Source of the DNA: Chytridium lagenaria
Lineage: Eukaryota; Chytridiomycota; Chytridiomycetes; Chytridiales; Chytridiaceae
Direction: 5' to 3'
Assembly (NCBI GenBank): GCA_025449115.1
Contig: JAHLKC010000123.1
Coordinates: forward strand, 1 to 64,000
Length of the DNA: 64,000 nucleotides
The position numbers were made by a program, and so were the translations under genes. This document shows positions 1 to 64,000 of this stretch, piece by piece. A model generated the notes under the pieces. That model was not told the DNA's origin, ran no database searches, and saw nothing but the letters and a program-made list of their open reading frames with translations. The number at the start of each line of letters is the position of its first letter. Positions within the stretch are counted from its first letter, which is position 1.

Positions 1-1580
1 GCGTATCTCCATGTTCTCTTGACAAGAAACCGCTAGCAGGACTCTTAACGTTGCTTGCTTGATGACCAGGGCAAACTACTCGTCATAATAAACGCCTTGC
101 TTTTGTGAGTATCCTTTTGCCACAAAACGTGCTTTGCGTTCATCTTTATTTAATAATCTTATTGTCTTTTGGTCGGGCACCTACCTCCACGTCCCATCTC
201 GACCAAACTCTTTATCTCCTCCTCCATCGCTTTCCTCTAATCATCCTTTTCCTTCCTCTGCATTGCGTCATGGTACGTTTTCGGTTCATCATCATCTTCA
301 TCCATGATGTGGCGTTTGCTGATGGCTTGACCAACCAAAACTCTCCAGACTTCTTCTTATTTCGTGTTGACCTTCGAAGGGATGTCTCGTATGGTTCATC
401 CAGTCTTCACGGAAATTTGGTACGCGACGACCACCAGAACGATGAACAGTAGTAGGTGAGCGGGGTTCCTCTCTGTTTTCTTCTTCAAATTTGTCGTGGT
501 CAGGAGTGTGATAACTAACATTATCATCTTCATCATCTTCAGATTTCTCATCATCCACCGCCGTATCCACTTCGCTTCCACCAGAGCTTGACGAGTCTGT
601 GGAAGAATCAGGTAAGTCCAAATCCGCTTACTCTTGAACATCTCCTTCAAACTTTGAATCTCCTTTCTCTGATTCTGCCGCCATCATTCCTTCATTAAAG
701 ATGACGGATTTGCTTCTGATCAGCTTGTTTGTTTCTAAATCCACATGCCGTAACCCAACGTTCATACCCAACGAGAGCGCAGCGTCGCCGTTAAAATCTC
801 CCTTTTTCCGCTGCTGCTTGGGAATCAAAACGAGTGTTAAGCATCCCACCAGCAGTGTAGCGTCCTCTTCATTGGTACGGTTGGGAACAGTTAATGAGGT
901 AAGCTGCTGCAATCACAGCTTCCCCAAAAAACGCGTCTCGAGTTTTCATGACCGTTCGTTTAAATTTCGATTCATTCTCTCCGCTACACCGTTCTGTTCT
1001 GGTGTATACGGCATGGTGAAGGTGAGTCGAATTGCATGCTCCAAGCACCACTCCTTCATCACTTTGTTGTTGAACTCTCCTCCGTTATCTGCAACGATTT
1101 CTTCAGTTTTCTTTTGATTTTCTTTTCTGCTTCTTTAAAACTCTTGATGTACTTGGTTGATTCGCTCTTTTTCTTGCAAAGATATACAGTCACGTAGTTC
1201 GTGGGCTGTTGACAATGGTAAGGAAATAGCAAGCGCCACATTTGACGCGGTTTTCATAGGCCAGACGATATCGACGTGAATCTTCTCGAGCAGGTCTTTA
1301 ACTTTCAATTCGTCGGCTTTGTCAGGAAATGATGCAAGCTCATCCTTCCATCAACACACCTTTGCAGAGGTGAGTGTCCACTTCATCAGTTATATTGACT
1401 CCCTTTGCTGCCTTCACTAATTTCTTTACTCCCTTCTTTCCTAGATGGCGCATCCGCAGATGCCATTGATGCGGAGTTACTGGTGTTCCCCTTTGCCAAG
1501 GACACGCTGGGCTTTGAATGAATCACTTGATCAAGGTAGATAAGGTTTTCTTTGTTGCTATATGTGAACGTTGTAAGCGC
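1..1580 (-). pseudogene. Old Ty1/copia fragment (RT start, acidic linker, integrase, pre-integrase)
   Basis: Remnant of a copia polyprotein read on the minus strand and truncated by the window edge. From high to low coordinates it shows a GAG-pre-integrase region (1386-1580), integrase core fragments (about 628-1240, with the conserved FFGEAVIAAAYLIN stretch after the core), an acidic Ser/Asp/Glu-rich linker (298-621) and the first part of the reverse transcriptase (1-300). The reading frame is broken repeatedly. It is homologous to element A, which is inserted into it at 1581; the continuation of the same old copy resumes at 13,169. It is therefore the oldest layer of the nest and non-functional. 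Confidence 0.8.
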
Positions 1581-1982
1581 TGCAGGGGTTACGGGGCTCA
1601 ATTGTAATTTAAAAGTAATTAATTAATAAAGAGAATTATAGTATAAAATGGTGATGGAGTCTCCAGCGGTGACTGAGAACTAATTACTACGAAACTTCCA
1701 TATATTAATGTTAACTACTTTTCGCAATACATGTAGAGGGTGGGGATTTACATCAGAACTCATGATCCGTAAATCCCTCCAAATTACGTATCATAAACTA
1801 AACATGAAATAATAAAGTTAAGGGATTAACGTATCCTCAAATGGAATGAGGAGCTCAATAAAACTGATCAAATCGAAACTTAAAAAAACGCGTAAATGAA
1901 TAAAGTTCAGGGGAAATATAACTTAGACAAAAAAACTAATGTGGGTGAGTGAAACAAAATAGAAAGATGAATAAACCCAACA
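1581..1982 (-). repeat. 3' LTR of element A
   Basis: 402-bp LTR starting TGCAGGGGTTACGG and ending AACCCAACA, matching the 12,770-13,168 LTR along its length. Directly next to it (1983-1992) is a pyrimidine tract that on the minus strand is a purine-rich polypurine tract, the expected second-strand primer immediately upstream of a 3' LTR. Confidence 0.9.
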
Positions 1983-2013
1983 TTCTCCCCCTCAGCTTTC
2001 TAACCTTGCAGTT

Positions 2014-2649
2014 TTAATCAACCACTTTAACCATCCCAAACTTTGCTCGTAATTCTTCAAACTTCCTTCGAGGCAGAGCTTTCGTAAACAGGTCTGCAGG
2101 TTGCTCCTTCGTGTTCAGGTACTCCACGCGTATTTTCTTCGCGTTCACTCTATCTCGTATGACGTGAAACCTTCTATCCACATGTCGAGAACTCTGCGAA
2201 ATTATCGGCGTGTTTGCGAGGGAATTTGCCGTAGTGTTGTCGCCGTAAATCACCGGAGGGTCATTAAACGTATAACCCAACTCCCCCAGAAGTTGGCTGA
2301 CCCAAATCATATGCGACGATGCTTCACTAAGTGAAACATATTCAGCCTCGGCGGTAGACTTAGCCGTCGTTGCTTGCTTTTTTGTTCCCCACACCACAGC
2401 TCCCCCGTTCAAAGTGATTACAAAACCACTTGTTGACTTCATATCGTCCGGATCAGTTCCCATGTCGGCGTCTGCATATCCCACCAATTCCAGCTTGTCC
2501 TTTCGAGTATACTGAATCACCAACTGCTTTGTTTGCTGTAAGTATCCACACGTTCGGTAAAGCGCATCCCAATGCGCAGGGTAAGGGTTCTCTTGAAATC
2601 TAGCACTCATTCCGAGTGCGAATGCAATATCAGGTCTAGTACCGATCAT
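2014..2649 (-). CDS. Element A RNase H domain
   Basis: Open frame of about 211 codons ending at 2014 close to the polypurine tract, as expected for the C-terminus of a copia polyprotein. It carries the copia RNase H signature: GYADADMGTD, the acidic STAEAEYVSLSEA helix, YGDNTTAN, and the terminal RHVDRRFHVIRDRV / EQPADLFTKALP stretch. It degrades the RNA strand during reverse transcription. The frame overlaps the RT segment at 2636-3295 in another register, so the polyprotein is frameshifted here. Confidence 0.85.
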   Translation of the reverse strand: MIGTRPDIAFALGMSARFQENPYPAHWDALYRTCGYLQQTKQLVIQYTRKDKLELVGYADADMGTDPDDMKSTSGFVITLNGGAVVWGTKKQATTAKSTAEAEYVSLSEASSHMIWVSQLLGELGYTFNDPPVIYGDNTTANSLANTPIISQSSRHVDRRFHVIRDRVNAKKIRVEYLNTKEQPADLFTKALPRRKFEELRAKFGMVKVVD

Positions 2650-3561
2650 CGCATGCCATCAAGGATCCAGTGTACTGTCGGTATCCTTGATTCTTCTCGT
2701 TCGTTTTCGTTATCTGGCCTTCCATGTTCTTCAGGAGTTTCTTCACGGCGTCCATTGGGGTATAGTGTAAAAGAGTTTTCGGTAATTCTGGCTTTTGACG
2801 CATCGTTTCGATGTATCTCTGCTGGAACACCACAATCTTCCCTTTTACACGATCATAGCGACATTGCCACCCCAGGACGTATCGAAAACTTGGAGCTCTT
2901 GTACCTCGGTAACGTCTCATGAATCGTTTTTCTGATCGGTCTAATTCCTCCTTGCTCGTCGACGCTTCTATGATATCATCAACATAGACTCCTTTCAAGG
3001 TGAGGTCCTTGCCGTTTCGCTTGTAGTAAAGGCACGGATCCGCCGCTGAACGAGTAAACTTCTCCTCGTCAACTTGGAACGTGTTCAAGTTGGTGTTGAA
3101 ACACATTGGAGCTTGAACGAGTCCGTAGAGGCTCTTCATGCACAGACACACCCAGTCTTCTTTCCCTTCGACGACGAATCCTTCTGGTTGTTCGATATAA
3201 ATCTCATGATCTTCAAGCTTGCCATTTAAGAACGCGGTCTTGACATCGTATTGTCGAATCTCCATGTTTTCTTGGCAAGCGACCGCAAGCATCACTCTCA
3301 GCGTCGCTTGCTTGATGACAGGTGCGAATTTCTCGTCATAGTCGATGCCTTTTTTTGCGAATAACCTTTAGCGACAAATCTAGCTTTGCGTTTGTCGAGA
3401 TTTCCCAACTCATCTCGCTTTGTTTTGTACACCCATCCTGATTTAATAATCTTTCTCCCTTTAGGTCGGGGAACCAACCTCCAAGTTCCCATCTCAACCA
3501 ACCACTCGTTTCTTCTCCTTCCTACCCATCGCTTCCTGGTAGGTCTTTGGTTCGTCGTCAT
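2636..3561 (-). CDS. Element A reverse transcriptase (frameshifted)
   Basis: Copia RT spread over two frames (3298-3561 and 2636-3295). The N-terminal part has the conserved TWRLVPRPKGRKIIKSGWVYK and KARFVAKGYSQKK blocks. The second part has QYDVKTAFLNG, YIEQPEGFV, SLYGLVQAP and the catalytic YVDD (in VYVDDIIEAS). All active-site blocks are present, but the join near 3,297-3,340 is out of frame. It makes element cDNA in virus-like particles. Confidence 0.85.
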
Positions 3562-4325
3562 CTTCTAACGCTGCAGTGTTTGCTGATGGTCTAACCGTCC
3601 CAAAACTCTCCAGGCTTCTTCTTGTTCGTGATGACCTTCGAAGGGATGTTTCGTATGGCTCATCCAGGTCTTCACCGAAGTTTGGAACTCTTCTTCCACC
3701 GGATCGACGAACTGTAGGTGAGTGAGGTTCCTTTCTTTCTTCGTCTTCATCGTCTTCGCGATTGGGTGTATGATAACTGACATTATCATCTTCGTCATCT
3801 TCAGACTCTTCGTCATTTACCGCAGTATCAACTTCACTTCCACCAGAGCTTGACGAGTCTGTGGAGTAATCCGGTAAGTCTAGGTCGTTTTTCCACTCTT
3901 GAACCTCCCCTTCAAACTTTGATTCTCCATTCTCTGCTTCCGCCGCCATTACTCCCTCGTTAAAAATCACTGACTTGCTTCTAACCAACTTATTGGTTTG
4001 CAAATCCCAAAGGCGATAGCCCAGCGGTTCATACCCCACGAGAGCACACCGTCGTGCATTCAAGTCTCCCTTCTTTTGTTGTTGCTTGGGTATCAAGACG
4101 AGCGCCAGGCAACCCCATCCACGAAGTCTTGACAAGTCAGGTTTCACTCCGGCGAATCTCTCAAGCGGTGTTGCATCTTGTTCGTTCGTTCGGGTTGGTG
4201 ATCGGTTAATGAGGTAAGCTAAAGCCATCACGGCTTCACCCCAAAACCGCGTTTCGAGTTTTGAAGAACTTAACATGCTTTTAGACCTCTCGTTCAAGGT
4301 CCTGTTCATCCGTTTGGCAACACCG
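3494..4325 (-). CDS. Element A integrase C-terminal region and acidic linker
   Basis: Frame running from the end of the integrase core (NRTLNERSKSMLSSSKLETRFWGEAV) through the copia GKKP-like region (ERFAGVKPDLSRLRGWGC) into the acidic Ser/Glu/Asp-rich linker that precedes RT. Its upstream side is cut at 4325/4326 by a solo LTR; the core continues at 4728-4968. The linker ends with an RRSSRTRRSLESFG-type basic patch. Confidence 0.75.
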
Positions 4326-4722
4326 TGTTGGGTTAATTCATCTTTCTATTTTGTTTCACTCACCCACATTCGTTATTTTGGTCGAAGTTATTTTTCCCCG
4401 AACTTTATTTATTTACGCGTTATTTTCGATTTGATCAGTTTTATTGAGATCCTCATTCCATTTGAGGATGCGTTAATCCCTTAACTTTATTATTTCATGT
4501 TTAGTTTATGATACGTAATTTGGAGGGATTTACGGGTCATGAGTTCTGATGTAAATCCCCACCCTCTACATGTATTGCAAAAAGTAGTTAACATTAATAT
4601 ATGGAAGTTTAGTAGTAATTAGCTCCCTGTCACCGCTGGAGACTCCATCACAATTCTTTATAGTTTTATTCTCTTTATTAATCATTATATTTTAATTACA
4701 ATTGAGCCCCGTAACCCCTACA
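4326..4722 (+). repeat. Solo LTR of family A, inserted in integrase in opposite orientation
   Basis: 397-bp LTR that is the reverse complement of the family A LTRs (starts TGTTGGGT, ends CCCCTACA on the plus strand). It is flanked by a perfect 5-bp duplication CACCG at 4321-4325 and 4723-4727. No internal sequence is present, so it is a solo LTR left by LTR-LTR recombination. It fixes the exact ends of the family A LTR and its 5-bp target duplication. Confidence 0.95.
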
Positions 4723-4727
4723 CACCG

Positions 4728-4968
4728 TTCTGTTGCGGTGTGTACGGCATGGTGAAAGTAAGTCGAATTCCATGCTCTAAACACAAATCCTTCATTTGTT
4801 TGTTGTTGAATTCGCCGCCGTTATCTGCCATGATTTAAATGAGTTTCCTTTTGATTTTCTTCTCGGCTTCTTCTTTAAAACTTTTGATGAACTTGAATGA
4901 CTCATTCTTCTTCTTGCATAGGTAAACGGTAACATAGTTTGTTGCGCTATCAACGATGGTAAGAAAGT
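4728..4968 (-). pseudogene. Element A integrase core fragment left of element B
   Basis: Continuation of the integrase core on the minus strand after the solo LTR: the region around the catalytic glutamate, then the DNGGEFN aspartate region with an ATG-for-ACG change and frame breaks, then the KKKNESFKFIKSF stretch. It is interrupted at 4968/4969 by the 3' LTR of element B. Confidence 0.7.
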
Positions 4969-5471
4969 TGTTGAATACTTGTTGTTCACGGGGCTCAATT
5001 AAAACAAAGTTAAACGCACTTTTGCTCGAGCAACGTTCTTAATTTATTTCGACTCAACACACGAGTCTTTAAATACTGAACCAAAACGAACAAGTAAAGA
5101 GGAAAGACAACACAAAGGTAAACCTATCGGAGACGCGTACACTCACGCGTTAAACTCTCCACTACAAAGATAAACAAATCAGAGAGCCTTGACGGGAACA
5201 AAGGGAATAAAGGCTAGAAGGGAATGTCCAATCACAAACAGGTAGAATTATAATTAAACTGGCATAAAGAAATTAAACCAATCAAGGAAGGTAAATCAAA
5301 GTGGAAAATTCAAATGAGTCCAGAATATATCAGAAGTCCAGTGGGCGCGTTCGCGCTCAACTCTAACGACGCGTAAATTCCAGAGCACTCTAGTGTTGCG
5401 CCCGACGCCGCTGACTAATGGTGCGAGTGATCCTGACGCGTCCTTGTGAGTCAAGTGAGCGAAACCCAACA
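4969..5471 (-). repeat. 3' LTR of element B
   Basis: 503-bp LTR, plus-strand ends TGTTGAATAC and GAAACCCAACA. It contains four ACGCGT hexamers. It matches the 5' LTR parts 9763-9844 plus 10,247-10,669 (together 505 bp) and the copy at 28,053-28,557. Confidence 0.9.
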
Positions 5472-5542
5472 TTCTCCCCCTTTCGTGAACTTTACTCACG
5501 ACTTCTCTGGCTCCCCCATCTCTGAAGCATCATCATCAACGA

Positions 5543-6204
5543 CTACCATCCCACGCGTTCACGACACCTCTCCAGGTCCCTACGCGCCAGCCCCTTCGTG
5601 AGCATGTCTGCAGGCTGTTCCTTGGTTCCAATATGCTCCACCTGAAGCAAACGCTTGGCAACGCGATCTCTAACCGCGTGGAATCGAAGATCCACGTCTC
5701 GCGTCCTTGAGCTGATGATGGGGTTCTTTGCAATGGCCTCTGCTGCCGTGTTATCACACCAAAGCGTTGGTGGATCGTCAAAGGAGTATCCTATCTCCTC
5801 CAGGAGCTGCTTCAACCAGATGAGCTCCGACGATGCCTCACTTAACGCAACGTATTCGGCCTCTGCGCTGGAAACAGCTACTGACGCTTGTTTACGCGCA
5901 CCCCACATCACAGCTCCTCCATTCAGCATGATGACGAATCCACTGATTGACTTTTTCTCGTCCGGATCGTTCCCAAGATCCCGTCGCTGAATCCTTCAAT
6001 CTTCAACTTGTTCCCTTGACGCGAATAGCTTATGCCCAAGCTACGCGTCAACTGTAAATACCCGACTAAATCACGAGCACACTCCCAGTGCTCGTGTCCA
6101 GGACGCGCCTGGTAGCGCGCCAGCATTCCAACTGCAAGATGTCCTTCTGGCACTCGTAGCTTCTTCATCATCGAGATGATATAGGCCTCTTGCTTGATAC
6201 GCAC
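5543..6204 (-). CDS. Element B RNase H region (frameshifted)
   Basis: Two overlapping frames cover the RT tail and RNase H. The 5923-6204 frame has the AVGMLARYQARPGHEHWECA block that precedes copia RNase H, then breaks near 5,985. The 5543-5929 frame has SSAEAEYVALSEASSELIWL, WCDNTAAEAIAKNP and the RDVDLRFHAVRDRV ending, followed by EQPADMLTKGLARRD. It ends about 70 bases from the polypurine tract, as expected. Confidence 0.85.
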
Positions 6205-6337
6205 ATGCCTCTCGTGTTGATTGTAGCGAACTTGGGTTCCAACCGCGTATCTTGGCTCCCCCTGGCTTGTGACGTAAACCGACGCTTGAGATTGTCTTGA
6301 AACGCGTCTGCCTCTTCCTGATCAGGACACGCGTGCA

Positions 6338-7213
6338 CTAGGTCGTCAACATAGACAACCAGTAACGATAACCTCTCGCCGTTGCGTGGTAGTAAAGACA
6401 GGGATCCGAGAGCGAACGTGTGAAGCCTATCGAGATGAGAAACTCATCCAACACCTCGTTCCATCCAAGAGGTGATTGCTTCAAACCGTACAAGGTCTTC
6501 AAGAGAAGACAACCCAGTCTTCCTTCCCAACAATCACAAAACCCTCTGGTTGCTCGATGTATATCTCCTCCTTGAGATTGCCGTTGAGAAACGCCGTCTT
6601 GACGTCGTATTGGCGTAACACCATCCCCTCGTGAGCTGCCACCGCGAGTGCTGTCCGAAAGGTCGCCCCTTTCATCACTGGCGCGTAAGTCTCCAAGTAG
6701 TCCACGCCTTCTTTCTGCGAATATCCCTTCGCAACGAATCGAGCTTTTCTTCTTTCCACGGAGCCGTTTTCCTTTCGCTTGTAACGGAGCACCCATCCAC
6801 TCTTGATGATGTGCTTGCCCTTTGGTCGAGGCACCAGACGCCACGTCTGATGCTCCAGCAACGACTGGTACTCCTCCTGAAGAGCCTTCATCCATTCTTC
6901 TGAATCGACGTCCCAACGCGTCCTCAACGGTTGCTGGATCTGTCACGTCCTCGTCACTCATCACGGTAACGGTGTGTGCTGCAGGATTACGTGGAGCAGG
7001 AGCGCGCTTTCCTGGCGCTTGAGCCTTAAACCATTCTGCGTTTGCTGGCCTCCTCTCTCTCAGGGAATAACGACGAGTGCCTTCCTCTGCTGGTGGTGTT
7101 GCGTGAAACGCTGCGTGTAGCGCGTAGAGGGTCCTTCTTGGCGAGGTTGGCGCGTCTTCAAACTCTTCTGACGCGTCGTTCTCTTCCTGAGCATCCTCGA
7201 CATCATCCTCCAA
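6338..7213 (-). CDS. Element B reverse transcriptase and upstream linker (frameshifted)
   Basis: Copia RT. The 6499-6927 frame carries TWRLVPRPKGKHIIKSGWV, KARFVAKGYSQKEGVDY, QYDVKTAFLNGNLKEEIYIEQ and EGFVIVGKEDW. The 6338-7213 frame supplies TLYGLKQSPLGW and SDPCLYYH. The catalytic YVDD follows in a third register near 6,345. The N-terminal part of the longer frame is the acidic linker after integrase. At least two one-base shifts separate the conserved blocks, so no single frame could make an active enzyme as read. Confidence 0.85.
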   Translation of the reverse strand: MEDDVEDAQEENDASEEFEDAPTSPRRTLYALHAAFHATPPAEEGTRRYSLRERRPANAEWFKAQAPGKRAPAPRNPAAHTVTVMSDEDVTDPATVEDALGRRFRRMDEGSSGGVPVVAGASDVASGASTKGQAHHQEWMGAPLQAKGKRLRGKKKSSIRCEGIFAERRRGLLGDLRASDERGDLSDSTRGGSSRGDGVTPIRRQDGVSQRQSQGGDIHRATRGFCDCWEGRLGCLLLKTLYGLKQSPLGWNEVLDEFLISIGFTRSLSDPCLYYHATARGYRYWLSMLTT

Positions 7214-7219
7214 CGCTTC

Positions 7220-8467
7220 TCACACTGTGTCTTCTCTCCTGTCATCCTCAGAGCTCAATGACTCATCTTCGGAATCCTCGGAGTCTTCATCGCTCCCCCA
7301 ACTTCCTGAATCGCTTCCCACCTTGTCCAGCAGCTTCCTGTGTACCTTCCAGGTGGACACGTCTGCGTCGTGTCCTTCCCACACTCCAGTGTTCAACTCG
7401 TCAAACACAACAGTCTTGCTGCGCACTACTTTCTTCGTGACTGGGTCATAAAGGCGATATCCCATTGCCTCGTATCCCAAGAAAATGCATTTGCGAGCGT
7501 TCTTCTCCATCTTCTTCCGTCGTTCCTTTGGGACGTGCGCGTAACATGCGCAACCGAAGATTCGAACGCGTTTCAGGTTAGGCTTCCTTCCCGTGAAGCC
7601 TTCCAGAGGTGAAATCCCATCCTTACGAGGAGATCGATTGTACAAGTACGTGGCACACGTAACGGCCTCTCCCCAGAATTTGTCGTCAAGACTCGCGTCG
7701 CTAAGCATGCACTTTGCCTTCTCAATGAGCGACCGATTCATTCTTTCCGCGACACCGTTCTGCTGAGGCGTGTAGGGCATGGTGAACGTGAGCTTGATGC
7801 CTTCCTCCAGGCACCATGCCTCCAGCTGCTTGTTCTTAAATTCCCCACCGTTATCTGCAACAATCTCCAGGAGATGCGGCTTTTCTCGAAGTCGTTCCAT
7901 CTCCTCAGGGTTCCTTTCCGAGTATCTCAACGCGTCAATCCGTCGACCTGTGAGTGCCTCGGCCTCTCTCTTGTACTGCTTGATGTACTGAACCGCTTGC
8001 TTCTTTTCCTTGAGCATGTACGTGTTGCAGTAACCCGTTGACGCGTCCACAACCACCATGAAGTAACGCGACCCTCCCAAGCTCTTCCGCTTCATGGGTC
8101 CCGCCAAATCCACGTGAACGCGTTCCAAGACTTTGTAGTCCTTCTCAACTCTCTCCGGGTGAGAGGAGCGCGTAAGCTTCCCCTCAATGCATCCCTTGCA
8201 CAGCACGTCGTCGTCGTCGTTATACAACGTGATGCGTACACCCGTTGCCGATTTTTCAAGCTTCTTCACCGCCTTCATCGAGATGTGACCCATCCGTCGA
8301 TGCCAAATCTGCGCGCTGTTGAGCGACTGGCTTTTCACACCCATCGTGGTGTTTGCTGCGGTGTCTGGCTGCACCAGATAAAATAGGTTGTCCTCAACCT
8401 TGAACTCTGCCGTCACGTCGTTCGATCCGACGTGTCTGAGGCGATACTTGCCGCTGGATGACTCCAA
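7220..8467 (-). CDS. Element B GAG-pre-integrase and integrase
   Basis: Uninterrupted frame of 415 codons. The N-terminal part is the GAG-pre-integrase domain with the integrase zinc site: H and H in IWHRRMGHIS, then the cysteines of LCKGCIEGK. The core has the three catalytic acids in copia context: VDLAGPMK (D), IVADNGGEFKN (D) and TPQQNGVAERMNRS (E). It continues through FWGEAVTCATYLYNRSP and the GKKP-like motif (FTGRKPNLKRVRIFGC) into an acidic Ser/Glu tail. It inserts the element cDNA into the host chromosome. It is the best preserved part of element B. Confidence 0.9.
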   Translation of the reverse strand: MESSSGKYRLRHVGSNDVTAEFKVEDNLFYLVQPDTAANTTMGVKSQSLNSAQIWHRRMGHISMKAVKKLEKSATGVRITLYNDDDDVLCKGCIEGKLTRSSHPERVEKDYKVLERVHVDLAGPMKRKSLGGSRYFMVVVDASTGYCNTYMLKEKKQAVQYIKQYKREAEALTGRRIDALRYSERNPEEMERLREKPHLLEIVADNGGEFKNKQLEAWCLEEGIKLTFTMPYTPQQNGVAERMNRSLIEKAKCMLSDASLDDKFWGEAVTCATYLYNRSPRKDGISPLEGFTGRKPNLKRVRIFGCACYAHVPKERRKKMEKNARKCIFLGYEAMGYRLYDPVTKKVVRSKTVVFDELNTGVWEGHDADVSTWKVHRKLLDKVGSDSGSWGSDEDSEDSEDESLSSEDDRREDTV

Positions 8468-8636
8468 AACAACGCCACGCGACGCTGCTGCACCCAGGAG
8501 ATGAGATTACGCGTGAGCTCCGGCACATAGAGTACGTTCTTGAGCGTGATCGTTTGCGTGGCCTTCCCGACCTTGATGCTGAGGGTTAAATCTCCTACTC
8601 CCTCCACGCGTATTCCTTCGCCGTGCTCTGCAGTTT

Positions 8637-9004
8637 TTACGCGGCTGCTCGCGCGCGGTAACCCCGCAAACCTTCCTTCGAGAAGGTCATATGGTGAGTG
8701 GCTCCAGAGTCCAGAATCCATCGGTTATCCCGCTTCTCCAGCTTAACCGACAAGGCTTCCCCAGCCTCCGCGTCAACCTGACGCACAATAGCCATAAAGG
8801 CAATTGGACTTGCACGCGCCGTGTTTGCAGACTTCTTCTTGTCCGAGGCGCGCTTCTTCCACCACTTCCCACGATGACGGTTCCTACCACCACCATCTCT
8901 CTCGTTCTCTGAGGTATCATCACTCGACTCCCCCGAGTCCTTCTTCTTCCCAGAGCGACACTTTTCGCATAGTGTCCTATCTTCTTGCACTTAAAACAAG
9001 TCAC
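8637..9004 (-). CDS. Element B zinc knuckle and protease segment
   Basis: Frame 8687-9004 starts with a CCHC-type knuckle, CFKCKKIGHYAK, but loses the last cysteine to a frame change. Frame 8637-8990 then carries a basic Lys/Arg-rich stretch and the aspartic protease active site, WILDSGATHHMTF. The arrangement of nucleocapsid knuckle followed closely by protease is normal for copia. The missing cysteine is restored in the adjacent frame, suggesting a one-base deletion rather than a true loss. Confidence 0.8.
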
Positions 9005-9740
9005 TGACCTTTTATCTCCACCTTTCGAGCGCCCTTTCCTGCTGGTTTCTTCCCCTTACGCGCTCTTGTCGTGAAGAAGGCCTCCGCTTCCTCCGATGCC
9101 TCCACGCGGTCCTTGATCTTCTCTTCACAGTCGAGAAGCCTGGCAACGACCAGGTTGTAGTCCTTGACCGCTTTGTCGTCCGTTTCAATGTTGGCAACCG
9201 CGACGTCGTAAGCTTCCGGGAGTTTGGTGAGCAGGTGAGCAATGTGTTGCTCGTTGGAGACAGCCTCGCCGGCTGCCTTGAGTTGGTTGACCATTGTCGA
9301 AAGTTCTGCAACGAATACGCGTAAAGACGCGTCCTCCTTCATTCTGAGACGCGTGAGCTTGCGCGGTGAGAGCGTTGCGGTTGGGTTGGGATTTACGCTC
9401 AAATGATGACACGAGGCACTCCCACGCTTCCTTGGCCGTGAAGTCCTCTCCAATCAAGTGTAAGACCGAATCAGTCACTCGAGACTCTATCCGGTTCTTA
9501 GCACGATCGTTAGCCGACTGCTCCTTGATCCCCAAATTCTTCTCTTCTTTGGTTGGAGCGTTCTTTTCTTTGATTGGAGCGTTCTCGTTAACGTACGGGC
9601 GTAAATCCTATCTCAGTGATCGCCCAAAGACCCTTGTCTTTGAGGTAAGTGGTCATCCGACGTTTCCAGATGTGAAAGTCTTGCCCGTCGAACTTGACTG
9701 GCTTGCTGCGCTCGTCATCTGAGTCGTCTTTCTTTCCCAT
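9001..9740 (-). CDS. Element B gag (frameshifted)
   Basis: Starts at the ATG at 9738-9740, 22 bases inside the primer binding site side. The N-terminus has the copia gag pattern, FDGQDFHIWKRRMTTYLKDKGLW, which packs into the capsid shell. The frame shifts near 9,590 and again near 9,360; the last frame (9001-9453) has the LTKLPEAYDVAVANIE helix typical of the copia gag C-terminal half and ends in a Lys-rich tail. Confidence 0.8.
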
Positions 9741-9750
9741 GTCGTCAGAG

Positions 9751-9762
9751 AAGTGCTACCAC
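9751..9762 (-). other. Primer binding site of element B
   Basis: Directly next to the 5' LTR, on the minus strand, the sequence reads GTGGTAGCACTTCTCTGAC. TGGTAGC begins with the complement of a tRNA CCA end and resembles initiator-Met tRNA sites used by many copia elements. Element A has the related TGGTACCACTTC at the same place. The tRNA assignment is inference. Confidence 0.5.
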
Positions 9763-10669
9763 TGTTGAATACTTGTTGTTCACGGGGCTCAATTAAAACA
9801 AAGTTAAACGCACTTTTGCTCGAACAGCGTTCTTACTTTATTTCTGTAGGGGTTACGGGGCTCAATTGTAATTAAAATATAATGTAATAATAAAGAGAAT
9901 TAAACTATAAAGAATAGTGATGGAGTCTCCAGCGGTGACAGGGAGGTAATAACTACGAAACTTCCATATATTAACGCTAACTACTTTTCGCCATACATGT
10001 AGAGGGTGGGGATTTACATCAGAACTCATGACCCGTAAATCCCTTCAATTACGTATCATAAATAAAACATAAAGTAATAAGGTTAAAGGGATTAACGCTT
10101 CCTCAAATGGAATGAGGAACTCAATAAACTGATCAACTCAAAACTTAAAATAACGCGTAAACAACAGGTTCGGGGGAAAAATAACTTAGACAAAATAACG
10201 AATGTGGGTGAGTGAAACAAAATAGAAAGATGAATAAAACCCAACATTTCGACTCAACACACGAGTCTTTAAATACTGAACCAAAACGAACAGGTAAAGA
10301 GGAAAGACAACACAAAGGTAAACCTATCGGAGACGCGTAAACTCACGCGTTAAACTCTCCATACAAAGATAAACAAATCAGATAGCCTTGACAGGAACAA
10401 AGGGAATAAAGCTAGAAGGGAATGTCCAATCACAAACAGGTGGAGTTATAATTAACTGGCATAAAGAAAATAAACCAATCAAGGAAGGTAAATCAAAGTG
10501 GAAAATTCAAATGAGTCCAGAATATATCAGAAGTCCAGTGGGCGCGTTTCGCGCTCAACTCTAACGACGCGTAAATTCCAGCGCACTCTAGTGTTGCGCC
10601 CGACGCCGCGGACTAATGGTGCGAGTGATCCTGACGCGTCGTTGTGAGTCAAGTGAGCGAAACCCAACA
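9763..10669 (-). repeat. 5' LTR of element B, split by a solo LTR
   Basis: Two LTR parts, 9763-9844 and 10,247-10,669, together match the 503-bp 3' LTR at 4969-5471. The interruption (9845-10,246) is an A-family LTR. The 3' LTR preserves the uninterrupted sequence and so serves as an empty site. Confidence 0.9.
9845..10246 (-). repeat. Solo LTR of family A inside the B 5' LTR
   Basis: 402-bp LTR starting TGTAGGGGTTACGG and ending ACCCAACA, same orientation as element A. TTTC flanks both sides. A 5-bp duplication ATTTC would be complete if one A had been lost at the right junction. It is the most recent A-family insertion in this nest, because it lies inside B, which lies inside A. Confidence 0.9.
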
Positions 10670-11500
10670 AACATGCTTTTATACCTCTCGTTCAAGGTCC
10701 TGTTCATCCGTTCGGCAACACCGTTCTGTTGCGGTGTGTACGGCATGGTGAAGGTAAGTCGAATCCCATGCTCTAAACACCAATCCTTCATTTGTTTGTT
10801 GTTGAATTCGCCGCGTTATCTGCCACGATTTCAATGAGTTTCCTTTTGATTTTCTTCTCGGCTTCTTCTTTAAAACTTTTGATGAACTTGAACGACTCAT
10901 TCTTCTTCTTGCACACGTTAACGGTAACATAGTTTGTTGCGCTATCAACGATGGTAAGAAAGTAACGTGCTCCACCATTTGACGCGGTCTTCATAGGTCC
11001 AACGATATCGACGTGGATTTCTCGAGAGAGTCCTTGGCCTTCAACTTGTCGGGTTTGTCAGGAAATGATGTCCTTGTCATTTTCCCATCAACACAACCCT
11101 CACAAAGGTAAGTGTCTTCTTCATTCGTCATGTTGACCCCCTCGCTACCTTCATTAACTTCTTCACTCCCTTCTTTCCTAGATGACCCATCCGCAAGTGC
11201 CATTGGTGCGGTGTCAGAGACTTCTCGGCCTTTGCTGAGGCGGTTGCTTGGCTTGAATTCAATGACTTGATCAAGGTAATGAGGTTCTCTTTGCTGTGTA
11301 GGTGAACGTTGCAAGTGCTTCGCTGATGGTTCTTTCTTTGGTTTAAGATCGTATCTGTCATCCTTCGGGAAGATGTCAAGGTCCTTCTTTCTCGCATCCC
11401 AAGCGAGATCAGGTTCCGTCCGATGTTTGGTACGTATAAACGTTCTGAGTATTAACGATCCTGTTCTTTTGCCGTTTCTAATCTTCACTTCACAGTCACC
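10670..11500 (-). pseudogene. Element A integrase and pre-integrase, right of element B
   Basis: Minus-strand integrase core (PYTPQQNGVAERMNRTLNER near 10,700-10,790, then KKKNESFKFIKSFKEEAEKK) and the HHCC zinc region (WHLRMGHLGKKGVKKL; LCEGCVDGKMTRTSF) in broken frames. The stretch 10,670-10,967 repeats the same integrase segment as 4273-4968, so the two sides of element B overlap rather than abut. Confidence 0.75.
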
Positions 11501-11698
11501 GACTCCACGGGATTCAAGGTTGCTGTTGTTGTCGGCAGTGCTGATGTTGCACTGAATGGAGCGGTAGTTCGACAGGATGTTGCGCTGGAACGTCATGTGA
11601 TGAGTGGCTCCGGAGTCTAACATCCATCTGGTGTCTCTAGTCTGCGGACCTCCTTCCGAGCTCATGTTGACGGTAGGTACTGCTGCAACGAAAACCAC
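11500..11698 (-). pseudogene. Element A protease segment
   Basis: Part of the 10,991-11,698 frame. It contains the aspartic protease active site DSGATHHMTFQ preceded by RWML, followed by a hydrophobic strand. Position between the gag knuckle and GAG-pre-integrase is normal for copia. The frame carries on past this segment only in a shifted register. Confidence 0.75.
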
Positions 11699-11706
11699 AG
11701 GATTTC

Positions 11707-12652
11707 CTACGTTGTTGTTGTTCTGATTGTTGTTTTGGTTTGCCAGGTTTGCATTAGGTCCTCGATTCCAACCACCTCGGCCTCGACCTCCTCTTCCGCG
11801 TCCTCCTCGACCACGGAAACCACCTCGGCCTCTTCCACGGAAAAGCCTCTTCCTGCTGCCACAGGTTGAGCTTGGGGTTCGTTGTCTCTTTCGTTTCTGT
11901 TGTCGTTATTTCTTCTAGCGCTCCAGCAGTCTCTTGCTAAGTGACCTTTCTTTCCGCAATTGTAGCATTCTCGGTCCTCCCCGCCGCGGTGTCTTTGCTG
12001 GTTGTTGTAGCGTCCCGCAGCGTGAGCCTGAGCGCTTTCGTTCTTTTCATTTTCTTTCTCTCTCTCTTTCAGTTTTGTTTCATGGTCTAACAACTTTCCA
12101 ACGACATAGGCATAGTCAGCCTCGGCTTTGGGTTCGTTCTCAAGGAGATTGACTATGATGTCGTATGCTTCTGGCAGGGTCGTCAAGAGGATTGAATGTG
12201 TTGCGGGGATGCCGTGTCCTCCCCGCAGCCTTCAGTTGCTGAATGGTTGATGAGACCTCCGCGATGTAAGTCTTCAAATCGTCTTCTCTTTCATCTTCAG
12301 TTCGTGAGTTTGCGTCTAATCGCGTTTCTGTTCGTCTGAGCCTTTCTCTCATAGGTCTCGATGATTTTATCCCAAGTCGCCTTTGCCGTGGATTCATCCT
12401 GTATCAACGGTAGGATGATGTCGTGAACTCTTGATTCGATTCTTGCTTTTGCTTTCTTGTCCAGGTCTTCTTCTTCTTACCTAGTCTTCTTTTCGGCATT
12501 TGTAGGCGTGTCAACGACTGCATAGGGCGTCCAGCCCTTTCGACGATCTTCCAAAGGCCTTTGCCTTTCAAGTACCCGATCATGCGGTACTTCCAGATGT
12601 GGAACATTGTCCCATCAAACATCACCGGTTTGTCGTCGTTTTCTTTCGTCAT
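11707..12652 (-). CDS. Element A gag (frameshifted)
   Basis: The N-terminal part (12,404-12,652) begins MTKENDDKPVMFDGTMFHIWK, the copia gag pattern. The C-terminal part (11,707-12,186) has LPEAYDIIVNLLENEPKAEADYAYVV and an intact CCHC zinc knuckle, CYNCGKKGHLARDC (CX2CX4HX4C), followed by an Arg/Asn-rich stretch. The middle (12,140-12,397) lies in another frame. It forms the virus-like particle and binds element RNA. Confidence 0.8.
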
Positions 12653-12757
12653 CTTCTCGTGTTGACAGCTTTCTTTCTTTCTTGGGATGATCGCTCTCTT
12701 CTCTTTTACTCTACGGTCCTCAAATGGATCGATTCACTCCTCCTTCCAACCAGGTGA

Positions 12758-12769
12758 AGTGGTACCACT
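12758..12769 (-). other. Primer binding site of element A
   Basis: Next to the 5' LTR, the minus strand reads AGTGGTACCACTTCACC. It shares TGGTANCACTTC with the site of element B, so both families probably use the same or a similar tRNA primer. Confidence 0.4.
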
Positions 12770-13168
12770 TGTAGGGTTACGGGGCTCAATTGTAAATAAG
12801 TATAAAGTATTAATAAAGAGAATTAAAGGATAAAATGGTGATGGAGTCTCCGGCGGTGACTGAGAACTAATTACTACGAAACTTCCATATATTAATGTTA
12901 ACTACTTTTCGCGATACATGAAGATGGTGGGGATTTACATAAGAACTCATGATCCGTAAATCCCTCCAATTACGTATCATAAACTAAACACCAAATAATA
13001 AAGTTAAGGGATTAACGCATCCTCAAATGGAATGAGGAGCTCAATAAAACTGATCAAATCGAAAACTTAAAATAACGCGTACATAAATAAAGTTCGGGGA
13101 AATATAACTTAGACAAAATAACGAATGTGGGTGAGTGAAACAAAATAGAAAGATGAATAAACCCAACA
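12770..13168 (-). repeat. 5' LTR of element A
   Basis: 399-bp LTR, TGTAGGGTTACGG to AAACCCAACA, matching 1581-1982. Its outer flank AGCCC pairs with AGCGC outside the other LTR. Confidence 0.9.
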
Positions 13169-13257
13169 AGCCCTTGTACTAACGGTTCTTTCTTTGGTTT
13201 CAAGTGGTATCCGGTGTCTTTCGGAAAGATGTCAAGATCTTTCTTCCTTGCCATGCC
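13169..13257 (-). pseudogene. Continuation of the old copia copy
   Basis: Short stretch homologous to element A sequence at about 11,320-11,400 (the pre-integrase region read on the minus strand). It is the other side of the old copy at 1-1580 that element A interrupted. Confidence 0.65.
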
Positions 13258-13563
13258 TGTTGGTTTATCATCTTTCTATTTTGTTTTACTCACCCACATT
13301 CGTATTTCTTCAAAATTGTTTTCCCCCGAACTTTATTTGCTCACGCGCTAATTTAAGTTTTGATTTGATTAGTTGTATTGAGCTCCTCATTCCATTTGAA
13401 GATACGTTAATCCCTTAACTTTAATATATGTTTAGTTTATGATACGTAATAGGAGGGATTTATGGGTCATGAGTTCTGATGTAAATCCCCACTTCTACAT
13501 GTATTGCGAAAAGTAGTTAACATTAATATATGGAAGTTTCATAGTTATTAGCTCCCTGTCACC
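13258..13563 (+). repeat. Truncated A-family LTR
   Basis: LTR in the same orientation as the 4326 solo LTR, starting TGTTGGTTTATCATC. It stops at 13,563 (TGTCACC) and passes abruptly into integrase sequence. The last 17 bases also open the second duplication unit at 27,441, so truncation came before the duplication. Confidence 0.8.
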
Positions 13564-14081
13564 TCTCCCAAAGGCGATAGCCCAGCGGTTCATACCCACA
13601 AGAGCACAGCGTCGTGCATAAAATCTCCCTTCTTTCGTTGTTGCTTAGGTATCAAGACGAGCACACGGCAACCCCATCCACGAAGTCTTGACAAGTCAGG
13701 TTTTACTCCAGCGAATCTCTCAAGCGGTGTTGCATCTTGTAAGTTCGTTCGGGTTGGTGATCGGTTAATGAGGTAAGCTACAGCCATCAGGGCTTCACCC
13801 CAAAACCGCGTTTCGAGTTTTGATAAGCTTAACATGCTTTTAGACCTCTCGTTCAAGGTCCTGTTCATTCGTTCAGCAACTCCGTTCTGTTGCAGTGTGT
13901 ATGGCATGGTGAAGGTAAGTCGAATCCCATGCTCTAAGCACCAATCCATCATCTGTTTGTTGTTGAATTCGCCACCGTTTTCTGCCACGATTTCAATGAG
14001 TTTCCTTTTGATTTTCTTCTCGGCTTCTTCTTTAAAACTTTTGATGTACTTGAACGACTCATTCTTCTTCTTTCACAGGTA
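13564..14081 (-). pseudogene. Copia integrase fragment, unit 1
   Basis: Minus-strand integrase core of the A family, opening MAENGGEFNNKQMMDW, with NGVAERMNRTLNER and FWGEALMAVAYLINRSP. The Pro of the usual YTPQQN motif is Leu here, and Thr-Asp before the second aspartate region is altered. The fragment ends at the truncated LTR junction on one side and unrelated DNA on the other, so it is a dead fragment. It is repeated at 27,458-27,976. Confidence 0.8.
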
Positions 14082-14157
14082 ATTTCATCTATCATACTAT
14101 AATTGTCGTGCTTGACTTTGCCCTTCTACTGTCAATGTATGCCGTCCAGTTACTCGG

Positions 14158-14464
14158 TGTTGGGTTTCGCTCACTTGACTCACAAGAACGCGTCAGGATC
14201 ACTCGCACCATTAGTCCGCGGCGTCAGGCGCAACACTAGAGTGCTCTGGAATTTACGCGTCGTTAGAGTTGAGCGCGAACGCGCCGACTGGACTTCTCAT
14301 TTACATTCTGGACTCATTTGAATTTCCCACTTTGATTTACCTTCCTTGATTGGTTTATTTTCTTTATGGCAGTTTAATTATATTTCTACCTGTTTGTGAT
14401 TGGACATTCTCTTCTAGCCTTTATTCCCTTTGTTCCCGTCAAGGCTCTCTGATTTGTTTATCTT
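14158..14464 (+). repeat. Partial B-family LTR, unit 1
   Basis: Starts TGTTGGGTTTCGCTC, the reverse complement of the B LTR, and runs to 14,464, where the last about 200 bases are missing together with 60 bases of flank. The complete LTR is at 28,053-28,557 in unit 2. Confidence 0.85.
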
Positions 14465-16391
14465 AAGACTTTAGAGCCCTCCATGTCTTGATTTAACCTA
14501 TTCAAACCCGTGTGGGTGAACGTCTTGGGCTTCCTCTTTAGAACTGGATTCGATTGCCCACCTTTGATATGTTGTCCTAACACTTTTCAAGCCATTATTA
14601 CATCATATTTTAAATGTTCCGTCCCTCAAAGCCTGGTTGGCCCCGAAAACTTCTAAAAAAGTAAACAGTCTTAGGCATGATGAAGTTGACTTCCTTCTGT
14701 GAAACTACGGCTCCTACCACGTATCCGAAGATATGGTAGGAGTTTTGATAGGACTAGTACCTTCTAATGGTACATAGAACGTCTACACATAAATGAATAA
14801 AGTTTAGTGTATTTCACAAAGATAAACAATGTCCAGAGTATAAAGTAAGTGGAACTCAATGATTATCAGCATTCCAAAGGAAAGATAAAGGGAATAAGGG
14901 TGGATACAAGCACGTGACCAGAAGGAAGAGATACTTAGCTGCGGTATTTTCAAGTAAGTCTTCCTACAACCATTTTTGCCCATTCCGTCAATCATCGTGG
15001 CGGTAAAGGCGTTTCCTTAGCGTTCCCAGTGCTAAGGGCAGTCTCTAAACCCGAAATGACGATAACGAGGGGAAGCTGCGTTGATACTCCATCTCAACGG
15101 CCGCGAGCCGAAGGGGGTTTGCTGATCGGGGCTTTGCAGCAGCCGATCACCCAACGCCACGGAACATACGCGGTGTGTCTGAGGACCCGACGGAGGCACT
15201 TCTGGTAAGATTACTTGGTACTAACCTTGGTGCCAGAGGTAGGCGCGTGTGTATATGAGAAGACCTGGACCTGGACCTGGACATTACTGGGGACAGGTTT
15301 TGGGATGGACAACTTCTCTATCTTTATTTGTAAAACCCTCTCGCTCAACATAAACATAATAAATAATAAATAAACATATAAACAGTGGGTATAAATGAGC
15401 GAGGGGAAAAAGAAAAGATATGTACAAAATAAAACAAAGTCCCAAGATACAAAAGGGCGGTAAACAGGGAAACCAGACGGCGACATATATACAATGCCGT
15501 GGGAAAACCTGAATACCGTATAAGTAAGTAAAGACTTACCATGACAAATCCTAAAGACTTTGTTAGTGTACAAGCAGGAGGGGTAAAAGGAAAAGCCGTA
15601 CATATAGCATCTTGGAAATATGCTTACAGTGAAATATCATTTTATTGAATATTTCACACTTCGCCCTGGAAGTTTAGCCAAGGCATTCTTGGCTACCTTA
15701 GGGAAAGTCACATCCTCTTTTTCGCATATGCAATTGCGCTGCACTAAATAGTTTCAACGGGGGAGTTAACCCTTATATAATGAAAGGATGTTCTGAGTTG
15801 TTAACGCTGGACACGGCACAAGGTTGGACAAAGTTTGGCAATAATTTCGTTTGCAAACGGTTTGCAAACACGACGGTTGCCGAGACGGCAATGTTGCAAC
15901 ATCGTTTGCAACAAATTTAGCAACACCAAAATTGGTTTTGGAAGCGTTCCATTGATAGACTTCACCTCCACATCGTTACGTAAAAATATCAATAAATTAT
16001 GGTGAAAAAAAAGTAGAGATAGCAAAATAAATTTTTAATTATTTACACAGGAAAAAAGAAAAGAAAGTATAATATATTATATAATGTTGAAATTAATTAC
16101 TTACGCAGGAAAAAAGAAAAAAATATATTATGATTTGATGTTCAATCATACTGAACAACCAAGGCAAGCTAGAAATGAAGTTAAGAAGGCTTTTCGCCGC
16201 AACCTACACCCACCTCCTCACATTGTGAATTAATCACTAATTGATTCGGCGTTCCTCATTTCTAGAATTACCAAGCAAGCACTGAGATCTCAGAAGGGCA
16301 TTTCGCCGCGACATACTCCCGTCTCCTCACGTCGTGCTCGGGACACTGACTAATTTGACGACACACTGTACTTGTTGTTATTCATAATGAC
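14465..16391. other. Gene-free stretch in unit 1
   Basis: No gene is supported. It holds a short GGACCT hexamer run near 15,263, AT-rich DNA, and a degraded copy of the GTTTGCAAAC palindrome cluster (about 15,848-15,917). Short ORFs here differ between the two duplication units by frame-breaking single-base changes, so they are not conserved as proteins. Confidence 0.6.
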
Positions 16392-16460
16392 TGATTCAAC
16401 CAGGACTCGAACCTGCGACTTCGTCCTCCGAACATTCGGGATTACTACTGAACCTTAATC
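16392..16460 (-). pseudogene. tRNA-like sequence, unit 1
   Basis: Minus strand carries a T arm (CAGG-TTCGAGT-CCTG) with a good pol III B box (GGTTCGAGTCC) and a 7-bp acceptor-like pairing. One base pair's worth of sequence is missing from the anticodon stem relative to the copy at 30,562-30,631. Probably a tRNA pseudogene or tRNA-derived SINE. Confidence 0.45.
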
Positions 16461-17026
16461 GCTTCTTAAGAAACTTTGTTCGAGACAATATATATAGAAC
16501 AAACCAGCCTTCGCCCTAGTGCCCCGGCGCTGGAACGAAGACCCTGAAGATACAAGGGGGTCGCGCAGCGTTGACGTTTTCAACGCCGCCAAGAATATAC
16601 TGGACGCTGCAGAACATGAATTTGCCATAGGATTAGAACATTTTTTTTATTTATATGCGTTTGAACTTGCCATATGCGAATGAAATTGCAATAAGCTTAA
16701 TAAAAATACATTGGCAATTCTCAGATGGTGACGTCCGGAAGGTCTTGTGGATATCGTTTGTGCGATGTAGCATGCAGGACGGCAACGAATTTTGTATCCA
16801 GTGACACCGTATACGGTCCCATGAACTTCTGTGAGTGCGGAATTCAAAAACGATGACGATCACAGATCCTACACCGAGTTCATCCGTGAACTGTTCGTGT
16901 TCCTGAATGTGGGCAAAGTTGAGAGTTTCTCGGCAGTCGTATATTGGTGCTAACAGGAGTTAGTTATAGTAATGACATGGATCCAACCTTTGTCAAATGA
17001 GGCAAATTGAAGTCCTCCGTTTGACA

Positions 17027-17493
17027 TTAGGAAAACCGGGTTATCGAGAAGTATACCAACGTAAGAAAACAGACGATGCATCTCTGTGTGAGCAAATAAG
17101 CTAAGCGAAACGAGGTATTGAGACACAGCTCTGTTTGACGAGGTTGTTGAAAGTTGCTTTGGTCGTTACGATGCCCACGTTGAAAAACTTGATTGCAGTG
17201 TGGTGGATGCACAACCGCGACCAAACGAAGTTAGCGTGTTCCGGGATTTGATTGATGTTGGAGAGGCTGGGTGTTCCTTTTAAGTTCATCAAGGCTTGAA
17301 CACGACTATGGTTGTTATCTGGATGCATCATGTGGTTTTTACCGTTGAACATTTTCATGAAGAACGTCTGGGATTGTGCCGGGGATGTCCTGCGCTCGGG
17401 TGGTTGACCGTATTCAGCAATGAAGAACGGCATGATGTTTATGGTTGTTTGTAGCAGGTAACGAAAGTGGCTGTTTATAATGTATTTATGCAA
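17027..17493 (-). pseudogene. Companion ORF of the helicase fragment, unit 1 (frameshifted)
   Basis: Same protein as the 182-codon frame at 31,131-31,679, but broken into two frames by one-base deletions near 17,160 and 17,400. It includes the conserved piece RRTSPAQSQTFFMKMFNGK. Product not recognised. Confidence 0.4.
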
Positions 17494-17607
17494 TTCATGT
17501 GGTTATTGGGATCTGTGATTTCACGTGGTTATTGGGATACATGTGGGTAAGTGGAATAGAATAGCAACTTTTTGTATTTATTGCAAATATGCTTAATATA
17601 CATTTGG

Positions 17608-18760
17608 TTATTCTTTGCAATTCTTCACCATCTCGCTATAAAAAGTATGGAGAGCAACTGGGAAATAATTCCAGATTTCATTTTCAGTTTTGTGGGCAAG
17701 GCTTTGAATACGGTGAATTTCGGCCACAATGTCTGATGAGGGCTTCACGTCCACGGTCGCTCGTGGAATGTCGTCATCAATGAGGATAAGACTCGAAGCT
17801 TCTTGCTCTTGAAAGAATTGTGTAGATCTCATTGAAGGAAAGTCGTTGCTTTTTGCCATGGTAAGGGTGGTTAGAACTTTGTCATTGACTGCCTTGGCAA
17901 CGGTAGATGGTGAAAGCGTCGCGGGTACCAAACAGAATTGACGTCTTGTTGCCGATACAGAGTGCGCTTTCCTTGAGTGTCGTTGTATGACATGCGAATG
18001 GAACGATGCAGCGGAATGAGAGAAATAGTTCGTTTCTGTCGTCTGTGGATCGGGCCATCTTGCTGGTAGATTGTGAGCTGGTGAATGGAGCCGTACTTCT
18101 AGCCATTCCGGTAGTCTGTCTGGGTAGACGTTTTCGTTCCTACAAGGTTTATTTTTCGTTTTACAAGTAAAGTTGGACCTGTTGGTGGGTGATAACCTGA
18201 CGGGTACGAAATCTAACAAGAGTACATTTTGTCGATTGCTGATGTTTAGTTCAGGCCGAGGTTGTTGGTAACGATGTATTCGTGACCTTCTTGGAGAGGA
18301 AGCAGGGTGGGAAGATCCGAGGTTTCCGTATCCGACAAGTTCTGTTTTGATATTGCAGTTTGGCGATGGTTGCTGGAGAGAGATTCCCTGCGCGATCTTC
18401 AGCAATAATCCAGTGTACAGGAGTTTCTACGGACGCTCTGGCTTCCACAGACTGAACATTGAAGTTGATTCGTATGGCGTTGTAGGGAATGATGAAAGGA
18501 GCTTGCTGCCATTCCGCCTCCGAGAGAATTGTTGGATGATGACGAAGACACCGTGAATTCAGCTTATCAAGATGGATTTGTGACACGAAACCATTCCGGA
18601 AATTCGACAAAAACAAAGCATAGTCTGTTGAGCATCGATAATTTTGTTAAGCACGGCCGCGTGTGGTATCGTTCGCCATGTCGTTAGTCCTTCTGTAGTT
18701 GGCGTTTGGCGGTGGTTGGCAAGATTCACATGAAGATTAATTTGGATACAAGGGCTGCCT
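17608..18760 (-). pseudogene. SF1/Pif1-like helicase C-terminal fragment, unit 1
   Basis: Counterpart of 31,795-33,015, here split among at least four frames by single-base deletions. The late helicase motifs are still visible: FTIYRCQG (the motif with Q-G that contacts nucleotide and DNA) and the segment ending LILIDDDIPRATVDV. No N-terminal Walker A (GKT) was found in the window, so it is a 3' fragment of a helicase gene or helicase-bearing transposon. Confidence 0.55.
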
Positions 18761-19336
18761 TGTAAGTGTTAGTACCCGTCCCAAAAAAACTTTTTAAAAA
18801 AAATCGCAAAAAGTTACTTGGTTTCGAACATGTGACATAGTCCTAGTTTTCTCCCGTTTTACCATCCACCCTCAAGGGTATTCGTAGACATTATGGAGCT
18901 AAATTCATCATACCCGTACGAAAATCATGCGGATCACGTGATCTCCGCCCCAGCCAGTTGGCGGTGCGTCCAGTATATTAACAAGAGGGTAGCGCTGCGT
19001 GGACGGTGCCCACGCCGCAGAGAATATACAAGACGCCCCCGCCCCCGCCTTGTATGATGGTGATAGTACTTAGCAACAGAATATTATATTCATTTTTACA
19101 TTCTTTTAACATTGCATCATAAAATATCTTTACAGATGATGGGAAGAATCGCCAGATTTCCTTTCCGTCCTTGTCAAATCACAGCACATTTCTTTACAGA
19201 AGGTATCTTCAAAAGATAAGGCAGTTGATGGGTGGAATTCTTCGTCATGTCAACCGGAGGAATCATGGATCAATGGTTGTTGAGATGGTGGATGAAGTTT
19301 TGCAGGAGTCGGCGGAGTACATCATGGAGACCGGAT

Positions 19337-19501
19337 AATCTCCTGAATTCACTCTACTCAGGAGAACTCCATTGTGTTACACAACGTCCGGACAAAGTCG
19401 GACATTGTGTACACAAGGAGTCGAGGAGTGGAGAAAATGAAGACATCTTCTTCATTTTATCCAACTCAACTGCACCAGACCGTGCAGTCAAGTTGCTTTG
19501 T
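19337..19501 (+). repeat. Split direct repeat A1
   Basis: 165 bp, begins AATCTCCTGAATTC and ends GTTGCTTTGT. It starts with an imperfect hairpin (TCTCCTGAATTCACTCTACTCAGGAGA) and is followed by ACGTCCGGACAAAGTCGGAC. Same as 25,167-25,331. Confidence 0.93.
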
Positions 19502-19525
19502 TTCTTCGCTCTCCTACGATCGATC

Positions 19526-21194
19526 ATGGATCCCCCCCGCCTGCCCCACTTTTAGACGCTCACTTGACGACCTGGGACGGCGTCCTCGTGAGCGTCCTTC
19601 CGTATGCTTCTTTGAAGACTATAGCCACCTCTATTGGTATGCCCCGTCCCTGGCCAAAAGCTTTGATCGCTATGCGTCCTCGCATCATGACGGCCCTCTC
19701 CGCGATCGTTCCTCGTCCTGCGGTGGATCCGGTAACGAACCTTACTCCTTTCCTGTCTCCAGCTATTCCGATCCCTCCACCCCTTAATGGGGGTGGTGGC
19801 GTTGGTGTGGGTATTGCCGGCATTGGCGTTGGTGTTGGCGGTGCTGGCAACGGCGTTGACGGTGATGGCGGTAATGCCGGCGGCGCCGTCAATGGCGCTC
19901 ATGGTGGCGACGCAGGTAATGGCGCTCATGGCGACGACGCCGGTAACGGCGGTCACGACGGTCGAATCGGTTTGGGAAATGCCCTTAACAACGATAACGG
20001 GGTTCCGGATGCCCTCGCCATAGCCCGTCGTGAATTGGAAGAGGCTGCTATGATTATCCGAGCCCATCAGGATCGTATAGCTGCCTTGGAACGGGAGAAA
20101 CAGCTAGCTCCACCGTCTATTCTACCCCACATTCCCCCAGCCACTGTCATTGATATTGGTCAATTTATTAGGGACAACGATGTTTTTTCTACTGACCCGT
20201 TTACCCCTGTAAGTATTTACTCTTTCCTTTATTACATCTCCTTGTTCTCTCTATTTCCACCTTTTTTCCTTTCCCATTGTGTGGGATTTTTCACTTCCTG
20301 GTGCATGATCCTTTGCACTTCTACCTGGTCATCAGCCAGCGCCTTGGTTATATCTAGCCATTCCCTCCTTGCTCTTGACTGCCTCTACCACCTTTCTTCC
20401 TGGCCTACCCCCTGCCAGCCTTTCTCGGGCACACCTTTTGCTCGCGCCTGACACACCCCCGTCAGTTCGCCTGGTTTTCTTTTGACCAGTTCCTCCTCAG
20501 CCCCACACCCCTTGGGCTCCACCACCTCACAGCGATTGTGCTAACTCTCAATCCCTGCATAGCATGTGTCTATCTATACGCAAGCTTTGCGTACCTTTCG
20601 GTCGGAAGCTACCGAGTTCCTCCGTTCTGGTGACAGGGAACTTACTCCCACCTGGTTACGCTCACGCGAGGGCCTTTTCAGCCGCCTCACTACCCTCCAC
20701 GATGTGGGGGTTGACTGCCTTTGCCTCTCCCCCTCTCAATCCTCCGCCTGGAAAACGATCCTTAACCGGTCCCTTTTCCGCCTTGCAGATGGGGAATTCC
20801 TGCCGCTCCGCAACGAACTCTCCGCCATCATCTCTCTGTTCGGCTGGCTGGTTCCAAATCCCAACGCTTCCCTTTTGGCCGCTGCCATCTTACAAGAGTC
20901 ACGCCAGTTGGGTAATGCGGTGAAGATTACCCAAACTCGTCGCCTTGCTCAGACCCCTTATGAACGCCCTACTTCTACTTATGAACGCCCTACTTCTAAG
21001 GGTTCCATGGAACCCCGCAGCGACTTTATTCCTCTTCTGAAATCCTCCGGGGACTCCCGCACTAAACCTTCGACGGAATTAAACATCTGTGGCACTGCAA
21101 ACGGCGTGGTCATTATGGCCGGGATTGCACTCACCGTTGTTCCAAGCCCAGCGCTACTAGTGTGGTGTGTGCCCGTCTTCGTTGTTCTGTTTAA
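19526..21194 (+). CDS. Gag-like protein of the YR retrotransposon
   Basis: Likely start is the ATG at 19,526, followed by a run of seven C; one more C would place it in the long open frame that begins at 19,498. Residues about 95-150 are a Gly/Ala/Asn/Asp repeat, then a predicted coiled coil (LAIARRELEEAAMIIRAHQD). An intron fits exactly at 20,209-20,562: donor GTAAGT, branch GCTAAC, acceptor CATAG, phase 0 on both sides. Exon 2 continues HVSIYTQALRTF and ends with a CCHC zinc knuckle (CX2CX4HX4C, residues CGT-CKRRGHYGRDC) near 21,085-21,125; one base is missing inside the knuckle. Stop at 21,192-21,194. Gag role is inferred from position and knuckle. Confidence 0.75.
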
Positions 21195-21363
21195 ACCTCT
21201 ACCCGGTTAATTGTATTATTTGCATTCACTTTAATACATCCGAGTTTCCACCTTACCATGTGTTTCATTTTTCTCTCCCGCCCAGCTTCCCGTCCCAACT
21301 TCATGGTGTTTTTCTGACGGTACCTCCACGCCACCGCCGGATCGTTCCACTTTAACTTCCCAC

Positions 21364-23562
21364 TTGTCGGATCTTCTTACGGGGACTACTCACGCTTCTC
21401 CTCACGACATCCCGTTTCCCAACCCGTCGGAATTTGTGGCCGGTTGCGTGAATGCTTCTACTCTCCCCATGTGGGAGGAGGTCTTGGCGTACTCTCCACC
21501 TCCCGAGGCCGATTTAATTCGTCGTTGGGTGTCTGAAGGGATTAGGGTTGACGATTTTCTTCAACCGTTTGACGGGGTTTACCGTGGTCGCCATTATCGT
21601 GGTCCTACTCCACCTCGCGGGGTCGCTCCCTCATACCCCGTTCCCCCCGCATTCACCGATTTTGTTGAATCCTCTACTCTCAAGGACCTTCGTTCTGGGG
21701 CCCGTCGCATCTTAGGCTCCGTCTCCGCTGGCTTTCCTTCTTCCCTCCATATGGTCAACCCAATTCTTATCGAACCTACGAAACCCCGGAAATGCGATGA
21801 TTGTACCCTCCTCAATTGCTGGATGCGCCCCTTACCTTTCACCATGGAGGGTATCCAATCTCTGACATATTGGACCGCCCCTTCCGCCGCCGTTGTCGAC
21901 ATCGCCAGTTGTTTTAACAACATTCCCTTACACCCGTCCAGCTACAAGTACTTCGGCACAATCGCGACCATTGACGGTGTTGAATCTTATCTCGTGTCAA
22001 CCGTTTTGGTATTCGGTTGGTCACCTTCACCCTACATTACTCAAACAATGGCCATCGCCCTCACCTGTTACGTTCGCGCATGGAAGATCCCCGCCTTAAT
22101 CTGGATCGACGACGCCGCTATTGGTCCATCTTTAACCGCTACTTGTAACTCCGCCTGTGCCGGAGCGGACGCTACCACCATTTGGTGCCTTGTTTGCATC
22201 CTTTCGGGTTACTACGTCTCTCTCTCCAAATCTGTTTTTACCTCTTCTCCGAAGTTCCGTTTCCTCGGGTTCCTTGTCGACCTGACCTCCCGCACTTTTT
22301 CTATCCCTGACGATAAGCGACTCACCTTTCTCACCATGGCTTCCCATCTCTTGTCTCTCCACTCCGCTCCCCTTTCTCTTCTGGAAAGTTTTGCGGGCAA
22401 ATGCGCCCATTTTTCTCTCATTATCCCCGGTGGCTTATCATTTACTCGCCTCCAATATATGGCCATTGCCGCTACCCGCCTTTCTCTCCCATCCCCATCC
22501 TCAAACACCTCTACCGTTACCGTTCCTCTTACTTCGTCTCTTCAAGGCGAGCTGGCCCTCTGGCGGTCTCTGGTTACGGCAAACACCCCTTATCTGTGGG
22601 CTACCTCCGCTCACCGCATCCTAACCGTCCGCACCGACGCTAGCAACACCCGGTGGGGTGGTCATCTCTACTTATCTGCACCCATTCCTTCCCCCGCTCA
22701 TCCCTCTTCACCCCTCACCTTCATACCTTCTACTCGCGACCTTCAAGCCGGTGGTGACTTGGAACCCAGCCTACTGCCCGCTTCCGGCTCCTCTATTAAT
22801 CTCCGTGAAGCTGTGGCCTGCCGCCGTACTTTGGAGGCGTTTCTTCCCCATCTCTCTCGCGTTTTTGTGGATGTCTATGTTTCTCCGTCGTTGGCTTCCG
22901 CTCTGCGGTCCCCTACTCCACGCGATTGGTTGGATATTGGTGTCGATAATTCCGGCTTGTATCAGGCTCTTGTCAAAGGCTCCTCGCGCTCTCTCGCTAT
23001 CAACTCTGAAGTCCGTCGTATTTTCGAACTTGCTCGAGATTCCGGTTTACGCTTGTCCTTCCACCATGTTCCCGGTGTTCTGAATGTGGAAGCGGACACA
23101 ATCTCGCGTGAGTCCTCCGATGGGGATTATTCTCTTACCTTATCTGCCTTCAATCGTATCCTCTCTTGTCACGGTCCTTTCACGATGGACGCTATGGCGA
23201 CCCCTCTCACCGCTAAACACTCCCGTTTCCTATCGAGATACCTTTGCTCCGAGTCCGCGGGTACCAATTTGTTTGCTTGGTCTCCTTCCCCCGACCTTCC
23301 CCGTGAGCATTTATACGTTTACCCCCCTTTCACCCTTCTTAAACCCACTGTTGATTTTCTTATATCTCTTCCTGTTTCCTTCACTATTGTTGTCCCGCGT
23401 TTACTACACTCTTGGTGGCTCCCTCTTACTCAGGCCGCGACTTCGTCGTGGAAATTGGGCTCCCGGGGTGAATTCCTCATCGAGGGATATTGTAAGACTG
23501 CCCGCACACTTACCCCGTTACCTCTCCCGTATGATTTTTGGGTCTTTCACCGTCCTTACTAA
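21364..23562 (+). CDS. Reverse transcriptase / RNase H of the YR retrotransposon
   Basis: Intact 732-codon frame. The first codon as read is TTG; the frame stays open upstream to a possible splice acceptor (CGCCCAG, 21,287), so Pol may be joined to Gag by splicing. RT blocks: KPRKCDDCTLLN (about 140), VVDIASCFNNIPLHP (175-190), FGWSPSPYITQ (217-227) and the active site WIDDAA with aspartates 249-250 (the first residue is Trp rather than Tyr). RNase H acids: D425 (RTDASNTRWGG), E482, D528 and D578 (VEADTISR). The C-terminal domain (TMDAMATPLTAKHSRFLSRY ... VVPRLLHSWW) is the one that follows RNase H in DIRS-order elements. Confidence 0.9.
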   Translation: MSDLLTGTTHASPHDIPFPNPSEFVAGCVNASTLPMWEEVLAYSPPPEADLIRRWVSEGIRVDDFLQPFDGVYRGRHYRGPTPPRGVAPSYPVPPAFTDFVESSTLKDLRSGARRILGSVSAGFPSSLHMVNPILIEPTKPRKCDDCTLLNCWMRPLPFTMEGIQSLTYWTAPSAAVVDIASCFNNIPLHPSSYKYFGTIATIDGVESYLVSTVLVFGWSPSPYITQTMAIALTCYVRAWKIPALIWIDDAAIGPSLTATCNSACAGADATTIWCLVCILSGYYVSLSKSVFTSSPKFRFLGFLVDLTSRTFSIPDDKRLTFLTMASHLLSLHSAPLSLLESFAGKCAHFSLIIPGGLSFTRLQYMAIAATRLSLPSPSSNTSTVTVPLTSSLQGELALWRSLVTANTPYLWATSAHRILTVRTDASNTRWGGHLYLSAPIPSPAHPSSPLTFIPSTRDLQAGGDLEPSLLPASGSSINLREAVACRRTLEAFLPHLSRVFVDVYVSPSLASALRSPTPRDWLDIGVDNSGLYQALVKGSSRSLAINSEVRRIFELARDSGLRLSFHHVPGVLNVEADTISRESSDGDYSLTLSAFNRILSCHGPFTMDAMATPLTAKHSRFLSRYLCSESAGTNLFAWSPSPDLPREHLYVYPPFTLLKPTVDFLISLPVSFTIVVPRLLHSWWLPLTQAATSSWKLGSRGEFLIEGYCKTARTLTPLPLPYDFWVFHRPY

Positions 23563-23622
23563 ATTCTGACTTTTCTTCTTTGACAAAATATATTACTTCT
23601 TTTCATCTCTTCCCACTTTCTC

Positions 23623-25026
23623 ATGGTTCCCAACTCCCGCCCTCCACCGTCCTGTGGATGCTGTGCATCCCCATTACAGGTCTCGTACAGTTTCTGCCCC
23701 GCCTGTGGCACTCTTGTTCCCACGGCACACCCTACCTCTCCTCCGCTGGCTCCGACTCCTTCCTATGTCTCTCACCGTCGACAAGCATTCCATGTTTCTC
23801 TACAGTCACTACCCAAGACCATCCTCAAAGACCGTACCTTGTCGGCTTTCACTTCCTACCTCTCCTCTCTTGACCCTCCTGTTTCCCTGCCGTTAGCTAC
23901 TCCTTCGACCGTCGTTGATTTCTTGATCTCTAAGGATATCACAGCTAACACCCAATACCATCATTCTTCTTGCCCCCACCGCGGCGCCGCCACACCCCAA
24001 CACCGTCTCTTGGACACTTGTGGCCCAGCGTGCCCAAACCCATCATCCTGCCCCCACCGCTCACATGCCTCCACCGTCCGTTTACTCTGTCCCATCCGGG
24101 CAGCTCCTGCTTCCATCGCACGCCATATTAGTTTGTTAAAAACCGCTCTCCACGCGGCTGGTTTCGTCGACCCTTGGTCCCCGGTCTCCTCCTCAGGCAA
24201 CCCGGCTGATTCCCTCCTTGTATCCCAATACCTTTCTTTCCTCCAACGTGAAGGCCAGGCTGCTCTTCTGGCTCCCGTTCAAGCTACTCCCGTCTTCCCT
24301 TCTACACTCTCGACGGCCATCACCTTTTGGCGATCGGTGGCTTCCCGTGCCTCCCTCCATCGTCCTGTGGAAGGCCTCTATACCCGTCTCATCGCTTTGC
24401 AAAACATCGCATTCTGTCTTCTCACAGCGGCAGCGGGCTACAGAGGTGGCGATATTACTCGATTGGATCCCCAGGCCGTTACTTGGCTTCCTGACGGTTC
24501 GGGTCTCCACATCGCGTTATTTACGGGTAAAACCGTTAAAGCCGGTACGGTGGAACGTATTGCGGTTCTGTTTGACCCCAACCCCGCTCAATGCGTCATC
24601 TCCGCTCTCCGTGCCTATGCAGAGGAATGCCACACCGTCGGCCTTTCCCTTATTGGTGGTCCTTTTGTCTTTCCTTCCCTTACTCCGAATACCCATAATC
24701 CCCGCCGCTCCGCGAGCTACCGCGCTTTCCAATCTCGCTTCAGTGCTGCTTTACAGGCCACTACCGGCTACAACAACGAGACCATTCACGGTTTACGGGT
24801 GGCTACCGCCATCTCGACTGTCATCTCCGACGACCGCATCCCTCTCGTCATGTCTGCCGGCCATTGGCGCTCCGCTACCACGGCTGCTCGCTATGCTCAG
24901 CTTTCCGCCGCGGTCTCTCCTTCCTCTCAACGTGCGCTCTCCGATTGGCAACGCGCGTTAGTCTCCTGGAAAACTCACCTCCCGTCTTTCCTGTTTTTTA
25001 ATCAACTTACCTTTCAACCCCAATAA
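23623..25026 (+). CDS. Tyrosine recombinase of the YR retrotransposon
   Basis: Intact 467-codon frame with an ATG start. The catalytic set is complete: R274 (AAGYRGGDITRL), H389 and R392 (TIHGLRVA), H414 (SAGHWRS) and nucleophile Y424 (AARYAQL). It would integrate a circular double-stranded DNA form by site-specific recombination. The N-terminus has a zinc-ribbon-like pair, C11-X2-C14 and C25-X2-C28, and a further Cys/His-rich stretch at 117-148; these are not part of the standard YR fold. It starts 60 bases after Pol ends. Confidence 0.92.
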   Translation: MVPNSRPPPSCGCCASPLQVSYSFCPACGTLVPTAHPTSPPLAPTPSYVSHRRQAFHVSLQSLPKTILKDRTLSAFTSYLSSLDPPVSLPLATPSTVVDFLISKDITANTQYHHSSCPHRGAATPQHRLLDTCGPACPNPSSCPHRSHASTVRLLCPIRAAPASIARHISLLKTALHAAGFVDPWSPVSSSGNPADSLLVSQYLSFLQREGQAALLAPVQATPVFPSTLSTAITFWRSVASRASLHRPVEGLYTRLIALQNIAFCLLTAAAGYRGGDITRLDPQAVTWLPDGSGLHIALFTGKTVKAGTVERIAVLFDPNPAQCVISALRAYAEECHTVGLSLIGGPFVFPSLTPNTHNPRRSASYRAFQSRFSAALQATTGYNNETIHGLRVATAISTVISDDRIPLVMSAGHWRSATTAARYAQLSAAVSPSSQRALSDWQRALVSWKTHLPSFLFFNQLTFQPQ

Positions 25027-25122
25027 ACTTCTCTTTCTTTTCCTTGTTTTGAGCATTGGTCCTCTCCCTGGGCTTCATCTTTGGGGGACTTTGAGCATTG
25101 GCGAAAGCATAGCCTGCCCGCT

Positions 25123-25166
25123 CGAGGCCTTTTTCTCCAGAGCTGAATATCGGAGATAATAGGCAT
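25123..25166 (+). repeat. Split direct repeat B1
   Basis: 44 bp, CGAGGCCTTTTTCTCCAGAG to GATAATAGGCAT, directly abutting A2. The junction GGCAT/AATCTCC is what would form if the two outer ends of the element were joined in a circle. Confidence 0.92.
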
Positions 25167-25331
25167 AATCTCCTGAATTCACTCTACTCAGGAGAACTCC
25201 ATTGTGTTACACAACGTCCGGACAAAGTCGGACATTGTGTACACAAGGAGTCGAGGAGTGGAGAAAATGAAGACATCTTCTTCATTTTATCCAACTCAAC
25301 TGCACCAGACCGTGCAGTCAAGTTGCTTTGT
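25167..25331 (+). repeat. Split direct repeat A2
   Basis: 165-bp copy of A1 located inside the element near its 3' end, between B1 and the pyrimidine-rich spacer. Confidence 0.93.
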
Positions 25332-25587
25332 CCCACCACCATCCCCTTTCCCCTCCTTTTCTCTTTCATGCCGCTTTGTCTTCCCACACCCTGGCTCCCT
25401 TTCCCTCCTCCCCTTCCCTCCTTTATCTTTTCTGCTTTTTCCTTTCGATTCATTCACTCCTTCTTTCTTTTATTCTATTTCTTCTTTTATTTACCCGCAT
25501 TGTGCTTTCAGCCCCGGGTTCAATCCCCGGGTGCCAGTGTGTGGTTTTTCTCTCTGGTCTCGCTTCGGGCTCTTTTTAGCCCGCCTG
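25332..25587 (+). other. Pyrimidine-rich spacer between A2 and B2
   Basis: About 256 bp, strongly C/T on the plus strand, no coding signal. Contains a hairpin at about 25,511-25,532 shaped like a tRNA T arm (CCGGG-TTCAATC-CCCGG) with a perfect B-box match GGTTCAATCC. It would be transcribed as part of the 3' end of the element RNA. Confidence 0.6.
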
Positions 25588-25630
25588 CGAGGCCTTTTCT
25601 CCAGAGCTGAATATCGGAGATAATAGGCAT
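25588..25630 (+). repeat. Split direct repeat B2
   Basis: 43 bp, one T shorter than B1, ending ATAGGCAT at the right junction with host DNA (TATCTTCAAAG). Confidence 0.92.
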
Positions 25631-27227
25631 TATCTTCAAAGACGACTGGGACGCTCCTTGGGAAATTTTGAGATAAACATATGTGAGCATGATGGTGAGC
25701 GTGGTGGAGTTCTTGTTGATGCAATTTAAACTTGGATAGTTACCACTTTCCGCGTTTCAGAAAGTCAGAAGGTGTGGTTGACGAGGACCACTTGTGAAGA
25801 ATTACATTATTCACATGGCCAATGGCTCATAAGGACATTTTGCCTAAGTCCGTTGAGTTCCGTTATATCCCGCGTTGACGTGTATATTTACGCGTCATAT
25901 TGAATCCTCCCTTCTTTTCCCTTTGGGTTTTTATATATACTTTTTCCCCACGTTTATAGGGTTTTTATTGAAGGAGGTGGCGCGCATATGTGCCGTTTAT
26001 GTGTGTGTGCATATGTTGTGTCTGTTATTTATTTGTATTATGTGTATTACTTTAATATGAGAGATTTCTTGATTTAATTTGTACCTTGTTGAATTAAGTA
26101 GTTGATATTGAGTTGATCCCCTATCCTCTATCACCACGCGCGTGGCCTCGCGGCGTGATCTCCCCTTCACTCTTAGTTGGATGACAGTCGACCCCTCTGC
26201 CCCCTTACCACCTGGTGAAGCTGCAATCCGGCCGTTTGAGATAGAAGGCTGTGGTGGAACCCCTCCTCATTCACAGTGTCCTTTAGTCAAGGCTTGGTCA
26301 GCTACATTCCACCTCTGGCGCTCTCCGACCCGATGATCAGGCGCTAATGGCAGGCAATGAGTGAGGTTACCCTGTTCTAAGCTCTGAGAGGCAAACGAGA
26401 GCCCATGTTCCAAAAGGTGCCATAGTAGGGTGGCATGGAGACTTATAGCCATCCCCGATCGCCTGGAGACGATCTGGTGCTGATATTGGTTTAGAAGCAA
26501 GGTAAGTCGATAATGAAGATACTAAACACGTTCCCTTCTCCCTTAAATAAGCAGAATCTCGCGATCACTCACCCACACCATCGCCAAACAACAACAACAT
26601 CACTTAGATTCAGGAGTACATCCTGTCCCTAGGTGCTCTGTGGACTTGCTCTGCTGGAGCAACTCCTTTACTCTTCTCCCCTACCCCCTAGTCGAAGCTA
26701 GGTAGGGAGGGATGGGTCAAGAGAAGATCACACACTGCTAGACTTGAGCGTGGGCATAAGGCTGGTCGTATTGTTTATCTTGTCTTTTTGTTGATGTCGT
26801 TTTTGAAGAGAAATGATCTATTGTATATTGTTGATATGCGTCGAGCTTAAAGTAATATATTGTTGCAAGTGCATATGTGCTTTTTATTCAATGATGGCAT
26901 ACAGCAATGTTCGATATTCTTTCTTCATGCAGTGAAGTCTGGAGCGTAGGAGAGCGGTCCAATGCTGGCTTGGGTCTGGTGGAGAACAGCTACGTATTGA
27001 GTTTCCAAAGAGACGGTGTGTTGGGCAAGCCCCCTGTGGTGCTCGCGAAGTTGAAAGACCATTAATGAGCACCACCAATCCGGGACCAAGTTCCTCCGTT
27101 ATTTCCGTGAATGTCGGATTTTTTTGAAGTTGAAGGTTTCAAGGCAATTGTAAACGTTAGAAGGCATCATCACAGAATAAACAAACTGTTGGGTCTTGCG
27201 CCTATCACGATCTGAAGTGGTAGCTGT
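25631..27227. other. Right part of unit 1, no gene recognised
   Basis: Near-identical to 33,545-35,144. Small ORFs (for example 26,142-26,336 plus) are preserved in both units but resemble nothing known, and the identity extends equally through non-coding sequence, so conservation is no evidence of coding. It is probably the 5' part of the Harbinger element and its flank. Confidence 0.5.
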
Positions 27228-27440
27228 TAAGTATCTCAACAATATCCTACTACTTTGGGAATGTTTTGACCGCACTCCTAAAGCTTGAAGAAATTCACGT
27301 TCATCTGCCACCTCCCGACGTTGGTATCCATAGGGTCTTTACTAAATAACAAAATGCATTTCGATTGAAGTACTTTAAAGACTGCATCGGTGCCCTTGAT
27401 GGTACCCATATTCCCGTCGTGATCGACAAAAAGGACCAAG
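27228..27440 (+). pseudogene. Harbinger transposase, 5' remnant in unit 1
   Basis: Same as 35,145-35,355: the SISTISYYFGNV helix, LPPPDVGIH, then YFKDCIGALDGTHIPVV with the first catalytic aspartate. Cut off at the unit junction, so only the first acidic residue of the DDE triad is present. Confidence 0.7.
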
Positions 27441-27457
27441 ATTAGCTCCCTGTCACC

Positions 27458-27976
27458 TCTCCCAAAGGCGATAGCCCAGCGGTTCATACCCCACAAGAGC
27501 ACAGCGTCGTGCATAAAATCTCCCTTCTTTCGTTGTTGCTTAGGTATCAAGACGAGCACACGGCAACCCCATCCACGAAGTCTTGACAAGTCAGGTTTTA
27601 CTCCAGCGAATCTCTCAAGCGGTGTTGCATCTTGTAAGTTCGTTCGGGTTGGTGATCGGTTAATGAGGTAAGCTACAGCCATCAGGGCTTCACCCCAAAA
27701 CCGCGTTTCGAGTTTTGATAAGCTTAACATGCTTTTAGACCTCTCGTTCAAGGTCCTGTTCATTCGTTCAGCAACTCCGTTCTGTTGCAGTGTGTATGGC
27801 ATGGTGAAGGTAAGTCGAATCCCATGCTCTAAGCACCAATCCATCATCTGTTTGTTGTTGAATTCGCCACCGTTTTCTGCCACGATTTCAATGAGTTTCC
27901 TTTTGATTTTCTTCTCGGCTTCTTCTTTAAAACTTTTGATGTACTTGAACGACTCATTCTTCTTCTTTCACAGGTA
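27458..27976 (-). pseudogene. Copia integrase fragment, unit 2
   Basis: Copy of 13,564-14,081 with the same LTR/integrase junction. One base longer near 27,492, which changes the frame beyond the integrase part. The apparent 201-codon ORF here is integrase joined by chance to the Harbinger reverse strand across the duplication junction, so its tail is not real protein. Confidence 0.8.
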
Positions 27977-28052
27977 ATTTCATCTATCATACTATAATTG
28001 TCGTGCTTGACTTTGCCCTTCTACTGTCAATGTATGCCGTCCAGTTACTCGG

Positions 28053-28557
28053 TGTTGGGTTTCGCTCACTTGACTCACAAGAACGCGTCAGGATCACTCG
28101 CACCATTAGTCCGCGGCGTCAGGCGCAACACTAGAGTGCTCTGGAATTTACGCGTCGTTAGAGTTGAGCGCGAACGCGCCGACTGGACTTCTCATTTACA
28201 TTCTGGACTCATTTGAATTTCCCACTTTGATTTACCTTCCTTGATTGGTTTATTTTCTTTATGGCAGTTTAATTATAATTCTACCTGTTTGTGATTGGAC
28301 ATTCTCTTCTAGCCTTTATTCCCTTTGTTCCCGTCAAGGCTCTCTGATTTGTTTATCTTTGTAGTGGAGAGTTCAACGCGTGAGTGTACGCGTCTCCGAT
28401 AGGTTTACCTTTGTGTTGTCTTTCCTCTTTACTTGTTCGTTTTGTTTCAGTATTTAAAGACTCGTGTGTTGAGTCGAAGTAAATTAAGAACGTTGTTCGA
28501 GCAAAAGTGCGTTTAACTTTGTTTTAATTGAGCCCCATGAACAACAAGTATTCAACA
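28053..28557 (+). repeat. Complete B-family solo LTR, unit 2
   Basis: 505 bp, TGTTGGGTTTCGC to AAGTATTCAACA. Contains four ACGCGT hexamers. Flanking pentamers CTCGG and CTTAG match at three positions only, so a target duplication is not clear. Unit 1 has lost its right part together with flank up to the equivalent of 28,615. Confidence 0.88.
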
Positions 28558-28615
28558 CTTAGAGCTTTGGAAGGATGCGATGATTCCAACTCCAACAGGT
28601 TGTACTAAACAGTGG

Positions 28616-30561
28616 AAGACTTTAGAGCCCTCCATGTCTTGATTTAACCTATTCAAACCCGTGTGGGTGAACGTCTTGGGCTTCCTCTTTAGAACTGGAT
28701 TCGATTGCCCACCTTTGATATGTTGTCCTAACACTTTTCAAGCCATTATTACATCATATTTTAAATGTTCCGTCCCTCAAAGCCTGGTTGGCCCCGAAAA
28801 CTTCTAAAAAAGTAAACAGTCTTAGGCATGATGAAGTTGACTTCCTTCTGTGAAACTACGGCCTCCTACCACGTATCCGAAGATATGGTAGGAGTTTTGA
28901 TAGGACTAGTACCTTCTAATGGTACATAGAACGTCTACACATAAATGAATAAAGTTTAGTGTATTTCACAAAGATAAACAATGTCCAGAGTATAAAGTAA
29001 GTGGAACTCAATGATGATCAGCATTCCAAAGGAAAGATAAAGGGAATAAGGGTGGATACAAGCACGTGACCAGAAGGAAGAGATACTTAGCTGCGGTATT
29101 TTCAAGTAAGTCTTCCTACAACCATTTTTGCCCATTCCGTCAATCATCGTGGCGGTAAAGGCGTTTCCTTAGCGTTCCCAGTGCTAAGGGCAGTCTCTAA
29201 ACCCGAAATGACGATAACGAGGGGAAGCTGCGTTGATACTCCATCTCAACGGCCGCGAGCCGAAGGGGGTTTGCTGATCGGGGCTTTGCAGCAGCCGATC
29301 ACCCAACGCCACGGAACATACGCGGTGTGTCTGAGGACCCGACGGAGGCACCTTCTGGTAAGATTACTTGGTACTAACCTTGGTGCCAGAGGTAGGCGCG
29401 TGTGTATATGAGAAGACCTGGACCTGGACCTGGACATTACTGGGGACAGGTTTTGGGATGGGACAACTTCTCTATCTTTATTTGTAAAACCCTCTCGCTC
29501 AACATAAACATAAATAAATAATAAATAAACATATAAACAGTGGGTATAAATGAGCGAGGGGAAAAAGAAAAGATATGTACAAAATAAAACAAAGTCCCAA
29601 GATACAAAAGGGCGGTAAACAGGGAAAACCAGACGGCGACATATATACAATGCCGTGGGAAAACCTGAATACCGTATAAGGTAAGTAAAGACTTACCATG
29701 ACAAATCCTAAAGACTTTGTTAGTGTACAAGCAGGAGGGGGTAAAAGGAAAAGCCGTACATATAGCATCTTGGAAATATGCTTACAGTGAAATATCATTT
29801 TATTGAATATTTCACACTTCGCCCTGGAAGTTTTAGCCAAGGCATTCTTGGCTACCTTAGGGAAAGTCACATCCTCTTTTTCGCATATGCAATTGCGCTG
29901 CACTAAATAGTTTCAACGGGGGAGTTAACCCCTTATATAATGAAAGGATGTTCTGAGTTGTTAACGCTGGACACGGCACAAGGTTGGACAAAGTTTGGCA
30001 ATAATTTCGGTTTGCAAACGGTTTGCAAACACGACCGGTTGCCGAGACGGCAATGTTTGCAACATCGTTTGCAAACAAATTTAGCAACACCAAAATTGGT
30101 TTTGGAAGCGTTCCATTGATAGACTTTCACCTCCACATCGTTACGTAAAAATATCAATAAATTATGGTTTGAAAAAAAGTAGAGATAGCAAAATAAATTT
30201 TTAATTATTTACACAGGAAAAAAGAAAAGAAAGTATAATATATTATATAATGTTGAAATTAATTACTTACGCAGGAAAAAAGAAAAAAATATATTATGAT
30301 TTGATGTTCAAATCATACTGAACAACCAAGGCAAGCTAGAAATGAAGTCTAAGAAGGGCTTTTCGCCGCAACCTACACCCACCTCCTCACATTGTGAATT
30401 AATCACTAATTGATTCGGCGTTCCTCATTTCTAGAATTACCAAGCAAGCACTGAGATCTCAGAAGGGCATTTCGCCGCGACATACTCCCGTCTCCTCACG
30501 TCGTGCTCGGGGACACTGACTAATTTGACGACACACTGTACTTGTTGTTATTCATAATGAC
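28616..30561. other. Gene-free stretch in unit 2
   Basis: No gene supported. It holds the GGACCT run (29,415-29,433) and a cluster of GTTTGCAAAC palindromes with a TTGCCG/CGGCAA hairpin at 30,010-30,076. AT-rich at 30,130-30,300. Confidence 0.6.
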
Positions 30562-30631
30562 TGATTCAACCAGGACTCGAACCTGCGACTTCGTCCTCCG
30601 AACATTCGAGGATTACTACTGAACCTTAATC
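30562..30631 (-). pseudogene. tRNA-like sequence, unit 2
   Basis: 70 nt. Acceptor-like pairing GATTAAG with TTGAATC (one mismatch, one GT pair), discriminator A, T arm CAGG-TTCGAGT-CCTG, B box GGTTCGAGTCC, and a CCTC/GAGG anticodon-type stem. The D arm is poor and U33 is absent, so it is unlikely to work as a tRNA. A tRNA pseudogene or tRNA-derived SINE head is the better reading. Confidence 0.5.
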
Positions 30632-31130
30632 GCTTCTTAAGAAAACTTTGTTCGAGACAATATATATAGAACAAAACCAGCCTTCGCCCTAGTGCCCCCG
30701 GCGCTGGAACGAAGACCCCTGAAGATACAAGGGGGTCGCGCAGCGTTGACGTTTTCAACGCCGCCAAGAATATACTGGACGCTGCAGAACATGAATTTGC
30801 CATAGGATTAGGAACATTTTTTTTTATTTATATGCGTTTGAACTTGCCATATGCGAATGAAATTGCAATAAGCTTAATAAAAATACATTGGCAATTCTCA
30901 GATGGTGACGTCCGGAAGGTCTTGTGGGATATCGTTTTGTGCCGATGTAGCATGCAGGACGGCAACGAATTTTGTATCCAGTGACACCGTATACGGTCCC
31001 AATGAACTTCTGTGAGTGCGGAATTCAAAAACGATGACGATCACAGATCCTACACCGAGTTCATCCGTGAACTGTTCGTGTTCCTGAATGTGGGCAAAGT
31101 TGAGAGTTTCTCGGCAGTCGTATATTGGTG

Positions 31131-31679
31131 CTAACAGGAGTTAGTTATAGTAATGACATGGATCCAACCTTTGTCAAATGAGGCAAATTGAAGTCCTCCG
31201 TTTGACATTAGGAAAACCGGGTTATCGAGAAGTATACCAACGTAAGAAAACAGACGATGCATCTCTGTGTGAGCAAATAAGCTAAGCGAAACGAGGTATT
31301 GAGACACAGCTCCTGTTTGACGAGGTTGTTGAAAGTTGCTTTGGTCGGTTACGATGCCCACGTTGAAAAACTTGATTGCAGTGTGGTGGATGCACAACCG
31401 CGACCAAACGAAGTTAGCGTGTTCCGGGATTTGATTGATGTTGGAGAGGCTGGGTGTTCCTTTTAAGTTCATCAAGGCTTGAACACGACTATGGTTGTTA
31501 TCTGGATGCATCATGTGGTTTTTACCGTTGAACATTTTCATGAAGAACGTCTGGGATTGTGCCGGGGATGTCCTGCGCTCGGGTGGGTTGACCGTATTCA
31601 GCAATGAAGAACGGCATGATGTTTTATGGTTGTTTGTAGCAGGTAACGAAAGTGGCTGTTTATAAATGTATTTATGCAA
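31131..31679 (-). CDS. Companion ORF of the helicase fragment, unit 2 (unknown)
   Basis: 182-codon open frame, possibly starting instead at an internal Met in a neighbouring frame (MPFFIAEYGQPPERR). It has RRTSPAQSQTFFMKMFNGK and a Cys/His pair in WSRLCIHHTAIKF. It lies about 115 bases downstream of the helicase fragment on the same strand, so the two may belong to one former mobile element. Not recognised; the frame survives in unit 2 and is broken in unit 1. Confidence 0.4.
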   Translation of the reverse strand: MHKYIYKQPLSLPATNNHKTSCRSSLLNTVNPPERRTSPAQSQTFFMKMFNGKNHMMHPDNNHSRVQALMNLKGTPSLSNINQIPEHANFVWSRLCIHHTAIKFFNVGIVTDQSNFQQPRQTGAVSQYLVSLSLFAHTEMHRLFSYVGILLDNPVFLMSNGGLQFASFDKGWIHVITITNSC

Positions 31680-31794
31680 TTCATGTGGTTATTGGGATCT
31701 ATGATTTCACGTGGTTATTGGGATACATGGTGGGTAAGTGGAATAGAATAGCAACTTTTTGTATTTATTGCAAATATGCTTAATATACATTTGG

Positions 31795-33015
31795 TTATTC
31801 TTTGCAATTCTTCACCATCTCGCTATAAAAAGTATGGAGAGCAACTGGGAAATAATTCCAGATTTCATTTTCAGTTTTGTGGGCAAGGCTTTGAATACGG
31901 TGAATTTCGGCCACAATGTCTGATGAGGGCTTCACGTCCACGGTCGCTCGTGGAATGTCGTCATCAATGAGGATTAACGACTCGAAGCTTCTTGCTCTTG
32001 AAAGAATTGTGTAGATCTCATTGAAGGAAAGTCGTTGCTTTTTGCCATGGTAAGGGTGGTTAGAACTTTGTCCATTGACTGGCCTTGGCAACGGTAGATG
32101 GTGAAAGCGTCGGCGGGTACCAAACAGAATTGACGTCTTGTTGCCGATACAGAGTGCGCTTTTCCTTGAGTGTCGTTGTATGACATGCGAATGGAACGAT
32201 GCAGCGGAATGAGAGAAATAGTTTCGTTTCTGTCGTCTGTGGATCCGGGCCATCTTGCTGGTAGATTGTGAGCTGGTGAATGGAGCCGTACTTCTAGCCA
32301 TTCCGGTAGTAGTCTGTCTGGGTAGACGTGTTTCGTTCCTACAAGGTGTTATTTTTCGTTTTACAAGTAAAGTTGGACCTGTTGGTGGGTGATAACCTGA
32401 CGGGTACGAAATCCTAACAAGAGTACATTTTGTCGATTTGCTGATGTTTAGTTCAGGCCCGAGGTTGTTGGTAACGATGTATTCGTGACCTTCTTGGAGA
32501 GGAAGCAGGGTGGGAAGATCCGAGGTTTCCGTATCCGACAAGTCTCTGTTTTGATATTGCAGTTTGGCGATGGTTGCTGGAGAGAGATTCCCTGCGCGAT
32601 CTTCAGCAATAATCCAGTGTACAGGAGTTTCTACGGACGCTCTGGCTTCCACAGACTGAACATTGAAGTTGATTCGTATGGCGTTGTAGGGAATGATGAA
32701 AGGAGCTTGCTGCCATTCCGCCTCCGAGAGAATTGTTGGATGATGACGAAGACACCGTGAATTCAGCTTATCAAGATGGATTTGTGACACGAAACCATTC
32801 CGGAAATTCGACAAAAACAAAGCATAGTCTGTTGAGCATCGATAATTTTTGTTAAGCACGGCCGCGTGTGGTATCGTTCGCCATGTCGTTAGTCCTTCTG
32901 TAGTTGGCGTTTGGCGGTGGTTGGCAAGATTCACATGAAGATTTAATTTGGATACAAGGGCTGCCTTGTAAGTGTTAGTACCCGTCCCAAAAAAACTTTT
33001 TAAAAAAAATCGCAA
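31795..33015 (-). pseudogene. SF1/Pif1-like helicase C-terminal fragment, unit 2
   Basis: 406-codon frame, though the middle is out of register: the true DAFTIYRCQGQSMDKV block (SF1 motif before VI) is in the frame at 31,974-32,186, and the following FNEIYTILSRARSFESLILIDD block (motif VI, SRARS) is back in the long frame. Upstream, WQQAPFIIPYNAIRINFN matches the segment before those motifs in Pif1-like helicases of Helitrons and related elements. Walker A and B motifs are absent and nothing coding precedes it, so it is a 3' remnant. Helitron ends were not found. Confidence 0.6.
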
Positions 33016-35144
33016 AAAGTTACTTGGTTTCGAACATGTGACATAGTCCTAGTTTTCTCCCGTTTTACCATCCACCCTCAAGGGTATTCGTAGACATTAT
33101 GGAGCTAAATTCATCATACCCGTACGAAAATCATGCGGATCACGTGATCTCCGCCCCAGCCAGTTGGCGGTGCGTCCAGTATATTAACAAGAGGGTAGCG
33201 CTGCGTGGACGGTGCCCACGCCGCAGAGAATATACAAGACGCCCCCGCCCCCGCCCTTGTATGATGGTGATAGTACTTAGCAACAGAATATTATATTCAT
33301 TTTTTACATTCTTTTAACATTGCATCATAAAATTTCTTTACAGATGATGGGAAGAATCGCCAGATTTCCTTTCCGTCCTTGTCAAATCACAGCACATTTC
33401 TTTACAGAAGGTATCTTCAAAAGATAAGGCAGTTGATGGGTGGAATTCTTCGTCATGTCAACCGGAGGAATCATGGATCAATGGTTGTTGAGATGGTGGA
33501 TGAAGTTTTGCAGGAGTCGGCGGAGTACATCATGGAGACCGGATTATCTTCAAAGACGACTGGGACGCTCCTTGGGAAATTTTGGAGATAAACATATGTG
33601 AGCATGATGGTGAGCGTGGTGGAGTTCTTGTTGATGCAATTTAAACTTGGATAGTTACCACTTTCCGCGTTTCAGAAAGTCAGAAGGTGTGGTTGACGAG
33701 GACCACTTGTGAAGAATTACATTATTCACATGGCCAATGGCTCATAAGGACATTTTGCCTAAGTCCGTTGAGTTCCGTTATATCCCGCGTTGACGTGTAT
33801 ATTTACGCGTCATATTGAATCCTCCCTTCTTTTCCCTTTGGGTTTTTATATATACTTTTTCCCCACGTTTATAGGGTTTTTATTGAAGGAGGTGGCGCGC
33901 ATATGTGCCGTTTATGTGTGTGTGCATATGTTGTGTCTGTTATTTATTTGTATTATGTGTATTACTTTAATATGAGAGATTTCTTGATTTAATTTGTACC
34001 TTGTTGAATTAAGTAGTTGATATTGAGTTGATCCCCTATCCTCTATCACCACGCGCGTGGCCTCGCGGCGTGATCTCCCCTTCACTCTTAGTTGGATGAC
34101 AGTCGACCCCTCTGCCCCCTTACCACCTGGTGAAGCTGCAATCCGGCCGTTTGAGATAGAAGGCTGTGGTGGAACCCCTCCTCATTCACAGTGTCCTTTA
34201 GTCAAGGCTTGGTCAGCTACATTCCACCTCTGGCGCTCTCCGACCCGATGATCAGGCGCTAATGGCAGGCAATGAGTGAGGTTACCCTGTTCTAAGCTCT
34301 GAGAGGCAAACGAGAGCCCATGTTCCAAAAGGTGCCATAGTAGGGTGGCATGGAGACTTATAGCCATCCCCGATCGCCTGGAGACGATCTGGTGCTGATA
34401 TTGGTTTAGAAGCAAGGTAAGTCGATAATGAAGATACTAAACACGTTCCCTTCTCCCTTAAATAAGCAGAATCTCGCGATCACTCACCCACACCATCGCC
34501 AAACAACAACAACATCACTTAGATTCAGGAGTACATCCTGTCCCTAGGTGCTCTGTGGACTTGCTCTGCTGGAGCAACTCCTTTACTCTTCTCCCCTACC
34601 CCCTAGTCGAAGCTAGGTAGGGAGGGATGGGTCAAGAGAAGATCACACACTGCTAGACTTGAGCGTGGGCATAAGGCTGGTCGTATTGTTTATCTTGTCT
34701 TTTTGTTGATGTCGTTTTTGAAGAGAAATGATCTATTGTATATTGTTGATATGCGTCGAGCTTAAAGTAATATATTGTTGCAAGTGCATATGTGCTTTTT
34801 ATTCAATGATGGCATACAGCAATGTTCGATATTCTTTCTTCATGCAGTGAAGTCTGGAGCGTAGGAGAGCGGTCCAATGCTGGCTTGGGTCTGGTGGAGA
34901 ACAGCTACGTATTGAGTTTCCAAAGAGACGGTGTGTTGGGCAAGCCCCCTGTGGTGCTCGCGAAGTTGAAAGACCATTAATGAGCACCACCAATCCGGGA
35001 CCAAGTTCCTCCGTTATTTCCGTGAATGTCGGATTTTTTTGAAGTTGAAGGTTTCAAGGCAATTGTAAACGTTAGAAGGCATCATCACAGAATAAACAAA
35101 CTGTTGGGTCTTGCGCCTATCACGATCTGAAGTGGTAGCTGTTA
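33016..35144. other. Gene-poor stretch with the retrotransposon empty site
   Basis: Contains a poly-A/T rich segment, a second weak B-box-like sequence (about 33,030), and the intact target GACCGGATTATCTTC (33,538-33,552) that is split by the YR retrotransposon in unit 1. The rest matches 25,631-27,227. Small ORFs (33,790; 34,057; minus 34,182) have no recognisable product. Confidence 0.55.
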
Positions 35145-36046
35145 AGTATCTCAACAATATCCTACTACTTTGGGAATGTTTTGACCGCACTCCTAAAGCT
35201 TGAAGAAATTCACGTTCATCTGCCACCTCCCGACGTTGGTATCCATAGGGTCTTTACTAAATAACAAAATGCATTTCGATTGAAGTACTTTAAAGACTGC
35301 ATCGGTGCCCTTGATGGTACCCATATTCCTGTCGTGATCGACAAAAAGGACCAAGGTCCATGGCGAAATAGGAAAGGTACACTCTCGCAAAACATTCTCT
35401 GTGTGAGCTCTTTTGATTTTACATTTCAACTCGTTTACGCTGGATGGGAGGGCTCCACCCATGACGGTCGTGTACTCCAAGATGCCCTCGATAAAGGGGC
35501 TCTTACTATTCCCGTGGGGAAGTATTACCTTGGCGACACCGGCTACCGTCTGAGCAATAAAGTTCTTACACCGTACTGAGGAACCTGCTACCATCTAAGA
35601 GAGTTCAACGAGCAGATCGCCACGCAAAACCTGTAAGCAATACAGCTATTTATTCTAATATTCTAACATATTTAGGGTTGTTAACACAAAATAGGAGCTA
35701 TTCAACTTGCGCCATTCAGTTCTTCGCAACATTATTCAGCGGATCTTGGGAGTGATGAAGAAAAAGTACCCGATCCTCTGCCACATGCGTCCATACAACT
35801 TTGACGTTCAGATAAACCTCGTTTGGGGCATGCATGGCTGTTCTTCACAACTTCATCCGCCAACACGAGGCCAAAACTTTAGATAAGGAACTTGAGGACT
35901 TTATAGTTGAGTTGGAAGTGGCATCCGCGAATGAAGCTACAGCTTTGCAAAGCAGCAACGTGACGTGGAGGGACGAGATAGCTCTTACCATGTGGGCTGA
36001 CTATGTGAAGGAGCGAGCCACAAAAGAATTGAGAAACAGGAACTAA
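35145..36046 (+). pseudogene. PIF/Harbinger transposase (DDE superfamily) pseudogene
   Basis: N to C: SISTISYYFGNVLTALLKL (helix before the catalytic domain), HLPPPDVGIH, then the DDE core with ALDGTHIPV (first D), VYAGWEGSTHDGRVL (second D) and YYLGDTGYRLSNKVLTPY. After this a TGA stands where the family has Arg (CGA to TGA fits), followed by GTCYHLREFNEQ. A 44-base intron fits at about 35,632-35,675. The last part has ELFNLRHSVLRNIIQRILGVMKKK (third acidic residue region) preceded by an in-frame TAG, and VLHNFIRQHEA after a frame change near 35,834. Several stops and shifts make it inactive. Confidence 0.8.
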
Positions 36047-36102
36047 TAATTATGAACAATCTTATGGGATATATTAAATGAGCTATAAACAACACAACAT
36101 CA

Positions 36103-36606
36103 TACATTTTCCTTGTCGTCAAAAAAGACTTGAAAAAACGTAAAGAGGCTTTGAGGGGGTTCCGTGGCGGACATATCAATAATTGTAGGTATGATAGCGG
36201 GCTCAGTGGACACGTGCTTGACATACTTGGAGGCTTGCTGCATCGTGAAAATAGCGTCGGAATCCGCGGTAATATTCTGCCAGGGAAGATTGAGGATGAT
36301 TTGAGAGACATACTGCAAGGAATACTTCTTCTGTCGTGAATTCAAAAGTTATTAGTATTAAAGAAACCTAACAAGATTGTCTTACAGCTTCAGAGGATTG
36401 TTGTTTGGTCTCTCATCCAAAAAACCCCACCTCCAACTCAGCCTTTTTGTCGGGGGTAACTTCTTCCGATGTTTTCGTTTTTGGCGGTCCTCTGTCGCCA
36501 TTGCCAAAGAAATGCTCGTCGTATCCCTCAGATAAGAACGAGTTGGAGTTATAAGTGTTGATGCGCTATCACGGTCCTTCTTGTCTTGAACAACAGGTAT
36601 ATCCAT
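36103..36606 (-). CDS. Small hypothetical gene convergent to the transposase
   Basis: Two minus-strand frames, 36,382-36,606 (basic, RQKRKHRKKLPPTKRLSWRW) and 36,100-36,345 (YSLQYVSQIILNLPWQNIT), with a possible intron between them (donor GTAAGA, acceptor GACAG), though the phases do not join cleanly. It ends 57 bases from the transposase. Harbinger elements usually carry a second, Myb/SANT-like DNA-binding ORF, and this could be its remnant, but no domain is recognisable. Confidence 0.3.
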
Positions 36607-36608
36607 GA

Positions 36609-36860
36609 GTCACAAATTCATAAAACGGTATACCACCGTATACACGAATTCATAAAACGGTATACCACCGTATACAGCTTTAAACTTTGAACTATATAAT
36701 TGTTAATTCTGGAAAGATGACTATTTTTTCAATGAAAAAATTTATGGTTAGGAAATACCACTGCGTACAGCCTCATGCTTTAGCCTATATAATTGTCAAT
36801 TTTATTATTAAATACGATTTGTCAATTAATCATGAAAACGGTATACCACTGTATACGGCT
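36609..36860. repeat. Repeated palindromic motif GGTATACCACYGTATAC
   Basis: A unit of about 32 bp (ATTCATAAAACGGTATACCACCGTATAC) is repeated in tandem at 36,617-36,680. Diverged copies appear at about 36,757 and 36,838, followed in each case by GC(C)T and then ATATAATTGT-like sequence. Non-coding. Confidence 0.6.
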
Positions 36861-38539
36861 TCACACTATAACTTGTATGATGGTCAACTTCAACCGTGTG
36901 CTTCAAGCTACCATAGCGTCAGTCCTTGTAGAATACATAGCAGATAACAGATCGACCAACAATGTAAATGGACAATCAGGTATTCATCTGTTATATCAAG
37001 AGGCAATATTCACTCAATTTACGTTTTTTTTTATGCCACATAAGGGCTCAATAAATAAAAGGGAGAAACATGGTATATATTTCCTTCTTGTTTAAAAATC
37101 TAAGTAGTGTATACTTATTCTTTTAGTAATTGGTATTAGTAGCAGTACTGGTTATGAGCGCCACATAAGGAGTATCAAGAAAGCAAGATAATTTAATTAT
37201 CATTGCTTCTTGTTCAAAGTGATGCCATTAAGTTTAAAGATTTGGCAATTACATTTAGATCATAAAGCCAGCAAAAGACTTTGGAAGTAGTGATGGGCAA
37301 TAGATTGGCTGATGATATTACTTTTTTTCTTCATCAGGTTTAGTGGGGACTATACATATATACATTTTTGGGGTTATATCCCATAGTACAAAACCGACGA
37401 CAACTAAAAATTTCGGCGAATTTGGATTTAGTTTGCCGTAAATTGGCGTATGCTGCCGCTTTTGCACCAGCTCAATTTGTTGGTCACACAATATTTGCCA
37501 CTTATTAAATGCGGCAGAATACCGCCAAGTACGTTAAATTTTTTCATAATCCAGGAGCAGAATTTTCGGTCACGCAATGGAAATTTACTTTTTTTTACAT
37601 AATTCAGACAGTACCGCATGATTTGTATCGAATTATACTACAGCTGTAAACGGCCATCTACGGGAGCCTTCCGTTTTTCAACCATAAGGACTTTACTGCA
37701 ACCTAAAGCTTTTAATCTGAATATATACCTTATACAGTCGTACTTAAATAGAATCTCCTAAGCCACGTCCGCATAAAGAAAATGTTCTTCCTATTTATCC
37801 CACCTACACAGTGTTCAGTATACAAACTTTGACGTCAGACCGCAATACTCTTTTCCACAAAGGTATTTTTTACCTTTTTTGCTTTTGTCAAACTATGCTG
37901 AATTTGTGGTCATATTCTTTGTGTATACGCTGACTTTCGCAGAATGTTGACGCTGCCAATGCAGGTATATGTACGTTTTGTTGCATGTACGTACGCTTAC
38001 GTGCGTACACGTGCATTTTTTTTACGAGGATGTATAAAGAAAGCCTCCACCTATAAAACAAACGCAAACGTAAAAGGGTCTAGAAAGAAAGTCAAATTGT
38101 AAATGCCCTCATAAGCGTTGGTTGATTCCGCGCGTACAAAATGGAGAAAGATAGGAAAACGAAGCATCGAAGTGAAAAGAAAATTAAGGGAATAATATTA
38201 TTCTTTGGCGAGGTCGTAGCAACAATGCCTGCTGCGAAACGACGTATGTGTCTTCCAAATATTCATAGCAACGCGGTTCAGCGAGGAAGTCACGTTTTGC
38301 ATCCCCTTACAAGTTGGTGTATTCTAATTTTAACAAAATTATAAAGACAGTACGGCCGCAATAGAAAGAACAGCGACAAATCATGAGCGAATTACACGCA
38401 GCGGGTAATAAAAGTGACAACGAAAAATCGAGAGAATAAAAGAGGATGAAAAAGGAGACACAGTAAAAGAATTGTGCAATGACAACACTTGTTGAGATAT
38501 AAAAAAAAATAAAAAATAACAATACGTAACAAAAGGCCG
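36861..38539. other. AT-rich intergenic region
   Basis: No gene supported. ORFs are short and of low-complexity composition. A run of GTACGT/ACGTAC palindromes lies at 37,968-38,015. The 38,141-38,344 frame is Lys-rich and has no recognisable domain. Confidence 0.6.
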
Positions 38540-41500
38540 TCAAGTACAAGTGTACTTGACGATATCACTGCACCCAGCCCCAGGCCTCAGCTCCCAATGC
38601 CAATTCTCAGACGGTACCGACCTCACAAACCCAAATCGAGATGCATTCTCACTCATCCACTTGAAAACCGGAGGATCCGAAACGCTGATGTCAAGCGCGA
38701 TGCCGTTTTGGTGATTGCTGAATCCAGGTCTGAAATACAAAAAATGTGTTTGTAAATAAACAAAGGAAATTGGGAAAACTTACTTTGCAGCAAGGTTACC
38801 GCTGTTACATTTCTTAGTGAGGTAACATCCGTAAAGCTCGGTTTGCTTGGCTTGTGTGCGGAAACCAGATTTGAGACGAAGTCCGATGCTTGAGGATTCG
38901 GCGGCTTTTTCCATCTTGAGGAACGCGCACGCTGTCTCGACCACAACGCTGATACCGCCGATCTAAGAAAGAAAAAAAAAAAAGTTAAAGAATAATGTTA
39001 GTTTGCCATTATAGAATATTAAAAGCCAAGACATAAAAGTATTTACCTTGGTGCAACTCTTTTTCCCAATTGGTTTCCCGTGTTCATAAGCCTCACCGCA
39101 GTCTGTAACGTCAGTGAAATTACAGTTCACTTCGGAAATAGATTTTGACGAACTCTTGCTGGTTGCGGGTACAGCAGGTGAGCCATCGACTTTTTTAGAA
39201 GGAGTTTTCGCTCCGTGAACTCGATTTTCTACCGGAGATTTCGAACCGGGGCTTGATGAGTGTGGTTCTGAGGCCAAGTGTTTTGCGGCATTTCCAGCTG
39301 AAGCTTCAGTTGCTCCCGCATGTATCGGTTTTGCTGACTTAGTGGCACCAGATACCGGAGGCTCCGGACCCAAAGGTTTTGACGGCGATGCTCCACTCTG
39401 CCCCGCATGTTTCGAATTCGTGGACTTATCAGCTGCTTTTGAAGAGGGAGGCTCCGGCCCCGAAGGCTTTGACGGCGACGCTCTACTGTGCCCCGCATGT
39501 TTCGAACCCGTGGACTTCTCGGCGGCTTTTGGAGAGGGAGGCTCTGGACCTAAGGGCTTTGACGGCGATGATCCACTGTGGCCCGCATGTTTCAACGTGG
39601 ACTTCTCGGCGGCTTGAGACGAGGGATGCTCCGGACCCAAAGGCTTTTTCATCGGTGATGCTCCACTCTCCCCCGCAGGTTTCGAACTCGTAGACTTCTC
39701 ACCGGCTTTAGGCGTATGATGTTCCGGTCCCAAAGGCTTTGACGGTGGCGCTCCACTCGCTCCTGCATGTTTCGACTTTGTGGACTTCTCGCCGGCTTGA
39801 GACGAGGGATGCTCCGGACCCAAAGGCTTTTTCATCGGTGATGCTCCACTCTCCCCCGCAGGTTTCGAATTCGTAGACTTCTCAGCGGATTTAGGCGTAT
39901 GATGCTCCGGTCCCAAAGGCTTTGACGACGACGCTCCACTGCTGCCCCGCATGTTTCGACTTCATGGACTTCTCGGCGGCTTTTGAAGAGGGATGTTCCG
40001 GGCCTGAAGGCTTCGACGGTGACGCTCCACTGTGCCCCGCATGTTTTGAACGTGACTTCTCGGCGGCTTTTGGAGAGGGAGGCTCTGGACCAGAGGCTTT
40101 GACGTTGACGCTCCACTGTGCCCCGCATGTTTTGAACCCGTAGACTTCTCGGCGGCTTTTGAAGAGGGAGGCTCCGGCCCCGAAGGCTTTGACGGCGACG
40201 CTTTACTATGCCCCGCATGTTTCGAACCCGTGGACTTTCACTGCTTTTGAGGCGTAGAGATGCTTCCGGTCCCAAAGGCTTTGCCGGATGATCCATTCCC
40301 CGCATGTTTTGAATTCGTGGACTTCTCAGCGGCTTTTGAAGAGGGAGGCTCTGGACCCAAGGCTTTGACGGCGATACTCCACTGTGCCCCGCATGTTTCG
40401 AACCCGTGGACTTCTCGGCGGCTTTTGGAGAGGAGGCTCTGGACCCAAAGGCTTTGACGGAGATGCTCCACTCTCCCCCGCAGGTTTCGAATTCGTGGAT
40501 TCTCACGGCTTTAGGCGTAGATGTCCGGACCAAGGCTTTGACGATGACGCTCCACTCGCTCCCGCATGTTTCGACTTCATGGACTTCTCGGCGGCTTTTG
40601 AAGAGGGATGTTCCGGGCCTGAAGGCTTCGACGGTGACGCTCCACTGTGCCCCGCAGGTTTCGAATTCGTAGACTTCTCGACGGCTTTTGGAGAGGGAGG
40701 CTCTGGACCCACAGGCTTTGACGTCGACGCTCCACTGTGCCCCGCATTTTTTGAACCCGTGGACTTCTCGGCGGCTTTTGGAGAGGGGGCTCTGGACCCA
40801 AGGCTTTGACGGTGACGCTCCACTCGCTCCTGCATGTTTCGACTTTGTGGACTTCTCACCGGCTTTAGGCGTATGATGTTCCGGTCCCAAAGGCTTTGAC
40901 GGTGATGATCCACTCTTCCCCGCAGGTTTAGAATTCGTAGACTTCTCAGCGGATTTAGGCGTATGATGCTCCGGACCCAAGGGTTTGACGGTGATGCTCT
41001 ACTATGCCCGCATGTTTCGAACCCATGGACTTCTCAGCTGCTTTTGAAGAGGGGTGCTTAGGACCTGAAGGTTTTGACGGTGACACTCCACTCGGTCCCG
41101 CATGTTTCGACTTTGTGGACTTCTCAGCTGCTTTTGAAGAGGGATGTTCCGGACCCAAGGGCTTTGACGGTGACGCTCCACCATGCCCCGCAGATTTCGA
41201 AGTAGACTTTCCATGCAACGGAGGTTCTGGACCCAAAGGCTTCGAGGGTGTCGTTTCACTCGCCGGTTTCGATTTTTTCGACTTTTTATGAGCGCCAGAC
41301 GATGGATGTCCCAGATTCCACTGATTTGAGCCTTCTCCGTGTGAAGCCGAACCTGAAGGTTTTTCCGGGGTGGTGCTGTGAGAGTCGGGCTTTGAGAATT
41401 TACGAGTCCGTCGAGATCTTTTCAACGTTTTTAACGCGCTGTCAAGTTTTTCGAGTCTGAAAGAAACAGATTTTTGTTAGATGTTTGGTTTTGAAATTTT

Positions 41501-42975
41501 TGGTATACCCTTTATGTACGCTGGTGATGTCGATGGATGAATGAATGAATGTGAGTCGAGTTTCAATATCACGAAATGCGGGGGTCTTACACTGGTTCTG
41601 CGCTTTAAAAAAATGTCAGAGCCTTTGTTATGCCATAGAAGGATTGAACTTACATTTTCCTTTTGTATGTGTCCCAATTCCTATGATTTTAATAAAAGAT
41701 GTGTTTTGTAAAGAGGAATGTTTGGTCAGTATGTTCTGTCAACGGGGAAGATGGGTTGGTGAAGTCCAGAGTAGAACCATTGAGGGGTTTATGATGACTC
41801 ACATGCCGGCAGATCTGTTCAACATGTGGGGAGATACGGTTAGATTTGAGAACTGATATTCTCGACGGTTGAAAGTAGAGACTCACCCATGTTTCGATTT
41901 CGTGGACTTTTCCGGACCTAAAGGCTTTGACGGTGACAATCCCTTATCACCCGCAGGTGTCGTCGTGGACTTTGTATTGCCATGCAACGGATGTTCTGGA
42001 CCCAAAGGCTCCGAGGGTGATGTTCCACTCGCAGGTTTCGATTTTTTGACTTCTTATGAGCGCCGGACGATGGATGTCCCAGACTCCACTTGTTTGACCC
42101 TTCTCCCCATGTGGCTTAGAACTGAAGGTGTTTTCGGGGTGCTGCTGTGAGAGTCGGGCTTTGAGGATTTACGAGTCCGCGAGGTCTTTTCAACGTTTTT
42201 AATGCGCTGTCAAGTTTTTCGAGTCTTTAAAAAAAAAAACAGATATTGTTAGGTGTTTGGTAGTGAAATTTTGGTATACCCTTTATGTACGCTGGTGATG
42301 TCGATGGATGAAAGAATGAATGTGAGATTTTTTGGGTTTCAGAATCATGAAACGGGGGGTCTTACACAGGTTCTGCGCTTTATAAATGTCAGAGCTTTGT
42401 TATGCATGTAAGGGGTAAACTTACACTTTCTTTTTGTATGTGTCCCAATTCCTATGATTTTAATAAAAGATGCGTGTATAGAGGAATGTTTGGTTAGTAT
42501 ATTATGTCGACGGGGAAGGTGGGTTGGTCAAGTCCAGAATAAAATCATTGAGAGGTTTATGATCACTCACATGCCGGCAGATCTGTTCAACATGTGCGGA
42601 AATACGGTTAGATTTGAAAACTGATGATATTCTCGACGGTTGAAAGTAAATACTCACCCAGGCTTATCATCACTGAACTCAAAACAAGTGATAAAAGAAT
42701 AGATATCATTAATGCGATTCCCAACCCCAATGAACACTGATTAACAGCACGACATACCCGTCGAAACTTGCAAAAAGATCATCATCGCCATCGTTCTTAT
42801 CTTCAACAACATCATCAAGGTCACCATCATCCAACCCAACACCAATCTTCTTCCCCTCAGATCCCCTCCGATTCCTTTCTGCTCTCGTCAATGTCTTTGC
42901 ATTGGATATCGATTGCACGGAGACTGCTTGTAGGAGCAGCACCGTCAGGATGAAGGCGGCGAGTGACCACTTCAT
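38540..42975 (-). CDS. Secreted M15 (VanY-like) metallopeptidase with 90-bp repeat array
   Basis: Exons by splice sites and phase: 42,758-42,975; 42,658-42,672; 42,571-42,582; 42,425-42,451; 41,887-42,224; 41,803-41,814; 41,654-41,680; 39,047-41,456; 38,784-38,962; 38,540-38,729. Exon 1 encodes a signal peptide (MKWSLAAFILTVLLLQ) and an acidic segment. The long exon holds about 20 copies of a 30-residue Ser/Pro/Lys repeat (SKHAG.SGASPSKPLGPEPP). The last exons are the peptidase: TDCGEAYEHGKPIGKKSC, SGFRTQAKQTELY, then zinc ligands H and D in SNHQNGIALDIS and the WHWE site. The family cleaves peptides ending in D-amino acids in bacterial walls. The exon block 12-27-long is duplicated. The repeat exon and exon 41,887-42,224 contain frame breaks. 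Confidence 0.8.
39330..41200 (-). repeat. Tandem 90-bp coding repeats
   Basis: About 20 units with a 90-bp period (for instance GCTCCACT at 39,390 and its counterpart at 39,480), each encoding one 30-residue unit with conserved KPLGPE, KAAEKST and SKHAG pieces. The units differ by point changes. Between about 39,950 and 40,980 several units lack one to three bases, so the frame wanders there. Confidence 0.85.
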
Positions 42976-43740
42976 GGTTGTCTTTTCAGGTCATAACCCC
43001 GCCATCGGTTTTTTAGGTGTTGTTTGGGTTGACAAACCCAACATGTTGAAAATTTGTCAGGGATAATAATAAAGCCTCAGCCTTAAACTATCTGTCTACA
43101 GAACAAACACGGTATTTATGTAGGATTGTTCTTCAACTCCAGAAAGCGCGTGGACGAGATAGTGACATTGTTGTTCAAGGTTTTTTTTTCATCAGTCACA
43201 TCTTAAGCTGTCACGAACGAAAGATAAAATCATGTTGTTGATAGTCATTTGTTGTCCTTATGCTCATTATAACAGACACTCGCGGTAACGTTAACTACAG
43301 GTATCAGCATGAGATATCATGATTTACTGTGTCATAACGCAAGGCCGAGTGGTTAACACATCATCCCCTCATGTTCGCTTCGGATTTCAAACCCATTTTG
43401 ATATTTCTTTCCACACGTCATAGCTTCCTCCATCAAAGTACTCCACTCCCCCGTCAAGTCAGTTTATGTACGTCCCCATCAAAGCTCATTTATTTTACCC
43501 AAATCAAAAGAAAAAGTAGGAATAAAACATCATCGCATTGAAGAAAAAAAAAGCGACAAACCACAAGTATTTTACGCAATGAGAAAAGTAAGAAAAGCGA
43601 GGACAAAAATGAGACAGAATCAAAGTCACGAAGAAAAGGCTGAAAAGGCTACACCGAAAGGATAGAAAAAATGGAAAAGCAGGGTAATAAAAGTAAAAAT
43701 GAAAAAGATTGATGGAAGGATTGATGGTTAACAAAAGCCT
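42976..43740. other. Intergenic region between the two M15 genes
   Basis: No gene seen. It contains the promoter side of the 38,540-42,975 gene and the terminator side of the next. It is A/T-rich toward 43,500-43,730, with many AAAAG runs. Confidence 0.5.
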
Positions 43741-45398
43741 TCAAGTGCAGGTATACTTGACGATATCACTGCACCCAGCCTCTGGTCTCAACTCCCAATG
43801 CCATTTCTCAGAAGGTACCGTCCTCACAAACCCAAATCGAGACGCATTCTCCGTCATCCATTTGTAAACAGAAGTATCCACAACGCTGATGTCGAGTGCG
43901 ATGCCGTTTTGATGGTTACTGAACCCGGGTCTACAATAAAAAATGGGGAAGTGAGTGAATGAACAGAAGAGGAACATGGATAAAACTTACTTTGCGGCAA
44001 GGTTACCGCTGTTGCATTTTTTTGTGAGGTAACAATTGTAAAGTCGTGTCTGCTCAGCGTGTGTGCGGAAACCAGAGTTGAGACGAAGATTGATGTTTGA
44101 GGATTGAGCGGCTTTTTTCATTTTGAGAAACGCGCAGGCCGTCTCGACGACCACGCTGATACCACCAATCTGACAGAAATGTCCTTATCAATACAAGAAG
44201 AAAAAAAGGGTGATAATACCTTGGTACAAGACTTTTGACCTACAGGGTTTCCTTTTTTATAAGCTTCACCGCAGTCTGTGACGTCAGTAAAGTCACAGTT
44301 GACTTCGGAAGTTGCTTTTGACGGACTCTTGCTGGGTGCGGGTACGACGGGTGAGACATTGCCTTTTTTAGGAGAAGACTTGATTCCGTCAACTCCACTT
44401 TCTTCACCAGGTTTCGACTTCTTGACAGGGGGTTTTGGTGGTGAAGCCCCAGAGGATTCTCCGCGCGAGGCAGAAGAAGAACTTTTTTTTGATGCCGTAC
44501 TGACTGGCTTAGACTTGGAGGGGTTGCGAGTCGACGGGGAATCTTTCGACGGAGATAACCACTGTGAAAACCAAGATCCGAGTTTTGTGATTCTGAAAAC
44601 AAAAAATAAAATAATTTAAAAAAAAAAAGACTTAGATATGCAGAATAGCATCTTCAATTAAATAAATGTTCAACCTACCCCCTACTTGCGCTATTACGAT
44701 TGCCAAAGAAGCAGAAAAAGTAATAGTAAGACATGTGAGTTTCAAATCCGACCAAATTCCTTACGTTGTTTCTGCGCTTAATGAGATGTCAGACTCTTTG
44801 CTATACTAAATGTTTAAACTTACGTTTTCCTTTTGTTGCGGAGCCATTTCCTAGATGAAATTTGGAGCGAAACGCGTGAACAGTAGAGAATCATAAATTA
44901 GTATTCCTAGCCAACTTGGTAAAGTCGTAGTAGAGTGGCATTCGCCGCTAATAACTCACATGCCACGAGACCGGCTATTTCGTAGTCATTATTGTTAGAT
45001 TCAAGTTATTGGAGCTTTGAAACGTTCTGTTGCATTCAAAACTTACCCAGCCCTGAAACTGCATACAGCAAAAAGCGATAAAAAAGAGTCGTCAGAATGG
45101 AATTCCAACTCTTGGTAACAATCAACGCGGAGAAGAAACTTTTTTACATTTTGAAACTCGAAAAGAGACCGTTTTCGTCATTGTCATCATCGTCCTTAGC
45201 GTTGCCCTTGACAATATCATCATCATCATCGTTGCCATCCTTCTTTCGCCCAACGCTGATCTTTTTCGCCTCGGGTCCACTCCCGTTCTTTGACAGTCCC
45301 TTTTGCTCCTTTGCATCAGGAATCGCTTGCACGGTGACTGCTTGCAGCAGCAGCACCGTCAGGATGAGGACGATGAGGGCTGAGGTGGACCACTTCAT
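43741..45398 (-). CDS. Secreted M15 (VanY-like) metallopeptidase, intact paralogue
   Basis: Seven exons: 45,148-45,398; 45,046-45,057; 44,960-44,974; 44,824-44,850; 44,220-44,592; 43,991-44,169; 43,741-43,930. Together they give 1,047 nt, an uninterrupted 348-residue protein. It has a signal peptide (MKWSTSALIVLILTVLLLQ), an Asp/Asn-rich acidic stretch, microexon-encoded linker (ending MKWLRNKRK), a Ser/Lys/Pro linker with one repeat-like unit, then the M15 domain with LNSGFRTHAEQ, zinc ligands in SNHQNGIALDIS and the WHWE site. The last two exons match the lengths (179 and 190 nt) of the neighbouring paralogue. Probably secreted; substrate in a eukaryote is unknown, bacterial wall peptides being one option. 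Confidence 0.88.
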
Positions 45399-45429
45399 GG
45401 TTTATTGTGATTGTCTTTTTTATTATTAA

Positions 45430-46195
45430 TAGGTAGCAAGCAAGCAAAGCTCCTTCTCATGTTGTGGTTGATTGATTTGATTAAAAAAACATTTTTATTT
45501 TTATGTGACAATTTCTTTATTTATTTTCACACGCGCATTTAGACACAAAAACTATAATAAAAAAATAAATAAAAACCAAACAAAAGATATACATTATTGT
45601 ACAGATACGTATATAGACCATATCATATATATACTTATTTATACATATGTATTCACATACTACATATATGTACGTATAGTATGAATGAATAGAATAGAAT
45701 AGAATAGAATAGCATGGTATGGTATGGTTATGGTACATACGGTATGGATATATAAATATATATACATATATATATAACACTATGTATATAGCCTTGTGTT
45801 ATCTATATTATTTATATGTACTTGTTTATTACCTTTGATTTCATTTAATACTTTATTCAATTTATTTTATTTTATTTAATTTATGTATTTCATTCATTTA
45901 TTCATGCTACACATGTAATGTACATATGTACATTTATACTTTTTACATAAATACATATATATATATGTACATGCAAACAATTGAATAGTCTGTCAGCTTG
46001 AATATTATGTACTATGTGTACATGTACATAAATACATCTATATAGCATATGAAAAGTATGAAATCATGAATTACCTGTATCATGACATGTATTCTAAATG
46101 ATTATCTCTTGTACATACATACATAGTATTTATACTTGTAAAAAATTAAATTAAATAAATAAATACCATCACATCATCACATCAAAAAATACAAC
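45430..46195. other. AT-rich low-complexity intergenic region
   Basis: Contains an AGAAT pentamer run (about 45,688-45,715), GGTAT repeats and TATATA/ACATAT runs. No gene seen. It separates the minus-strand peptidase gene from the plus-strand DUF2045 gene and so holds both promoters. Confidence 0.6.
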
Positions 46196-47935
46196 ATGCT
46201 GGACGTCATCCTTGAGAGGCTGGTGGACGAGAACCTGCATGGCCCTACATCTCCTTACTCTCCTGCAAACGGTAATGGAAGGGGTGGTGGGCATCCAGCG
46301 TCAAGGCCTAGGTCAGGTGTGGAGGATGACTCGTGGATAATGGTGCAAGAGCAAGAAGACCTTGACGCAAAAGACCCACGGTAAAAGAGCTTCTACCTTC
46401 CACTTCCTTTCATGTCATCATTCTTCTTTTCAAGGCAACACCACAACTAAACAAGAGACCATAGGTGGCTGGAGCTTTTCATTGAATACTTTCTCGAGAT
46501 GGAGACAACAACCAACGATGACCTTCTCTTCTTTGTCCGTCTCCAAGACCCATCCGAACCCGAACACCCAGAGCCCATCTTTGTAAAGCGAAAAGTCAAC
46601 AAAACCATGCCCTCGCTCACAGAGTTAATAGACTGGAAACAAACCTTTTTTCTAAACCTCATCATCCAACTCCCCTGCACCCTAACTGTCGCCGTCTGTC
46701 GGCGGAGTTCCACAAACGCTGATGGCCCCAAAAAGAAATCTCTTCTTACAAAGGCTTCTTCCGAGAGGGTTGTCGTTGTTGGAGGTGCCACGTCGTCGAC
46801 TACAGGTGAAGAAGGGACAGAGCTTCAATCTGCTGCTCGGACAGAACTGAAACCCGGTGAAGCACCAGGATCTCCTTACGGTTCCAATGCAAGTCTTGGG
46901 AAATCTGGTTCGCCCGGCTCCTCCCCGAAACCAACCCCACGGTCCCGTATGATTGCGTTAAGACGGATCACAAAAAAAGTCTACGCAGCTCCATACAAAT
47001 CGCGTATGGACATAAAGGACGCATTCATGAACGAAATCTCTTACCCACTCGTCTACTACACCGTCCAACGATTATGAATCCTACGACCTGCATCTTGATA
47101 TTCGTGAACGGGAATACCTCTGTGTCGAGCTCTCTGTAACGCTGCCTGGAGATACGTCAAAGCGGGACCTTGCAGATGAAGTCGCCGCTATCTCTCTCGA
47201 GGAAGACTCTTCTCCCTTCCCTGTCCCTGCTGGTTGCTCCAAAGTCGTCTTGTTTCAAGGCGCCGTCCCTTTTCCTCGCTCATGGACATTTACCAACAAA
47301 AGGGTTTAGCCGCGCAAAATCAACAACGAATCAGTTGGGGGAAACTTCCTGGTGGTGGCTCAGGATCAGGATCCAGTGGTAGACCTCGAGAAGGCAGTTT
47401 TGGAGGGTCAGGTCCATTGTTTGCTGAACGCACCGAATATATATGAGGGACCTCATGGGAAGGGACATGTCAAGTATCGATCAGAGAGTATCTTCAGGCT
47501 GCAGTGGAAGCCGAGGAGCCTACGTCACCGCCTTTGTCGAGCTCTGCACCAAAGATGTCGTCTGTGTTGAGGAATTATTGGGAGTACGGTTAGGGCGGGG
47601 ATCAATGCTGTCTCGGGAACAACGGCGCCACCGCCTTCACACCTGCCGCGTTTAAGAAACCCGAGACGTTGGTTTGCTCCATGACTTATGTTAATGTGCC
47701 GTGGCAGTCTATTATAAGGTGATTTTTCTCCTCAGTTTCCTTTCCTTCTTTTTTATCGGTTTTTTGCACATGCTGCATACCTAGCATTTAATTGATTCTA
47801 ACTGGACTGCTTTTTAGCGACCTGCTCGAATACAAGAAACAGCAACGACAGGAGCAAGCGCCCGCCGACAGCAACCCGCCTGATACCTCCACCTCCACCG
47901 CCATCACCAGCAAACCAGTAGCAGCGCAGTCATAG
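46196..47935 (+). CDS. DUF2045 (KIAA0930-like) protein
   Basis: Exon 1 46,196-46,380 (SVEDDSWIMVQE-type N-terminus); intron to 46,464; then WLELFIEYF, DDLLFFVRLQDP, PIFVKRKVNKTMPSL, DWKQTFFLNLIIQLPCTLTVAVC, KKVYAAPYKSRMD, SYPLVYYTV, YLCVELSV, KVVLFQGAVP, SSLMDIYQQKG and GPHGKGHV, all in the order of the animal KIAA0930 family. The C-terminal MTYVNVPWQSII spans an intron at 47,719-47,817 (branch TCTAAC) and matches the family's end; stop 47,933-47,935. At least four one-base shifts (near 47,066, 47,270, 47,445 and 47,470) break the frame. Function of the family is unknown. Confidence 0.8.
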
Positions 47936-47989
47936 TCCTCCTATATCCACAATAAAATAATTATTATATTAAGATTTCAAAGTGATTTG

Positions 47990-48801
47990 CTTCAATCAGT
48001 CGGCGTTGCCTCCCTTGAGACCGCCATTTGGTCCATCAAAATTTTTTACGTTTTTCGCAACGATGCTTCGGCACCTCTTGAGGCCGTTTGTGAGGGCATC
48101 CGCCTCCTCATGGCACCCTTCCTCATTGAGCACAAACACCGCTACTGCATGCAGACAAGGTTTGATCACAATCATTCATTTCACACCATTCTAACCAAAC
48201 CCACCCTCCAGCGCAGTCCATCCCATCCTCTTCAACTCGCATGTTTCTCTCTATCCACCCACTGCAACCCTCTTCTCCGTTCATCCACCCGCCCCACATC
48301 GATTTTCTCAACCCCTCTGCTGATGAGCCTTGTCCGTCAAAAATCGGATGACATTAAAGCGGTGGTGTTGAGAAATCGTGTCAAGGTTGCGAGTAAGAGG
48401 AAAGGGAAAAGTATAAGTTGAAGAATAACCGTGCAGCTGTGTCAAGGTATGTTTTCCTGTTTTTTTTTATGGTGTGAGCATTTCGCTGATTTTTATTGGC
48501 GTGTGTGAATTAGATGGCTTGTGATGGGAGCGGGGACGTTTAAGAGAGCGCAGGCTGGATGCGGCATTTAAATAGGAAAATCGACGGTGGAAGACGAAAT
48601 CGAAGCGGCGGAGGGTTATTGCTACGTCGACGCAAGTCAAAGTTGTTGAGAAAGTTGATTCCGTATTGGAGGAGAAAGTATATGAGATGATGGGGTGTGA
48701 GGGGTGGGTGAATGGATTAATAGAAATGGTGAGCGGGTGGATTGATGGCTTGGAGGATGGAATGATACGGTACATGAGCGTTGGTGATATCATCACTGTG
48801 T
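47990..48801 (+). CDS. Hypothetical gene, not recognised
   Basis: A likely exon at 47,990-48,160 (ETAIWSIKIFYVFRNDASAPLEAVCEGIRLL, then a GT-type donor), a basic piece near 48,330-48,420 (KVASKRKGKS) and a last frame of about 50 codons ending TGA at 48,799-48,801 (VDSVLEEKVYEMMGCEGWVNGL). Open frames are short, splicing is not certain and no domain was identified. Confidence 0.3.
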
Positions 48802-49212
48802 GAGCAATCGAATCTTTTTTTCGATCACTGAAAGACGAATACGGATAAGCATGTTTGGAAGGACGAATCTGGAACTTTTTAAAGCATGTCTTGATGCATG
48901 TTAATAGACATCACTCAAAACAAGTCTATCTATAAAGATTTGAATGGCAACTTCAGCAGTGTAATCCTCGGTGATTCTTATTGTGTGTACTTTGTTGATG
49001 TTTCGTTATTAAGTTGTGGGGATCTCCGATGGTAGGTAAAGTAATACGTGGAGCACGTCAAATAAGCAGTGTATGCGCGTGTTTCTGGCCGTATTAGCAT
49101 CGCCGACGTGTCATCGCTGTGCATCAATGTGACGTCGGCATGACGTCGAAAGCTTGATTGTCTCACCAACAATTAACGGGAAACTTGTTGGTTCCATCAC
49201 CAACCGTCAGCA

Positions 49213-51222
49213 ATGAACATGCTGCCACCGAGACGCAAGATCCTGTTCGTGTGAGTCCATGATCCACTGTTCCTTCCACTGCTCCCAGACGCCATACAAC
49301 ATCCTGCTCAATAAACACATCCATCATGCAGCTACATCCACGGCTTCCTAGGTTCCGACGAATCCTTTGAATCCTTCCCAGAACATCTCATGGAATGTCT
49401 TTCCCAACTCCACCACCTCCCCCGAGACTCCATGGAATCCATCGTGTTCCCCCGTTTCGACACAAAAGGGTCCAACCAACTCAAAGTCCGTCTTCTGGTG
49501 GACTGGCTTCTCCTCAACGCTACAACGGTTCGAGCAGAGAATGTGTGTTGGCGCATTCCATGGGTGGATTGTTGGCGTCCGATGCGTATCAGGTGTTGTA
49601 TGGGGTTGGTGAGATGGGGAGGAATGCGAGGGCGAATGCGGAGGCGTTGAGGAGGGCGAGGGAGAAGGCGAGAGCGGAGAATGCTGTGTCGTCGTTGAGT
49701 TGGTTTTTGAAGGGGGTTAAGGCGTTTGGGAGTGGGGTTGGGAAGATTGGAGGGTCATTGAGAGGATCTTTGACGTCGGTGAATACATCTGCGGAGAAGT
49801 TGGAGAATAAGGATAAATCGTTGAACCTTTGAATGAGAACATTGTACCCTCTAAACGAGAGACACCACACCTGTCGACAACGATAAGCCCACTGAAACCC
49901 CTGATTCTCCCACACCTGTGAAGACGAAGCAGCTTTCAATCCTGACCTCGACATCACGAGATCCGTTTCCTCATCAACATCCGCGGCATCATCACCTTTG
50001 ACTCCCCCTTCTTTGGTCTCTCCTCCAACGTCATCACCTCCGCCGGGCAGGCAAAGTCGTCAACGCCGTCACCACCGCCTCCGAATACGCCAAAGCCACC
50101 TTCACAGCTGTGATGTCATCTCAAGGATCTCCGGCGAGTCTCCTCAAGTTTTCGATGCCGCCTGTTAACGCTATTCCTGGGAACGCGGGACGATGCCTGC
50201 GGGGTGGTCGTTTCCGGGAGGGTCGAAGGCGGCGGATGAGGCGACGGATAAATTGGAACGACCGGGTTGGATGAAGGTGGAGGGTGGACAGGCGGAGGCT
50301 GAGGTGGAACGTGTTTTCATTCATGTGCCTGGGAAAGGAGACGCTGCGACTGGTAAAATCAGCCAATCGAATGAGGGCCAGATACATTGTCAACACCAGT
50401 GACTCAGAATACGGAGAAAGCACCGGACGCAGTGGCAGACAACAATGTTATCAAGTCGAAATGCGAGCTCTCTTCATCTGAACATATCCAACCACACAAC
50501 CAAAGTCTCGTCCTCGTAAACCCCAATCCAAGCAAGTACAACCACCACCCTCCCACCACACCTCAAAAACCCGAATGGTCATGGACTCAAATCGCACTCG
50601 CCAGCGCCGGTGCCGCAGCAGGTCTCTACGTTGCAGCAGGCGTCGTCCCCATCGCTGCACAAATCATCCCCACACGCGCTTTAATCCGAGGTGCCGCCAC
50701 GCAATGGGCGTTACAGCAGGTTGAAGAGGTTCGAAGTCACGCTGAATTCTTGTATCCCCTCATCAACACCACAAGTGAGATGCGGGCTAGAGTGAAAGCA
50801 TTGTTGGAGGAGATGGAGATGGAGGGGAGGTTGTATTTTCATGGATTTTATTTGGAGGTAAGTCATGCATCATGGTTTTTTTTAATGACTATGACAGCTT
50901 CCTCCTTTTGGCGTTTCCTCAACTCCTCCGTCAACCTCTGAAACCACCACTTCACCCCCACCTCCAACCTCGATACTCTACCCGACGACCCCACTCAACT
51001 CCCTGACGCTCCGCTTCCACCTGCGTCTCGTAACTTTTGCGTTCTACCACCGTTGAAGTGGAACACGTTTTTGAGACCACCAGCTCTCCGCTTGCAGACG
51101 AAATCGACGCTCACATGCATATGTTTAATGTGACGCTCAATCAAGAACATTATGTTCGGTTGGTGCTGAAAACGGCGGTGCAGATTTTGAATGTGATGGA
51201 GAAGAAGAGTGTCAAGTCGTGA
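49213..51222 (+). CDS. DUF676-type serine esterase (alpha/beta hydrolase)
   Basis: Exon 1 49,213-49,250, intron 49,251-49,331, then VYIHGFLGSDESFESFPEHL (oxyanion-side HGF) and the nucleophile elbow AHSMGGLLASDAYQ near 49,555. LINIRGIITFDSPFFGL near 49,970 is the family's next conserved block. The C-terminal part has a hydrophobic helix (IALASAGAAAGLYVAAGVV), VRSHAEFLYPLI, and after an intron at about 50,859 the end DEIDAHMHMFNVTLNQEHYVRL. Fungal members are annotated as lipases/esterases acting on lipids. Several one-base shifts interrupt the frame (for example just before the nucleophile motif). The family match by blocks is good; exact exons are uncertain. Confidence 0.75.
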
Positions 51223-51482
51223 ATGTAGCCTAATTCTTTCTATGTCATTCCACGTTTTGAACAATACTATTTAATATATTGACGTTTAATGTATTCATGC
51301 AGTGAATAGTGAAAAACTTACAGAAATACCAACTGATTATTCATACAACTGCCATTGCTGGCGGTTTGTTTTCAGCATAACTGATTAAAGTCTTTTAAAA
51401 TCGTGAGGGACGACACCCCTCAAATTTATTTACAATCTTTCAAAGTATCATAATAATTAAAAAAAACATCCCCCTCTCTTAC

Positions 51483-52524
51483 TCATCTATCTCTTGCAAA
51501 CTGCAACTTCAACGGATGTCCCTTTGCCACCAAAAACCCATCCAATCTTCCTTTCGCCTCCACCGCCTGTTCCACAGTCGTGTACTCGATAAACGCAATG
51601 TCCGACTTATTGGGCACGAGACGGACTTCCTTGAATCCTTGGTACTGCTTGAACAGAAGAGTTAACATCTCGGGGGTGCCGGTGACGGCGGAGGGGAGAT
51701 GGGTGGCGTAGAGATGTTGTAGGGAGGGTTGGTGGTTTTTCTGGGGGTTGGAGGTGGGAGCGGCGGGCGCGGAGGTGTCTTCTTCTTCTTCGTCGTCGTC
51801 CATTTCCATTTCTGGGTAGATAAGGTAGTGATATCGTAGTAGAGGTTCATATTAGTCAGAGATTAAAAAAGATGAGATATAACAAGAAAAACTGCGGAAG
51901 GACGAAGATAAGACCAAACAAAACTCCAAAAAGTAAATTGATGTATAATGTGCAATACCTTCATCGTCACCTTCATCATCATTGCCATTCTCCTTATCCT
52001 CTGTCGCAGCCTTCTTTGCATCCCTCTCTCCCTCATCTCCCTCCTCCCTCCCCCTCTTCCCTTTCGCCATCTTCTGCGCCATCTTTGGTGGAATCATCCT
52101 TCCCTCCCTCAGCATCACCGCATTCGATGTACTCTTGCTATACGCCAATACCTAATTCAGCATCAGCACCAGTGTCCGCTTTCACAAAATCAAAGTCTCT
52201 AACCAATGCTTTCCCAAAGAACGGGAATCCTTGAAGCGCTCTAAGCGCGGCAGTCGCTTCAGAAGTGTCTGAGAACACTACGAAAGCTTGGCCTCGCATC
52301 TTTGCTGTCTTTCTGGTCACAACATCTAGAATCTGACCATGCTGGGAGAAGAGGTGGTAGAGGGATCTCTTGATTTCTGGATGTAAGATCGTTAAATGAA
52401 TGACCCGCGATGAAAAACGTGCTCAAGAGTTGAATTCAAGACGCTTTTACTGACCATGCTTTTTGAGTTTATCGTAGACGGACTTGACGAACAGCGTCTG
52501 AGACGGGATGATGATGGCTGCCAT
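51483..52524 (-). CDS. U2B''/U1A-type snRNP protein (two RRMs)
   Basis: Four exons, 52,455-52,524; 52,204-52,376; 51,959-52,151; 51,483-51,811, totalling 765 nt, giving 254 residues with no frame break. RRM1: QTLFVKSVYDKLKKHEIKRSLY (RNP2 LFV), GQAFVVFSDTSEATAAL (RNP1), GFPFFGK. Linker: Lys/Glu/Asp-rich with KMAQKMAKGKRGRE. RRM2: LYATHLPSAVTGTPEMLTLLF, GFKEVRLVPNKSDIAFIEY, ending KLQFARDR, as in U1A/U2B''. It binds the U2 (or U1) snRNA loop in the spliceosome. Start is shared with the Nudix gene in a 51-base divergent gap. Confidence 0.93.
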
Positions 52525-52575
52525 TAAGTAGAAAGAGGATTTTTCCGAAATTCGTCTATAGACAATCCTGCAGAC

Positions 52576-53252
52576 ATGGACGATACGGCAACAACACCAA
52601 AGGAAAACAACAACCCTCCTGATCTAAAGCATATGCTGGAAGAGAACGCAGGACTTTCCATCGTCAAGGACGACGCGATAGGCTACAAACGATATCTCCG
52701 GGTATGGCAACGCACCGTCCGATTTCCTAATCAAGACGTTGAATGGTTTGAACTTACTACAAAAACGCCAATTCTCACTCTCTGTAAGGGATATCGTCGG
52801 CCACGATACCCCCAACCCAGCCTTCTGCGTCATCTTCCCCTACTTTACCCGTACTCGCACCACAACTCTCATCCTCGAATACATGCAAGGCATCAATGGC
52901 GTTCGCTACACTTTCCCTGCAGGAGGTTTTGACCCCCGAAAACACGCTACAAGAGAGGACACAGCGCGAGATGAACTTTCTGAAGAAGCCCGGTTGAAGG
53001 GTGGGAAGCTTGTGTCGCTGTTACCAGAGGGGAGTGAAGGGATTATGGAGGTGAAGTGGTGTAGGAATAAGTTTTTACCGTTCGTGGTTGTAGATCCGGT
53101 GTTAGATGTGAATCCAAGGGAACGAGATGCAGAAGGTAGGAATACTGTTTTATCTAATTTTCAATAAAAAAAAGTTTGGAACAGAGATGATCACGATAGT
53201 GTCCGATGTAACTATAAAGGAACTCGAAGCCATCATGCTGAGAGGGAACTAG
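52576..53252 (+). CDS. Nudix hydrolase
   Basis: Exons 52,576-52,745; 52,789-53,135; 53,185-53,252 total 585 nt, 194 residues. The first intron is only 43 nt with a GTTTGA donor; joining gives WDIVGHD in frame. The Nudix box lies at residues about 102-125 (AGGFDPRKHATREDTARDELSEEARL): the catalytic EE pair (122-123) is present, but the usual Arg of REL.EE is Asp118, with Arg one place earlier. It probably hydrolyses a nucleoside diphosphate derivative (ADP-sugar class by general shape, inferred). Divergent from the snRNP gene, so the two share a promoter region. Confidence 0.88.
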
Positions 53253-53346
53253 CACTTCCTTCAGTACAGACAGCGTATATGGGAATCGCATGGTTAAAAG
53301 ATCAGAATCTCCTTTAAAACTTGCTTTACTTAAAATAGAACAATAT

Positions 53347-54523
53347 CTAGAATTCATCCAATTTGTTCAGCAAACGTCCCTCCATCCCTGCATTCACATC
53401 AAGTGAAATTCCCGTAATGTTTCCAGACATTTTCTCCGACGACAAAAACAGAATTGCTAATGATAGGGTTAACACGCGATTATGGAAAAAAGCAAACCAT
53501 TGGCAATATCGACTGGCTCAGACACTTTTTTGAGAGGGGAACTTGCGAGGGCTTGATAGAGAAGTGTTTTGTCCTGCATAGCGCGTTCGGCCATAGGAGT
53601 TCTAATCCAGCCTAGATGTATGTGAGAAGGTGTAATAAGGTCTGAACGTACCTGGCGAAACGGTGTTGACTCGGCCGCGTGGATGGATTTTCACAATCTC
53701 ATTCTAACGAAACGATTAAAGCGTCGAAAGGCGAAAAGGATTGAAAAGAAAAGGAAAGAACGAAAGCGGGCACGGAAAAAAATTGAGACGAGAAGGCCAC
53801 ATGAACAACAGAGGTATAAAACAACGCCACCACGTAGTGACAGAGGTAGGAAAACCGAAGCCGCACCTTCAAACTTAAAGTAAGCCCATACATCATCGCA
53901 GACTTTGTACAGCTATAATCCGCATGCCAAGCTTCCCCAAACTTTCCTGCGCAACATCAACTATAAATGGCATAAAACTACCATACCGGCCGTCGACCCA
54001 ACCATAACGATCCCCACATTCTTCAACGCCTTCCCTCCTTTCACGGCTACTTCCAACTGTTTCAAATATTCTCTACATACTTCATCAACGATGAAAGTGA
54101 CCCCTGCGAATACCTGCAAAATAAAAACGTCCCATCGAGGTTCACCGAAATAGTGTTTTTCCAACGATCGAGTGACATATCTTTTACTCCTACATCCTCT
54201 GTTGGCCATATGCCATGACACACCACCAGCGTCGTGATCGGCCCAAACTTCTCCACAGCGTCATTCACAAACTTTTCAACATCACTCTCAGACGTAACTG
54301 GAAAACTCTGTGAGCCGTCATCTTATGCAAAAGGAAAACCTGAAGCTCCGAAACTCGCACACTTGGCAGGAAACTCGCTTTCAAGTGTTTTCAAACTCCC
54401 TGAATTCGAATTGAATTGCAGCGATACAAGCGCTCCAGCTTCTAAGAACAATCGTGCGGTTGGGATTCCAACACCTCCACTCGCACCAGTGATAGCGACA
54501 TGAGCACCTTCAAGCCCCAACAT
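53347..54523 (-). CDS. Short-chain dehydrogenase/reductase (SDR)
   Basis: Six exons: 54,340-54,523; 53,987-54,297; 53,867-53,946; 53,652-53,703; 53,498-53,611; 53,347-53,456. The classical SDR pattern is present in order: nucleotide-binding AITGASGGVGIPTA, CHG in place of NAG (VVCHGIW), ISVNLDGTF, catalytic Ser in VMVGSTAG, YSCTK as YXXXK, VNTVSPGWIRTPMA, and the C-terminal GISLDVNAGM. All phases agree except for one missing base in exon 2 near 54,130. Oxidises or reduces an alcohol/ketone with NAD(P); substrate unknown, resembles 3-oxoacyl reductase-type SDRs. Confidence 0.87.
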
Positions 54524-54549
54524 CCCTACAGAAATATTTTCTTGACAAG

Positions 54550-55005
54550 ATGAGTGACATCCCTCGAGACCAGGTCGGGTTGTGGTGGCCGAAAGAGCAA
54601 AACGGGATGAAGGAATTATTTGAAGAAGAAAAGAAAATCGCTGAAGATGTGTGTTGGCTTTCATGTCCATGTTCTATGTCTAAAGTTGGGGGTTCATTAG
54701 GCAAGAAAGATACGGGAAGCGCCAGCCGCGACGTAATTGGAGCCAGAAAGATGCCAGTTGAGGCACAGGTAAATGCGATTGTTGATGAATATGTGCTGAA
54801 TACGGGGACAATGAAAGGATTCGGGCATGTCGTCGCAAGAGCAGGAGGAGCAAGAGCTTACGGATTCGTCGGGAGAGGAGGATGGGAATCTCTAAGGATC
54901 TTGAGATCAGTCGGCTTCAACGCTGTCAGTCAATTTGGTGCAGCTACACCCAATTATTCGTTTCCGCCGCGAAGATATGTTTGCTGTGTGTTGAGCAACT
55001 GTTGA
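54550..55005 (+). CDS. Hypothetical protein, 151 residues
   Basis: Single open frame from an ATG, starting 26 bases from the divergent SDR start. The N-terminus is charged (DIPRDQVGLWWPKEQNGMKELFEEEKK), the middle has VEAQVNAIVDEYVLNTG and the C-terminal half a Gly/Ala/Arg-rich stretch (GHVVARAGGARAYGFVGRGGW) and ends in a Cys-containing tail. No family recognised. Length without introns and amino-acid composition favour a real gene. Confidence 0.45.
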   Translation: MSDIPRDQVGLWWPKEQNGMKELFEEEKKIAEDVCWLSCPCSMSKVGGSLGKKDTGSASRDVIGARKMPVEAQVNAIVDEYVLNTGTMKGFGHVVARAGGARAYGFVGRGGWESLRILRSVGFNAVSQFGAATPNYSFPPRRYVCCVLSNC

Positions 55006-55229
55006 TACTTGAACCTGATGGATTTCATTGTTTGTATATAATATCATAGAGCCACATTGACTTAAAAAATCGTTTTTTGCCTATACATTCTCCTTGAAGG
55101 ACTTTTAAACAGTAAAAGAGTCCTTCTTAATATCCGTTGTAAACGGCTGGTATATTAAAGATTACAAAGTCTTCCTTTTTTCTCTTCACTATTCTTTTCA
55201 AACGAGCATTTTTTTAACTTCGGACTGAA

Positions 55230-56825
55230 TCAATCCACGTCCTGGTTGACCGCAATTCTGTAGATACCATACACAGGTTTATGATCCGAAAAGTTCATCC
55301 CATGATGACTATCGTATGCCTCAACCTCCATTGCACCACACCGTAACGAAGGTACCGCGTCATGGCTGAGGTCGGACACTGATGAGAGTTTTACGAGTAT
55401 ACGGTCAGTCCATGACGGAATACGACTCTTTTGCTGGTATCATATCGACATGGATTGGAATGATCGGATGTGTCGAATTTGTAGGTAGGGGGGAAGCGGA
55501 CTGGAGCTTCAGTGAATCCGATGAAAGCGTTGCCTTTTTTCATTTCGAGACGGAGCTGGTCGTTGCTTTGGAGAACCTGATGAGCGTTAGCAGCCATTTA
55601 GTTGTAAGGAGCCAACCTCGAATCTGTTTTGATCAATAAGTGCCTCTACTAATGGTCGTGTTCCGTTGATGCGGTAGTTAAGATCCCCAAACCAGAACAC
55701 GCAGTCAGGAGGCATTGATACTTTATCTTCGCCAATACATACTCCGCGAGATTGTAGTTCGTCGATTATTTTTCGATAGTTTTTATTACGCCGTCTTACT
55801 CTGCCGTGGTGAGCTTTAATAAAATCTTTAATTTTATGTTCACGAACGATTTTACACAACCTGCAAGATGTGAGTTGATGAATAGAAGCTTCATATCCTG
55901 CAATCGTAAGCCAATGACTACTGCGCCTTTATTCCCCATAATACGACCGATTCCTGTTGGGATTTTTACAGAAAAATACCTTCCAAATAAGTGTAAGTTC
56001 CCTTAAAAAAACAAGAAGGATTACACTCACCAGTGACTTTATGTCGTAACGACCTTTTTATAAACAACGCGAGATGCATTGCACCCATTCTCTTTGTTTT
56101 CAACAAAGAATATTGTCTCCCCAGCATCGACGTTAGCCGTAACCGCCACAGATACTCTGCAGAAAGGTTGATACGATCGAGTCTTCGACATTCTTGTGTT
56201 CCTATTGCAACAATGTGATATCCACCAGATGTAATTTCCTTTTCGGCTAATCCTGGGAAGGGACATACCCCACGACTCGGGATCTGTGTTGGATATTAGG
56301 AGTGATGGGTTTGTTCAAGGTAACCTTTCCGTTCATGTTCCATGTTCCAACATATATTCTTAAAGACTTTGGTTTTTTTAACGAGTTCTTGGTCTAAGGG
56401 TTCTTTTGGATGTTCTTGTAATGCTATTTTAAGACATGAGAATTGAATGTAATAGAAAATACTTCAAGTATATCTTTGTGACTTACTGGGTATAAGGGAA
56501 GGTCGATTGCATTTTCCGCAAGTGTTGTAGCGGATTCTGGCGCACTTTCATCCTCATAGAACCTAGTATCCTTTATTACTCCTTGAGCACTCGCCTTTAA
56601 GGAAAGAAGCATGTTGGTGAATGCTTTCCCACAGATGAAAACAAAGCACATTACACTTTCCGATGCCAGTGCCAGAGTGCTGCGCAATAAGTTGATCCAT
56701 ATACTGGACACGATATTGGCGTGTCTCTCCCCCGATATCTTGATAGACGACATATTCATGGAAGAGTCCGATGCCTCCTCGTCGAAGGCATGAGGATGCA
56801 CTTTAACCGACAGGTTCTGGCCCAT
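55230..56825 (-). CDS. Inositol polyphosphate 5-phosphatase (IPPc domain)
   Basis: N-terminal extension MGQNLSVKVHPHAFDEEAS to about 56,510, then the IPPc domain in order: RIYVGTWNMNGK, FPGLAEKEITSGGYHIVAIGTQEC (catalytic Glu in the QEC motif), GRIMGNKGAVVIGLRL, LLFINSHLAGC, VFWFGDLNYRING, FPPTYKFDTS, IPSWTDRIL and SDHKPVYGIYRI with the catalytic Asp/His. Introns of about 50 nt separate blocks. One-base shifts occur near 56,372 (in a run of A) and 55,425. Removes the 5-phosphate from phosphoinositides or inositol phosphates. Ends 24 bases upstream of, i.e. starts just after, the CAF-1 gene stop on the same strand. Confidence 0.85.
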
Positions 56826-56848
56826 CTGACAATTCTATTGACAAGTTT

Positions 56849-59547
56849 TTATTTTGACTCATTCAGAATTCACTGTGAATGGCGTCTTTCGTTTCTTACT
56901 TAGGAGCGATGGCAGATGCGATGAGTAGTCGTCCTTGATCCGCCATTTTTTCTTCTGTATCATTGTATGATATTCAGTGCCTAACCATACTATACAAACT
57001 GGCAAATAAAGAGTTTTTTCTTACCTCAACTCCTATTGCTTCCCTGACAGCAACTTCTTTAAGCTGGAGTTCAATGGCGGACTTACTCAAGTAAGGTAGC
57101 CTTGTCACCGTAGTCAGTAAAATAGTTATCAGGTACACACAAAGAAAGAAATAGAGAGTATAACAACCTTTCTTTGGCCATTTCAAGAATCTTTGCTTTA
57201 GGGCCAGTTGCTGTATCAATCGTCTACATTAACAATTATTAGGACACAGTTTGCACATAAAAAAATCAACCATCAAAAACGTGGCGAAATCCTCTTGCGT
57301 TTTAAAGACTCCATTGACTTTATCATTTACCGGCTCCGGGTTCATAGTTTGAAAAGGATCGATAAATAATTTTTCTAGTGGCCAAGTTATAGCGGTTATT
57401 GAAAAATGGATAAGACTATACCACTAAACCAGCAACGGTCATACTCTTTAAACATGTCCCTCGCGCTTTCCTGCGTCCAGGGAAATATTATAATGGGTAC
57501 AAGAACTGCCGCCCGTTTCTTCTTTTTTGCACCGTCCACTGCATCATCTTGAACAACAAAGTCGTCCTCCAGTAATTATGTCAAAAACCAAAACGCTACT
57601 GCATATTGTACCTGTTCTCCACATCCTCTTCTTCTACAGGTTCTTCCTCGTCTTCTGACATGAGCTCTTCTCCCGGTTCTTCCTCTTCCCATTCATCTTC
57701 ACTGTCAACGTCGTAGCTGATATTGTGCGGATCCTGTTTTTGTGGGCATCGTGCGCTTAATTTCGGAGCCTTTTTCCCAAGAGTACCTGTGGTTTACAAT
57801 TAATCAGGGGAACCAAAACAAAAGGGAAACTAAAAGAAACGACGTTATACAAAATAAGGAGGTCGATAATCCTCGCTATATTTGAGAAACTTCCCAATTC
57901 TTTCTTCTGCTTGAGCTCGCAGCTAGATTCGAACAATTTCTCTGTCTCTTCGCGTTACTGCAAAACAAAAAGAATTCGGATTTCAAACTATCAAGATCTT
58001 GCGACATCGAGTCCGCCACATCCATTCTCTTGTTGAAAACAATTGTGGCTTGCTAGGGTGACATCTTGACGAACATGGAAAGGAAGAAAGCGTGAGTGGA
58101 AGTTGGAGAGTTGGGAAAGTTCTTCTCTCTCCTTCGATTTGTGACTATATATGTGAGATGAATGAGATAGGTTGAAGTCTACCGGTTCTTTTTTTGCGGG
58201 ATATGAGGAAATTTGAAAGGCTCGTCTGAGACTGAAAAATAGAGTTAGATATTTAATTGTAGCTCTGGCATTTTAAACTACAATACTTTGTCTTCTTGTC
58301 TTGATATTTTCGTACTCGATTTTATTGTGCTCGATTTTGATGCGGTTCCCTGTTGATATTAAATAAAGATAGATCTAAAGATATACACCTTTTTTCTGCC
58401 TCCAGTCGCAAGACTTTCGCTTAGCTAATAACAATTTAGCGAGTTTGGTTAAAGCCGTGAATAAAATACCTTCTTCCCATTGGGCGTATTTTCAAGCGGT
58501 AACTTCTTCGGTGTACTTTCATTAGAATTTGGTTTACCGGAATTTTGTCGACTGCAGTCACTGTCCGAACCACTTATACCCAAAATAGTTTCCAACCACG
58601 ACTTTGCCTGAACTTGAGAAGGTCCTCTATAAAGTTTCAAACCTTTATCCGTGACGCTACTCTTTCCTCGAAGAACGGTCTAAGCGATCCCAGCAAGGAT
58701 TTATCTTTCACATCCCATACAAAATATGCCGCATTCTAATCATGTTAACGAAGCAGAAAAAGCTAGCCTTATACCTTAAGCCCGGCTGTATCCTTCTCCA
58801 GTCCATAATTTGTGTACTCCGCTAATGTCTCAACGACTTTCACCAAATCCGCTTCAGTTGCCGCGTCTTCAAGGCTTCAGCATAAATAAAAATCAAAAAA
58901 GAAACCTGTGTCAAGACCGAAATCCGACGAATACAGTATCGTCCGCAATTCTTTCGAGAGCTGGAGAAGTGCCAGCGAGCTGAAGCTGTTAACATAAACA
59001 GTGAAACGTGTAAAACCTGTCTTGAATGAATTTTGCGATGAGGCCGTGGAAATGACTAGATATTGTTTCGGATGGATGAATATGCCGTTTAATATGAAAT
59101 TCGTTCCATTCTACACATATATTAGAGTGGACGACAAGCAGCTTTAAACCTCTGATCGTCTCCGGATGTCGTTCAACCGGTAACCGTTGCTCCTTAAACG
59201 TCACCTTCCCCTTCTTGATATTCCACTTTCAACCCCTTCCAAATCGTCACTTCAACAATCATCACGATGCACCCAAACCTCCTGCACATAACTTTGCTGT
59301 TTATCGTTTGTCTTCACGGGCTCCTCGACACTCTGTACTGTGGGCTGGATGTCCGTTACGCTGGATGCAGTGCCCTGTGACATGCGTGCAACATAGAATT
59401 GTCGTCGGTTTCTTCAGAAATGGCTGACGAGACCCTACCTCGTCCATCCCCAACCTTCAGCACCCCATACCTTCCGTCTGCGGGATCTTGTGGAGAAACG
59501 ATCATCTTCACTAGCCTACATTCGTCGAATTCATGATGGGAACTCAT
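56849..59547 (-). CDS. Chromatin assembly factor 1 large subunit (p150/Cac1-like)
   Basis: Multi-exon gene read by conserved blocks. N-terminal frame at 59,547 (MSSHHEFDECRLVKM), then GTASSVTDIQPTVQSVEE and KKGKVTFKEQRLPVERHPETI. The diagnostic ED domain is at 57,620-57,780: ISYDVDSEDEWEEEEPGEEL and a run of Glu/Asp, followed by LEDDFVVQDDAVDGAKKKK. The C-terminal winged-helix part has ILEMAKERLPYLSKSAIELQLKEVAVRE and WRIKDDY; stop at 56,849-56,851. CAF-1 deposits H3-H4 behind replication forks with PCNA. The ED block is the strongest evidence; the middle exons (57,830-58,480) are poorly resolved. Confidence 0.75.
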
Positions 59548-59664
59548 TCTATTTGAGTACTGTTCTTCTTACAGCTGATGATCTAGTACGGATGTTAGTA
59601 GGACGTTAAGACTGATAATAGAGTAGGCTGCGCTCTATGATACCAAACCGGCGAAAAAGAGGTC

Positions 59665-60342
59665 ATGGCAATGGTTCTATCTTGGCTGAGTGTAGGAGGG
59701 CTGTTGCCTATTTCAAATCCCATTGACTTCGTGCGGGCCATGAATGTGTTAATGTTGGAGTATGAGAATGAGACAGAGTCTAAGCAACGGATGGCGGTAA
59801 TTTTTATTCAAGACAAAGAAGCAAGGCTTTCTAACAAGGTTTATTTATAGCCCATGTTCCATCGGCGACAGAAATCAACAGATGACTTGTTTGGACAAGC
59901 GACGTTTATGGAGACGGGGGGTATATACTTACTTTTGAGACACCAAACCTGGGTAAGAAAGTCCCTGGCAACCGCATTTCCTTCAAATGAAAATGGTTAT
60001 TCCGCTGGAAGCCTTCTAACCTCATCTTTTACTTTTAAAGCCATTCGACGTTGACTTTATCCAATCCCTTTTCGCATTTTGCGACGTCATGATCGCAGCA
60101 TACAGCAAATTCCTCGACAACTCCGAAGACGTCTGCAATAATGCATTCGTCGAAGCGATCCTCCGAATCGACGTTCGTGTAAAGGTACCGTATCATCGTA
60201 TCCTTCCATCATTCGACGTCATTTTTTAACCCCAAATTTCTGCTTCAGAAAATCCTTATCCTCATTCTCAAAGGCCTTGACGAGCTTGCTCGATCCACGG
60301 CTCGGTCCCAAATAGCAAGCATTAACCCTCTTCTCAACTGAA
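59665..60342 (+). CDS. Unrecognised multi-exon gene
   Basis: Exon 59,665-59,796 (44 codons: MAMVLSWLSVGGLLPISNPID ...), intron 59,797-59,850 with branch TCTAAC, exon from 59,851 (FHRRQKSTDDLFGQATFMETGG), then exons at about 60,040-60,188 (FDVDFIQSLFAFCDVMIAAYSKF) and 60,249-60,342 (KILILILKGLDELARSTA, stop TGA). The last intron joins in phase; the one before it does not, near a run of six G. Mostly helical. Ends 6 bases before the FIT2 start. Family not recognised. Confidence 0.5.
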
Positions 60343-60348
60343 ACTATC

Positions 60349-61062
60349 ATGATCCAGCGCCCCTCCTTCCGTCTCGCCGCTTTCCATGCTGCAACCGTCA
60401 CCCTAGGATCTGCATTGGAACCTCCACAATCCTATTTCTCCAATAAACATAACTCACTTAACCAACAATTTGCTAAATACGCATGGGTAATCATTTCGTA
60501 TCTCTTGATAACGAATCTAATGCCATCCAAAGTTCTGGACATCGCTTTGCCTATGCTTGATCATCCCAATCGCCGCTTACCTCCAGTCAAAATGGAAGTT
60601 ACATTCGTTCCACGGATTACTGGCTAAGGCGATCGGCCGTTATATGTTTTGCTTCCTCTTCTGGTTTTTCACGACGCAGTGGATGTTTGGACCGTCTTTG
60701 CTGACCGAATATATCAAGTATACGGGGAATGTGAAGGCGACTTCACCACCACATCCGATACATGCAGTCTTTCTGGGCGAACATGGACGGGTTTCGACAT
60801 CTCAGGTCACTGCCTGTAAGTTTTACAAAAAGTATTATCCACTCAAAACTGTTCCAGCCTTCTCATGCATGCGTCTTTCATGCTCTTCGAAGAATCCGAA
60901 ACTCTCCACAACCTCCCTCAAACCATCCTCGCTTCCATAGTTAGACTCCTCTCATACATATTTATTGGTCTCTGGTGGACAATGCTCCTCTCAACATCCC
61001 TCTACTTCCATACGTTTCAAGAAAAACTCATCGGAACGGGTTTGGCATGGGGTTCTGGCTAG
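60349..61062 (+). CDS. Fat-storage-inducing transmembrane protein (FIT2/Scs3-like)
   Basis: Exons 60,349-60,484; about 60,530-60,818; about 60,857-61,062. Conserved family blocks: YFSNKHNSLNQQFAKYAW, WTSLCLCLIIPIA, FHGLLAKAIGRYMFCFLFWF, GFDISGHCLLL with the first essential His, and YFHTFQEKLIGTG with the second. Four or more membrane helices. ER enzyme that acts on acyl-CoA and supports lipid-droplet budding. One G is missing in GGGG near 60,734, which otherwise interrupts the frame between the third helix and the GFDISGH block. Confidence 0.85.
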
Positions 61063-61225
61063 TCTTTTACGGTAGGGTGTTCCGATGGATCGGCCTTTCA
61101 TCACCAAGTTGAACTCAAATGAATCAGTGGCCTCCGTGGGGGTCCTCTTCGGGCCTGTCAGGGTTGATCTTGATCATATCGCTGTGAATAAAGTGTTAGA
61201 CAATTTTGAAAAGAACGAGGAAATC

Positions 61226-63204
61226 TTACTCAATCCTGAGAAGGGCGATGGCAGCTTCAGTGGCCGCCTTGAGCGACTTGACTTTTGACAGAGCAGGCTC
61301 CAAGATACCCGCGTGAAGATTATCTCTCACCTGTCCCTTGATCAAGTCAAGACCGTACCTAAATTAATTTGTGATTAATCAAGCAATTGGCGAAAGAAAT
61401 ACAGAAAAAAAACAAAACATACCACTTCAACGCCTGCTTTTCAACAGATGTTTGGGAAGCATTATGGTAAGCCCTCAACTTGGAAACAAGGTCCGTTGAG
61501 TCCTTCGCAGCGTTCACCGCCAAAGTTCTTGGGAATGACAAGCAGAGCCTGTGCATATTCGGCAATAGCCAGCTGCTCCCTGGATCCCTTCAATCGTTAA
61601 ACAAGGCCGGACAAAACTTCATCTTACCACAGAGGTAGCAAAGTTCTCCAAATAAATAGAAAGAGCCGTCTCAACGCACCACCTCCGGGAACAACGTTGT
61701 TGCTCTCCAAGGTACGTTTCACGCACAAAGACAGTCGTGAATGGAGCGCTCCATTTCGTCCAACATAAAGTCGTTTGCTCCGCGGAGAATGAGGGAGGCA
61801 GAGGAATGAACTTTAGTACCCTTGACCAAGATACACTCATCGTCGGAAATACGCTCCTGGACAACTTCCTCTGCTGTCCAATGTAAGACGGATCAAAGTC
61901 TCCTCGCCCTCCAAGTTTGCAAGTGTCGAAATAAAGGTTGCTTTATAAGTAATCAGTTTGAGAAAAAAGACATAAAAATGAACGTCATAAACTCACCTCC
62001 AGTAGCCTTGGCAATTCTCTTCCAAGTCCTCCTTCTTTACCCTACGGACCGCCATACAACCAGCCTCAACGAAAAGCTTCAGCAGCAAAGATCGTCAATC
62101 CCCTTCGTTGTCATAACGACATTGACGCCGGTACTGAGAATCTCTTAATCCTGTCAGTGGTATTTCGATCTCGCTTGAAAAGAAAGTTAGCACATAAAGT
62201 CCATATCAAAAGCAGGTTCTAACCGGCGACGAATGTCCTCGAGCTTGTTAGGGGTCATCGATGACTATGTTGACACCCAGACTCATGCGGTATTTTTGTA
62301 AGTTGATATCCAAGCAGCAATCTTTGCACCAACAATTTTGGTCTTGATAGCTTAAGCAAATTAAATACGTGTTCCAAGAACTTCCTGAAATACCTTGCGA
62401 CGCAACAGTGCAGTTAACAGCGTAGCCATGAACCAACATGGACTCCTTGACAGACTTTCCGTGAGCCTTCAAGATGTTGATAGCCTTAACGGGGTAACGG
62501 TCACCCTTTGCGGTCGAATTCTTCACCGCAAGCATCGCATCAACCACCATGTTTGAGAAAAAAGTCCTCGTCACTAAAAACACTTAATTATATCCAAACC
62601 ATCAATATCCACCTTCCAATTATCTTAGATGACATGCTAGTTTTCGCAACATTGATGAGACACTCGCGACCAAGTGTATCCACTTCGTTGTCATTTGGTC
62701 AATAATGAATTTGACCGCTTCCTTGCTCGCCAAGCGGTAGCCAGAAATAATTGTAGTAGGGTGGATCCTGTTCTTGACTAGTTCGTTTGCACGGCGCAAG
62801 AGCTCCGCGGCAATGATAACTACAGATGTGGTTCCGTCTCCGACCTCCTTGTCCTGCTGCTGAGCAAGTTCGACCAACACCTTGGCTGCAGGGTGTTCAA
62901 CCTCCAAAAGCCGAAGAATGGTCGCTCCGTCGTTTGAGATGGTAACGTCCTAATTCAAGCGGTTAGAAGGATGCTACTCGCTGCCGTGAAGAAGCTATGC
63001 TCGCTTACACCAATGTCATCGACCAACATCTTGTCCAAACCGACTGGACCAAGCGACGACTTTACAATATTCGCAATGGATTGCGCAGCGAGGACTGTCC
63101 ATGGCATGCGTTAGAAGCAACCTCCCAGACAAGCTTACCATTCTGGTTACGGATATCCGCTCCCGTGTCCTCTGACCTCCAATGGACAATGTTTGTTCAG
63201 ACAT
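61226..63204 (-). CDS. CCT/TCP-1 alpha chaperonin subunit
   Basis: Starts [13 protein letters not shown] at 63,204; then [57 protein letters not shown] (ATP-binding GDGTT), [18 protein letters not shown], and at the end [13 protein letters not shown] and [17 protein letters not shown] with the stop at about 61,226. The blocks match subunit alpha rather than other CCT subunits. Folds actin and tubulin in the cytosol. Several exons; the region 61,620-62,600 is interrupted by one-base shifts and small introns. One base is missing after GGQRT. Confidence 0.88.
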
Positions 63205-63314
63205 GAGGTGTGTGTTGAGTGTGTTGATGCTTCTTTTTTCTGCCTGAAATTCAATTCTTAAATTGAGAGGGGTTTTGCTGAAATTCCGACATTTGCGCAT
63301 GGTGGAGCCCAATG

Positions 63315-63996
63315 TCACAACAGCATGAACATCATCATGAACCGTCGATCACCAGCAGCGGCATGAGGGCATTAAATGCTCCACCACCTTATCCGACAGA
63401 TGACGATCAGGATGTAATGACTGGATGAGGGAGCATGGACCACATCATCGGCATCCATGAGTTAGTTTGAACTGAGGCTTCATAGAGCTAATTATCAACT
63501 ATCAACTGCAGTTTCTTTCGCTATCGCAAAATACTTTGCAAACAAACTTGATCGGCCCTCACACAGTCTCGTCCAGTTCTAAGGTGAGTCGTCTACATAA
63601 TCTTTTTCTTGACTAAACCACGTCACAGCAAATAGAATTCCGTCCCAAATCAACATACTACGATTCCTCAACCCTCGCAAATCCCTATCTCTCCGAAGAC
63701 GAACCCACTCTAGATGGCAACGACAGTTTTGAAACGGTATCGATTCCCACCATTATCAATTTATTAGAATAACAGGCATCTGAAGTTCCAACGATTCCGA
63801 AAAGGACGGATTCACCGATGTAAAGTCCCAACAAAAACCCGAGAACGGTCTTCCTAGCGATTTCGGCAAACAATCCGGCGCAGACTTGAGTGGATATCTT
63901 GTTCGTACGGGCATGGGGTGAATGACCCGACACGACCACCTTTCGAAACATCTGTTGCTGGTTTGTCGTCAAGCAGTGCAATGCGGGCATTGACAC
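63315..63996. other. Ambiguous locus: overlapping candidate genes
   Basis: Plus-strand pieces (63,313 MSQQHEHHHEPSITSSGMRAL; LSQNTLQTNLIGPHTVSSSK; then FRPKSTYYDSSTLANPYLSED to 63,825) could be exons of a small protein, with GTGAGT and GTATCG donors. Minus strand has an intact 103-codon frame from 63,996 (VLGFLLGLYIGESVLFGIVGTS, possibly membrane-spanning) cut by the window edge. Both cannot be right over 63,685-63,825; the evidence does not decide. Confidence 0.35.
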
Positions 63997-64000
63997 GATT

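What the first reader, a model, noticed from the sequence alone, without database searches (positions are those of the whole stretch)
19337..25630. Complete tyrosine-recombinase retrotransposon with its own empty site in the window
The sequence shows A1-ORFs-B1-A2-B2 split direct repeats (165 bp and 43/44 bp), an intact RT/RNase H frame and an intact YR frame with the full R-H-R-H-Y set. Unit 2 of the duplication has the uninterrupted target. Left junction (GACCGG-AT-AATCTCC), right junction (AGGC-AT-TATCTTC), internal B1/A2 junction (GGC-AT-AATC) and empty site (CCGG-AT-TATC) share only AT. This fits recombination of a circle through an AT crossover with no target duplication, as known for DIRS-order elements. 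Few elements give such a clean before/after view, and near-identity of A1/A2 suggests recent insertion.
Basis: partly seen in the sequence, partly recalled or inferred. Interest (0 to 1): 0.8.

Follow-up and report, generated by a model that had tools for sequence, protein, structure and literature searches.

The report
Chytrid retrotransposon with strand-biased insertion signature
A chytrid fungus carries a family of jumping genes that insert with a recombinase, and in the insertion sites read here the same six-base piece always ends up on the same side, a rule so far described for some bacterial mobile elements.

Summary
Window 19,336-25,629 (6,294 bp) is a split-direct-repeat tyrosine-recombinase (YR) retrotransposon, and its empty site is in the tandem duplicate at 33,543|33,544. 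The host assembly is Chytridium lagenaria. RT/RNase H, a methylase-like region, and a YR with an ALOG-type zinc-ribbon domain make it, by structure, a Pat1-like (DIRS-order) element. Such ALOG elements were described from Ectocarpus and marine animals; my searches listed no report in fungi. The genome gives 23 ALOG matches.

The B|A attachment site has imperfect inverted arms around a 6-bp spacer, and the exchange lies at the spacer's right edge. The element's spacer is at the right end (23 of 23 right ends; one deviates at its last base) and at none of 15 left ends. Beyond the last base the target shows no spacer homology. Four filled/empty comparisons show no gain or loss. This matches the strand-biased rule reported for bacterial SE elements. 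Whether one strand is exchanged or repair is biased cannot be told from sequence.

The parts
19336..19501 (+). A1, left part of the split direct repeat; element begins at T 19,336 (exchange point 19,335|19,336)
   Evidence: 166 bp identical to A2
19441..20208 (+). gag-like frame, first part (start codon unclear)
   Evidence: open frame; protein similarity to other copies at the same place
20209..20562 (+). putative spliceosomal intron inside gag (GTAAGT ... CTAAC ... TAG); length 354, flanking frames 19,441 and 20,563 agree
   Evidence: donor motif in a matching context in L032 (same insertion as the window), L043, L044 and L045 of 9 copies checked; acceptor-like string just before the second gag frame in L031 and L033
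20563..21128 (+). gag-like frame, second part, with CCHC-like zinc knuckle 21,088-21,128 read over two frames in this copy
21235..23562 (+). RT (D222, D292, D293), RNase H (D468, E525, D571, D621), methylase-like C-terminal region (about 23,173-23,559)
   Evidence: RVT_1 1.7e-07; invariant residues in alignment A2; the relative P0004 hits Dam at 3.2e-06 over the aligned region
23623..25026 (+). tyrosine recombinase: N-terminal Cys4 ribbon, ALOG-type domain with inserted zinc ribbon (23,827-24,102), catalytic domain R275 K304 H390 R393 H415 Y425
   Evidence: ALOG_dom 3.2e-08 over its cut-off, Phage_integrase weak 0.047 under its cut-off; place of ALOG match; alignment A1; motifs located
25123..25165 (+). 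B1
   Evidence: 43 bp, one-base length difference to B2
25141..25180 (+). internal B1|A2 junction: copy of the presumed circle attachment site, arms GGAGATAA / TAATCTCC around spacer TAGGCA (25,160-25,165), exchange point 25,165|25,166
   Evidence: inverted-repeat centre at -3; folds as a hairpin on either strand
25166..25331 (+). A2
25588..25629 (+). B2; element ends at A 25,629 (exchange point 25,629|25,630)
33538..33549 (+). empty target site in duplicate unit 2, ACCGGA|TTATCT, exchange point 33,543|33,544
13547..27440 (+). duplication unit 1, interrupted by the element
27441..35355 (+). duplication unit 2, uninterrupted
2649..2779 (+). copia-like sequence that is an unoccupied paralogue of the target used by the C213 copy (exchange-point bases G|T)

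Best explanation
It is a Pat1-like, ALOG-bearing DIRS-order retrotransposon of Chytridium lagenaria. SHOWN: the element is bounded by split direct repeats; the internal B1|A2 junction is an imperfect inverted repeat with a 6-bp spacer (clear in the window's group, weak in some others); insertions add or remove no target base in 4 of 4 comparisons; the exchange falls at the right edge of the spacer, so the element's spacer ends up at the right end and not at the left; the target resembles the element's right half-site but not its spacer. INFERRED: RNA is copied into a circle in which B2 abuts A1, with B1-A2 as the template that restores the ends; the YR, steered by its ALOG-type domain, pairs this site with a weak genomic site (A|TWA-like); only the exchange of one strand (the bottom, first-cDNA strand) is inherited, because the heterologous spacer blocks or outlives a normal second exchange. 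The insertion sites thus carry a strand-biased signature like that of bacterial SE elements.
For: Repeats, frames and junctions. ALOG, RT and methylase-like assignments. Junctions from 12 insertions with both ends, 3 further left ends and 11 further right ends (recounted). Inverted-repeat centre at -3: 87 of 156 pairs in 12 chosen sequences, against a maximum of 66 at any centre in 2000 shuffles; six representatives 44 of 78, next centre 30. Spacer homology at chance (13 of 50 positions without the last, null mean 12.5) but right half-site 35 of 60 against 16.0, none of 5000 draws as high; 10 of the 12 complete copies used. Filled/empty pairs: window, C56 tandem array with 5 empty units, C12 against C254, C213 against copia-like paralogues. 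SE rule in PMC10214605, passages read.
Against: Of 20 B1|A2 sequences scanned, -3 is the best or tied-best centre in 11 and not in 9: L031 (B1 with an indel) and the L043/L044/L045/L046/L048 and L050/L051/L053 groups. In one search these groups score only 3-6 of 13, so the spacer length is best supported in the window's own group. One right end (C55) reads TAGGCC; in C5 the B2 spacer differs from its B1 by one base; C213's B2 lacks 3 bp beside the spacer. That the left six bases are target DNA is shown only where an empty site was found (4 of 12), and in C213 the paralogues differ from it at 2 of the 6 bases. One left-only end (C56:183k, AAAACA) matches the spacer at 4 of 6. Final sequences cannot show DNA intermediates, and biased mismatch repair would leave the same trace. 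The copies in the symmetry test are related.
Confidence: 0.7

Rival explanations
1. One reading: a double-stranded circle recombines through a shared AT dinucleotide (or the 3-bp identity of the DIRS1 model) with ordinary two-strand exchange.
For: In the window all four junctions share AT; 11 of 15 left ends have A and 15 of 23 right ends have T at the exchange point. The 3-bp identity model is stated for DIRS1 in PMC3266345 (passages).
Against: Only 6 of 12 fully read insertions have A|T in the target; G|T in C213 agrees with 4 of 4 unoccupied paralogues inspected. Identity around the point falls to one base.
Confidence: 0.12
2. Two-strand exchange with a 6-bp heteroduplex, always repaired in favour of one strand, for example because the circle carries nicks or gaps in its second strand.
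For: Gives the same end products; the SE intermediate is reported as a nicked double-stranded circle (PMC10214605 passages).
Against: Needs the same repair direction in 23 of 23 right ends; well-studied YRs usually need spacer identity for the second exchange (recalled). Not excluded by sequence.
Confidence: 0.3
3. Unit 2 is a site from which the element was precisely excised, not an ancestral empty site.
For: A YR could in principle recombine the two ends and restore the target (inference).
Against: Three other filled/empty pairs lie in unrelated contexts: a tandem array, a copia-like family and C254. Excision would leave the same sequence, so this is not decided for the window alone.
Confidence: 0.08
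4. Linear cDNA captured by end joining or homology, without a role for the YR.
For: No target duplications.
Against: Fixed exchange point, conserved inverted arms and significant half-site preference in the target are not expected of end joining.
Confidence: 0.02

Closest known systems
ALOG-bearing DIRS1-type retroposon (Iyer and Aravind 2012, PMC3537659; passages read)
   Same: YR with N-terminal zinc ribbon, ALOG domain with inserted zinc ribbon and catalytic domain; RT+RNase H with inactive adenine-methylase domain; terminal direct repeats of similar length (159 bp in Ectocarpus)
   Different: Known there from Ectocarpus and marine animals; here in a chytrid fungus, 6.3 kb instead of little over 9 kb, with explicit A1-B1-A2-B2 repeats and insertion sites
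Pat1-like elements, 'echinoderm form' (PMC4157794, section 7 read; PMC3266345 passages)
   Same: Split direct repeats, methylase-like domain, gag zinc finger, YR in the same direction; the window's internal repeats lie downstream of YR
   Different: RT phylogeny not tested. That the echinoderm form has its repeats downstream of YR is inferred from the contrast with the nematode form
Ngaro retrotransposons (for example Cafeteria, PMC8547959 passages)
   Same: A1-ORFs-B1A2B2; isolated A-B repeats
   Different: Ngaro lack the methylase domain (PMC3266345, PMC4157794); no ALOG domain is mentioned in the passages read
Bacterial strand-biased circularizing integrative elements, SE (PMC10214605 passages)
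   Same: Six-bp spacer between imperfect inverted motifs; circle spacer placed at attR, target's six bp at attL; made by tyrosine recombinases
   Different: DNA elements of Gammaproteobacteria, median 15.7 kb, moved as DNA circles; works alike, not a member
DIRS1
   Same: Order, YR, no target duplication, methylase domain
   Different: Inverted terminal repeats and 3-bp identical junction (PMC3266345 passages)

Membership tests
YR retrotransposons (DIRS order) | RT plus RNase H and tyrosine recombinase instead of DDE integrase | tested here: met
   RVT_1 and catalytic residues; Phage_integrase only weak (0.047, under cut-off)
PAT (Pat1-like) | Split direct repeats A1-B1-A2-B2 | tested here: met
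PAT (Pat1-like) | Methyltransferase-like domain | tested here: met
   By homology only: the window protein has no Dam hit; the aligned region of P0004 hits Dam at 3.2e-06 (27.4 bits, cut-off 28.1), P0005 0.0016 and L050 0.0019; P0008, P0009 and P0011 have no Dam hit
PAT (Pat1-like) | Zinc finger in Gag | tested here: inconclusive
   CCHC-like knuckle present but split over two frames in this copy
PAT (Pat1-like) | RT/YR phylogenetic position with PAT | not testable with these tools
   The only named hits in three protein searches are from C. lagenaria itself
Ngaro | No methylase domain | tested here: not met
   methylase-like region by homology
DIRS1-like | Inverted terminal repeats with internal complementary regions | tested here: not met
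   Terminal repeats are direct. An inverted-repeat search of the element (20 nt and over) gave 4 pairs, none terminal; the best is a palindrome inside A pairing with its own second copy
ALOG-type retroposons | YR with ALOG domain carrying zinc ribbon | tested here: met
   PF04852 over cut-off in window, L043, L050 and P0006, not in the annotated models P0001 and P0003 (P0003 lacks the region); 23 matches in the genome; profile A1 best solved match LSH3 8p5q 0.0016, while the single sequence found none
SE elements (works like) | 6-bp spacer goes to right end, target's 6 bp to left end | tested here: met
SE elements (membership) | DNA-only bacterial element without reverse transcription | tested here: not met
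   RT frame and fungal host

The most novel reading that the evidence does not exclude
A eukaryotic retrotransposon that integrates by exchange of one strand only: the minus-strand cDNA circle, single-stranded and folded at the B|A hairpin or double-stranded and nicked, is joined by its ALOG-type YR to one strand of the target and completed by replication, as with integron cassettes (recalled) or SE elements.
Probability: 0.25. Interest if true: 0.85.

Novelty: new variant of a known kind. Interest (0 to 1): 0.6.

Why it matters
How YR retrotransposons integrate rests largely on inference. This genome offers many related families with filled and empty sites, and gives a sharp rule: a 6-bp spacer without target homology that goes always to the same end. 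It makes one-strand against two-strand exchange testable. It also places ALOG-type recombinases, the proposed source of plant ALOG regulators (PMC3537659), in a fungus with open frames and defined DNA sites, so the DNA that such a domain recognises can be studied.

Tried and rejected
AlphaFold2 on the YR with a 6-row alignment gave mean pLDDT 37; unusable, so no fold search was run. The third protein search, with an RT alignment, returned no named reference elements, so no tree was built. The single YR sequence found no solved structure.

Rows dropped before counts. One search (A-start pattern) listed 22 perfect and 31 one-mismatch places, with 16 control matches: the perfect matches at C29 and C42 were dropped as chance because the next bases do not continue A; C84 as a short fragment; the one-mismatch places were not followed, except C216, already known. 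One search (B pattern) listed 13 perfect and 19 one-mismatch places, with 13 control matches: C55 and C148:77,948 were new and used; of the one-mismatch places only C140 and C243, already held, were used. C34 was dropped from the junction counts because its right side is rearranged and its left flank is that of C132; C185 was counted with C138 (99.5% identical); C329 with the window. Of 20 B1|A2 sequences, 12 were used; the 8 left out are close relatives of rows kept, L031 among them, which does not show the centre. The null tests used 10 copies, before C148 and C243 were added; for all 12 the spacer match is 24 of 72, or 15 of 60 without the last base.

The search for donors of the right flanks of L043 and L049 found only the loci themselves.

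Considered and rejected: Ngaro (methylase-like region), DIRS1-like (no inverted termini), Crypton (RT present), chance repeat (of 20 fetched loci, 9 show both the A and the B pair in the same order, 2 the A pair only and 7 the B pair only).

Full report
OBSERVATION. The sequence at 19,336-25,629 has the order A1 - gag-like - RT/RNase H/methylase-like - YR - B1 - A2 - B2. A1 and A2 are identical over 166 bp; B1 (43 bp) and B2 (42 bp) differ by one T. The insertion splits one unit of a tandem duplication (13,547-19,341 with 25,629-27,440, against 27,441-35,355). The other unit reads through at 33,543|33,544. Contig C329 holds the same left flank and a 99.8% identical element that runs off the contig end; its outer flank departs from the window's, so it is another copy of the filled locus, a haplotype or duplicate. 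Over the 2.2 kb before the insertion unit 1 differs from unit 2 in 29 columns, 27 of them bases missing from unit 1, which suggests assembly errors in this stretch; statements on broken frames need that caution.

HOST. The three proteins found by similarity to the YR are named Chytridium lagenaria, and their contig lengths (409,809; 115,925; 72,134) equal those of C19, C132 and C172 in the window's assembly of 41.9 Mb. The window is therefore from that species.

PROTEINS. RT matches RVT_1 and keeps the D and DD residues of RT and the D-E-D-D of RNase H as invariant columns with six other sequences: five unnamed database relatives and another family of this genome. Its C-terminal region aligns with the part of P0004 that hits Dam at 3.2e-06, slightly under the curated score; the window protein itself has no such hit. 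The motif reads YPPF instead of the D/N-PPF of active enzymes (recalled), so it is probably inactive. The YR carries an N-terminal CxxC..CxxC ribbon, an ALOG domain (3.2e-08, over the curated cut-off) with an inserted Cys/His ribbon, and R275, K304, H390, R393, H415 and Y425. L050, a distant family, has Q and A where the two His stand. The profile of six YRs finds the plant ALOG protein LSH3 (8p5q) as its best solved match at 0.0016; the single sequence finds none. In the whole genome 23 places match ALOG at E <= 0.001, each rated over the cut-off alone or with frame neighbours, and a YR search gave 85 match pieces; both counts are lower bounds by the tool's own words. The gag-like frame contains a likely 354-bp intron whose donor motif stands in a matching context in L032 (the window's own insertion), L043, L044 and L045 of nine copies checked.

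JUNCTIONS. I read both ends of 12 insertions: the window, C45, C213, C56 (72,557), C19, C132, C105, C12, C164, C172, C148 and C243 (the last a solo A-B; in C148 the A2-B2 interval is interrupted). Three more left ends (C56:183k, C45:256k, C22:23k) and 11 more right ends (C56:161k, C138, C216, C52, C5, C320, C63, C12:297k, C22:102k, C140, C55) were read; C56:183k and C56:161k could be the two ends of one interrupted copy. All 15 left ends start with the element's T and none has the element's spacer before it (at most 3 of 6 bases agree in the complete copies, 4 of 6 at C56:183k). All 23 right ends keep a spacer of the element's type: in 19 of the 20 with a B1 of their own it is identical to that of B1 (C5 differs by one base); of the three without B1 read, C55 reads TAGGCC. 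The base before the point is A in 11, G in 3 and C in 1 of 15 left ends; after the point it is T in 15, C in 3, A in 3 and G in 2 of 23 right ends. A|T occurs in 6 of the 12 complete cases. So AT is a preference, not a rule.

FILLED AGAINST EMPTY. (i) Window units 1 and 2. (ii) The C56 copy sits in a tandem array of about 357-bp units with five uninterrupted units beside it, reading ...CACGTGA...CACGCAA or ...CACGTAA|TTTTTTGTT. (iii) The C12 site is unoccupied on C254, 238 of 241 columns identical. (iv) The C213 copy lies in a copia-like family; 39 of the 40 places listed (40 of 136 candidates scored) are paralogues that span the join, one of them at window 2,649-2,779. The four inspected read G|T at the point, though their six bases before it differ from the C213 left end at two positions. 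In (iv) the left end has the target's G and the right end the element's A, so the point lies between these two positions. No case shows gain or loss of target bases. The other eight complete copies have no empty site in hand; for six of them one search listed none, and C148 and C243 were not searched.

ATTACHMENT SITE. Around the B1|A2 junction many copies form an imperfect inverted repeat centred 3 bp left of the exchange point. Of 20 sequences scanned this centre is best or tied-best in 11. Summed over 12 chosen sequences 87 of 156 pairs match, against at most 66 at any centre in 2000 shuffles, and the next real centre has 61; six representatives give 44 of 78, next 30. Support is strong in the window's group (8-10 of 13) and L052 (8), moderate in L042/L047 (7) and weak in L043/L045 (5-6) and L050/L051 (3-5). 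This defines arms and a 6-bp spacer (TAGGCA in the window), the usual layout of YR sites (11-13 bp arms, 6-8 bp between; PMC3212892 passages). The exchange point is the right edge of this spacer. The 59-nt site folds as a hairpin on either strand (-9.3 and -9.5 kcal/mol; none of 200 shuffles as low).

WHAT THE JUNCTIONS SAY. In an ordinary two-strand YR exchange the spacer becomes a heteroduplex, and replication should give both arrangements. Here the element's spacer is at the right end in 23 of 23 and at the left in 0 of 15; in the 12 complete copies left-end and element spacers agree in only 24 of 72 positions. If both arrangements were equally likely, 23 of 23 has a chance of about one in eight million (my arithmetic). 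The spacer needs no homology (13 of 50 without the last base, chance 12.5; with it 21 of 60 against 15.2, P 0.06), but the target resembles the right half-site (35 of 60 against 16.0, none of 5000 random draws). Thus one strand's exchange is inherited. In YRs studied so far the right-edge cut is on the bottom strand (recalled); that is the strand of first-strand cDNA. Whether this means true one-strand exchange or repair directed by nicks cannot be told from sequence.

COMPARISON. The same placement rule (circle spacer to attR, target's six bp to attL) is reported for SE elements of Gammaproteobacteria (passages of PMC10214605), which are unrelated in content. For DIRS1 the stated model is recombination at an identical 3-bp sequence (PMC3266345 passages). 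Structurally the element meets the PAT definition of PMC4157794 (section 7 and passages), and its domain set is that of the ALOG retroposons of PMC3537659 (passages), reported there from Ectocarpus and animals. A 2013 survey found no YR retrotransposons in two chytrids (PMC3783388 passages); a 2023 review repeats the known fungal groups without chytrids (PMC10386755 passages), and PMC7928374 speaks of Mucoromycotina (passages). My searches for ALOG with YR in fungi (one paper, the 2012 one), YR elements in Chytridiomycota (one paper, 12 of 75 listed) and strand bias, heteroduplex, empty sites or circular junctions in YR retrotransposons (13, 0 and 2 papers) showed no report of these findings; of most hits I saw only title and start of abstract, and nothing outside that library was searched.

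VERDICT.

Noticed in passing
L049 (C34:221000-230900) against L043 (C132:97000-106500): Both share the left flank and element at 97.5%, but C34 ends at B exactly at the exchange point and continues into DNA that is unrelated to C132's right flank, without A2-B2. The internal B1|A2 site may have been used as a recombination site, giving a chromosomal rearrangement.
   Followed up: partly
L040 (C243:1-9500), A-B at C243 about 762-1286: Solo A-B flanked by other DNA at both exchange points, comparable to a solo LTR.
   Followed up: partly
window 20,209-20,562: Likely spliceosomal intron inside the gag of a retrotransposon, with the donor kept in other families; genomic RNA would have to escape splicing.
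   Followed up: partly
window 19,380-19,463 and the same in A2: Short inverted repeats in A (TTGTGT..ACACAA twice, GTCCGGAC, and a 35-nt near-palindrome found); possible promoter or protein-binding elements.
   Followed up: no
window 17,100-19,335: Duplicate unit 1 lacks many single bases that unit 2 and C329 have, probably uncorrected sequencing errors.
   Followed up: partly
window 2,014-11,905 and 27,278-27,967 (minus): Several broken frames that look copia-like by eye (no family search run); one stretch is an unoccupied paralogue of the C213 target.
   Followed up: partly
window 39,357-41,209: Tandem array with a period of about 90 bp inside an open frame with GPEHHTPK-like motifs.
   Followed up: no
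L035 (C56:70500-80000); L036-L039: A tandem array of about 357-bp units hosts one insertion; the fetched stretches of C138/C185, C216 and C52 also hold tandem repeats.
   Followed up: partly
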